This document shows, in pieces, positions 1 to 41,635 of a stretch of DNA of 41,635 nucleotides. The stretch lies in NCBI GenBank assembly GCA_004524595.1, contig SDOA01000021.1:1-41635 (forward strand), read 5' to 3'. The position numbers were made by a program, and so were the translations under genes. The DNA comes from Candidatus Thorarchaeota archaeon. GTDB taxonomy: Archaea; Asgardarchaeota; Thorarchaeia; Thorarchaeales; Thorarchaeaceae. The notes under the pieces are model-generated. The model worked only from the letters and a program-made list of their open reading frames with translations. It made no database searches and was not told the DNA's origin. The stretch's first letter is position 1; every line of letters begins with the position of its first letter.

Positions 1-2
1 GT

Positions 3-3000
3 ACTATCGAGAGCGCGACATCAAGTCCAGCTGTAAACGGAGATTCCAACCTTCGAATTTATCATGAGAGTACTCTGGAATATTCTGATAGTGTGACGGT
101 ATCTACAGGTACATCTCATCATCAATGGGATATATCAGCTCATTCCTCAGCAAAAGGACTCCATCATATCGAACTCTATTGGGTAAATGGTTCAGAAGTA
201 GGATACTATACAGACGAGATTGTAGTCTATTATCCTACCACACTGACAGCAAAATCATACGATATAGATGGGTTCACAGAGAGCAGTGTCAAAATCAGTG
301 TATTCTTTGAAGACACCTATACGCCTATTGGACTAGATGGTGATAGTGCGACTGTTAAGTATTCATTTTCAGGAGAGAGCAACACAAGCCTGACGGATCA
401 TCATAATGGAACTTGGACAGCATCAATCCCGACTGTAGGAAGAGCTCCTAATACATATGATATAGAAGTGTTTGCAGAAGGGTATGCAATTGAAAACAAA
501 AGTCTGACTATATACACAACTCTAATTCATGATACAGAGTCACTTTCGATTCAATGGCTTGATAGTAATAACATTTCATTTGTAGACACTACAGAATTAC
601 ACATAGGGTACAATAGAGTTGGTTCCATACCGGTTGTAGATGCAACAGTAAATGTTACAATCGATGGAAAGGTCATACCACTATTATGGGATAGTGACCT
701 CAGTCTCTATAGATTAACCTTCAACGGGACTGATGGTTATTCTGGATTTAAGACATATAGTCTTGAAATAAATGCATGGAAATATGGCTACAAGGCACAG
801 GTGGATAATACCCAACAACTCACTATCCATCCTGAGTCAACAATTCTCAACATTGACTGGTCTCATGGAACTAATATAACATACCTAGAATATACGATAT
901 TAACTGTTTCATATCAGATGTCAAATACAACAGCTATCTATTTAGCTGATGTGAGTGTAACTGATAGCATCACAACATGGCCCCTAGAATGGAATGGGAC
1001 TGATGGCACATACTGGATCAAGTTCAATGGAACCGATAGTAATCCAGGATATGGAACACATAGCTTGACCATTCAATCATCGAAATTTGGTTATGAGAGT
1101 CAACAGAATATATCATACTCGCTAACAGTAAGAAGAGTACCAACATCTTTGGCACTTACTTGGACAAATGAAAACTCAATCACCTATTTAGAGTCCACTA
1201 CTCTGATTGTAAACTACACAATGATAAACGGACAGCCTGTAATAGATGCCATTGTTAATGTGACAGTTGGGACTCATTTCTATTCTCTGGACTATGATGA
1301 AGTTACCAAGACCTACAATCTCATGCTGAATGGAAGCGATATAAATCCAGGTCTGGGAACTCATTCTGTTCTCATTCTTGCTGATAAAATCGGATATGAT
1401 GATAAATCAAATGACGTGTGGTTATTTACGATAGATCTAGAACCAACGAAGATAATTGTCACATGGTCAAATGGGGATAATATTTCCTATGTTCAACAGA
1501 CAACACTCAATGTCACATATTTGACACTCAATGACATACCAGTTGCAGGAGCAATAGGAAATGTCACGATAAATGGGCACATATGGATTTTGACCTGGGA
1601 TGGCTCAAAATCGTATCTCTTAACATTCAATGGATTTGATTCATTACCGGGATTTGGTACTCATGACCTAATAATTCTAGTAGGAAAATACGGGTACACA
1701 AATCAGCAAGACAACGAGAGAGATCTCATCATACATCAAGAGACCACCTCTATTGATACTGGATGGGTCGATGGTATATCAGTCATCACTTATGCTGGTT
1801 CAACCACACTCTTCGTGAATTATACTATGTCTAGTGGGGCACCAGTCGAAGGAGCAATAGTATATGCTACAATAGGAACGACAACGTGGAATCTGACATG
1901 GGATGACATAAGCAAGACATATCGATGGATATTCTACGGGAATGATAATCCTCCGGATCTAGGGGTGCACACTATTACAATCAATGCAACACGATATGGT
2001 TTTATTACCAGATATGATAGTACCTCTCTAACTATTGATATCGCACCGACAACACTTCTCGTTGAATTTATACCAAGCAATGAGATCAATTATACACAGG
2101 GATGTGTTCTTTCTGTTAGCTATTTGATGAATTACAATAATAGCGCAATAACCGATGCAACTGTCTATGCAACTATTGCTGGAGTGCAAAGACAGATGGT
2201 TTGGAACATAAGTTTACAGACATTCTATTTATACATTGATGGTGATGTAGATCTACAAAGTCTTGGGACATACACGGTTTTTGTTGAAGCATCGAGGTAT
2301 GGCTTTATCTCCGGTTCAAATTCATCAAGGTCTATCGTACTACTAGCAGAAACAACATCGCTCATAGTAAGATGGTATAATGATGTCAGTAATCCTGATT
2401 TCTATAGTTATACTTACCTTATAGTTGAATACACCTATGGGAGCTCGATCCCAGTTCTTGATGCGACAGTAAATGTGACTATTGGAACTCATATTTGGAT
2501 ATTAAATTGGAACGAAACTCAAAGATATTATCAACTTAGATTCAATGGGTCAGACTCTATTCCTGGTGTCGGGGTACATTCACTCACAATTAAAGCATGG
2601 AAATATGGATTTGTTGGGAAGACAGGAGAGACAGAACTAATACTACCAGTCATCCCGACCAAGTTGAGTATTGTATGGACAAATGGAGATACAATTACTT
2701 ATGTGGAAACGACTACTCTTCAGGTATTCTATACCATGTACAATGATTCTCTGATCTATAATGCCATTGTTAATGTGACAATCAATGGGGTTACCTTGGA
2801 TCTTGACTGGAATAGCCTCACATACGCTTATGAAAGAACCTTTTACGGGTCTGATGGCTCATTAGACTTCACAACCTATCCAATTATGATTTTAGCATCA
2901 AAGACAGATTTCCAGAGCCAATCCAACTCAATTGAGTCGTTAACTAAGGAGTTAGAACCTACCAGTCTAATAATATCATGGAATGGTGGAGATAATATAA

Positions 3001-6000
3001 CCTATTTTAGTCAGACGACACTCTTAGTACAACTCATCACATCGAATGGAACACCAATATCAACGGGTATCCTCAACGCAACGATAAATGGAATAGTACT
3101 AAATCTAGAATGGACAGGCTCAGCATACGAAGTCCTCATTCTTGGTAGCGATAGTCGATTTGATTACTATACTTACAATGTCGTCATCAATGCCTCAGCC
3201 TTTGGATATTTTTCTGTAGTAGATACAACACAATCATTCACGATTAGGCTTGAGGATACTTACCTTACATTTGAGTGGGTGCCGGATGATACAATAACAT
3301 ATCTAGAGGTCACAATTCTAAGAATCTATTATCGATACGCAGCGAATCATTCACCAGTTCTTGCTGCAGAAGTAAATGCCACATGTATTGTTTTTTGGTC
3401 TGCAATCTTTAATGCAAGCACAGGTGCATATGAAATCTCATTTACTGGTTCAGACATTTTAAATCCATTTGATGGACCATATACTTTTGAGATATACGCA
3501 TCAAAAAGCAATCATCTCTCGTTCTATGATATTTCTCAAGTGCTCATAGTACTTCAAGAAGATACATTAATTGATACATATTGGCACAATGGTGATAATA
3601 CAATAACCTTCGTTGAAAGTGCGACCATCTTCATAAACTATTCACTTACAAAAACGGGTGAATCAATAGCAGATGCCTTTGTAACTATCAGGATAGGTGA
3701 AACCAATTGGCAGGCGTCCTATAATTATACTTCAGAATTATACTGGTTTACTTTCACAGGTGATATGGACCCACCAGGACTCGGAACTTTTTCATTGTAT
3801 ATTTCAGCAACATACGTTGCTCATCAAGGATTCAAAGATGCATCCGATAACACCAAAACCTTGACAATCAAATCAGAATCTGTAAATATAGAGAGCTATT
3901 GGATTGGCGGTAGTAAAATCACTTATGTTGGTTCTACAATTCTTGTAGTAAACTATACTATGTCTGATGGTTCTGCTATTCCAGAAGCATTTGTAAACGT
4001 AACAATTGGAACAGATCATTGGGTTCTTACTTGGCATGCATCTAGTGAAACCTATCGCATGGAATTCTATGGATCAACACCATCACCCGGTCTGGGATAC
4101 CATGAACTCGAGATCCGCGCTAGTAAAGATGGATTCGATTCACTCACTGACACGTCATTGAGTCTCGAGATTGTCCAAGAGCCGACAACAATCACTCCGA
4201 GATGGAGTGAACCATATGAGAATAGTATAACCTATTTTGAGTATACCTATCTTTTCGTAGATTATTCAACAAGTAGTGGTGCACCAATACAGGATGCATT
4301 AGTGAATGTCACAATTAATCTGACTACATGGACTTTGACGTGGAATAACACAGAAGGGGCTTATGAAATCAGATTCAATGGATCAGATATACCTCCAGGA
4401 TTTGGTATTCACAATTTGGTAGTTAAGGGGTCAAAATTTGGATTCACCTACGCGGAGAACACGAGTGCAACACTCATAATGGGCAGAGACCCAACATCAT
4501 TAGAGATTGATTGGTCAAATGGGAATAGCATTAGTTATATTGAATACACTACGCTTATGGTATACTATCGGATGAGTAATGGTTCATCAATAACAACGGG
4601 AGTTGTAGAAGCTTCCATTGGGGATGATACATGGCTTTTGGTATGGAACTCATCAGCTCAGGCATATTGTTATACATTCTATGGCACTATGGATCCACCT
4701 GGAATACATACATTTGCTTTGGAGATTATTGCATCAGGAGATATTTATGTCAGTCAAATAACACAAGTTCCATTTGAAATCCATGAGGAACCTACTACAG
4801 CTACACCATCATGGACAACAACAAGCATTGATTGGACTCAGTCTATTGTGCTATTTATTGAATACCGAGATAGTTATGGAAGGTTGATTGATGGTGTCAC
4901 TGTGAAGACAATCACTATTGACGGAGTAGCATTTACTCTTAGTGGTTCAGATGGAATATACTCATTTGAATTCAACAGTTCTTTTGATTTGGGACATCAT
5001 CTCATCACATTTAACATAAGCAAGTATGGATACGAGTTTACTTATGATTCAAGTTTAAGTCTAGATATCATTGAAGCTGCAACAGACCTTGTGTTATCAT
5101 GGAGTCCAACAACAGTAATTGACTATCTTGAGGAAATTCAACTTCTAGCTAACTACTCATATGCTGGAAATGGGCAAATTGTTCCACAAAGTGGTGTGGT
5201 AGCAAATATTACGATAGATGGAACTATAACTCTTCAACTTGTGGCATCGGGAGACTTTTGGACAATCAGTTTAAAGGGCTCTTATCTAGACCTTGGTTCA
5301 CATACAGTAGTGATTCAAGCTCAGGCATATGGTTATACTTTTTCACAGTCAATTGAAGTTCTCACAATCAATGAAGTCGCTACAGATGAGCTTCTAGTTA
5401 GTTGGAATCCAGCTAATGTTACTATCGAATTTACTGAATCGATTGAGCTAATTGTAGAGTATACATACTATGGCGGAGATGTCCCATATAATGCCACGAT
5501 TGATGTGACTCTAAATAGTCAGGTCTACTATCTTACTCATTCCTCTGGAGCATGGAGAGTCACGATAAACGGAGATGATTTGGGTGTAGGAGTATATGAT
5601 GCTTATATCACTGCCTGGCTTTATGGATATTCACTTAGAACAAATACAACCTTGGGAGTGAATGTGACACCAGCAGCAAACTGGTTCCATATCATGTGGC
5701 AACCTTCGAATCTTATCTGTACGTATATTGATGTCATCAATATTTCAGTGATTTACACACAAGACTTTGAACCAATTGTGAATGCTTCGGTATACCTGTT
5801 TTTGGATGGCATACCATATCAACTTGTTTATAGTCCTCTTGATGAGATGTGGCATTATAGTATCAGAGCATCGGCAATTGGACTAGGATCCTGGAATGTT
5901 ACCGTAACTGCAAATAAATCAGGATACGCAGATGGATGGTATTCCGAGTATCTGATCATTCAAAATGCAGACACAACTCTGGATACGTTGTTGTCTTCCC

Positions 6001-7502
6001 CCGTATTCTACTACGATGAGAGTTCTGAACTTGATATTTATTATCTTATGAATAATCTTAGCTATGTACCTAATAGCGAGCTTATCCTTACTCTTGATGG
6101 TTATACGCAAATAGCATCATGGGATACAGATCATTGGGCAATTACCATCAATGGAACTGAACTTAGTATTGGAGAACATAATCTCACAATCATCGTATCA
6201 GCCTATGGTTTTGAATCGCAAACTAAAAGCATTCTCGTTACAGTCCTTTTGATTCCAACTGAGATTACTTACACTGAGGTCATCATAGTTCGTGCCTTAG
6301 ATGTTTTTATGCTCAGATTCACTTTCTTGGACACAAGAACGAGTACTGGTATAATAGGAGCCACAACCAGTATAGATTGGATTGCTGCCTCTAATGTCTT
6401 TGATCTGGAAAATGGAACGTATCTAATTCAAATAGGTGGAAGTTATCTCCATATTGGTAACTACACTTTTGATATAACATTTGAAATGGTAGGGCACACT
6501 TCAGGAAATGGACTTGTAAGCATCGAGGCTATCCCTATACCTACAGAATTGAGAGTAAGTCCAATTATCACCCAGTACGAGAATGAAACAATAGTCATCG
6601 AAGCTAGATTCATTGAAATTATATCACACACGACAATTCTTGGAGCTGATATTATTGCCTCCATAGAAGGAGTAGAGTATGTCTTAATTTTCAATTCTGA
6701 TACTGGGAATTATTCGATTACAATTCAATTACCACGTAACATGAACCCTGATTTATATTCAATATCAGTTTTTGCTGTTGCTAGGGACTATGAAACCATA
6801 CAAACACAGATTGAGTTGAATATACTAGCAAAATCAACATATACTATAATCCTTGAAGTAGTGCAAAGCATTCTAGCCGGTGAGGAACTAGTAATCACTG
6901 TTACAGTTAATGATGATGGTCTTTCACCAGGTTCTGTGTCACTTACATTATTCATTACAATATCATCATCAACCGGACCCACGATTTATTCTCAAGAGAT
7001 AACAACGAATGCGGATGGTATTGCAATAGTTCGATTTAAAGTGCCACAGGATGCAACTAATTTAGATATCATTGCAAGATATTCTGGCTCAATCTCTACT
7101 TGGCCTACAGAGTCAAGTACAATCAATATTGAAGTCACATCCAGAGGGTTCAATTTCCTAAACACGCTTCTAGAAGATCCAGTAATGCTATCGATATTAG
7201 TTGGAGGCGTTTCAATACCTCTTCTAGGCATTATAACAGTAAGACGTAGGAGAAGTATCCCTACTAAAGTGATAGAACCACTAGTTGCGCCTGTTAGTGA
7301 GATATCACCTCCAAATGCGATTGACAGACTAAAAGCAGAACTTTTGTCAAGTGATTCAGGATTGACAAGGGCAGAACTTTCTCAGAGATTAAACCTATCA
7401 TCAACAAAAGTTAGTGACTTAGTGAAGGACTTGCTTTCATCAAATTCGGAAGTCTATGAGGTACGTGAAGGCTCTAAACGAATTATCAAGAGGAGAGAGT
7501 GA
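3..7502 (+). CDS. Giant single-pass surface protein with about 22 Ig-like repeats and a C-terminal winged-helix-like domain (5' partial)
   Basis: The frame is open to the window edge, so the gene begins upstream; a GTG at 93 is internal, because sequence before it continues the same module found in the neighbouring paralogue. About 2,499 residues are visible. Roughly 22 repeats of about 90 residues follow each other, each with an early W, an 'NITY'-like motif, 'VNVTI', 'W', 'FNGSD' and 'KYGY/F' near its end. N-x-S/T sequons recur in register, which fits heavy N-glycosylation outside the cell. A hydrophobic segment at about residues 2392-2412 (SILVGGVSIPLLGIITV) is followed by RRRR, giving a cytosolic tail of about 85 residues. 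Its last 60 residues (motif LTRAELSQRLNLSSTKVSDLV) read as a winged helix-turn-helix. Adhesion or S-layer-like architecture is inferred; the ligand is unknown. The ectodomain is homologous to that of the next gene. Confidence 0.85.
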   Translation, partial: TIESATSSPAVNGDSNLRIYHESTLEYSDSVTVSTGTSHHQWDISAHSSAKGLHHIELYWVNGSEVGYYTDEIVVYYPTTLTAKSYDIDGFTESSVKISVFFEDTYTPIGLDGDSATVKYSFSGESNTSLTDHHNGTWTASIPTVGRAPNTYDIEVFAEGYAIENKSLTIYTTLIHDTESLSIQWLDSNNISFVDTTELHIGYNRVGSIPVVDATVNVTIDGKVIPLLWDSDLSLYRLTFNGTDGYSGFKTYSLEINAWKYGYKAQVDNTQQLTIHPESTILNIDWSHGTNITYLEYTILTVSYQMSNTTAIYLADVSVTDSITTWPLEWNGTDGTYWIKFNGTDSNPGYGTHSLTIQSSKFGYESQQNISYSLTVRRVPTSLALTWTNENSITYLESTTLIVNYTMINGQPVIDAIVNVTVGTHFYSLDYDEVTKTYNLMLNGSDINPGLGTHSVLILADKIGYDDKSNDVWLFTIDLEPTKIIVTWSNGDNISYVQQTTLNVTYLTLNDIPVAGAIGNVTINGHIWILTWDGSKSYLLTFNGFDSLPGFGTHDLIILVGKYGYTNQQDNERDLIIHQETTSIDTGWVDGISVITYAGSTTLFVNYTMSSGAPVEGAIVYATIGTTTWNLTWDDISKTYRWIFYGNDNPPDLGVHTITINATRYGFITRYDSTSLTIDIAPTTLLVEFIPSNEINYTQGCVLSVSYLMNYNNSAITDATVYATIAGVQRQMVWNISLQTFYLYIDGDVDLQSLGTYTVFVEASRYGFISGSNSSRSIVLLAETTSLIVRWYNDVSNPDFYSYTYLIVEYTYGSSIPVLDATVNVTIGTHIWILNWNETQRYYQLRFNGSDSIPGVGVHSLTIKAWKYGFVGKTGETELILPVIPTKLSIVWTNGDTITYVETTTLQVFYTMYNDSLIYNAIVNVTINGVTLDLDWNSLTYAYERTFYGSDGSLDFTTYPIMILASKTDFQSQSNSIESLTKELEPTSLIISWNGGDNITYFSQTTLLVQLITSNGTPISTGILNATINGIVLNLEWTGSAYEVLILGSDSRFDYYTYNVVINASAFGYFSVVDTTQSFTIRLEDTYLTFEWVPDDTITYLEVTILRIYYRYAANHSPVLAAEVNATCIVFWSAIFNASTGAYEISFTGSDILNPFDGPYTFEIYASKSNHLSFYDISQVLIVLQEDTLIDTYWHNGDNTITFVESATIFINYSLTKTGESIADAFVTIRIGETNWQASYNYTSELYWFTFTGDMDPPGLGTFSLYISATYVAHQGFKDASDNTKTLTIKSESVNIESYWIGGSKITYVGSTILVVNYTMSDGSAIPEAFVNVTIGTDHWVLTWHASSETYRMEFYGSTPSPGLGYHELEIRASKDGFDSLTDTSLSLEIVQEPTTITPRWSEPYENSITYFEYTYLFVDYSTSSGAPIQDALVNVTINLTTWTLTWNNTEGAYEIRFNGSDIPPGFGIHNLVVKGSKFGFTYAENTSATLIMGRDPTSLEIDWSNGNSISYIEYTTLMVYYRMSNGSSITTGVVEASIGDDTWLLVWNSSAQAYCYTFYGTMDPPGIHTFALEIIASGDIYVSQITQVPFEIHEEPTTATPSWTTTSIDWTQSIVLFIEYRDSYGRLIDGVTVKTITIDGVAFTLSGSDGIYSFEFNSSFDLGHHLITFNISKYGYEFTYDSSLSLDIIEAATDLVLSWSPTTVIDYLEEIQLLANYSYAGNGQIVPQSGVVANITIDGTITLQLVASGDFWTISLKGSYLDLGSHTVVIQAQAYGYTFSQSIEVLTINEVATDELLVSWNPANVTIEFTESIELIVEYTYYGGDVPYNATIDVTLNSQVYYLTHSSGAWRVTINGDDLGVGVYDAYITAWLYGYSLRTNTTLGVNVTPAANWFHIMWQPSNLICTYIDVINISVIYTQDFEPIVNASVYLFLDGIPYQLVYSPLDEMWHYSIRASAIGLGSWNVTVTANKSGYADGWYSEYLIIQNADTTLDTLLSSPVFYYDESSELDIYYLMNNLSYVPNSELILTLDGYTQIASWDTDHWAITINGTELSIGEHNLTIIVSAYGFESQTKSILVTVLLIPTEITYTEVIIVRALDVFMLRFTFLDTRTSTGIIGATTSIDWIAASNVFDLENGTYLIQIGGSYLHIGNYTFDITFEMVGHTSGNGLVSIEAIPIPTELRVSPIITQYENETIVIEARFIEIISHTTILGADIIASIEGVEYVLIFNSDTGNYSITIQLPRNMNPDLYSISVFAVARDYETIQTQIELNILAKSTYTIILEVVQSILAGEELVITVTVNDDGLSPGSVSLTLFITISSSTGPTIYSQEITTNADGIAIVRFKVPQDATNLDIIARYSGSISTWPTESSTINIEVTSRGFNFLNTLLEDPVMLSILVGGVSIPLLGIITVRRRRSIPTKVIEPLVAPVSEISPPNAIDRLKAELLSSDSGLTRAELSQRLNLSSTKVSDLVKDLLSSNSEVYEVREGSKRIIKRRE

Positions 7503-7765
7503 GAAATAAGGTATCATATTCATGATTTATAGTGGAAGAAGATATTGAACCGAAAATGAAGGGAACACCCGCAGTTAATTGATATGGTTATGTTTTCTCT
7601 GTTATGTACTTACCAAGAACTTGTGAGCATATCTTGAAAACGTTGAAAAGTGTGAAATGTGCAGCAAACAGGAAACGTAAGAGAAAGGTGCAGATAGTTC
7701 AGTATCTGAATTGATGCATCATGCACTTGCAAGAAGATACCTCAATTTTCTATCGAGGGAAAAAC
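7503..7765 (+). promoter_or_regulatory. Intergenic leader between the two giant genes, with small palindromes
   Basis: This is the longest non-coding stretch in the window. A TATA-like TTTATAG lies at 7526-7532, which would give a leader of about 200 nt for the next gene. Near the 3' end are a 6-bp hairpin (CAGATA 7691-7696 with TATCTG 7703-7708) and a perfect 10-bp palindrome TGATGCATCA at 7712-7721. GAGGGA at 7755-7760 serves as ribosome-binding site for the ATG at 7766. No convincing short gene, tRNA or terminator T-tract was seen. The promoter position is an inference. Confidence 0.4.
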
Positions 7766-10700
7766 ATGAGAAGAACAACCATAACAATCATCTTGATGCT
7801 TTCACTCGTTTTTACAGCTACAATTACAGTCTATGCTCCAGAAGGTGTTTTATCAGCATTCAATGAAAATTCGAAGTATTTACAAGATATGAATCTACAA
7901 GCGGAAATCCGGATGAAAGGTGATAATATCCCTGTAATTCAATTTATGCACAGGTCAGTACCAGATCAGCTCATTTCAATCTCGAACACATTTGGTAGCA
8001 CAACTACTCATGTCTCATCGATAGATTTGTCATCATATCAAATACCAGGTTGGACATTATATGAAGTGATAATAGTCCAGGATAATATTACAGCCATTAT
8101 TGAGAAGGAAGTCATTGGTGTAAATGCAGAATCACCATCAGATCTGTTTGCAATCTATGAACATGAATCTGGTCTTTACTACGACCAGCTGGCCCAAGGT
8201 TTTTATAATCAGATTCATGATGGACAATTGCAAAATCTTTCAATTCTGTACCAAACTCCAACGTATGACCCAGGATTTCATAATTATGCTTATCTCGATA
8301 TAAGATCAAACTACCAAGATGGTACAAGCAATATGGTTTCATCAGTACCACTGGCTTATGTTGGTTATACTGGAACATGGGCAAATGTAACAGAGAATGT
8401 CATTCTGGATGGTGGTGTTACTTACTATGCTGTGATAAATGGAACTAAGCTTAATCAGGTTCCTGGGGATTATCCAAAAATTCGCTGGTATTATCAAGAC
8501 TTATCTGGAACATTCCTTACTAGACGTCATAACACAGATGGGGACACATGGGGCTCTGATAGACCTTATGAGGCTTTATTGAATTATTCATACATACCAT
8601 GGAATACAACAACTAATTCAGCTCTTGTTTATACTGATCCTACAACAATTAATCTAAATCTCAACGGAACTCCGATGGGTGGAATTTCGTGGTCAGTGAG
8701 TTCAGCCTCGTCAATCGAACAGATCGAGATTAACACAAATCAATCAGTTGATGTATATTATAATCTTACACTTAGCTATAAAAAAGATGTAACAGCAATT
8801 ACGCATTGGTTTGCAGAGTCCCTGAGTTCATCTATTATATGGAATGTCACTGTTAATCTTACATACCCAGTAGTCCCCGAGACCGTAACGCATTTCATGA
8901 ATATAACAGGAATCCCAGGTGATTGGACAACAACTGGGCTCTACTTGGGAAATACTCCTGCTGGATCGCAGACAAAGATTGGTACAACAGTATATTGTAC
9001 TGGATTGAGCGATGGTACGTGGACACTGACATCAAGTGCTCCGAATTATGTTACGGATATTGTACTGTCAGATTCTTCAGATAGCTCACCCATTGGAGAT
9101 TTAGTAAGTCTACTTGTTATCATGGATATAGACGCAACAGTTGAAGATGAGATAGGTACTCCAATATCTGGAGGATTAGCAAATCTCACTATTACTCATG
9201 GAGGAGCTACAATTTATGCACCTTTAGAGATTGCCGCAAGTTCAGGTCTTGTAAGTTTCTCATGGAATATCAGCTCCACCACATCAGGTAATGGAACACA
9301 TCTCATCGAGATATATTGGATAAATGGATTAGAAGCAGGTTACTATACTACTCAAGTGTTTGTGTATTATCCAACAACACTTGTTGCAGATGAATATAGT
9401 ATATCAGCCTTTACAGACAATTCATTTGATATCGGAGTCGATTTCAATCAGATATATCCCGTCAGAGGTTTGGATGATACTCTCGTGGATGTCACGTATT
9501 CATTTGGTAGCATAGTTAATGCAACGCTCCTAAATCCAAGTGGAGGAAGGTGGGAACAGACAATTGATACAACAGGAATGAGTAGTGGAACCTACCCTCT
9601 AATCATTTATGCAGAAGGGTATACAATTGAGAATCAAAGCCTTACAATATCTGTGGAATTAATTATTGAAACACTTCCACTGAATTGGAGTTGGTCGCAA
9701 GGTAACAACATTACCTATCTTGATAGTACCAATCTAACTGTATCATATTGGGATATCAACAGTGTAAGCATCCCAGATGCAATGGTAAATGTCACATTCG
9801 ATGGTCACACTTATGCCCTGCAATGGGACCCGATAGCTGAAGTATACTGGATTCAGCTAAATGGAACTGATTTCTTAGTAGTTCCAGGAACAACACTTCT
9901 TAATGTCAGTGCTTGGAAGATTGGATATGCTCCGCAATATAACGATTCAATAGAAATTTCGATTTCTCCTGAGACGGGCGTTGTATTCAATGTGGACTGG
10001 AATCCTGCAGATAGGAATATTACGTATATTGAATCGATTGCTATAACTGTCACATACACCTACAACTCTGTTCCTATAGATGGAGCTTGGGTAAGAGCTA
10101 CATTTAGTGGTCATCCGCTAGTGAACTTCACATACAATTCTGGATTAGGCGTATGGGAACTCATACTTGATGGTAGCGATTATTTTGGAATCACAACCAT
10201 CACAGTCCGAGCAAGCGCTACAGGTTACAGTCTTGTCCAAGAGACCCAGACATTAACAGTCATAGAAGACATTCCAACAGTTTCTGGTTCATGGATAGAA
10301 GATGCTGCGTCAACAGATTATGTCACAAATATCCCACTCTTAATTACAATAAGGGATTCAAGTGGTACTTTCATCAATGATGCGACTGTAACAGTCTATG
10401 TATTCAGTACAAACTTTTCAATGGTATTTGTTGGGGATGGAGTTTATTCGATTACGATTGACCCAATAGAAATACAAGGAATCCACCAAGTGAATGTCAC
10501 AATGGAACGCACTGGTTTCAAGACCAGTTCAATTCTCTTAGAGCTCACTATTTCAGCAACAACAGATATTGAAGTTGATTTTCAACAGTCAGAATATGAA
10601 CAGTGGAACCTGACTATTACAGTCACATATACTGACTCATTCTACGATACACCAGTTGAAGATGCAACAGTCACAATAACACTTGATGGTGTTGTGTATA

Positions 10701-12262
10701 CACTCGACTATTCAGAGGGAGTCTATGTCATTGAGATTGTTCTCGATGTTGATCCTGGAGTATACACAATCAGTGTCAATGCAAATAGCCTCTTCTGCAA
10801 CGAAGCCAGCACTTCTTCATCTCTTACTGTGCTTCCAAAGGCTGGAGTCTATTTATCACTAGCAACTGAAGGAGACCCAAGTGTTCAGGGACAATTGCTA
10901 TCAATCATTGCCACACTTCAATATAATGACACTGACCTTCCAGTGACAAACGTCAACATCTACTTCATTGTAACGATATACTACACCAATGGAACAATAG
11001 AGTTACGGAACAGTCCGACCCAATATGATACAACAAATGATGCAGGTGTTGCAAGCTGGGGATTCCAGATTCCAGCAGGTACCATTGATAGAATCGAGGT
11101 TTTGGCTGAGTTTCGGGGTAGTAGAGATAAATGGACAGCCAGTCTTTCACAAGTTGTAGCCGTAGCATCAAATCCAATTCTTCTTGTAATATCCTTCCTA
11201 TTCTTCACAAATATTGGAAGATTGATAGTCATCTCAATTGCTATACTTGCAGTCGTCGCGGCAGGATACAACAAAAGTGTAAAGCCTAAAAAACGAGCGT
11301 TTAGAACTTCCTTAGAAAACCAGCTTGAGATGTTCAAAGATCTTGAATCTCTTCGGCACTTCATGGCAATATATCTTGATAGAGGAACATGTGTATTCTA
11401 TCATCCATTTACTGATGAGAGAATTCAACCAGATCTGATTAGTGGATTTATCGCTGCCATCACGAGTGTCTATGGGGAGATAAAGGGTGATGGTGTGAGA
11501 GGAACACTTGAAGAGATACAATATCACGGACTGCGTTTGAATAGCTATAGTGGGGAGTTCATTATTGGTATTCTCATCCTAGAAGGTGAGATGACGCCAT
11601 TATTGCGGGAGAGATTGCAGTTCTTTATAGAACTCTTCGAAAATCAATACGACCAAGATCTCACCGGATGGTCAGGTCTGATTGATTGCTTTGATCCTGA
11701 ATGGGTAGTATCAACCCTCAATTCTACCTTTAATTACTCTTGGTTGCTACCGCATAGATTTGGGCCAACACAGAAAGTCAACAAGACAAATGCGAGAATC
11801 CTTGACTATATTGGAGCAGTCCGAGACGAGAGGGGAGAATTCTATCTAAAGGACCTCATCAAACCGCTTGCTGAGATGTTTGAGAAGTCTGAGGCGGAGA
11901 TACTCGATAAACTATTGCAGCTTCAAGAGAGGGGCATGATTGCACCTGTAAGTATCCAGACTATCCTGCAGAGACAAGGAATGGGATTAGCAGACAGCGA
12001 TTCAGAAGGAATAACAATTCCACTCCCACCTGAAATAATGAAAGAAATAGATAAGACTCCAGAAGAAGAACCTGCTGAAGAAGAGATTATTGAAGAAGAA
12101 GAGCAGCAAGAACCTGAGGACCAAGAAACTTCTGAAGAACCTGCAGAACCTGTTATCGAGAAAGAACCATCTAAGCCTCCGAAAAAGATGGTAGATCCAT
12201 TAGAAGAATTCGTTAGAGATGTTGAAGACTTATTGACCAAAGAGAAGGAAAAGGAAGAATAG
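7766..12262 (+). CDS. Giant surface protein: signal peptide, lectin-like and Ig-like ectodomain, TM helix, cytosolic longin-like domain, acidic tail
   Basis: The start at 7766 is chosen over an in-frame ATG at 7721, because GAGGGA sits 5 nt upstream and it places a signal peptide (MRRTTITIILMLSLVFTATI) at the N-terminus. Residues about 120-280 resemble a jelly-roll module. About seven beta-sandwich repeats follow, homologous to the upstream gene, with many N-x-S/T sequons. A hydrophobic stretch at about 1136-1168 is followed by KSVKPKKR, so the tail is cytosolic. Residues about 1194-1322 show an alternating beta/alpha pattern (IYLDRGTCVFYHPF, LISGFIAAI, GEFIIGILIL) like the longin-like proteins abundant in Asgard archaea. 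Next come a helical, winged-helix-like stretch at about 1340-1398 and an E-rich disordered tail. The longin assignment is by pattern only. The protein may couple surface contact to GTPase or trafficking-like machinery. Confidence 0.8.
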   Translation: MRRTTITIILMLSLVFTATITVYAPEGVLSAFNENSKYLQDMNLQAEIRMKGDNIPVIQFMHRSVPDQLISISNTFGSTTTHVSSIDLSSYQIPGWTLYEVIIVQDNITAIIEKEVIGVNAESPSDLFAIYEHESGLYYDQLAQGFYNQIHDGQLQNLSILYQTPTYDPGFHNYAYLDIRSNYQDGTSNMVSSVPLAYVGYTGTWANVTENVILDGGVTYYAVINGTKLNQVPGDYPKIRWYYQDLSGTFLTRRHNTDGDTWGSDRPYEALLNYSYIPWNTTTNSALVYTDPTTINLNLNGTPMGGISWSVSSASSIEQIEINTNQSVDVYYNLTLSYKKDVTAITHWFAESLSSSIIWNVTVNLTYPVVPETVTHFMNITGIPGDWTTTGLYLGNTPAGSQTKIGTTVYCTGLSDGTWTLTSSAPNYVTDIVLSDSSDSSPIGDLVSLLVIMDIDATVEDEIGTPISGGLANLTITHGGATIYAPLEIAASSGLVSFSWNISSTTSGNGTHLIEIYWINGLEAGYYTTQVFVYYPTTLVADEYSISAFTDNSFDIGVDFNQIYPVRGLDDTLVDVTYSFGSIVNATLLNPSGGRWEQTIDTTGMSSGTYPLIIYAEGYTIENQSLTISVELIIETLPLNWSWSQGNNITYLDSTNLTVSYWDINSVSIPDAMVNVTFDGHTYALQWDPIAEVYWIQLNGTDFLVVPGTTLLNVSAWKIGYAPQYNDSIEISISPETGVVFNVDWNPADRNITYIESIAITVTYTYNSVPIDGAWVRATFSGHPLVNFTYNSGLGVWELILDGSDYFGITTITVRASATGYSLVQETQTLTVIEDIPTVSGSWIEDAASTDYVTNIPLLITIRDSSGTFINDATVTVYVFSTNFSMVFVGDGVYSITIDPIEIQGIHQVNVTMERTGFKTSSILLELTISATTDIEVDFQQSEYEQWNLTITVTYTDSFYDTPVEDATVTITLDGVVYTLDYSEGVYVIEIVLDVDPGVYTISVNANSLFCNEASTSSSLTVLPKAGVYLSLATEGDPSVQGQLLSIIATLQYNDTDLPVTNVNIYFIVTIYYTNGTIELRNSPTQYDTTNDAGVASWGFQIPAGTIDRIEVLAEFRGSRDKWTASLSQVVAVASNPILLVISFLFFTNIGRLIVISIAILAVVAAGYNKSVKPKKRAFRTSLENQLEMFKDLESLRHFMAIYLDRGTCVFYHPFTDERIQPDLISGFIAAITSVYGEIKGDGVRGTLEEIQYHGLRLNSYSGEFIIGILILEGEMTPLLRERLQFFIELFENQYDQDLTGWSGLIDCFDPEWVVSTLNSTFNYSWLLPHRFGPTQKVNKTNARILDYIGAVRDERGEFYLKDLIKPLAEMFEKSEAEILDKLLQLQERGMIAPVSIQTILQRQGMGLADSDSEGITIPLPPEIMKEIDKTPEEEPAEEEIIEEEEQQEPEDQETSEEPAEPVIEKEPSKPPKKMVDPLEEFVRDVEDLLTKEKEKEE

Positions 12263-12336
12263 GTTTAGTGAAGAGTATACCTCAAGCCAAGAACACTTAT
12301 GTACTTGACAATGTGACAAAAAAGTGAGGCAGAGTC

Positions 12337-12642
12337 ATGCCATGGGACATTGAAAACTATTCAATTATCGATGGAAGGATTCTCAAAGTGGATATTACTC
12401 TACCACTAATTGAATTCATCTATATTACTATTGATGATGTTAAAGAGGCGTGGCTTGATATGCTGCAACAGTTCGTAACAGAACAACCAGGTTTTGATGT
12501 TTCATGGGAGATGCAACCACGTGATGATCTAGCCTTGGTGACGATTCAAATTGCCAAAGCAGGCAAATTGGGTGATTTTACTCATGAAGAGGCAAGAGGA
12601 GCAATAGATGCTGTTGATGCTCTGTTTGATGGCAAAAAATAG
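12337..12642 (+). CDS. Small hypothetical protein (101 aa)
   Basis: I do not recognise this family. It is a soluble, acidic protein with a predicted alternating beta/alpha pattern (ILKVDITLPLIEFIYITIDD, then amphipathic helices) and no membrane segment or cysteine. The ATG at 12337 is preceded by GTGAGG about 8 nt upstream, a reasonable ribosome site. It lies 74 bp after the giant longin-like gene on the same strand and ends 6 bp before the convergent LarA-like gene, so it could be the last member of the surface-protein transcript or have its own promoter. A beta-strand followed by 'TIDDVKEAW' resembles small regulatory alpha/beta proteins, but no function should be assigned. Confidence 0.75.
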   Translation: MPWDIENYSIIDGRILKVDITLPLIEFIYITIDDVKEAWLDMLQQFVTEQPGFDVSWEMQPRDDLALVTIQIAKAGKLGDFTHEEARGAIDAVDALFDGKK

Positions 12643-12648
12643 TCTGCA

Positions 12649-13923
12649 TCAAGTCTTCAATATGGGGATTGTTCTCATACCTAGAGGTATTATAGCAATT
12701 CGTGGAAGAGTAACTATCAGACTACGTGCAAGTTCTAAGCCTTCCTGCGGATCTCTCACAGCATGACAATGAAGATGCTCAGAGACCACAGACGCCCTAA
12801 GTCTGCTACAGATTATAATTGTCCATGATTTCATTACATTCCAAAAAAGTCGAGCTTTTGCCATTCCAATATCAAATCCAGTCTCAGATAGAATTGCTAC
12901 TTCAGACTCTGATGTACACTCTGAGAGACCTCGCATAAATCCAGCTGGTCCAACACCTTCAGGACATTCAGCGACTAAGATAATCACGCCGCCTTGTTCA
13001 GTAGCTTGAGCGGCAGAATAGAGAGAGTCAATTGCATCATACAGGGTTCTATCATGATGAGGACTCCCTGCACTGATGAAGGTAATATCTGCTTTTGTTT
13101 TAATTGTGGTTTCTGTCACGCTCCGTACGGTAGCAATACTTTCTCTCCATGATATGTACGGTTCACCGGCAGTGATCTGTGCAACATGATTACAGCAATC
13201 AGGGACTGCATTTACAATGTAATCTAGTCCCGCTAATCTTGAGGCTTCTTCAAGATCAATACATGTTGCAGTCTCATGCATAAAAGGTCCGACGGGATGA
13301 GTTGCTCTAAGTTTTACATTTCGTTCGATACTTCTAATTCCTGCTGCCCAAGGAAGTACAGACATTCGACCACCTGTTGCACCAACAAATACATCAGCAC
13401 GAATCTCACCCACACCTATCTTTAGCTCAGCCTCTGAATACGCTTTATTTACATAAACAGGCGTACAATGGGTTGGAGTATCACCGACAAAATGCAGAGT
13501 GTCGGACGCCTTAGGATCATGAGCAATAAGGGGATGTCCAAGGTCAACTAGAGACCCTAACAAATCAATAAGCTTAGGTCGTTGCTTCGGAGCGGATGTA
13601 GGTTCTTGGCAAAGAATAGCAATATTTTCAGGTCGAAGCATTTGCGTCTTGAGAGAATCTAACACAGCGGCAAGGAGAGTAGCTGTAATATCATTATCCA
13701 TCTCACCATTTATCACAATTGTAGCAGATTGAACTTGTTTTGCAAGTTTAGAGAGGGGTATAGTGGTTTCTTCTTTTTCAAGAGAAGCAAGTACCAGATC
13801 TATATCAGAAATATCCACAATTACTTGAGGTTGAATGGTTTCTACCTTAAGTCGGTTATTGATTTCCAAGGGAAGTGAACCATCACCATATTGCAGATTG
13901 AACCTCATATAGAATTGACCCAT
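12649..13923 (-). CDS. LarA-superfamily (DUF2088) protein lacking the nickel-pincer residues
   Basis: The protein is full length for the LarA family (424 aa) and the fold signature is clear: VYVNKAYSEAELKIGVGEI, GATGGRMSVLPWAAGIRSIERN, then LEEASRLAGLDYIVNAV. LarA enzymes racemise 2-hydroxyacids with a nickel-pincer nucleotide bound covalently by a Lys and ligated by His. Aligned by eye, every one of these positions differs. The usual EPH His is D177, the Lys of GGRK is M187, the His of ERNH is V203, the SDxTRP segment reads NDITAT (residues 77-82), and the THRP His is absent. No larB, larC or larE lies nearby. It is therefore probably not a classical lactate racemase. Its 3' end is 6 bp from a convergent gene and its 5' end faces the VTT pair. 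Confidence 0.8.
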   Translation of the reverse strand: MGQFYMRFNLQYGDGSLPLEINNRLKVETIQPQVIVDISDIDLVLASLEKEETTIPLSKLAKQVQSATIVINGEMDNDITATLLAAVLDSLKTQMLRPENIAILCQEPTSAPKQRPKLIDLLGSLVDLGHPLIAHDPKASDTLHFVGDTPTHCTPVYVNKAYSEAELKIGVGEIRADVFVGATGGRMSVLPWAAGIRSIERNVKLRATHPVGPFMHETATCIDLEEASRLAGLDYIVNAVPDCCNHVAQITAGEPYISWRESIATVRSVTETTIKTKADITFISAGSPHHDRTLYDAIDSLYSAAQATEQGGVIILVAECPEGVGPAGFMRGLSECTSESEVAILSETGFDIGMAKARLFWNVMKSWTIIICSRLRASVVSEHLHCHAVRDPQEGLELARSLIVTLPRIAIIPLGMRTIPILKT

Positions 13924-14008
13924 AGAATCGTAAGATACCTAGCACTTAAAGTTACCATCATTCATTCTAAGGAATGTTCTTATTCGTAATCCCTTTGGTT
14001 CTACATGG

Positions 14009-14761
14009 ATGTATGAGATGAAACGCGCAGATAGACTACTTCTTTTATCGATCTTTCTCTTGTTAGTCTATTTTCTTTTATCCGTCATTGTTAGTAATCT
14101 GTCAAGTCCAATTGTGCTCGTCTATAATTGGCTACTGGATATCTCTCTCTTGATGGGATATTTCGGAAATCTCATCATTGCTATAATAGGGAACTCGACT
14201 ATTCTCATTCCAATTCCATATATGGGAGTGACATTCATCCTTGGTGGTCTACAAGATGAGGTGAGTGGACAATTTCTGTTTAATCCATGGTTGGTTGGTA
14301 TTATATCAGGATTTGGTGCCATGCTAGGAGAAATGGTGACCTACATGATTGGTTATGGTAGTGGCCAATTCATTCAGGAAAAACAGAGAAACTCCTTTCG
14401 AGAATATGTGGCAACACATCCAAAGGCTACTCCACTAGTCCTATGGTTTCTTGCGGTCACTCCAATTCCAGATGATGTCCTGATTCTTCCTTTAGGAGCT
14501 GTGAAATATCCTTGGTGGAAGATTGCCATTGTTCAACTGATTGGAAAATCTATGTTTATGATAGGAGTAGCATGGGCTGGTAGGTATGGTCTCGAGTTTA
14601 TCGGTTCACTTATTGGAAATACAGATCCTTCTTCCATAGTTTCAAGGAGTATTGAAGTGTTTACATTATTGTTGATTATAATCGCAGTCTACATCTTTGT
14701 TAAGATAGATTGGGAAAGACTAATGGCAAAGACAAGTATTCAAGAGGTTAAAGAAAATTGA
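14009..14761 (+). CDS. VTT/DedA-family (SNARE-associated) membrane protein, copy 1
   Basis: This is a polytopic membrane protein of 250 aa. It has an N-terminal TM helix (LLLLSIFLLLVYFLLSVIV), the re-entrant and helical core of the VTT/DedA fold, and a last TM helix near the C-terminus (TLLLIIIAVYIFV). Diagnostic elements are the proline-rich re-entrant segment (IPIPYMGVTFILGG), GFGAMLGEMVTYMIGYGSG, and the second re-entrant FLAVTPIPDDVLILPLGA. VTT proteins act in lipid scrambling or undecaprenyl/polyprenyl-phosphate flipping in other organisms; the substrate here is unknown. The next gene is a clear paralogue whose start overlaps this stop by 4 bp, so the two are translationally coupled and may form a heteromer. 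An alternative start is the ATG at 14018. Confidence 0.85.
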   Translation: MYEMKRADRLLLLSIFLLLVYFLLSVIVSNLSSPIVLVYNWLLDISLLMGYFGNLIIAIIGNSTILIPIPYMGVTFILGGLQDEVSGQFLFNPWLVGIISGFGAMLGEMVTYMIGYGSGQFIQEKQRNSFREYVATHPKATPLVLWFLAVTPIPDDVLILPLGAVKYPWWKIAIVQLIGKSMFMIGVAWAGRYGLEFIGSLIGNTDPSSIVSRSIEVFTLLLIIIAVYIFVKIDWERLMAKTSIQEVKEN

Positions 14762-15495
14762 AACTTGCAGACAAAGGATTTGCTGTTTCAATCAGTATTA
14801 TCCTCATTTACTGGATTATACTAGTCACTAGTCCGATAATCACGAGTCCCCTAAGTCAATTCTTTGAGTGGATGGCTGAAATAGCCATAATTCTTGGGTA
14901 TTGGGGCACATTCTTAGCGTGCTTGTTGGGAAGTGCAAGTGTTATCGTTGAAGTTCCGTTTGCAGGGATTCCTTTCGTACTTGGTGGTCTCAGAGACAGC
15001 CTAACTGGACCTTTCTTATTCAATCCTTGGATAATTGGTATCATATCAGGTATAGGTGCAACAATAGGGGACATGACAAGTTATGCATTGGGATACTTTG
15101 GGAGAAGATTTGCTGATGAGGCCAATTCTTCAGGATTCAGTAGATTCATTGATCATCACCCAAGAGCAACTCCTTTGGCAGTCTTTATTCTTGCCTCTAC
15201 TCCAATGCCACTTGACCCAGCTGTTGTCGCACTTGGAATTGCAAGATATCAATGGTGGAAGCTCTTTGTACCCTGTCTTGTGGGTGAGATAATTTTCTTG
15301 ACTGGAGTTGCATGGGCAGGAAGACTTAGTCTTGATTGGATTATTGCACTGTTAGGGGTGGGTAGTCCTGTAACACCACTCTCAGCAGCTGTTGAGGTTT
15401 TTGGGATCTTTCTATTGATTCTTGCTGTCTATCTGACCGTCAGGATTGATTGGATAGCTCTTACTAAGAGATTCAAAGAAGCAAACCATGAGTAG
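14758..15495 (+). CDS. VTT/DedA-family membrane protein, copy 2
   Basis: This 245-aa polytopic protein is paralogous to the preceding gene. Shared blocks include FLFNPWIIGIISGIGATIGD and YQWWKLFVP, against FLFNPWLVGIISGFGAMLGE and YPWWKIAIV in copy 1. The start is a TTG at 14758 in the sequence TTGA, overlapping the upstream stop by 4 bp; an AGAGGT site about 10 nt upstream supports it. The second re-entrant loop reads STPMPLDPAVVALG, where copy 1 has VTPIPDDVLILPLG, so both keep the acidic residue typical of this loop. A lipid flippase or scramblase role is inferred from the family. A tandem, coupled duplication points to an obligate pair. Confidence 0.85.
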   Translation: MKLADKGFAVSISIILIYWIILVTSPIITSPLSQFFEWMAEIAIILGYWGTFLACLLGSASVIVEVPFAGIPFVLGGLRDSLTGPFLFNPWIIGIISGIGATIGDMTSYALGYFGRRFADEANSSGFSRFIDHHPRATPLAVFILASTPMPLDPAVVALGIARYQWWKLFVPCLVGEIIFLTGVAWAGRLSLDWIIALLGVGSPVTPLSAAVEVFGIFLLILAVYLTVRIDWIALTKRFKEANHE

Positions 15496-15496
15496 T

Positions 15497-16507
15497 CTAA
15501 TCTTCATTCTTATTAGCACTACCAGTATATAATCCATCGAAGAAGGCCTTACCAACCTTTGTAATAGAGACCAATCCATCTCTCAATAAATTGCTGATGT
15601 TAGTAAAATTGACCCCTGTTGTTGAAATCGGAGCATTTACCATTCCAATATCATTCATCTCTCCGAGAAGTTGGATAAAAGCATTTAATCTATAAAGAGC
15701 TAAGAGACCAACACATTTTGCAAATGCACGTTTGATACCTTCAATAATAGCTACTTTGGGATCGTCAAATTCTGCATATGCTTTCTCAATTTCCAAGAAA
15801 GTGCAGCACATAGTCATTGAATTCTCATCAGGTTCATCCATAAAGTGTCCAGGTGCCTCCAATTGGAAAGGATCCTTTAGATGATTAACTATTTTCAAAC
15901 GCGATTCTTTTTCAGGTATTGACCACCAAGCTCTGAGGTGCTGATCGGAGAGAGGTTTCACTTGAAGATCACGGTCTCTGGATGAGTCAGAAATATACGC
16001 AGGTAGAAAAGAATGCCACCCTGGAATCATGCGAAGTCCAAGTGTACCCTTTAATGGTATTTGAAAATCAAGCTTTCTAGCACAATAATGGACAAGATCA
16101 TAGACTGCATAGTGCTTCTTCTTGTCAAGATAGACAAAGATTGGTTCATAGTCACCCTCGTGAGCTGGTACTGCCTGATAGTCCCAGACATACAGATATT
16201 GAAGGCAGATAAGGTGAGGAATTTTCTTGGACCGGACAACTCGGCCATAGACTCCAATGAAATCAGTTTCTTTGAGAGCATGACGCGTGGCCTCAGGGAT
16301 TACAACACCAAGTGTTTCAGAGAGTGTCTTATCACCATGCTGAACACCTGAGGTAACCGGTAGATGCTCTTGAAGGAGAGCTTGGTCAAACTCAGCAGTA
16401 ACGCCTGCTACATGTTCTTTGAAAGTGAGTTCGTCGAGTCTAGGATGAATCCGAAGCTGTTCTGAGTACTTTTTCTCTACCAAATCTATTGACCTCATTA
16501 CCTTCAT
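15497..16507 (-). CDS. Hypothetical protein with an HEGDYEP motif
   Basis: I do not recognise the family with confidence. The frame is open to an ATG at 16573, but that start lies in a terminator-like hairpin and adds a poorly structured leader, so I prefer the ATG at 16507 (or 16498). The protein is soluble, about 336 aa. The central region contains VWDYQAVPAHEGDYEPIFVYL, then HYAVYDLVHYCARKLDF and PGWHSFLP, a His/Glu/Asp-rich beta pattern loosely like the H-x-D-W-E core of NPP1/Vps62-type folds; that comparison is weak. The C-terminal third is helical (IEGIKRAFAKCVGLLALYRL). Its stop lies 1 bp from the end of the convergent VTT gene. It may be the last gene after the thiolase-DUF35 pair, though the hairpin suggests separate transcription. 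Confidence 0.65.
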   Translation of the reverse strand: MKVMRSIDLVEKKYSEQLRIHPRLDELTFKEHVAGVTAEFDQALLQEHLPVTSGVQHGDKTLSETLGVVIPEATRHALKETDFIGVYGRVVRSKKIPHLICLQYLYVWDYQAVPAHEGDYEPIFVYLDKKKHYAVYDLVHYCARKLDFQIPLKGTLGLRMIPGWHSFLPAYISDSSRDRDLQVKPLSDQHLRAWWSIPEKESRLKIVNHLKDPFQLEAPGHFMDEPDENSMTMCCTFLEIEKAYAEFDDPKVAIIEGIKRAFAKCVGLLALYRLNAFIQLLGEMNDIGMVNAPISTTGVNFTNISNLLRDGLVSITKVGKAFFDGLYTGSANKNED

Positions 16508-16548
16508 TTTACTGGAGTCATTATAGATATTTTGAAAAATATAGAATA

Positions 16549-16571
16549 GGGGTGTTACATAAGTACACCCC
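16549..16571 (-). terminator. Terminator-like hairpin after the DUF35 gene
   Basis: GGGGTGT (16549-16555) and ACACCCC (16565-16571) form a perfect 7-bp GC-rich stem with a 9-nt loop. Read on the minus strand, the stem is followed by TATTCTATATTTTTC, a T-rich run. It begins 12 nt after the DUF35 stop. It overlaps the far-upstream ATG of the next gene, which argues that the real start of that gene is the internal ATG at 16507. Confidence 0.5.
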
Positions 16572-16582
16572 ATTTTCTCAAA

Positions 16583-16972
16583 TCAAACAGGGCGAAAAGC
16601 AAGATAGGTCTTTCCAGATTTGCCTTTCTCGTAGTCTAATTTGAGATCAATTCCAATGTTGACCTCTTCAGGTTTAAGGGGGTCAAATCCCAAGAGCCGC
16701 GCACTTACACGTGTTCCCTCAGCAAGTTCTACTATTGCTACGTAATATGGTGCCTCTTCTGCAAATTCATCAGGAGCAATATGGATGACTGTAAATGCAA
16801 CAAGCTTCCCGGTTCCTGACACATCAGCCCAACTCATATTGCTACTACCACAGCTGTAGCATGACCCAGAGGGAGGGGCAATCACTGCACCACAATCAAC
16901 ACATTTGTAGGCTTTGAAATGACCTTCCTCAATATTCTTGAGATACGCTTCAATAGATGGTTTCTCGCTCAT
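16583..16972 (-). CDS. DUF35 OB-fold/zinc-ribbon acyl-CoA-associated protein
   Basis: The 129-aa protein has an N-terminal helix (SIEAYLKNIEEGHFKAYKC), a rubredoxin-like zinc ribbon with paired cysteines (CVDCG ... CYSCG) and a C-terminal OB fold (GTGKLVAFTVIHIAP ... YYVAIVELAEGTRVSARL). In archaea this family binds the thiolase, bridges it to HMG-CoA synthase and helps channel acetoacetyl-CoA; other members pair with thiolases of different specificity. Its ATG overlaps the thiolase stop by one base (TAATG), showing translational coupling. HMG-CoA synthase is not next to it here, so a role with a degradative or specialised thiolase is equally possible. Confidence 0.93.
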   Translation of the reverse strand: MSEKPSIEAYLKNIEEGHFKAYKCVDCGAVIAPPSGSCYSCGSSNMSWADVSGTGKLVAFTVIHIAPDEFAEEAPYYVAIVELAEGTRVSARLLGFDPLKPEEVNIGIDLKLDYEKGKSGKTYLAFRPV

Positions 16973-18141
16973 TAATCAGCCCTCCTCATGATGTTTACCA
17001 CACAAGAAGCTCCTGTTCCACCAAAATTATGCATAATCGCAGTATCATGATTAGCAACCTGATTGGGTCCTGCATCACCAATGAGCTCCCTATACACCAC
17101 AACTGCTTGCTTCACTCCAGTAGCTCCTACTGGATGTCCCACTGCCTTTAATCCGCCCATTGGATTAATTGGTTTATCACCGTCACGTGCAGTAACACCA
17201 TCACGAACAGCCTTTGCACCTTCACCAGGTTTGAAAAAGCCAATGTCTTCAGAGGCTATTATCTCAGCAATGGTGAAACAGTCATGAACTACTGCGAAGT
17301 CCATGTCTTTTGCTTCGAGCCCAGCCATTCTATAGGCTTGCCTACTAGCATCAACTGATGCGCTAAAGGATGTTAAATCACTTCTATCGCAGAGATTCAT
17401 TGATGCAGAAGCTTGACCAGTTCCAATGATCTTGACAGGGAGATCGGTATATTTCTTGGCTTTTTCGTTAGAAGTAACAACTAATGCTGCAGCCCCATCA
17501 GATATTGGAGAGCAATCAAAGAGCTTTAATGGCCAAGCAATGTATCTTGGTGTCATTGCTTTCTCTAAAGTAATCTCCTTCTGGAACTGAGCGTAAGGAT
17601 TAGTTGAAGCATTCTTATGAGCCTTTACAGCTACTAACGCCATATCTTCTTCCGTTGTGCCATACTTTTGCATATGGGCTACTGCAGCAATCCCAAAGAC
17701 ACCAGGGAATGTAAGACCGATATTTGATTCGAATTGATCATCAGCAGCTGCGGCAAGAGCTTCTGTTGCTTTGTTAGTAGAAACAGAAGTCATCTTTTCT
17801 ACACCTGCCACTAGGACTGTGTCGTATATTCCTGATTCTATTGCCATTACTGCAGCGCGAAGAGCAGTAGCTCCAGATGCGCACGCAGCCTCGTGACGGG
17901 TTGCTGGAAGTCCTTTCATTCCAACGAAATCGAGAAGCAACGGTGCAGTGTGTCCCTGATGCACCAGCATCTCTGGAATGAAACTACCAATGAATGCTGC
18001 TTGAATATCTTCTTTGGGAATTCCCGCACCAATCGTGGCTTTGTCAACAGCCTCAGCAAACATCTCTCTGAGAGATACCCCCTCGAGAACTCCAAACTTT
18101 GTCTGAGCTGCGCTTACTATATTCGTGTTCTTTAAAGGCAA
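16972..18141 (-). CDS. Thiolase, SCP2-type acetyl-CoA C-acyltransferase
   Basis: This 389-aa thiolase condenses or cleaves acyl-CoAs. The nucleophile is C87 in HEAACASGA. The SCP2-type HDCF motif (VVHDCFTIAEI) replaces the NEAF of classical thiolases, and the catalytic His is H336 in GGLKAVGHPVGATG. A Cys near the C-terminus (GGTGASC, about C380) completes the usual set. It is coupled to DUF35 by a TAATG overlap, as in archaeal thiolase complexes. A divergent acyl-CoA dehydrogenase shares its promoter region, which suggests beta-oxidation-like or acyl-CoA metabolism rather than mevalonate synthesis alone. A GAGGTGGT site lies about 14 nt before the ATG. Substrate chain length cannot be read from the sequence. 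Confidence 0.93.
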   Translation of the reverse strand: MPLKNTNIVSAAQTKFGVLEGVSLREMFAEAVDKATIGAGIPKEDIQAAFIGSFIPEMLVHQGHTAPLLLDFVGMKGLPATRHEAACASGATALRAAVMAIESGIYDTVLVAGVEKMTSVSTNKATEALAAAADDQFESNIGLTFPGVFGIAAVAHMQKYGTTEEDMALVAVKAHKNASTNPYAQFQKEITLEKAMTPRYIAWPLKLFDCSPISDGAAALVVTSNEKAKKYTDLPVKIIGTGQASASMNLCDRSDLTSFSASVDASRQAYRMAGLEAKDMDFAVVHDCFTIAEIIASEDIGFFKPGEGAKAVRDGVTARDGDKPINPMGGLKAVGHPVGATGVKQAVVVYRELIGDAGPNQVANHDTAIMHNFGGTGASCVVNIMRRAD

Positions 18142-18186
18142 GTAGTGATACCACCTCGTGTTAGATACGTAACGGGAAAATTTCTA

Positions 18187-18280
18187 CTATAAAAAGTGGT
18201 AGGCAAGAGGCAATTCTGAAATATTTACTTACGAGAACTGATTTTATCTCTCTCCGAAGAGATAATAAGCCGTAAGTAAA
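18187..18280 (+). promoter_or_regulatory. Divergent thiolase/acyl-CoA dehydrogenase control region with nested inverted repeats
   Basis: A TATA-like CTATAAAAA lies at 18187-18195 and could serve either strand (TTTTTATAG on the other). Downstream, towards the dehydrogenase, TTTACTTACG (18224-18233) is the exact inverse of CGTAAGTAAA (18271-18280). Inside this pair, TTATCTCT (18244-18251) is the exact inverse of AGAGATAA (18258-18265) with a 6-nt loop. If transcription starts about 26 nt after the TATA, the whole structure is in the leader RNA of the dehydrogenase. It could act as two operators, a cruciform or an RNA stem. The repeats are direct observation; regulation is inferred. Confidence 0.55.
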
Positions 18281-18300
18281 CGACCCAAACGGGATTGACG

Positions 18301-19503
18301 ATGGACTTTTCACTATCGGAAAAAGAACAAAAGCTTTGGGAACGAGCCAAAGCATTCACACTTGAACATATTACACCGCGTGCTCTTGAGCTGGATAAAA
18401 GAGATGACTTCCCCAAGGAAATTGTCCAGAAGGCGTATGAAGCAGGTCTCATGAACCTTCACATTCCAACTGAGGCAGGTGGACCAGGACTCTCATTATT
18501 GTCCGAAACTTTTGTTTCTGAGGCTACAGGATATGGTTGTGCTGGGATTGCTACTTCTATAATGTGCAACAACTTAGCTTTTGCACCTCTTGTGATCAGT
18601 GCGACCATAGAGCAGCTCAAAGAATACGTAACTCCTTTGATCACTGGAAAAGAAGCGAAATTTGGAGCATTCTGTCTCACCGAGCGAATGGCAGGCTCTG
18701 ATGCAGGAGCTGTTGCAACTAGGGCTGAACGAGACGGAGATGAATACATCATCAATGGTGTGAAATGTTTCATCACAAACGGTCCTCAAGCATCGCTCTT
18801 CACAGTATTTGCATCAACTCAGCCGGAACTTAAGACAAAGGGTCTCTCATGCTTTATGGTACCAAAGAGCAAAGCAACAAAGATTGGTGTCATTGAAAAT
18901 AAGATGGGACAGAAAGGATCAGTCCAGAGTGAGGTCATCTTTGAAGACGCGAGAGTACCTAAAGATTGCTTGGTCGGAAAAGAGGGTGATGGATTCAAGA
19001 TTGCTATGATAACTCTTGATAAAACTAGAGCAGGGATAGCAGCAATTGCAACAGGTGTTGCACAAAGAGCTGTTGATGAGGCAGCCAAGTTCGCAAATAT
19101 TCGACACCAGTTTGGTCAAGCAATTGGTAATTTTCAAGGTATCGGCTTCATGTTAGCAGATATGGGTGCACGAGTAGCTGCCGCAAGGCAATTAACTAGA
19201 TATGCAGCATGGATGGCAGATCAGGGAATGCGTAACTCAAAAGATTCTGCTTTTGCAAAATTCTTTGCTTCAGATGCCGCAATGCAAAATGCAACTGATG
19301 CAGTTCAGATAATGGGCGGTTATGGATATCTTAGTGAATATCCAGTTGAGAAACTGATGCGTGATGCAAAGTTGCTGCAGATATACGAAGGAACCAACCA
19401 GATTCAAAGAGTTGTAGCTAGCAGCAATATTCTCAAAGAGAGTGCAAACTTAGAGACAGGATTTCATGTTAAATATGAGGGACGAGATGCGCCTATAATG
19501 TAA
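18301..19503 (+). CDS. Acyl-CoA dehydrogenase
   Basis: This FAD enzyme introduces a double bond into acyl-CoA. At 400 aa it has the normal length. The FAD-binding block reads FCLTERMAGSDAGAVATRAE, followed by IINGVKCFITNG. The C-terminal block holds QIMGGYGYLSEYPVEKLMRD and YEGTNQIQR, where E363 aligns with the catalytic base of short/medium-chain enzymes. The ATG at 18301 is preferred to an in-frame TTG at 18295. It faces the thiolase across a shared promoter with nested inverted repeats. No electron-transfer flavoprotein genes are present in the window. A perfect hairpin follows the stop. Acyl-CoA substrate class is unknown. Confidence 0.95.
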   Translation: MDFSLSEKEQKLWERAKAFTLEHITPRALELDKRDDFPKEIVQKAYEAGLMNLHIPTEAGGPGLSLLSETFVSEATGYGCAGIATSIMCNNLAFAPLVISATIEQLKEYVTPLITGKEAKFGAFCLTERMAGSDAGAVATRAERDGDEYIINGVKCFITNGPQASLFTVFASTQPELKTKGLSCFMVPKSKATKIGVIENKMGQKGSVQSEVIFEDARVPKDCLVGKEGDGFKIAMITLDKTRAGIAAIATGVAQRAVDEAAKFANIRHQFGQAIGNFQGIGFMLADMGARVAAARQLTRYAAWMADQGMRNSKDSAFAKFFASDAAMQNATDAVQIMGGYGYLSEYPVEKLMRDAKLLQIYEGTNQIQRVVASSNILKESANLETGFHVKYEGRDAPIM

Positions 19504-19512
19504 ACTGGTGAA

Positions 19513-19541
19513 TGGTCATGTGTAACTCGTTCACATGACCA
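19513..19541 (+). terminator. Hairpin terminator after the acyl-CoA dehydrogenase
   Basis: TGGTCATGTG (19513-19522) and CACATGACCA (19532-19541) form a perfect 10-bp stem with a 9-nt loop, 9 nt after the stop codon. A pyrimidine-rich run (ATTCCTCTCATTTCTATTTC) follows. This is the strongest terminator-like signal in the window and separates the dehydrogenase from the nitroreductase gene. Confidence 0.65.
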
Positions 19542-19572
19542 ATTCCTCTCATTTCTATTTCATATCTAATTT

Positions 19573-20382
19573 ATGAGTTACTTACTTAAGAGGGAAGTAT
19601 TGAGGTCAACTCATCAAAGACTGGAGATTCCCAGCTTGGAAGATAACGAAGCTATCAAGAATATCAAGACCCGTCGGGCAATCAGAGACTATGATACATC
19701 AAGAGATGTGTCTGATGAGTTGATAAACAGAATCATTGAAGCTGGTGGTTATGCACCTAGTGCAGAGAACCAACAACCTTGGAGGATTATCGTTGTTCGG
19801 GACAAGAAATTAAAGGAATTCATTGGACAGATTGCAGTTGAACGAACAATCCTCTTGTTTGGTAGGGCGACACCAAGAGAAGAGTTAGAACGAAGACTCA
19901 GCTATATTGAATCAAAAGCTAGTCTAGAAAGAACAATTGACATCCTAATCTCAGGTCAAAGATTTGAATACATCAAAGGCAAGCCAGAAACCAATGGAGC
20001 GCCGGTTCTGCTTGTTCTAGCAGTGGATCAGACGCATGTTGGAAACTCCCAGCCAACATTGAGAGGAACAGGTGGAGTCTATGGATGGTCCGGTCCAAGA
20101 CATGCTGTGATAGCTGGCTCGATGATGATGGAGAATATGGCACTTGCTGCTGCATCATTAGGACTTGGAAGCTGTGTATCCTCAGTCCAGCTTGACCACT
20201 TTGATGATGTTGGAGCCATCTCAGAGAAACTGAATATTCCATTCCCGCATTGGGTACCTATTTTATGTTTAACATTAGGATATCCAAAATATGAGAGAAC
20301 TCTAGGTCCACCACGACAAGGACCTGAGGAGATTGCCTTTCTAAATAAATGGGGAGAACCTTTTGTTAAGGAGGAAAAATAA
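19573..20382 (+). CDS. Nitroreductase-family flavoprotein
   Basis: This 269-aa FMN-dependent oxidoreductase has the family N-terminus KTRRAIRDYDTSRDVSDE and YAPSAENQQPWRIIVVRD, where the Arg residues and the QPW segment contact FMN phosphate and ring. The C-terminal half carries MENMALAAASLGLGSCVSSV and the final strand LGYPKYE. Family members reduce nitro groups, quinones, enones or flavins, or act in cofactor and iodotyrosine chemistry, so substrate cannot be given. Its stop overlaps the start of the next gene (TAATG), and a strong AAGGAGG site lies just inside its 3' end for that gene. The coupling implies that it works with the V4R-like protein. Confidence 0.9.
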   Translation: MSYLLKREVLRSTHQRLEIPSLEDNEAIKNIKTRRAIRDYDTSRDVSDELINRIIEAGGYAPSAENQQPWRIIVVRDKKLKEFIGQIAVERTILLFGRATPREELERRLSYIESKASLERTIDILISGQRFEYIKGKPETNGAPVLLVLAVDQTHVGNSQPTLRGTGGVYGWSGPRHAVIAGSMMMENMALAAASLGLGSCVSSVQLDHFDDVGAISEKLNIPFPHWVPILCLTLGYPKYERTLGPPRQGPEEIAFLNKWGEPFVKEEK

Positions 20383-20930
20383 TGATGGACCTCGACATTC
20401 TCAGAAGAGGATTTGTCGCCTTCATTGACGGCCTATGGTGGGGTCTAAGAGATAATACAGGTGCGCTTTCAATGTATGAGGGTTACAGTGGAGGCTTTAA
20501 ACAGATGGGACTGGAGCTCGCTGAATCTAGAGGTGGAAAAGGACCTGAGAGAGCTGCTTCCATTGCAGGAGAGGTTCTTAACGCAATAGGACTTGACGTT
20601 GAAGTCAACAAAAAGGATATTTTTATCAAATCATGTCCTATCTGGAATCGAATCTTAGAGCGTGGTCTAGAATTTGCTTTTCACATTGAAGAGATATGTT
20701 GGAAACCGCTCTTAGAAGGTATAGCTGATAAGACTGAAACTGTGCCTATTATGGAGTCTGCACTTCGACTTATTCACATCGAGAGAGCTAAGGTGGATTA
20801 CAAGAAAACAAAGCTGAAGAAATCCAATGACAAAGGTGAGATCACAAAAGAAGAGTACACTAAGCAAATAGTTATTCTTGATGAAGTCATAGAGAATATG
20901 TCAAGATACGGTCATTATCGATTCGAATAG
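20382..20930 (+). CDS. V4R-like (4-vinyl reductase / small-molecule-binding) domain protein
   Basis: The 182-aa protein has the features of V4R-type sensor or binding domains: GGFKQMGLELAESRGG near the start, then LNAIGLDVEV, and the Cys-containing block EEICWKPLLEGIADK that matches the C-x(n)-G-L-L-E-G pattern of the family. The C-terminal 60 residues are charged and helical, possibly a coiled coil. The start codon overlaps the nitroreductase stop (TAATG) behind an AAGGAGG site; an adjacent second ATG at 20385 is an alternative. The assignment is by pattern and is tentative. V4R proteins bind hydrophobic or tetrapyrrole-like ligands, so it may present a substrate to the neighbouring flavoprotein. 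Confidence 0.7.
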   Translation: MMDLDILRRGFVAFIDGLWWGLRDNTGALSMYEGYSGGFKQMGLELAESRGGKGPERAASIAGEVLNAIGLDVEVNKKDIFIKSCPIWNRILERGLEFAFHIEEICWKPLLEGIADKTETVPIMESALRLIHIERAKVDYKKTKLKKSNDKGEITKEEYTKQIVILDEVIENMSRYGHYRFE

Positions 20931-20966
20931 AATGAACCTCTTTACATACATAGGCAGGTGAAGGGA

Positions 20967-22232
20967 ATGGAAACCTTAGAGAAGGCAGGATTAGCAGTCA
21001 ATTATAATAAAATACCAAGTACAAAACCAAAGAGTCTTCCTGAGAAGGTGTTCATCTGGGATGAGACCTTGAGGGATGGAGAGCAAACACCTGGAGTTGC
21101 TCTAACGATTGATGAGAAGATAGAGATTGCTAAGATGCTAGACGAAGTAGGAACAGCCATTGTTGCAGTCGGATTTCCAGCAGTTAGTGATGCCGAAAAA
21201 AAGGCGGTCACAGCCATCGCGCGAGAAGGCCTCTCAAGAACGAGTGTTGCAGCACCAGCAAGGGCGGTAATTCAGGATCTTGATGCGTGCATAGAAGCTG
21301 ATGTCAATGAGGTGCCAATCTTTATTGCAACATCTGATTTTCGCCTCAAGTATCAGCTAAGAATGACACGTGACGAAGTTCTCGACCGACTAGTTGAGTG
21401 TGTGGAGTATGGAAAAGAACATGGTCTGGTAATCGATTATATCGCTGAGGATTCAACAAGGAGTGATATGGAATTCCTCTGTCAAGCTTATCGAGCTGCA
21501 ATCGATGCGGGTGCTGACAAGATATGTGTGGCAGATACTGTGGGATTTGTCCGCCCAGAAGTCATGAAACATATAGTACGAGAGATTAAAACTCGTCTAT
21601 GGACTGATAGCAAATACAAAGTCCCAATGTCGGTTCATTGTCATGATGATTTTGGTCTTGCAACCGCAAATACCCTAGCTGCCATTGAAGAAGGGATAAC
21701 CTATCCTCAAGTCTGTGTCAATGCTTACGGTGAAAGAGCTGGTAACGCAGCATTCGAAGAGGTTGTCATGTCTCTTGAGGAGCTATATGGGATAGACACA
21801 GGAATTAAAACAGAGAAGCTCTATCAGCTCTCCAGATTAGTAGAGAGAAATTTCATTATACCTCTACCATTGCATAAAGCAATAAGTGGTGATAATGCAT
21901 TTACTCATTCTAGCGGTATTCATTCACATGGTCAACTTACGCATTCAATGACCTACGAGCCAATCAGTCCAACATTAGTAGGTCGGAGTAGAGAATTTCA
22001 TTTAGGAAAATTCGTGGGTAGGCATTTTGTTGAATACCTTCTGAAGATGGGAGGAATCAGTGCTACTCCAGAGCAGGCTCGTGAGATCACTGAGAGAGTA
22101 AAGAAGACTCATGAAGACCAGAAGAAACTCCAATCTCATGTCGCCTTCGAGAACATCAAAAACAGTCTCAAATCTCTTAGAACAGGAGTCTCAGAAAGGG
22201 AATTCTGGGCAATTGTCTTTGATGTGGTCTAA
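20967..22232 (+). CDS. Homocitrate synthase / 2-isopropylmalate synthase-family (DRE-TIM) acyltransferase
   Basis: The enzyme condenses acetyl-CoA with a 2-oxoacid. Visible motifs are DETLRDGEQTPGV (metal and substrate site), VHCHDDFGLATANTLAA (metal-binding His pair), GERAGNAAFEEV and HSSGIHSHG. At 421 aa it has the catalytic TIM barrel and a short helical subdomain but lacks the C-terminal leucine-type regulatory domain. It is thus closer to homocitrate, Re-citrate or AksA-type synthases than to LeuA. The ATG at 20967, six nt after AGGTG, is chosen over a GTG at 20958. It sits 36 bp after the V4R-like gene and is likely co-transcribed. The oxoacid (oxoglutarate, oxaloacetate or other) is not resolved by eye. 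Confidence 0.88.
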   Translation: METLEKAGLAVNYNKIPSTKPKSLPEKVFIWDETLRDGEQTPGVALTIDEKIEIAKMLDEVGTAIVAVGFPAVSDAEKKAVTAIAREGLSRTSVAAPARAVIQDLDACIEADVNEVPIFIATSDFRLKYQLRMTRDEVLDRLVECVEYGKEHGLVIDYIAEDSTRSDMEFLCQAYRAAIDAGADKICVADTVGFVRPEVMKHIVREIKTRLWTDSKYKVPMSVHCHDDFGLATANTLAAIEEGITYPQVCVNAYGERAGNAAFEEVVMSLEELYGIDTGIKTEKLYQLSRLVERNFIIPLPLHKAISGDNAFTHSSGIHSHGQLTHSMTYEPISPTLVGRSREFHLGKFVGRHFVEYLLKMGGISATPEQAREITERVKKTHEDQKKLQSHVAFENIKNSLKSLRTGVSEREFWAIVFDVV

Positions 22233-22241
22233 GAAACACAC

Positions 22242-23006
22242 CTAGACTTTGAGCCGCTTTGCTGATCTACTTCGCATGAATACTCCTACATCCATGAGAA
22301 TCACTCCAAAGAGAAACAATAGACCAAAGTAGGTCAGGACCTGTATCTCCAAAGTCTGTGTTGCTGGATTGAGACCTGAGAGCCAGTGATTCATCATTAA
22401 GAAATAAATCACTTGAATTACAAGAAAGACGGATGCGACTACCAGCGCAAATTGAATGCCTGTTCTGAATGTTAATGTGGCGGCTGATATCTTTTGTGTG
22501 AGAATATTCATATCTTTTGACGAGCCCTCAATTCGTACGAATCTGCCTAAAGACACTTGTTCAGCTACAAATTCATCAACTTGGCTCTTGTCAAGATTAG
22601 AGAGAGGGGCGATGATATAGACAGCCCTGATAAATTTCATAGCGGCTCCCCCACTCAAGAGAGTGAGGACTGCAACAACAAGAAACACTACAGCTATGTT
22701 CCAAAGAGTGAACATTGCTAAGACAATAATCAAAACTGCAAACATACAAATGATTTCGCCAAGGCCACCTGCACTCTCGACTCCACCTTCAAAGAGAAAT
22801 CCAAGACGTCTCATTATTCCCAAATTTATCCAAGTTCCATAATATTCGTCATCCGATATACCAATGAGCCTTTTTGCAGACTCACCGACTTGTTGTCGTT
22901 TCCCACCATAAACAGTGATGGACACCTTAGGGATAGTAGTTGTTCTAGAAGCATCATTATGCGTGCTCAATATCAAACCCACCTTGCTCTCATTATATGC
23001 CATCAT
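22242..23006 (-). CDS. Hypothetical four-helix membrane protein
   Basis: I do not recognise this 254-aa protein. The first 80 residues are soluble, with an 'ISDDEYYGTWINLGIMRR' stretch. Two adjacent TM helices (about 85-105 and 108-128, IICMFAVLIIVLAMFTLWNIA) follow. A cytosolic segment (LDKSQVDEFVAEQVSLGRFVRIEG) comes next, then two more TM helices (about 180-205 and 222-242) and a basic tail (RSRSAKRLKV). The gene ends 9 bp from the convergent homocitrate-type synthase and diverges from the methyltransferase. The start could be either of two adjacent ATGs (23006 or 23003). No functional inference is justified. Confidence 0.75.
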   Translation of the reverse strand: MMAYNESKVGLILSTHNDASRTTTIPKVSITVYGGKRQQVGESAKRLIGISDDEYYGTWINLGIMRRLGFLFEGGVESAGGLGEIICMFAVLIIVLAMFTLWNIAVVFLVVAVLTLLSGGAAMKFIRAVYIIAPLSNLDKSQVDEFVAEQVSLGRFVRIEGSSKDMNILTQKISAATLTFRTGIQFALVVASVFLVIQVIYFLMMNHWLSGLNPATQTLEIQVLTYFGLLFLFGVILMDVGVFMRSRSAKRLKV

Positions 23007-23084
23007 TGGTTTTAATACTTGGCATTATTGAAGATTCTCTGTTAGACCGATTCACTTTTCCATGTATCAAACGTGATCTTAATC

Positions 23085-23795
23085 ATGTCTGATCCATGGA
23101 ATGAGATTATGAGAGATGCTGCAAAAGGGATTAGGGGCGAGTATGTCATCGAAAGAGATGATGGTCGAGAAGAAACACTTGCAGTAATGGATTACAATAC
23201 ATCTCTTCTAGAATGGAGCGAACCTGAGCGTCTTGGTATCCAGCATGTACGGGGGAGAGTGCTTGATATTGGATGCGGTGCTGGTAGAGTTGCATTATAT
23301 CTTCAAAATCAAGGATATGAGGTTGTAGGTATTGATTTGTCTCCAGGAGCAATAGAAGCCTGTATTTTAAGGGGCGTGCAACACGCACAGGTCATGTCTG
23401 TCGATCATGTTGATTTTCTTGCTGCTTCCTTTGACACAGTTATCATGTATGGCAATAACTTTGGTCTATCCGGAGAGGATAGTAAGATTGCATCTATGTT
23501 GGTGAAGCTCCACAAAATCACAACAGAAGAGGGAATAATAATCGCAGGAAGTGCAGATGTTGAGAGAACTGATGACCAATCACACCTTGCATATCACAAA
23601 AGAAATCTGGATAGGAATAGACCAAAAGGTCTCATTCGATTGAGAGTCAAATATAAGAGTCTCATTGGCGATTGGCGTGAATTACGATTAGCCAGTCCCC
23701 AAGAAATGCGTACACTAGCAGAGAGTGCCGGGTGGAAACTTTCAAGAGTCTATGATGAAGGAGGCTCATTTGTTGGAATTCTCTCGAAGTGGTGA
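23085..23795 (+). CDS. Class I SAM-dependent methyltransferase
   Basis: This is a 236-aa Rossmann-fold methyltransferase. Motif I is VLDIGCGAGRVALYLQNQGY, the acidic residue for the SAM ribose is in VVGIDLSPGAIEA, and motif IV is around SFDTVIMYGNNFGL. The ATG at 23085 gives MSDPWNEI; an in-frame GTG at 23073 is less likely. Its substrate is unknown, since the family includes small-molecule and protein methyltransferases. GGTGA at its stop is also the ribosome-binding site of the next gene, so translation of the gamma-carbonic-anhydrase-like protein is coupled to it. Confidence 0.9.
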   Translation: MSDPWNEIMRDAAKGIRGEYVIERDDGREETLAVMDYNTSLLEWSEPERLGIQHVRGRVLDIGCGAGRVALYLQNQGYEVVGIDLSPGAIEACILRGVQHAQVMSVDHVDFLAASFDTVIMYGNNFGLSGEDSKIASMLVKLHKITTEEGIIIAGSADVERTDDQSHLAYHKRNLDRNRPKGLIRLRVKYKSLIGDWRELRLASPQEMRTLAESAGWKLSRVYDEGGSFVGILSKW

Positions 23796-23800
23796 ATGTC

Positions 23801-24334
23801 ATGACCATATATGCACTAGGAGATAAGATACCTGAGATAGCGGTCTCAGCCTATATTCATCCACAGGCATCAATTATAGGCGATGTGAAAATCGGTAGCA
23901 GAGTCTTTGTAGCTCCAATGGTATCGATAAGAGGTGATCGAGGATCAATAATTATCGGCGATGAAACCAATATTCAAGATGGGGTTGTCATTCACTCTGA
24001 CCCAAGATTCGTCACAAAGATTGGAAGGAGAGTGAACATTGGTCATAATGCATCTATTCATTCTGAAGAGATTGAAGATCATGCGGCAATTGGTATGGGC
24101 GCCGTTTTGATGTTAGGAAGCAAGGTTGCGGAAGGTGCATTAATAGGGAACTGTGCTTTGCTTCATGACAGAACGATCACCGAACCGTACAAAGTCTATG
24201 CAGGAGTTCCAGCAAAATACATGCGAGACCTAAATCCAGACGACCCGACGATGAGAGCCATTAGCATTTATGTAGATTCATATATTGAGAATGCCGAGTT
24301 CTATCCGGGAAATATTCGAGTTATCGATGAATAA
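23801..24334 (+). CDS. Gamma-carbonic-anhydrase-like hexapeptide-repeat protein
   Basis: The 177-aa left-handed beta-helix protein contains repeated hexapeptides (IIGDVKIGSRVFVAPMVSI and onwards). The three zinc-ligand histidines of gamma-carbonic anhydrases are kept: H65 in VVIHSD, then H82 and H87 in GHNASIH, with the same five-residue spacing as in Cam. Reversible CO2 hydration is therefore plausible, though many homologues (CaiE/PaaY/YrdA types) have other or weak activity. The C-terminal helix VYAGVPAKYMRDL packs on the trimer. The ATG at 23801 is preferred over GTG at 23789, because GGTGA is 5 nt upstream, inside the methyltransferase stop. Confidence 0.9.
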   Translation: MTIYALGDKIPEIAVSAYIHPQASIIGDVKIGSRVFVAPMVSIRGDRGSIIIGDETNIQDGVVIHSDPRFVTKIGRRVNIGHNASIHSEEIEDHAAIGMGAVLMLGSKVAEGALIGNCALLHDRTITEPYKVYAGVPAKYMRDLNPDDPTMRAISIYVDSYIENAEFYPGNIRVIDE

Positions 24335-24398
24335 TGTGCCACATTCCATAGCTTTATCAATATAATTAACAATAGTTATTATATAGATAGTGATGTAA

Positions 24399-24671
24399 AT
24401 GTTGTTACAAGGAACAATAGTATCTACACAGCTTGGCAGCTTTGGAAAGGATGAGATTGTCTATGGGTATATAGGGATAAAGACTGCAGATGGAAAACAA
24501 ATTGCGGTCAAGGTGGATTCCTATACAGACTACGAGACCCTGGAACTAAACAGTGATGTGATTATAGAGGCAGTAAATCTTGGATCTACAGAAATTATTG
24601 TTGCAAGGAAGATAAGCCTTAACGCAGATCTGGTTAGTCATTCAGAACGAGATGCGGCAGTAATTGCATGA
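24399..24671 (+). CDS. Small hypothetical beta-rich protein (90 aa)
   Basis: Unrecognised. The sequence predicts a small beta barrel: GTIVSTQLGSF, IVYGYIGIKTADGKQIAVKV, NSDVIIEAVNLGSTEIIVARKI, with a polar tail. An OB-like or similar nucleic-acid- or protein-binding barrel is possible. The upstream 64 bp are very AT-rich (TATTATATAG at 24377-24386), consistent with a promoter and a very short leader. No ribosome-binding site is evident before the ATG at 24399. Confidence 0.65.
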   Translation: MLLQGTIVSTQLGSFGKDEIVYGYIGIKTADGKQIAVKVDSYTDYETLELNSDVIIEAVNLGSTEIIVARKISLNADLVSHSERDAAVIA

Positions 24672-24792
24672 TACAGTCAACAGGCTACTCATCCTCAAAG
24701 ATTGAGAGTGCCTGCTCATCTTAGGAAATCTCAGCTAGATTTTTAGCATTAAAAGTCCATGTAAGATTAATCACGAGTAGGACGATATATTA

Positions 24793-25167
24793 ATGCCAAA
24801 GCTTCAATTGAGATACTTCTGTTATGTCTGTGGACATCAAAATGATCTTGCCTTAGATATGCCCTTAGCACCAAATATGAGTAGAGAGGAGATAAAATGC
24901 CCCAATTGTGAGGATGTAACTAATCTGCTCCTTACAGCTTGTCCCCATTGTAAAAATGCATTCAAGTACTTCTTATCAGACCTGGATTTTCCTAAAGAAA
25001 TCTTCTCATTATCAGAGGTCTATGTGAAACTCATTGATGGCATAAAGAAAAGCCTCAAGGATGTAGTTGAGGACTTCAACGTACCATTACCGAAAAGATG
25101 GTCAGTCAAACTTGAGTGCCGATGTGGAGAAGAATATGCCGCTGAGATACCTCTACCTCAACAATAA
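24793..25167 (+). CDS. Small multi-zinc-ribbon protein
   Basis: The 124-aa protein has three Cys pairs spaced for zinc: CYVCG (residues 10-14), CPNC (about 37-40) and CPHC (about 51-54), with a further CRC near the C-terminus in ECRCGEEY. The middle is helical. The family is unknown to me. Such proteins commonly act in nucleic-acid or protein complexes. It stands alone after an intergenic stretch with AT-rich promoter-like sequence (GATATATTA just before the ATG) and ends 13 bp from the convergent OsmC gene. Function is not assigned. Confidence 0.75.
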   Translation: MPKLQLRYFCYVCGHQNDLALDMPLAPNMSREEIKCPNCEDVTNLLLTACPHCKNAFKYFLSDLDFPKEIFSLSEVYVKLIDGIKKSLKDVVEDFNVPLPKRWSVKLECRCGEEYAAEIPLPQQ

Positions 25168-25180
25168 ACACCAAGACACA

Positions 25181-25633
25181 CTAGTCTTCAACAATTATCT
25201 CATAATCCAGATGAACAGGACATTTCATCGAGTTTGACACAACACAATAACGATGCGCTCTTTCAGCAGCTTTTCCCATTCGTTTCTTGTTCTTTTGTGA
25301 AGATACAACGATTCTTGGACACAGTGTAATCTGGTCAAACTCCCAACCATACTCGCCCATTTTAAGTGTGCCAACTGCCTTGACTCTAAATGATGTGAAC
25401 TCAGCATGAAATCGTGTTGCCACGCCAGAGAGTGAAGCGCCATAACATGCTACTGCTGATGCGACAAAGAGGTCTTCAGGAGACAGTATTTCTTTGGGGC
25501 TGTCTGGCCAAAAGTCAGATGGAGTTGCAACTTCAAAGTTAGGTTTTCCTTCGATCTCGATGGAAACTATCTTATCTCTAATCCAACGACTGACCATTTC
25601 ATACTTGTGTTCGTTAGTCTCGTTATTTGACAT
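25181..25633 (-). CDS. OsmC/Ohr-family protein
   Basis: This 150-aa alpha/beta protein belongs to the OsmC family of thiol-dependent hydroperoxide reductases. The two active cysteines are in the expected settings: SAVACYGASLSGV on the central helix, and HRYCVVSNSMKCPVHL near the end, where classical members have H-x-x-C-P-V-S. An extra Cys (MKCPV) lies five residues later. The conserved Arg and Glu can be sought around EVATPSDFWPD and SPEDLFVASA. Peroxide or organic hydroperoxide removal is known for the family; some archaeal and thermophilic homologues have uncertain roles. It is monocistronic, transcribed away from the structured element at 25735-25825. Confidence 0.88.
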   Translation of the reverse strand: MSNNETNEHKYEMVSRWIRDKIVSIEIEGKPNFEVATPSDFWPDSPKEILSPEDLFVASAVACYGASLSGVATRFHAEFTSFRVKAVGTLKMGEYGWEFDQITLCPRIVVSSQKNKKRMGKAAERAHRYCVVSNSMKCPVHLDYEIIVED

Positions 25634-25734
25634 AACTCGCTCAATTTTCTAATATTGAATAGCATTTTGTTTGAGGAAGATTTCAGAAATTAACCGAGAG
25701 TGATGCTTATTAGGAACATTGCGCATTATCTACA

Positions 25735-25825
25735 TGGTGGTCAGGACGCTCGTTGGGCATACTTTTCTGTAACATGCCCTCATAACTCCCCCCCTTACCA
25801 TTTGCCCATCTTGCCCTGATCACCA
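25735..25825 (-). other. GC-rich structured element (candidate ncRNA or 3'-UTR structure)
   Basis: TGGTGGTCAGG (25735-25745) pairs with CCTGATCACCA (25815-25825), 10 of 11 positions with one G-U. Inside is a second hairpin, GGGCAT (25755-25760) with ATGCCC (25774-25779). The 91-nt element is about 53% GC, well above its AT-rich flanks, and has a run of seven C. It begins 8 nt after the stop of the HEAT-repeat gene on the minus strand. It has no T-tract and no clear target-site duplication. A small open frame crosses it, but the base composition and the closing stem fit a structured RNA better. Identity is unknown. Confidence 0.35.
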
Positions 25826-25833
25826 CTAAATCT

Positions 25834-26454
25834 CTATTTGAAAAGTAATCGAAGCATATCTGCAGCCTTAGTATACTTTTCCATGGCAGATTTGATACTT
25901 GAATCATCTTGTGAATCAAACTCAGTAATGATGAGACTAAAAATTTCTCTATGTTCAGAAATTGATGGCTTTAATCCATGAATGTAGAGTAAAGATTCGC
26001 ACGCATGGTTACGTACAAGATAATCTACATCGCTGACTGCTTCAAAGAGAGCTAGAATGACCTCAAGAGTTGGGAACTGCCGAAGTTTTTGAGCTGCATT
26101 CAATCGCACATAAGGGCTAGGATATTGCTGCAATACTTCAATGATGTGAGAATTATACTCTGTTGTCTTTTCGATAGTATTGAGAGCAATTGCAATCTCA
26201 ATCTTAAGATCAGCACTGACATGTGCAAGCAGACGTTTCATTACTGGAATAGCCTTTTCAGAACGAAGCTCTCGAAGCCCCATTGCAGCATAGTGACTCC
26301 CTGTTTCCAGAGACTCGATGAGCATAGCTTCAGCCTGGTCCCGCTCTGCACCCTCAAGAAGACAGACAGATTTGGGGTCAATACCATCATGCCACATCAT
26401 ATACGGATCGCCAAAGAAATTATCCATGAAGTATTCCCATTGTCGGCTAGGCAT
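25834..26454 (-). CDS. HEAT-repeat protein
   Basis: The 206-aa soluble protein is built of helical hairpins. An N-terminal helical segment (QWEYFMDNFFGDPYMMW) precedes HEAT-like repeats: AMGLRELRSEKAIPVMKRLL, KIEIAIALNTIEKTTEYN, YVRLNAAQKLRQFPTLEVIL, YLVRNHACESLLYIHGL. HEAT arrays are scaffolds for protein partners and are not catalytic. It lies about 100 bp after the VWA gene in the same direction, separated by a terminator-like hairpin. The GC-rich element lies directly after its stop. A longer frame on the opposite strand is a shadow. Confidence 0.8.
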   Translation of the reverse strand: MPSRQWEYFMDNFFGDPYMMWHDGIDPKSVCLLEGAERDQAEAMLIESLETGSHYAAMGLRELRSEKAIPVMKRLLAHVSADLKIEIAIALNTIEKTTEYNSHIIEVLQQYPSPYVRLNAAQKLRQFPTLEVILALFEAVSDVDYLVRNHACESLLYIHGLKPSISEHREIFSLIITEFDSQDDSSIKSAMEKYTKAADMLRLLFK

Positions 26455-26526
26455 AGAAATATGATAGGAAATACATTTGATAATACTTACTCTGCTACAT
26501 GGAATTTGACATTAAGAGAGGGAAGA

Positions 26527-26547
26527 GGTGCTGCTATCAACAGCACC
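26527..26547 (-). terminator. Hairpin terminator after the VWA gene
   Basis: GGTGCTG (26527-26533) and CAGCACC (26541-26547) make a perfect 7-bp stem with a 7-nt loop. On the minus strand it starts about 10 nt after the VWA stop and is followed by the pyrimidine run TCTTCCCTCTCTT. It likely ends the VWA transcript before the HEAT gene. Confidence 0.55.
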
Positions 26548-26556
26548 ATTAGTTTC

Positions 26557-27450
26557 TTATTTTCGAGATTTGCTCTTAAGCTGACGTACCGCCTCTCGTA
26601 CATCGTCTTCGTTAATTTCTTGCTCTACAAGTTCGAGATCTTCAGCCTTTGATGCGGGAGCGCTTGCAGGACTGAGGTCCAGTGCGCGTTTCTTTAATCC
26701 TCGTTCTTTGGCTCTAGTGACAATCTCAGAGATTTTCTCCTCTGTGAACTCTTCATTAGCAGGAAACTCTTCCACAGAAACTCCTAGGTCTTCTAGGATG
26801 GACTGTTGGATTGCGATCTTATCGATTTCTTCCACTGCGATACCTGTTATCAGATTCACCAAGACCTCAGCTTTTTCAAGTGGGAAGAATCTTCCTTGAG
26901 AGAGCTCTGCAATCTTTTCGTAGGTCTCTACGCCTTTTGCGTAATTGACAATTTCAGGAAAGCAACCGACAGTATGGATAACAATTCCTTTCTCAAAAGA
27001 CCTCTTTGCCTCAACATCCCATTTGGCTCCATCAGGGGTTCCTTGAGGCCAACGATCTCCCGATTCAACTCCATGAGGTGGGGCATCACCAATGAGGACT
27101 GCAACTTTTGCGGCATCAAATAAGAATTCCATTTTGTTCATAACCTGAAGTGCAGTAGATACTGCTTCTGGACCATCACCACCACCCAGTGCTAACATTT
27201 GAAGGACATTTTTCTCGATCTTACTCGTATCAGTAGTGAGTTCATATTTTTGTGTCACATACGTGGTTTCCTCTGGAGGGTGGTCGCGATATGAAACTAA
27301 GCCAACTCTGAGTCGGTGACACAACTCCTCCTTTTTTATTGTACGGATGATTTCTAGGATTTTTGTTTTGACATTCTGAATATAGGGACCCATAGAACCA
27401 GTATTATCAACAACAAATACTAGATCTAATTGTCCAAGTTTTTCTGACAT
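26557..27450 (-). CDS. Von Willebrand factor A-domain protein (alpha-kinase-type VWA)
   Basis: The 297-aa protein starts directly with a VWA domain (residues 1-215). The metal-ion-dependent adhesion site is intact: DNTGSM near residue 15 and the late acidic residue in VLIGDAPPHG. The pattern IRTIKKEELCHRLRVGLVSY followed by RDHPPEETTYV resembles the VWA domain of eukaryotic VwkA-type alpha-kinases, but there is no kinase here. The remaining 80 residues are charged helices with an Ala/Pro-rich linker. There is no signal peptide or TM segment, so it is cytosolic. GGGAGAG upstream of the ATG is a good ribosome site. Partner binding through Mg2+ is inferred from the motif. Confidence 0.88.
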   Translation of the reverse strand: MSEKLGQLDLVFVVDNTGSMGPYIQNVKTKILEIIRTIKKEELCHRLRVGLVSYRDHPPEETTYVTQKYELTTDTSKIEKNVLQMLALGGGDGPEAVSTALQVMNKMEFLFDAAKVAVLIGDAPPHGVESGDRWPQGTPDGAKWDVEAKRSFEKGIVIHTVGCFPEIVNYAKGVETYEKIAELSQGRFFPLEKAEVLVNLITGIAVEEIDKIAIQQSILEDLGVSVEEFPANEEFTEEKISEIVTRAKERGLKKRALDLSPASAPASKAEDLELVEQEINEDDVREAVRQLKSKSRK

Positions 27451-27520
27451 ATTTTACTCTCCCTTATTTTGTATGAGGATAAGACAATAAATAGTAGTGG
27501 CTCCTCCTATACGTTTCGTC

Positions 27521-27550
27521 TAAACCTATCATAAGGCAAGATAAGGTTTA
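27521..27550 (+). promoter_or_regulatory. Inverted repeat directly before the ATG of the polytopic membrane protein
   Basis: TAAACCTATC (27521-27530) and GATAAGGTTTA (27540-27550) pair with one bulged base and a 9-nt loop; the stem ends 2 nt before the ATG at 27553. The loop itself carries a second ATAAGG, repeating the right arm. If transcribed, it would bury the start region of the mRNA; as DNA it could be an operator in the promoter shared with the VWA gene. No ribosome-binding site is visible outside the stem (AAGG is in the arm). Confidence 0.45.
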
Positions 27551-27552
27551 GC

Positions 27553-28290
27553 ATGATTTTCCCAGAATTTATAGGTGGGCAATATGATGACAGAACCATG
27601 CAAATCATCAAGGAAGAACCAATTAGAGACTTCATTCTAATCCACATCATTTTCGGTCTGGTTGCAGCCATCGTCCTCCTTATTCCATTTGGAGGTGTTA
27701 TCAGCGGAAAAGTATTGATTCTTGTATTAACCTATAATGGATTGGTAATCGTATACTTTCATACTAAGGGGTATAAGGACTGGCAGACAATTTGGATCTT
27801 CTCGTTCATTCTTAGTCTTCTAATGATAGTTCCAGATTGGTACCTTGCCAGAACACTCGGGGCATTATATTTTCCAGATGATGGATTTCCAATGATTGGA
27901 GGTTCAATCCCAATTTACATGGCGGGGCTTTGGGCAATTCCTTTCTTCATTATCCTATTCATAGGAAATGAGGTTCAAAAGAGGAGATCACTACAGAGTG
28001 CATATGGAGCAGTGATAATTCTCTCAACAGTGATATTCACTTTAGCAGAATTGACCTTAGTCTACCTTCCTTCATGGACAGCAACGGTGTCCGGTATGAC
28101 TGGCAATCTTGCTTGGTATATCATCATTCCTGAGTTATTACTTGGGCTCTCATTATTCATCTGCTATAATTACATCAAAGAGAGACAATACTGGATGAAG
28201 ATTGTAGGTGCTGTTACAGTGATGATATTCTATATTGGGAATGCATCATTCTTCTATTTCTTGATAGAAACCCTCTTGCTTGGTTCATAG
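27553..28290 (+). CDS. Polytopic membrane protein of unknown function
   Basis: This 245-aa protein has about seven hydrophobic helices: IHIIFGLVAAIVLLIPFGGV, VLILVLTYNGLVIVYF, IFSFILSLLMIVPDWYLA, MAGLWAIPFFIILFIG, GAVIILSTVIFTLAEL, WYIIIPELLLGLSLFICY and IVGAVTVMIFYIGNASFFYF. The segment PDWYLARTLGALYFPDDGFP between helices, with its acidic and aromatic residues, may be a conserved signature. I do not recognise a transporter or enzyme family with confidence; the size and topology are compatible with a cyclase- or carotenoid-type membrane enzyme but nothing proves it. A hairpin immediately precedes the ATG. Confidence 0.8.
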   Translation: MIFPEFIGGQYDDRTMQIIKEEPIRDFILIHIIFGLVAAIVLLIPFGGVISGKVLILVLTYNGLVIVYFHTKGYKDWQTIWIFSFILSLLMIVPDWYLARTLGALYFPDDGFPMIGGSIPIYMAGLWAIPFFIILFIGNEVQKRRSLQSAYGAVIILSTVIFTLAELTLVYLPSWTATVSGMTGNLAWYIIIPELLLGLSLFICYNYIKERQYWMKIVGAVTVMIFYIGNASFFYFLIETLLLGS

Positions 28291-28385
28291 GAGCGTACTT
28301 TGCCATAACTATCGAAAATGGACAAATATTACCTCTCAAGCAATATACAAAAGGAGAACCTGATTGACCAGTCTGAGGTAATCCA

Positions 28386-29168
28386 ATGAAACTACCAGAG
28401 GGACTCAGATTTGATAACTATGGACCAGTCAAAGAAATCTTAGTGGAGTTCATCAAAGATTATGTCAAGAAAACTGGAGTTTACGGTGTTGTATTAGGAT
28501 TAAGCGGAGGTGTTGACTCAAGTCTTGTTGCTGCTCTTGCATGCGAGGCGATTGGTGCGAACAGGGTTCTCGGAATCTTGTTACCAGTTGATGCAGAGAA
28601 GGATGCAAAAAATGTAGAAGATGCACAAATGCTGGCACGAGATCTTGGAATGCAACATGAATTGTTTGAACTAAAGCATGCCATAAAAGCATTTGACGCA
28701 CTAGAGCTAGAAAAAGTAGCTCTAGGCAATTTGACAGCACGACTTCGAATGGTGACATGGTATGCTAAAGCGAATCAGGAGAATAGATTGGTTCTAGGTA
28801 CAGGGAACAAGACAGAACTCATGATAGGCTATTTTACAAAATATGGAGATGGTGGAACAGACATCCTCCCTATTGGGGATCTCTACAAGAGTAATGTTTG
28901 GGATTTGTCTAGACACCTTGGACTCCCCGAGAAAATTGTGAAGAAAATCCCCACAGCTGGACTCTGGGAGGGGCAGACAGATGAGGGTGAGATTGGTATA
29001 ACATATCCTGAATTAGATACAATACTGTTCTTGAATCTCGAAATGAGAATGAACGAACAGCAGATTATTGACTGGGGAATTTCAGAGTCAAAAGTTCGAA
29101 AAGTTTTGAGAATGATGGAACATTCAAAACACAAGAGAGAACCTCTACCAAAACCTATTCTACGTTGA
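28386..29168 (+). CDS. nadE: NAD+ synthetase, ammonia-dependent
   Basis: NadE amidates nicotinic acid adenine dinucleotide to NAD+ with ATP. The ATP-pyrophosphatase loop SGGVDSS lies at about residues 39-45, followed by the helix LVAALACEAIG. The substrate-binding block LGTGNKTELMIGYFTKYGDGG and the downstream PIGDLYKSNVWDLSRHL are typical. At 260 aa it lacks the glutaminase domain, so it uses free ammonia, as usual in archaea. GAGGT at 28375-28379 is the ribosome-binding site. It ends convergently about 70 bp from the sensor-kinase operon and appears to be monocistronic. Confidence 0.97.
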   Translation: MKLPEGLRFDNYGPVKEILVEFIKDYVKKTGVYGVVLGLSGGVDSSLVAALACEAIGANRVLGILLPVDAEKDAKNVEDAQMLARDLGMQHELFELKHAIKAFDALELEKVALGNLTARLRMVTWYAKANQENRLVLGTGNKTELMIGYFTKYGDGGTDILPIGDLYKSNVWDLSRHLGLPEKIVKKIPTAGLWEGQTDEGEIGITYPELDTILFLNLEMRMNEQQIIDWGISESKVRKVLRMMEHSKHKREPLPKPILR

Positions 29169-29236
29169 TACTTGTCTATCTACACTCATAGAAAAAGATG
29201 ACTGCAGAAACAAGATTGAACACTGCAATAACGAAA

Positions 29237-30655
29237 CTAGGTCGTTGCTTTAGGAAGCCATATACGAAACTTTACACCTTTATTAGGTTCTCCTTCAACC
29301 CGATCAAGAATCTCAAATGCACCACCATATTTGCTTGTGATCTGTTGACATTGTAGAATGCCCACTCCACCAGAGCGACGCTCAGGGTTGAGAAGATTCT
29401 TTTTCATATCATCCTTTATACCGGGTCCATTATCAGCGATCGTAATTTCGTAACCATCGCCACTCTCAGTCAACCGGGTCCATATTTTCTTTTCATTTTT
29501 GTTGTTGTGTTTCACCGCATTAGAGAAGAGATTCATCAACAAATGGCAGAGAAATCGATCAGCATTTACTAAAGCATCTGACACCTCCAGGTCGCTGTCA
29601 AAATTAACCTCTCTATGTTCTTCATTGAATATGGTCATGCAGCTCTTTACTGTAAAGTCTAGTGATGTTCGCTCAAGTGGAGTAGATAAGAGAGCTGCTG
29701 TTGCTTGAACACTATTAATCAATTCGCTTGTTTCCTGCACTGCCTCTGAAACATGATGTATTAACGATGACCTTGTCAAGTCTTTTTCATCCTCAGCAAG
29801 AAGGTCTGCGGCAATCAAAATTGCTTGGAGAAGATTGCGAATATCGTGTCCAGTAATGTCTTGGTAGAGCATAGCAACAGAATGAGCCTGCCGAGCCTCT
29901 TCTTCTGCCTGTTTTAAATCAGACACATCTCGGATTACCAACACTGCTCTGATTCTATCTTCATGTGGGCTTAATTTCCCAGAATACCAACGACCACCCA
30001 TAGGATATTCAAATGTAGTTGTCATTTTTTCCTTCATTGTCACACGAACAAGTTCAGCGATTTTGTTGGCTATATTCATCGAGAATAAATCACGAACATG
30101 TAATCCCACATGTTCACTCAATTCAACATCATCTGAAACAGGCGACTGTGAATAGAACTCGGAAACAATGCCTTCAGAAGTCAATACTATTACAGTGTCA
30201 GAGAGCGATTGTACTAATAGACGATGTTTCCGCTCACTCTCTCGTAGGCTTTCTTCAGCAACTCGTCTTCTATGTCTTTGTTCTGCCTCACCAATCTCTC
30301 GTTTTAAAGCAGGGACTAGTCGACTGAGATTATTTTTTGTGAGATAATCATGAGCTCCAGCTTTCATCATATCAACAGCGGTTTCATCAGAAATTGTTCC
30401 TGAGACAATGATGAAGGGTATGTCCAAATTTCTCTTTCTAATGATGTCCAGAGCTTCATTTGCACTAAGTTCAGGCATCATATAATCGCAAAGAACAGCA
30501 TCCCAATGGTGATTATCAAGAGATTCAATCATCTCAGAAGCTGTGCACACTTGTTCAATTTCAAAGTCGATTCCGTCTCTTTTGATGACCCGTTGTAAAA
30601 GTAGTGCATCATCATCTGAATCCTCAATGAGAAGAATCCTGAGTTTTGTGCTCAA
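29237..30655 (-). CDS. Receiver-PAS-histidine kinase hybrid
   Basis: The 472-aa protein begins with a receiver domain (IEDSDDDALLLQRVI; phospho-acceptor Asp in LCDYMMPEL). A coiled coil leads to a PAS domain (about 140-255, MGGRWYSGKLSPHEDRIRAVL) and a kinase core with the H-box DITGHDIRNLLQAILIAADL, N-box NLFSNAVKHNN, G1 ADNGPGIKDD and a shortened G2 RSGGVGILQC. It therefore can receive a phosphoryl group and pass one on, or be controlled by the receiver. A TTG start overlaps the upstream stop (TTGA) behind a strong GGAGGGGGT site, so it is translationally coupled to the single receiver. No TM segment is present. Confidence 0.93.
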   Translation of the reverse strand: MSTKLRILLIEDSDDDALLLQRVIKRDGIDFEIEQVCTASEMIESLDNHHWDAVLCDYMMPELSANEALDIIRKRNLDIPFIIVSGTISDETAVDMMKAGAHDYLTKNNLSRLVPALKREIGEAEQRHRRRVAEESLRESERKHRLLVQSLSDTVIVLTSEGIVSEFYSQSPVSDDVELSEHVGLHVRDLFSMNIANKIAELVRVTMKEKMTTTFEYPMGGRWYSGKLSPHEDRIRAVLVIRDVSDLKQAEEEARQAHSVAMLYQDITGHDIRNLLQAILIAADLLAEDEKDLTRSSLIHHVSEAVQETSELINSVQATAALLSTPLERTSLDFTVKSCMTIFNEEHREVNFDSDLEVSDALVNADRFLCHLLMNLFSNAVKHNNKNEKKIWTRLTESGDGYEITIADNGPGIKDDMKKNLLNPERRSGGVGILQCQQITSKYGGAFEILDRVEGEPNKGVKFRIWLPKATT

Positions 30656-31101
30656 TCTATACCCCCTCCTGGTGGACTAACATTGATGACTAACCAATAG
30701 AGACCGAGTGTACGAATTGCTTGAACAAATTGATCAAAATCCACAGGTTTCTGAATGTAGGAATTCGCACCATGATTATAGCTCTCACAGATATCTTGAT
30801 CTTCTTTTGAGGATGTCAATACAACAACAGGGAGGAGTTTCAGATGTTTTATTGAACGGATTCTTTCTAATAACTCTAGGCCTCCCATTCTTGGCATTTT
30901 CAAATCAAGTAATACCACTACAGGTAAATCAGACACATCGCGTCCTGCATACTGTCCCTGAGCGGTTAGATACTCAAGGGCTTCTTGTCCGTTACGAGTA
31001 ACAATCACTTCATTGAGGATATTTGATCTTTGAAGGGCTCTCAATGTGAGAAGAACATCATCGGTGTTATCTTCGACCAATAGTATCTTTTTGCTACTCA
31101 T
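30652..31101 (-). CDS. Single-domain response regulator (Rcp1-like)
   Basis: The 149-aa protein is a lone receiver with no output domain. Acidic pocket residues are in LLVEDNTDD, the phospho-acceptor Asp is in LLDLKMPRMGG, the Thr/Ser in VVVLTSSKED and the Lys in SYIQKPVDF. The insert DLPVVVLLDL and the overall length match Rcp1-type regulators that partner with phytochrome-like kinases. The ATG at 31101 is chosen (GGTGA 10 nt upstream), although a GTG at 31110 overlaps the kinase stop. It links two kinases in one operon, a likely phosphorelay intermediate. Confidence 0.93.
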   Translation of the reverse strand: MSSKKILLVEDNTDDVLLTLRALQRSNILNEVIVTRNGQEALEYLTAQGQYAGRDVSDLPVVVLLDLKMPRMGGLELLERIRSIKHLKLLPVVVLTSSKEDQDICESYNHGANSYIQKPVDFDQFVQAIRTLGLYWLVINVSPPGGGID

Positions 31102-31106
31102 TCTCG

Positions 31107-34100
31107 TCACTCACCTTTATCTGGTATTGTAAAGTAAAATGTTGACCCTTTCCCAACTTCACCATCTGCCCAAATTAATCCTCCGTGCCGATTCATTATT
31201 CTCTGAACAGTCGCAAGACCAATGCCAGATCCTTCAAACTCATCTTCTAGATGCAATCTCTGAAAAGGTACGAATAGTTTGTCTTTGTGTTTTATATCAA
31301 ATCCAGCTCCATTATCGCGTAGATAGAATACTGATTTTTCATTGACAAGCTGGGTACCGAATTCAATCATAGGATGATCAACATTCTTAGTGAATTTCCA
31401 TGCATTTTCAAGAAGATTAGATAGTGCTATTTTCATCAATCTTCTGTCACAACGAGCTTCTGTTGTTCCAGAGATCTTGACTTCTACTTCTCGTTCCGGG
31501 TACTGGTCTTGAATCTCTTCTACAATTTCATGAACAAGAACGGACAGATTGACAGAACTTCGTTCCATTTCGGATCTTGTCACTCGCGATAGTGCTAGGA
31601 TGTCTTCAATTAGAGAACCCATTTTTGTAGCAGCAGCCCTGAGCCGTTTAAGATAATCCAGTCCAGTTTCATCGATTTTTTCAGAATAGTCTTCCATCAA
31701 TGCCTGACTGAACCCATCGAGAGTTCTTAATGGGGCTCTGAGATCATGTGATACAGAATAGGCAAATGCTTCGAGTTCTTTATTTACTGCCGCTAGTTCT
31801 GCTGTACGTTCATCCACACGCTGCGAGAGTTCCTCGTTCAATTTCCGTATCTCTATCTCTGCAATAACACGTTCAGAAATATCAAGGAATGATGTGACTA
31901 GTGTTCGAGGTGAGGTCCGGAAGATTTCAATCTGTAAAGCTCCAACAACAACTCCATCCTGCTCCATGATGGATTCAGAACTCCAAGGTTTGCCTGTACG
32001 TATTATGTCATAATATCTGGCAATCAATTCTTCGCTTGCATATTTTTCGGGCATTATCATGGTAATTGGTTTACCGATTAGATGGTCGTGTTTTGAACGG
32101 AGAACAATATCTGCAGCGGGATTTGCATCAATTAAGATGAGTTCTCCTGCATCAGAAAGCTCGTGTAGATGCATTCCTACGGGGGTCGATTCAAATACGC
32201 TTCTGAATCGAAGTTCTGAGTCCCTCAACGCCTCTTCTGCTTTTACCTGTTCAGTAATATCCGTCACAATCGCAACGGTGCCATCAATCAGACCATTATC
32301 ATCTTTTGAAGGAACTCCTGATACTCGAACCGTTCTCATATCACCATCTTTTCTGATAAATCGATGAATATAGCTCGATGGTGTACCTTCGGACCTGAGT
32401 TTTGTATGCATTCTAATCGTCGGAATGTCTTCAGGAGGAACTAGATCTAACAAATTCATTCCGAGTAACTCCTCTCCTGAATACCCAAGTATTTCGGCAA
32501 GTGACTCATTAACAAACAATAAGCGTTCTTCAGAATCTGCAATACCAATTCCTTCTGAGATGTCTGTGATGAGTTCTTTGTATTTTCGCTCACTCATTTT
32601 AAGTGCGATCTCAACTGTTTTTTGTTCAAAAGCAGTTCCAAGCATATTAGCGATAATATCAAACAATTCTTTCTCATCATTTGAAAACACACGTGTGTTG
32701 TAGTTCGCAAAACTAGCTATACCAAGTATTTCATGACGTTCATTAAGAATTGGGAAAGCTAATACCGACTTTCCTCCAAGCTCATAGATACGATGCAGAA
32801 ACGGTTTTGTAGTTAGTTCTTTTTCCACATCTTCAATGAAGAGCGTTTCCTTTTGTTCGAACACATGTCCAACAAGGAATGTCTTGATTTCATCATGATT
32901 GATTTGAACGTCTAATGAAACTTGATCGCTATGAATACCAACAGTAAAAGTGCGCCTGAGCACTCCTTCTTTTGGAAAATGATGTGTATATACACCCAGG
33001 TCAAAATTAAAGTTCTCAGCTATACTATTGAGGAATCGTTGACTTAGCTCTTCGATATCCTTAGCACTAATGAAGGTCTCAGCAAGTTCACGAAAGAAAC
33101 GGCGTTCTCGTCTTAGTATCTCTTCTACCTCATATCGCTCAGAAACATCACGAACTGCGACAACAACACTTCGCATGTCCTCATGCCGACTCATATTGGC
33201 AGAAAACCAGCGTAATTTACTACCTATCTGCAGAGGATAATCGATCTGTCCATTAATACCAGTCTGCCGTACTTGCTGTACACATTCAAGGTATCGCGAT
33301 GAGATTGACTCTGGCAATACTTCATTGATATGACGGCCAATATAATTTGTCGGTGCAGTATAAAGTATATCCTGGTTTCCGGTGAATGCTTCAGCATAAC
33401 AATCATTCTCATCATGAACAATGATTAAATCATTGAGTGACTGAAGAAGTGTCCGTTCACGGGCTTCACTCTCTTTCAGTCCTTCCTCAATTTCTCGTCT
33501 TTTTGTTATATCGACTAATGAGGCATGTATCGCATATTCTCCATTGTAATAGGTGCGTCCTGCAGCGAGTTCAACCCATTTTTGACGCCCATCTCTATGA
33601 TTCAAACGAATCTGAATAGTCCCAATACCATCTTCTTGCTGAAGGCATGATGCAAAATATTGTGCAATTGCATCTCGATCGTCAATATGAATAAGGTCTG
33701 CAATCGTAGCAGCATCCATGGAAACGAGTTCAAATGGCGTATATCCAAGAATAGTTCCAAGCTGAGTGTTTGCAAATACGATTCTATAAGGATTAGGAGG
33801 AAGAATAGCTATTCCTATGAGTGATTGTTCAATGATCGTCTTGTATTTGGATTCGCTCTCCCTTAGTGCCTGTTCGGCTAGAACACGTTCTGTAATATTA
33901 ACTCCAATTGCAACAACAGATTCAACAATATTATTGACTTTAATTGGATTAATTTGAAGAGATATCCAACATTCTTGAGAGTTTTTTCCAACTTCAGATA
34001 TTTCATATGAACCTGGAATACCTTCCTCAAAGACCATCTCCAGTGCATCACGAAGACCATTGACATACTCAGGTTGTACTCCATCAAGTGCAGACATTCC

Positions 34101-34559
34101 AATTATCTCATCAGCACTAAATTCAGTCAAGGGAAAATTGATGTATTGGAATTTAAGGTCCCTGTCAATAATTGCTACTCGAGGGGTAGCGTGTGAAAGA
34201 GCGTGGAAGAAGACATTGCTCTTAATCTGTTCGTTTAATTCAAGTCTTGAAATTAGTAGAAACCTTGTTGATGTAGCAGCATTATGTAGGACTCTGATTC
34301 TAGTTCGAATGACTCGTCTATCTTTAGTTCGGAAAGTGATGATTTGAGGTTCATCTTGAAATGGTCTCTCCTGCGCTGAATCAAGCAGAGAAGTAAAAGA
34401 GCGACCCTTAATCTCTTGAGGAGTAAATCCAAGCATCTGAGCAAATTGATTATTTGAATGCTGTATCAGCTGTTGTTGGTCTAAGATACAGAATCCTTGG
34501 TCAATTTGATTGACGAATTCTTCGAAATCAAGGTGCTCGATCCACGAAAGTTGGTCCAT
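31107..34559 (-). CDS. Soluble multi-PAS/GAF sensor histidine kinase
   Basis: The 1,150-aa kinase has, by position, PAS-like domains at about 10-112, 113-231, 232-362 and 363-483, a GAF domain at 484-655, two more PAS domains at 656-780 and 781-905, a coiled coil, and the kinase core from about 930. The H-box is SVSHDLRAPLRTLDGFSQAL, of the phytochrome/Rcp1-partner class, with N-box ALSNLLENAWKFT, G1 LRDNGAGFD and G2 GSGIGLATVQRI. Each PAS ends with a typical DITER/VDITKR-like linker. No TM helix is present, so it senses cytosolic cues such as redox, small ligands or light; cofactor is not evident. It heads a three-gene operon and appears to be of bacterial type. Confidence 0.95.
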   Translation of the reverse strand: MDQLSWIEHLDFEEFVNQIDQGFCILDQQQLIQHSNNQFAQMLGFTPQEIKGRSFTSLLDSAQERPFQDEPQIITFRTKDRRVIRTRIRVLHNAATSTRFLLISRLELNEQIKSNVFFHALSHATPRVAIIDRDLKFQYINFPLTEFSADEIIGMSALDGVQPEYVNGLRDALEMVFEEGIPGSYEISEVGKNSQECWISLQINPIKVNNIVESVVAIGVNITERVLAEQALRESESKYKTIIEQSLIGIAILPPNPYRIVFANTQLGTILGYTPFELVSMDAATIADLIHIDDRDAIAQYFASCLQQEDGIGTIQIRLNHRDGRQKWVELAAGRTYYNGEYAIHASLVDITKRREIEEGLKESEARERTLLQSLNDLIIVHDENDCYAEAFTGNQDILYTAPTNYIGRHINEVLPESISSRYLECVQQVRQTGINGQIDYPLQIGSKLRWFSANMSRHEDMRSVVVAVRDVSERYEVEEILRRERRFFRELAETFISAKDIEELSQRFLNSIAENFNFDLGVYTHHFPKEGVLRRTFTVGIHSDQVSLDVQINHDEIKTFLVGHVFEQKETLFIEDVEKELTTKPFLHRIYELGGKSVLAFPILNERHEILGIASFANYNTRVFSNDEKELFDIIANMLGTAFEQKTVEIALKMSERKYKELITDISEGIGIADSEERLLFVNESLAEILGYSGEELLGMNLLDLVPPEDIPTIRMHTKLRSEGTPSSYIHRFIRKDGDMRTVRVSGVPSKDDNGLIDGTVAIVTDITEQVKAEEALRDSELRFRSVFESTPVGMHLHELSDAGELILIDANPAADIVLRSKHDHLIGKPITMIMPEKYASEELIARYYDIIRTGKPWSSESIMEQDGVVVGALQIEIFRTSPRTLVTSFLDISERVIAEIEIRKLNEELSQRVDERTAELAAVNKELEAFAYSVSHDLRAPLRTLDGFSQALMEDYSEKIDETGLDYLKRLRAAATKMGSLIEDILALSRVTRSEMERSSVNLSVLVHEIVEEIQDQYPEREVEVKISGTTEARCDRRLMKIALSNLLENAWKFTKNVDHPMIEFGTQLVNEKSVFYLRDNGAGFDIKHKDKLFVPFQRLHLEDEFEGSGIGLATVQRIMNRHGGLIWADGEVGKGSTFYFTIPDKGE

Positions 34560-34570
34560 GTTTCATCACT

Positions 34571-34632
34571 CACTAGAGTCAGCTGAATAATCACCACTAG
34601 AGTGATATATAGATTAATTTGGACTCTAGGTG
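34571..34632 (-). promoter_or_regulatory. Sensor-operon promoter with three CTAGAGT-type repeats around the TATA box
   Basis: CACTAGAGT occurs at 34571-34579 and again at 34595-34603, 24 bp apart. A third, inverted copy ACTCTAGGTG lies at 34623-34632. The second and third copies flank TATATA at 34606-34611, about 50 nt upstream of the kinase ATG, the place expected for an archaeal core promoter. Repeats on both sides of a TATA box suggest a repressor or autoregulatory operator. The repeats are seen directly; their use is inferred. Confidence 0.45.
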
Positions 34633-34686
34633 AAAGAAAAACTAAGATATCCTTTATTATATTTCTAGTAAAAATAGTTAAAATAA

Positions 34687-35382
34687 TTATGATTTATTGT
34701 ACCTTGTTGCAATGGGATAAAACTGAATCCCAAAGACGACATGATAGATACGAACGTCTGACCCATTAGAATGGATTTTCCTAGATTCAATTATATCGCC
34801 CTCCAAATAGTCACGGGCGCAGATCTCACGAGGGAGCCATCTTCGTTCAAGACCAAGTTTACTATCAACACCTAAAATTTGAGCATTATAGGAATCTTCA
34901 TCATCATTTATAGCAATCTTTTCGAGAGAATTAGAATGCTTCATCAGCTTCCCTCTCTTTATTAGAACATAATATAAGACATCTTTCTCTAGAGGGAATG
35001 GACTTCGATTGTAAGTATCAGCATAGAAATCTTCTATCAATTGGTGTATTGGATCAGTATCAAGTTCACGCATCAGCATCCTCTTTTTAACACGGTCTGG
35101 AATGACACTTGGGCCATCCTCTATCTCGACGGGAAATGGCCAACCTAGGTCGTCTGCAATACTTTTCTCGTACTTGACTCCAATCCCATTGATTTCGAAT
35201 TTTTTACGACACAAAACACATTCTAATTTTGTGATGGTAAAACCTTCTGGATTGAGTCCCACCTCAGGACGTCCGACATAGGCAGGTTCTTCCTCTAAAG
35301 CGTATAATGAACCGCCGCAAATTGGACAGAATAGTTCGTAAAGAATTGGCCTTTTGTCTGGGATTCTATTTATATCATTCAC
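34687..35382 (-). CDS. Hypothetical protein with a zinc-finger N-terminus
   Basis: The 231-aa protein starts with a split zinc-binding module: CPICGG at about residues 19-24 and CVLCRKKFEINGIGV at about 56-70. The remainder is soluble, alpha/beta, with an Asp/Glu-rich middle (EIEDGPSVIPDRVKKRMLMR) and a C-terminal beta region (YHVVFGIQFYPIA). I do not recognise the family. It is a stand-alone minus-strand gene located 127 bp before the sensor operon in the same direction. A TATA-like element (TATACC on the minus strand, about 35448-35453) is compatible with its own promoter. Confidence 0.7.
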   Translation of the reverse strand: MNDINRIPDKRPILYELFCPICGGSLYALEEEPAYVGRPEVGLNPEGFTITKLECVLCRKKFEINGIGVKYEKSIADDLGWPFPVEIEDGPSVIPDRVKKRMLMRELDTDPIHQLIEDFYADTYNRSPFPLEKDVLYYVLIKRGKLMKHSNSLEKIAINDDEDSYNAQILGVDSKLGLERRWLPREICARDYLEGDIIESRKIHSNGSDVRIYHVVFGIQFYPIATRYNKS

Positions 35383-35509
35383 GATGGGTCTCTCACGATA
35401 TAGAGTGACAGCATTACGCTTCTGAATCTTTCTGCATGCATTAAAGGTATATTTGTGACAATATGTACAGATGCCATATAGTCACTTCAAAACAAGATAA
35501 AAAAGAAGA

Positions 35510-35541
35510 AGGAGCCAGAGTATTTGGTTATGCCAGCTCCT
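35510..35541 (-). terminator. Terminator after the metallo-beta-lactamase-fold gene
   Basis: On the minus strand AGGAGC (35541-35536) pairs with GCTCCT (35515-35510) around a 20-nt loop, starting about 14 nt after the stop codon, and the stem is followed by TCTTCTTTTTTATC. The stem plus T-rich run fits an archaeal or intrinsic-type terminator. Confidence 0.55.
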
Positions 35542-35554
35542 CAATGATTAAATC

Positions 35555-36376
35555 TTAGGATAACTCAAATGAATGCATTGTCCAATAGTCCAGAACAATT
35601 GGAGTACACTCTGTCGACTCTTCGACATTATCCCCATATGAGGCAATCCATGCATCTTGAGCTCCTTCTTCAAAATGAATGGGAATGAAGAAAGTAGGTT
35701 CAACACGGATTATAGCACTAACTACCTCATAATTAGTCATTGTCTGACAACCCGGACCAAGGGGGAAGAACGCAAGATCAATCTGTCCTCGGATCTGGTA
35801 GTACTCGATAATGTTCCTTGAATCACCAGCATGAAAAACGGTGAATCCATCGATTTCGATTATAAAACTTGTCCAGTTTGCTTCAATGGGATGACTGGCT
35901 GGATAACCATACTCTGAGAAAGTGTACATATAGAACGCAGTGATGTTGATGTCACCAAGAAGGACACTCACACCAGGAACGACGGCAATAGCATCATAAA
36001 GGCTAACTGCATCACTCATATTTGCCGGGAAAATGAAGACAGTGTCTTCGGTCTTAACAATATCAATGGAGGAGGTATCATAATGATCTGCATGAGGGTG
36101 TGTTACGCATACGATGTCTGCAGGATAGTCTGTGAAACTTTCATTCAACTGGATTGGATCTATATAGATTCTGGTTTCATTGGTCTCAATCATAACACCA
36201 GCATTTGTAAGGAGTGTGATATTGAGGGTTGAGGGGATTGGATCGTCAGAATTATTGTCAGGAACAATTTGTGGAGTGGTATTCATTATTTGAATAGCCA
36301 TGACTGCTGTCACAGCAACACCTATCAAAAGTATGACCATACCTGCGAATATTTGATAATTTCTCTGGATTGGCAT
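35555..36376 (-). CDS. Membrane-anchored metallo-beta-lactamase-fold hydrolase
   Basis: The start at 36376 gives MPIQRNYQIFAGMVILLIG, an N-terminal signal-anchor; an in-frame ATG at 36451 would add 25 unlikely residues. The mature part (about 270 aa) has the MBL fold. The metal motif HPHADHYD is complete (HxHxDH), a further acidic/His ligand is in FHAGDSRNI, and a late His in FIPIHFEEG completes the site. This matches the UPF0173/RomA-type group of small MBL hydrolases. Several N-x-S/T sequons occur outside the anchor (NNSDD, NITLL, NESF), so it probably faces outside. The substrate is unknown. Confidence 0.87.
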   Translation of the reverse strand: MPIQRNYQIFAGMVILLIGVAVTAVMAIQIMNTTPQIVPDNNSDDPIPSTLNITLLTNAGVMIETNETRIYIDPIQLNESFTDYPADIVCVTHPHADHYDTSSIDIVKTEDTVFIFPANMSDAVSLYDAIAVVPGVSVLLGDINITAFYMYTFSEYGYPASHPIEANWTSFIIEIDGFTVFHAGDSRNIIEYYQIRGQIDLAFFPLGPGCQTMTNYEVVSAIIRVEPTFFIPIHFEEGAQDAWIASYGDNVEESTECTPIVLDYWTMHSFELS

Positions 36377-36556
36377 AGTTCCAAAATACGAAGGTTGACC
36401 TAAATTAAAGGATATGTTCAACGCAGGAATTCTGCTAAAACAGCAAGGCACTGCATCAATTTCCTTTCAAGAACAGGCAATATCAATCGTGGAATGAATT
36501 CAAGCTTTCAAAAATCTGATTTCCGATCTGCTCCTGATTTTGTTCAGACCTTTATG

Positions 36557-37408
36557 TTATACATTAGGGGGACCCACCTGAATCCTCTCGCGAAGTTCAT
36601 CAATCTCAGCTCGCAGACCATGGATGTCTTCAAGCCACCAGGTAATTCCTCCATTAATCCATGGTGTTAGCTTCTCTGCATCTGCATTTGAGTTGGTGCC
36701 AGTTGTTTCACCACAGATAATGACATCATAATCTTCAAGATTTCCCCGTTCGGTTTTTACAATCTCAAGCACGTTCTCAAGATCCTTAATGGTTACAGGC
36801 TCAGGCCATCTTGAATGGACAGGAGCAACACCATCATAATGGGCAGCACGTCTGAAGGGTGCTTTGTTAGGAACACCGCCACCAACCCATATAGGAATCC
36901 TAGGATTTTGTCTTGGTTTTGGGAGAAAGGTCATCTCCTCAAGTTGATAATGAACACCATGATATGAGAATGGTTGACCAGTCCATAGACCAGTTATGAT
37001 ATCTAGACTCTCATCTAGTTTTTGAGCACGCGTCTTTGTATCACTCTCTTCACCAAAGTAATCAAACTCGACATCAGGAGGTGCGCCAAGACCTACTCCA
37101 AGTATCAATCGCCCTCTCGAGAGATGGTCCAATGAAAGGGCTTCACGTGCAACTTTCCATGGTCGCCTCCGAGGTAGAGGTGTGATTAGTGGTCCAAGTC
37201 GAATCTTGGAGGTGTTGCATGCTATCGCGGTCAGTGCAATCCATGGATCAACAAAGGGAAGTACCATATCTTCTTTCTTGAAAACAAGTAAATGGTCCCA
37301 GAGGAAAAAGCCATCCCATCCACTTTCCTCAGCATCCATTGCCAGTTCCACTAATGTGTCAATATCACCAAACCAACCAAAGTTAGGGATATTTATTCCA
37401 TACTTCAT
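36557..37408 (-). CDS. LLM-class flavin-dependent oxidoreductase
   Basis: The 283-aa TIM-barrel protein belongs to the luciferase-like superfamily (F420- or FMN-dependent). The N-terminus MKYGINIPNFGWFGDIDTLV, WDGFFLWDHLL, then IRLGPLITPLPRRRPWKVAR, LSRGRLILGVGLGAP and PIWVGGG are all family hallmarks. The SRGRLILGVGLG block contacts the flavin phosphate. In archaea F420 is a common partner, though the cofactor cannot be fixed from the sequence. The C-terminal third is shorter than in bacterial monooxygenases. It is transcribed divergently from the TPR gene. Confidence 0.93.
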   Translation of the reverse strand: MKYGINIPNFGWFGDIDTLVELAMDAEESGWDGFFLWDHLLVFKKEDMVLPFVDPWIALTAIACNTSKIRLGPLITPLPRRRPWKVAREALSLDHLSRGRLILGVGLGAPPDVEFDYFGEESDTKTRAQKLDESLDIITGLWTGQPFSYHGVHYQLEEMTFLPKPRQNPRIPIWVGGGVPNKAPFRRAAHYDGVAPVHSRWPEPVTIKDLENVLEIVKTERGNLEDYDVIICGETTGTNSNADAEKLTPWINGGITWWLEDIHGLRAEIDELRERIQVGPPNV

Positions 37409-37597
37409 ACAGATACCTCAGAAGCAGCACTCTCAAGATCTTGGATAAAGATACTTTTCTCGGAGATTGTGAGAGAACATCTGTCAAGCCATTTGAAAGA
37501 AATCCGCAAAAAAATGTGTTACCTCTAGCAAATTCCATTATCTCTTCTAAATCCTCAAACTTATGAATGAGTCATGTATGTCAAGTCATAGGTTGGA

Positions 37598-37936
37598 ATG
37601 ATGGATGCAGATGAGTGGTATGAGAGAGGAAAGAACGCAATGAGGGAAGGAAGGATTGAACAGGCAATTGAAGCCTTTGACCAAGCAACCAGTATTGATC
37701 CTTCTTCTTTTGATTCGTGGTGGTCTCTTGCGAGTGCATGCAATCTATTAGGTTCACAGATTGAGGGAGAGGGAGATTTTTCAAGGGCAAACTTATACAA
37801 AATAAAAGCGGCATTCTCTTTTGATAGAGCTACTCGAGCTGATCCATTGGACCCAAGAGTGGCAAAAGCGAGAGCTTATGCGGACACTATACGTGAAGCA
37901 CAGAAGAGAAAGAAAGAACAGAAATTCATAGAGTAG
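37598..37936 (+). CDS. Small TPR-repeat protein
   Basis: The 112-aa protein contains tetratricopeptide helices: ADEWYERGKNAMREGRIEQAIEAF ends with DQATSIDPSSFDSWWSLASA, and a second, split repeat runs from SRANLYKIKAAFSFDRATRA to DPLDPRVAKARAYAD. The Pro after D at repeat ends (SIDPSS, ADPLDP) is typical. It is a small protein-interaction adaptor. A basic, Lys-rich C-terminus (QKRKKEQKF) follows. Two adjacent ATGs (37598, 37601) are possible starts. About 190 bp of sequence separates it from the divergent LLM gene, in which I saw no strong repeat. Confidence 0.82.
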   Translation: MMDADEWYERGKNAMREGRIEQAIEAFDQATSIDPSSFDSWWSLASACNLLGSQIEGEGDFSRANLYKIKAAFSFDRATRADPLDPRVAKARAYADTIREAQKRKKEQKFIE

Positions 37937-37989
37937 ATATGAATCACACCATATCCAAAATAAGTCTCAGTAGACGAAGTGTCAAATCT

Positions 37990-38262
37990 CTAGAAGAACG
38001 GTCTTCCTGCCCCATCAGCATCGAATTGAACATCATCAACTGTGAGGCCTTTTGATTCAATACAGGCTCTGCAGATAAAGGTGTAGTCATTTGTCATATT
38101 ATGACAGTATGTACAAATTGGTGCTCCACATTCTTCACATTCAAAACACTCGTTATCATCTGCTTGATAACCGCAACCTTTGCATGTACCCCCAGTATTT
38201 TCTTGAAGTTCACTCAATCGTTTGATGATCTTGTCAGCAGTATTCTCTCTTTCATCATCCAT
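37990..38262 (-). CDS. Small double zinc-finger protein
   Basis: This 90-aa protein has four Cys pairs: CKGCG (about 27-31), CFECEECG, CTYCHN and CRACIE, enough for two zinc ions in a B-box- or treble-clef-like cross-brace. The N-terminal 25 residues are a charged helix and the C-terminus is short and acidic. Such cross-brace domains are known in protein-protein interactions and, in eukaryotes, in ubiquitin-related factors, but no E2-binding or RING-specific signature can be claimed here. It has its own AT-rich upstream region on the minus strand (38263-38350). Confidence 0.75.
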   Translation of the reverse strand: MDDERENTADKIIKRLSELQENTGGTCKGCGYQADDNECFECEECGAPICTYCHNMTNDYTFICRACIESKGLTVDDVQFDADGAGRPFF

Positions 38263-38350
38263 TTTTCTTCTCCAACTCCTGCATTGATAGTATCAATTAC
38301 ATAAATATGTACATTAAACTAGTAAAGATTCTTTCGAATATCAGCGATTT

Positions 38351-38680
38351 TTATTTCAAATCAAGTAATTCGACTTCAAAGATTAATATCGAGTTTGGAG
38401 GTATTAGTCCATCACCTATATCTCGCGAACCATAGGCTAACTCAGGAGGAATAGTCAGTCTCCGTTTTCCTCCAATCCTCATACCCATCACACCTTGGTC
38501 CCAACCCTGAATCACCTGACCAATGCCAATTTGAAATTCAAAAGGCTCACCACGATCAACTGAACTATCGAATTTATCTCCATTAGTTAACCACCCAGTG
38601 TAATGGACAACAACGGTCTGTCCTGTACTAGGGGACTTCCCCGTTCCAATGTGGATGTCTTCTATCTGCAAGTCTGTCAT
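38351..38680 (-). CDS. FKBP-type peptidyl-prolyl cis-trans isomerase
   Basis: The 109-aa protein is a minimal FKBP domain. Core elements are VVVHYTGWLTNGDKFDSSVD, FEFQIGIGQVIQGWDQGVMG, GGKRRLTIPPELAYGSRDIG and NSILIFEVELLDL. The residues around the active site (Y, F, D in KFDSS, V/I in QVIQGW, W and Y in AYG) match FKBP12. It lacks the insert-in-flap domain of archaeal/bacterial SlyD-type FKBPs, so it is of the short, FKBP12-like type. Cytosolic folding catalysis is the expected role. A divergent promoter region holds an 8-bp inverted repeat. Confidence 0.96.
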   Translation of the reverse strand: MTDLQIEDIHIGTGKSPSTGQTVVVHYTGWLTNGDKFDSSVDRGEPFEFQIGIGQVIQGWDQGVMGMRIGGKRRLTIPPELAYGSRDIGDGLIPPNSILIFEVELLDLK

Positions 38681-38699
38681 AAATTGGGTGAAGTAGTCG

Positions 38700-38725
38700 T
38701 TCTATTAATCTCTTCGCTAATAGAA
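38700..38725. promoter_or_regulatory. Inverted repeat between FKBP and the divergent small gene
   Basis: TTCTATTA (38700-38707) and TAATAGAA (38718-38725) are exact inverses, 10 nt apart, in the 133-bp intergenic region. The repeat lies 20-45 nt upstream of the FKBP start, so it overlaps the expected core promoter on the minus strand and may be an operator. Confidence 0.35.
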
Positions 38726-38813
38726 GACTTGAAGTACTAATCGGAGATTCACTCGTTGTCAAAACCATAAGTTTAGATTCAGAACATATACAAGAAAGTG
38801 AGGTTTGTCCACT

Positions 38814-39056
38814 ATGATGAACAAGTTCCAAGATTTAATGGAGAATGAGATACCTATTGAGGTCATCATCGATACAGGTGATGAGGACGGACATTACAAC
38901 TCTGTAAGAGGAATCATCAAGAATGTTGGTCGTGATTATATCGAGATCAGCAGAGGACCATATCAAGATGAAAAATCGCGGTATAATGTAGATGAGGTAC
39001 GGACAATTGTCCCAATAAGTAGAATTGCAGAGATTAACTACTATACAAAGAAATAG
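38814..39056 (+). CDS. Small beta-rich protein, possibly Sm-like
   Basis: The product is an 80-aa soluble protein with a beta-strand pattern: IPIEVIIDTGDEDG, SVRGIIKNVGRDYIEISRG, EVRTIVPISRIAEINYY. A strand-turn-strand ending with 'VPISRIAEI' recalls Sm-like or PRC-type beta barrels, but this is a weak resemblance. The ATG at 38814 is chosen (GTGAGGT 9 nt upstream) over an upstream TTG at 38805. It diverges from FKBP and ends 5 bp from the convergent PurH gene. Confidence 0.7.
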   Translation: MMNKFQDLMENEIPIEVIIDTGDEDGHYNSVRGIIKNVGRDYIEISRGPYQDEKSRYNVDEVRTIVPISRIAEINYYTKK

Positions 39057-39061
39057 AGACA

Positions 39062-40555
39062 TCAATGAAGAAATGCTCTTAGATTAGACCAGACCAAGGC
39101 AATTCCAGATTCATCAGCTGCAATGATTGACTCACTGTCTCTTATTGAACCACCAGGTGCAATTATTGCAGTTATCCCTCTCTCAACAGCTGCATCAATC
39201 GAGTCCCTATATGGAAAGAAAGCATCGGAGGCCATAACTGCCCCATTTGAACGTTCACCAGCCTTTCTTAATGCCAGTTCAACAGCACCAATTCGTGAGG
39301 CTTGCCCCATACCAACTCCTAGCGTCTGAGTGTTTTTGCTGACCACTGCAGCATTAGATTTCACATACTTAACAATCTTCCATGCAAATAGAAGGTCTTT
39401 AAATTCTTGAGAGGATGGCTTTCTTTTTGAGACCGTAGTAGTGTCAAGTTCATTAATGACCCGAGAATCAGTAGTCTGAACTAGGAGACCATTTGGTATG
39501 CTGCGAAATGAAAGGCGTGGGATGTCAAATTGGTCAATTGTACAGAGTATTAATTTCGACTTCTTTTTCAGAATCTCAAGAGCTTTGGAATCGTAGTCTG
39601 GAGCTATGATTGCATCTACAAACATTGCACTGAGTTTGAGTGCAAGTGCTTTCGTGATGCGACGATTAAAACCCATGACAGAACCATATGCCGAGAGTGT
39701 ATCAGTTTCAAATGCATGTTCAAAAGCAGTCTCAATGTCATTGGCTGAGGCAAATCCACAAGGACTGGTATGTTTGATTATAGCACAAGAGGGTGATTCA
39801 TGTTCAGATAGTGTTCCAAGAGCTGCATAGAAATCAACGAGATTATTATACGATATGTCCTTTCCATGTACTTGTTTGTAGAAAGGGGTCTTGCCTAACT
39901 CAAGATAATACCTGGCTTGTTGATGCCAGTTCTCGCCATAACGCAGATCTTGGGGATTATCAAATGCAAGCACAAAATTTGTGGGCATCTTTTCACTCTT
40001 TGAAAAGTATTGGCTTATTGCCGCATCATATTTAGTGGTGTACAAAAATGCCTTCTTTGCAAGTTCTTTTCGTAGCTCTAGTGTGACTTCATCATTCTGT
40101 ATGGCAGTACTTATTTCACCATAATCTTGCGGAGATGGCACAACAATGACTTCTGGGTAATTCTTGGCTGCAGCTCGAAGAAGAGTGACTCCACCGATGT
40201 CTATATTCTCTAGAGCGTCTCTCTCTGAGTGAGTCTTTGAAATGACCTCTTCAAATGGGTAGAGATTTACTACGACAAGCCCAATAGGTAGTATATCCAA
40301 GCTCCCCATCTCCTTGTGTTGATCTTTCATGCCAAGGATACCACCTAGCAGTACAGGATGGAGCGTCTTTACTCTTCCATCAAGAATTTCAGGGAATTTC
40401 GTAAAATCAGAAACAGGTCTAACTGGTACTTCTGATGACAGCAAGAGGTCTGCAGTTTTACCAGTGCTAATAAAATCAAAGTGAGAAGAGATGCTCTTAC
40501 AGAATTCTACTATCCCAGTCTTATCATAGACACTTATCAGTCCGAGTCTTCTCAT
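39062..40555 (-). CDS. purH: Bifunctional AICAR formyltransferase / IMP cyclohydrolase
   Basis: PurH carries out the last two steps of IMP synthesis. The IMP cyclohydrolase domain comes first: GLISVYDKTGI, STGKTADLL, EVPVRPVSDFTKFPEILDGR, VKTLHP. The AICAR formyltransferase domain follows with IIKHTSPCGFASA (the Lys-His pair of the formyl-transfer site), SAYGSVMGFNR and the C-terminal FFPYRDSIDAAVERGITAII. The enzyme is complete at about 497 aa. The ATG at 40555 is preferred over one at 40576, because the family begins with a short lead to GLISVYDKTG. Many archaea use PurP and PurO instead, so a full bacterial-type PurH is notable. Confidence 0.96.
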   Translation of the reverse strand: MRRLGLISVYDKTGIVEFCKSISSHFDFISTGKTADLLLSSEVPVRPVSDFTKFPEILDGRVKTLHPVLLGGILGMKDQHKEMGSLDILPIGLVVVNLYPFEEVISKTHSERDALENIDIGGVTLLRAAAKNYPEVIVVPSPQDYGEISTAIQNDEVTLELRKELAKKAFLYTTKYDAAISQYFSKSEKMPTNFVLAFDNPQDLRYGENWHQQARYYLELGKTPFYKQVHGKDISYNNLVDFYAALGTLSEHESPSCAIIKHTSPCGFASANDIETAFEHAFETDTLSAYGSVMGFNRRITKALALKLSAMFVDAIIAPDYDSKALEILKKKSKLILCTIDQFDIPRLSFRSIPNGLLVQTTDSRVINELDTTTVSKRKPSSQEFKDLLFAWKIVKYVKSNAAVVSKNTQTLGVGMGQASRIGAVELALRKAGERSNGAVMASDAFFPYRDSIDAAVERGITAIIAPGGSIRDSESIIAADESGIALVWSNLRAFLH

Positions 40556-40742
40556 CAATTTGCACACCATCGTCATGGAAAAGTCATAAATAATCTACCT
40601 TTCACTTAGCCGTTCTTCCGCTCGTTCTGCTCTACATAAAAATTGATTGATAAAAGCCCCGAATTTAATTAACTCATTTAACTTATATTGCCATTTATTC
40701 ATAGTCCAACATTCCATTCGATTTACTATGGGGTTTAGAACT

Positions 40743-41635
40743 ATGTCTAAAAGTAAAAAAACAAAGACAAGTCCAAAGAAGTCAATCGCGCTCATAGCAA
40801 TGATTGTGATTCTGATTGGTACGAATCTTGCAACAATCTACTACTTTACTCTCTATCAACCATCAATTCCGGCTGAAGATGTGCCACAAAATATTGGCGA
40901 TGTCATGGATAATCCAGTGGCATACATTGGAAAGACCTTTACAATTACGGGGTATTACGTAATTTCAGCAGGATATCCACTGCTTGTTGAGAGCCTTATA
41001 TCGTTCATGAACAACTCTCTCAAGCCAAGCAACTATATCATTGTAACAGGACAACCCCCCCCATCTATGGAAGAATTCCTAGGTTTACAATGTGATGTCA
41101 AGGGCGTGGGAGAATGGGCGGATCAGAGTGATGGTGTCCTTGGTGTAAGATTTAGTAGCTACATTGGAAGAGTGGGCGAATCTACCTTCCCAGGAATCTA
41201 TGAGGACAAAGTCCTAGACATGGCTTGGTTCAAAGATAACTTGGAGGTTATTGATCCTACTGCTGAGAAATATGCGGTTCTTTACAGTGGAGGCATCAAG
41301 CCTGAGAAAGCATACTATAGATATTGGAATGACATCATCTACATGCATTTTATCTTGCAGATGCATGGATACTCTGAGGATAACATCTATGTCGTCTATA
41401 AAGATGGAGTCGGTGAGGATACATACACACCAGTAGAATATCCCGCAACACACACATCTATGGATACGGTCTTCAATATATTAAGCCAAGAGATGGGAGC
41501 TCGGGATACACTCTTCTTCTATACGACTAATCACGGAGGAAGTGGTGGTATTAGTGTCTGGGGACCTATGGATAACACTGGAGCACTGACTCACAATCAG
41601 GTTGCTGATTGGTTAGACTCCATCACTTGTGACCA
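40743..41635 (+). CDS. Membrane-anchored clan-CD (legumain/caspase-like) peptidase, 3' partial
   Basis: The frame opens at ATG 40743 and runs off the window (297 codons visible). A basic N-terminus (MSKSKKTKTSPKKS) precedes a signal-anchor helix (IALIAMIVILIGTNLATIYY). A beta domain follows (about 45-140, FTITGYYVISAGY). Then a caspase-hemoglobinase fold begins: YAVLYSGG, YWNDIIYMHFILQMHGYSED with NIYVVYKDG, and LFFYTTNHGGSGG, where H264 is the expected catalytic His. The catalytic Cys in legumain-type enzymes lies about 41 residues after the His, so it should be just past the window; C296 is probably not it. The fold is shared with legumain and GPI transamidase PIG-K. Substrate is unknown. 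Confidence 0.75.
   Translation, partial: MSKSKKTKTSPKKSIALIAMIVILIGTNLATIYYFTLYQPSIPAEDVPQNIGDVMDNPVAYIGKTFTITGYYVISAGYPLLVESLISFMNNSLKPSNYIIVTGQPPPSMEEFLGLQCDVKGVGEWADQSDGVLGVRFSSYIGRVGESTFPGIYEDKVLDMAWFKDNLEVIDPTAEKYAVLYSGGIKPEKAYYRYWNDIIYMHFILQMHGYSEDNIYVVYKDGVGEDTYTPVEYPATHTSMDTVFNILSQEMGARDTLFFYTTNHGGSGGISVWGPMDNTGALTHNQVADWLDSITCD

What the first reader, a model, noticed from the sequence alone, without database searches (positions are those of the whole stretch)
3..12262. Two tandem giant surface proteins share an ectodomain but carry different cytosolic domains
Both proteins have homologous sequon-rich beta-sandwich repeats and one TM helix, but the first ends in a winged-helix-like domain and the second in a longin-like domain. 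The YYPTTL...AEGY module (3-530 of the first; about 9360-9660 of the second) is shared. A common external part with two distinct internal readouts looks like a paralogous receptor-like system in an archaeon, which I have not seen described.
Basis: partly seen in the sequence, partly recalled or inferred. Interest (0 to 1): 0.72.

Follow-up and report, generated by a model that had tools for sequence, protein, structure and literature searches.

The report
Asgard surface proteins with exchanged outer domains
Two neighbouring giant cell-surface proteins of a Thorarchaeia-like archaeon share their outer part but carry different inner domains; the longin-type inner domain of the second also sits on giant surface proteins of other Asgard archaea, whose outer parts look swapped between relatives as in recognition receptors.

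The parts
3..7502 (+). P1: giant surface protein, 2499 aa in the window, 5' end cut off (orthologs 2978-3476 aa when complete)
   Evidence: ORF; 7 homologs by the C-terminal region; offset to P0114
7182..7238 (+). P1 transmembrane helix (residues 2394-2412), followed by RRRR
   Evidence: hydropathy peak 2.24
7314..7499 (+). P1 cytosolic winged helix (HTH_24 match at residues 2446-2479)
   Evidence: HTH_24 listed for 11 of 14 P1 sequences at E <= 0.1; mean pI 9.6 of the segment in 14 P1 sequences
7721..12262 (+). P2: giant surface protein, 1513 aa (start 7766 gives 1498 aa)
   Evidence: ORF; 113 homologs of its C-terminal region
7853..9055 (+). P2 distal N-terminal domain (about residues 30-430 from 7766), the part exchanged between relatives; no Pfam or PDB sequence relative
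   Evidence: Pfam and PDB negative
9362..9631 (+). P2 YYPTTL...AEGY module shared with P1
   Evidence: alignment (P2 473-997 to P1 1-532) and translation
11177..11281 (+). P2 transmembrane segment (about residues 1153-1187)
   Evidence: hydropathy
11348..11740 (+). P2 longin domain (model residues 25-155)
   Evidence: AlphaFold2; Foldseek; VIA
11771..11953 (+). P2 winged-helix-like domain (model residues about 166-226)
   Evidence: predicted helix/strand order with pLDDT about 89-96 by blocks; weak HTH hits in family members; not matched on its own in the fold searches
12008..12259 (+). P2 acidic C-terminal tail
   Evidence: translation; comparable tails net negative in most loci, but net 0 to +8 in L014, L015, L016
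12337..12642 (+). S101: 101-aa protein without a signal-peptide-like stretch noticed, conserved directly downstream of P2
   Evidence: 27 of 28 evaluable loci; adjacency in 30 of 31 genomes; alignment A2

Best explanation
P2 is the Thorarchaeia member of an Asgard family of giant, probably glycosylated single-pass surface proteins that work as contact or ligand receptors (or receptor-like adhesins). Their inside is constant: a longin domain plus a winged-helix-like domain, most likely a docking platform for cytosolic partners, with small GTPases as first candidates. Their outside is a stack of beta-sandwich domains capped by a distal N-terminal domain that is exchanged between lineages by recombination, as expected where many different partners, kin, viruses or neighbours must be told apart. 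In some Thorarchaeia the gene was duplicated in tandem; the copy (P1) carries a basic HTH_24-type winged helix instead of the longin module and so looks like a transmembrane transcription regulator. Its distal ectodomain stays matched to that of P2, so both probably see the same or paired partners, one giving a membrane-side response and the other a transcriptional one. Shown here by sequence or model: architecture, distribution, mosaicism, matching. Inferred: surface receptor role, GTPase docking, DNA binding, meaning of the matching.
Against: No ligand, partner, DNA target or GTPase binding is shown. The nine P1-P2 pairs are not independent: grouped by lineage they are about four units (1 of 24 orderings, about 0.04). 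Three of the nine pairs are taken as same-contig only because the listed contig lengths agree. The Thor window region itself has no GTPase gene in the neighbours that I looked at. The GTPase near Loki giants is seen in a minority (6 of 20), while an ATP-grasp_5 metabolic gene is nearer and more constant (15 of 20). P2's winged-helix-like domain rests on a predicted model. The protein database is clustered at 90%, so pairs alike in both parts are under-represented. Repeat proteins can be misaligned, which lowers identity in the middle part. A purely structural (cell-coat) role would show several of the same features.
Confidence: 0.4

Rival explanations
1. The giants are structural coat or adhesion proteins (an S-layer substitute); the cytosolic longin module only anchors them to a membrane scaffold, and the outer parts vary because surface layers are under attack by viruses and predators.
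For: Very long sequon-rich beta-sandwich arrays, one transmembrane helix; Lokiarchaea lack an ordered S-layer and show irregular surface proteins (passages of PMC9834061). Variability alone does not prove recognition.
Against: The cytosolic module is the best conserved part and P1 keeps a DNA-binding-type domain, which a mere anchor would not need. Matched N-termini in P1-P2 pairs are not expected of a plain coat.
Confidence: 0.3
2. Matched N-termini reflect neutral linkage or gene conversion between tandem paralogs, not selection for matching; exchange between lineages is ordinary homologous recombination of a fast-evolving gene.
For: P1 and P2 lie next to each other and share sequence, so conversion is easy; recent shared ancestry within each N-terminal type explains part of the matrix.
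Against: Within types a and b the P1 N-termini form one clade and the P2 N-termini another, so there is no recent conversion within each genome. P1_G201 and P1_P0116 differ in the first ~600 residues (30-54%) but mostly agree in the rest (53-90%), so the P1 N-terminus moved without the P1 C-terminus.
Confidence: 0.35
3. Ancient duplication and ordinary fast evolution: no exchange at all; low N-terminal identity is simply relaxed constraint.
For: Ectodomains evolve faster than cytosolic parts in many surface proteins; most pairs are too saturated at synonymous sites to tell.
Against: Sharp borders (P0054/P0051: 29-45% up to about residue 410, then mostly 79-100%) and block-wise synonymous saturation in the 3 of 34 Loki-type pairs with fourfold-site divergence <= 0.42 in the module and in the 1 of 136 Thor pairs below 0.44 (L014/L016: 0.51 in 30-430 against 0.24 and 0.23 elsewhere).
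Confidence: 0.1
4. The mosaics are assembly chimeras of metagenomes.
For: All sequences are metagenome-derived as far as the record titles show; giant repeats assemble badly.
Against: Diverged ectodomains at 30-45% identity share few exact words to misjoin; the pattern recurs in many separate contigs and giants of this type also lie on contigs of 2.3-4.4 Mb (L050, L079, L080).
Confidence: 0.05

Closest known systems
VARTIG modules of Thermococcales (arCOG07710; PMC8416519, abstract, outline and passages seen)
   Same: Archaeal locus with a large Ig-domain surface protein whose distal domain is exchanged between strains and species by recombination.
   Different: There the C-terminal Ig domain varies and the protein is at most membrane-anchored or sorted; here the N-terminal distal domain varies and the constant C-terminus is a cytosolic longin/winged-helix module. 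The authors report no counterparts of comparable variability outside Thermococcales. Homology was not tested.
TgrB1/TgrC1 of Dictyostelium (PMC5288501, passages; PMC11088635 and others, search listing only)
   Same: Linked pair of polymorphic membrane proteins with variable N-termini, near-constant C-termini and matching alleles.
   Different: Eukaryotic, share a promoter; matching there is proven by gene swaps. Here matching is statistical, genes are in tandem, and one partner has a DNA-binding-type domain.
Transmembrane transcription regulators (TTRs; PMC10269533, passages) and ArnR/ArnR1 of Sulfolobus (PMC6396743, abstract and outline)
   Same: P1: single-pass membrane protein with a cytosolic DNA-binding-type domain.
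   Different: P1 is about 3000 aa with a repeat ectodomain (recalled: ArnR-type regulators are far smaller); 'Asgard' and 'Thorarchaeota' do not occur in the text of PMC10269533.
Longin domains of Asgard archaea and of eukaryotic trafficking proteins (PMC10933270, PMC4917890, PMC9834061: passages; PMC10936438: passages and section 6)
   Same: Fold; Asgard genomes are known to hold many longins, some fused to GTPases or to Vps28-C, TPR or Ig-like parts.
   Different: In the passages seen, no longin is described as the cytosolic end of a giant single-pass surface protein; PMC10933270 names longins for Loki and Odin and not for Thor, and has no occurrence of 'transmembrane' or 'winged'.

Membership tests
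Longin domain (P2) | beta-beta-alpha-beta-beta-beta-alpha fold | tested here: met
Longin domain (P2) | recognised by a longin sequence profile | tested here: not met
   No longin family in Pfam for the window or for the members of A1 and A4; no longin in PDB profile searches
Longin domain (P2) | small-GTPase or SNARE partner binding | not testable with these tools
   Only a gene-neighbourhood hint in Loki-type loci
Longin SNAREs | order longin - SNARE helix - C-terminal transmembrane helix | tested here: not met
   Order here is ectodomain - transmembrane - longin - winged-helix-like
Transmembrane transcription regulator (P1) | predicted transmembrane region plus predicted DNA-binding domain | tested here: met
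   Hydropathy; HTH_24 above gathering score in fragments
Transmembrane transcription regulator (P1) | binds promoters from the membrane | not testable with these tools
   Only a basic pI (mean 9.6 in 14 P1 sequences)
VARTIG | hypervariable part is the C-terminal Ig domain of the large protein | tested here: not met
   Variable part is the N-terminal distal domain; the C-terminus is constant
VARTIG | member of arCOG07710 | not tested
   No arCOG search at hand
Tgr-like matched recognition pair | linked polymorphic single-pass proteins with variable N-terminus and matching types | tested here: met
Tgr-like matched recognition pair | the two proteins bind each other specifically between cells | not testable with these tools
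   Needs binding assays
NPRL2-like longin proteins | homology to NPRL2/NPRL3 | tested here: inconclusive
   Not listed among the Pfam hits or in the 50 rows shown; PMC9834061 lists an 'NPRL2-like longin domain' group in Loki

The most novel reading that the evidence does not exclude
Asgard archaea own a phylum-wide self/non-self or kin recognition system: giant single-pass receptors with an exchangeable distal domain signal through a longin/winged-helix module to small GTPases and the membrane or cytoskeleton, and in Thorarchaeia a second, type-matched receptor reports the same contact straight to the genome. This would be a prokaryotic counterpart of the Dictyostelium Tgr locus, wired to a domain that eukaryotes later used in vesicle traffic.
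Probability: 0.15. Interest if true: 0.95.

Novelty: new variant of a known kind. Interest (0 to 1): 0.78.

Why it matters
Asgard longins are usually discussed as soluble parts of a proto-trafficking system. Here one family of them is the constant cytosolic end of giant surface proteins, which offers a direct, testable link between the cell surface and eukaryote-like trafficking or GTPase modules before eukaryotes. The block-wise exchange of the outer domain, and its matching between P1 and P2, would be the first hint of a polymorphic recognition system in Asgard archaea that I met in the searches (open-access library only).

Tried and rejected
Whole-genome approach: no genome is held for the window, so the taxonomic place rests on relatives (best P2 homologs are labelled Thorarchaeota or Promethearchaeota).

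Charge pairing (acidic P2 tail with a basic S101 tail): rejected; S101 is net acidic in most loci and the P2 tail is not acidic in L014, L015, L016.

P1 winged helix derived from P2's: no profile similarity. An intermediate exists: the P1 of L017 (same gene as P1_G005) has about 320 cytosolic residues whose part matches module columns 75-225 (hhalign probability 75.7, E 2.4e-5) before the P1-type winged helix; the first longin strands were not matched.

Distal N-terminal domain: no Pfam family in any of 14 members, no PDB sequence relative below E 0.3. Its Thor profile hits only 5 ORFs in the non-Thor loci, so homology of the distal domains across the phylum is mostly unshown.

Rows dropped or flawed: the transmembrane position of P1_G199 was misplaced by my script (a long branch); three P2 rows had no type label; the transmembrane helix of two of three further Thor longin giants (L035, L037) fell under my hydropathy cut-off, though hydrophobic stretches are visible before the module. 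The 54 genomes were picked by me from the capped list, not drawn at random. Only 25 of the 152 pairs were listed; all 152 are in the histogram.
Full report
What is there. The window starts inside P1 (3-7502, +, 2499 aa, no stop upstream) and continues with P2 (7721-12262, +) and a 101-aa protein, S101 (12337-12642, +); a LarA-like racemase gene follows on the other strand (12649-13923; best NCBIfam hits are far below their cut-offs). P1 and P2 ectodomains are homologous (33% identity over P2 473-997, E 2e-63) and sequon-rich beyond shuffles (67 against 29.8 +/- 4.7; 31 against 15.0 +/- 3.4). Weak Pfam hits (MG4, MG2, CarboxypepD_reg, Big_1; all below their cut-offs) fit beta-sandwich repeats. 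Each protein has one clear membrane helix near its C-terminus.

Distribution of P2, P1 and S101. A scan of GTDB species contigs gave 30 loci, nearly all from records named Thorarchaeota. S101 lies directly downstream of P2 in 27 of the 28 loci whose contig reaches that far (L029 lacks it, L010 and L022 end). In 227 genomes of the phylum, 34 have a P2 ortholog (337 bits or more) and 34 have S101; 32 have both. P2 without S101: G201 (contig end) and G189. S101 without P2: G204 and G214 (both at contig starts). Of 31 genomes with both on one contig, 30 have them adjacent; in G188 they are 0.67 Mb apart; in G195 they are on different contigs. Giant P1-type proteins occur in 11 of the 34 P2 genomes: next to P2 in 8, undecidable in 2 (G208, G199), not next to it in G003, where another ORF precedes P2. 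In four loci without P1 (L014, L022, L026, L030) a DUF2299-like gene lies upstream (domain tested in L014 only). So P2-S101 is the stable unit and P1 a lineage-restricted neighbour.

An Asgard-wide architecture. The module profile matches 213 of 227 Asgard genomes at E <= 0.001, but this includes soluble longin proteins (examples). I therefore fetched the best match of 54 non-Thor genomes picked from the list. In 50 of 54 a hydrophobic helix lies within 75 residues before the module and the part before it has on average 4.3 sequons per 100 residues (median length available 1110 aa); the 4 without the helix (L056, L057, L112, L113) have 0.4-0.6 sequons per 100, an internal control for outside location. 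The alignment of 24 modules has 21-31% identity between the window and the non-Thor members. Database homologs of a Loki-type member (166, 120 listed) bear depositor labels including Loki-, Hod-, Heimdall-, Hermod-, Odin- and Thorarchaeota and Promethearchaeota, Lokiarchaeum GC14_75 among them. Thor genomes also hold a second kind of longin giant (L035, L036, L037).

Mosaic outer parts. Against 15 Thor relatives the window's P2 module is 66.8% identical on average, the first 640 residues 43.6%. Pairwise profiles have steps: P0054/P0051 29-45% up to about residue 410, then mostly 79-100%; P0006/P0011 29-49% up to about 610, then 69-94%; the window against P0002 33-45% up to about 430, then 62-95%, while the window against P0003 (same type) shows no step before the module; P0023/P0016 rises gradually from about 45% to 95-100%. 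In Loki-type proteins 152 pairs have modules at least 90% identical; in residues 90-360 the identity is below 60% in 136, 60-79% in 5 and 80% or more in 11; the database is clustered at 90%, which hides pairs alike throughout. Synonymous test: among 34 pairs of 37 complete giants with modules at least 78% identical, 3 have unsaturated fourfold sites in the module (p4 0.18, 0.14, 0.42); all 3 have saturated blocks outside. Clearest is L051/L076: residues 1-100 82% aa, p4 0.21; 101-1120 32-62%, p4 0.55-0.90; module 93-98%, p4 0.07-0.21. In Thor, 1 of 136 P2 pairs is unsaturated in the module (L014/L016, p4 0.23): residues 30-430 p4 0.51, rest of ectodomain 0.24. This is replacement of blocks by old alleles, not only fast change; the other pairs are uninformative.

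P1 and P2 carry matching tips. In a tree of the first ~650 residues P1 sequences fall into four places, each beside P2 sequences, and well-supported branches force 4 label changes (3 in the smaller set). In a tree of the membrane-proximal part P1 and P2 separate (1-2 changes; 18 of 19 P2 in one supported clade). Type labels from the N-terminal tree are scattered on the P2 C-terminal tree (8 changes; shuffled mean 7.6). In nine pairs (six read from one contig, three paired because the listed longest contigs have equal length) P1 and P2 have the same type, 9 of 9. Own-pair N-terminal identity averages 47.6% against 37.2% for all combinations; of 362880 permutations only the observed one reaches it. 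For the membrane-proximal part own pairs average 22.3%, all combinations 22.3%. The pairs form about four independent groups, so a cautious figure is 1 in 24. The window's P2 is of type a, and the first 100 residues of its P1 are closest to the five type-a P1s (50-70% against 37-47% for the typed others), which agrees.

Neighbourhood hint. In Loki-type loci L050 and L051 a Ras-family GTPase with a ~180-200-aa N-terminal extension lies two genes upstream of the giant. Of 20 further upstream regions, 6 have it and 15 have an ATP-grasp_5 gene within two genes on the giant's strand. This supports, weakly, the idea that the longin module works with small GTPases; the ATP-grasp gene is the more constant neighbour and is unexplained.

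Mechanism. Most likely: contact or ligand binding at the distal domain changes the clustering or conformation of the giant; the longin/winged-helix module then recruits or regulates cytosolic partners (small GTPases are the precedent for longin/roadblock platforms, see passages of PMC10933270); P1, where present, carries the same tip to a DNA-binding-type domain. Recognition of kin, partners or viruses would explain exchange and matching. Shown: architecture, spread, exchange, matching. Inferred: everything functional.

Literature. No description of this family was met in ten searches of the open-access library. VARTIG (PMC8416519) is the nearest archaeal precedent for exchange, and its authors report nothing comparable outside Thermococcales (abstract). 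Tgr (PMC5288501) is the nearest functional analogue.

Noticed in passing
window 14009-14761 and 14758-15495: Two tandem VTT-domain (DedA/TMEM41-like) membrane proteins just beyond the P2 locus; at least one such gene also follows in L003, L004, L009 and L030 by its sequence start.
   Followed up: partly
window 12649-13923 (-): LarA-like nickel-dependent racemase homolog converging on S101; found beside P2-S101 in most Thor loci with enough sequence.
   Followed up: partly
window 31107-34559, 30652-31110 and 29237-30655 (-): Three adjacent genes that read like a large multi-PAS sensor histidine kinase and response regulators without an obvious DNA-binding domain (read from the translations, no family search).
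   Followed up: no
window 40647-41633 (+, runs off the edge): Exported protein with a stretch like caspase/legumain-type proteases (TTNHGG); recalled, not searched.
   Followed up: no
L038:2883-3758 and 3761-4588: Tandem soluble proteins of 291 and 275 aa; the first matches longin plus winged-helix-like part of the module, the second the longin part only; possible soluble paralogs.
   Followed up: no
L062:6335-7999 and L055:6729-7346: Tandem second giants behind the longin giant in two non-Thor genomes: 63% and 41% identical over the available N-terminal part; contig ends hide their cytosolic ends.
   Followed up: partly
many Thor genomes, e.g. G002:C212:31378-31545: Stand-alone ~127-137-aa proteins weakly like the P1 winged helix (E 1e-5 to 1e-3); a possible source of the P1 domain.
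   Followed up: no
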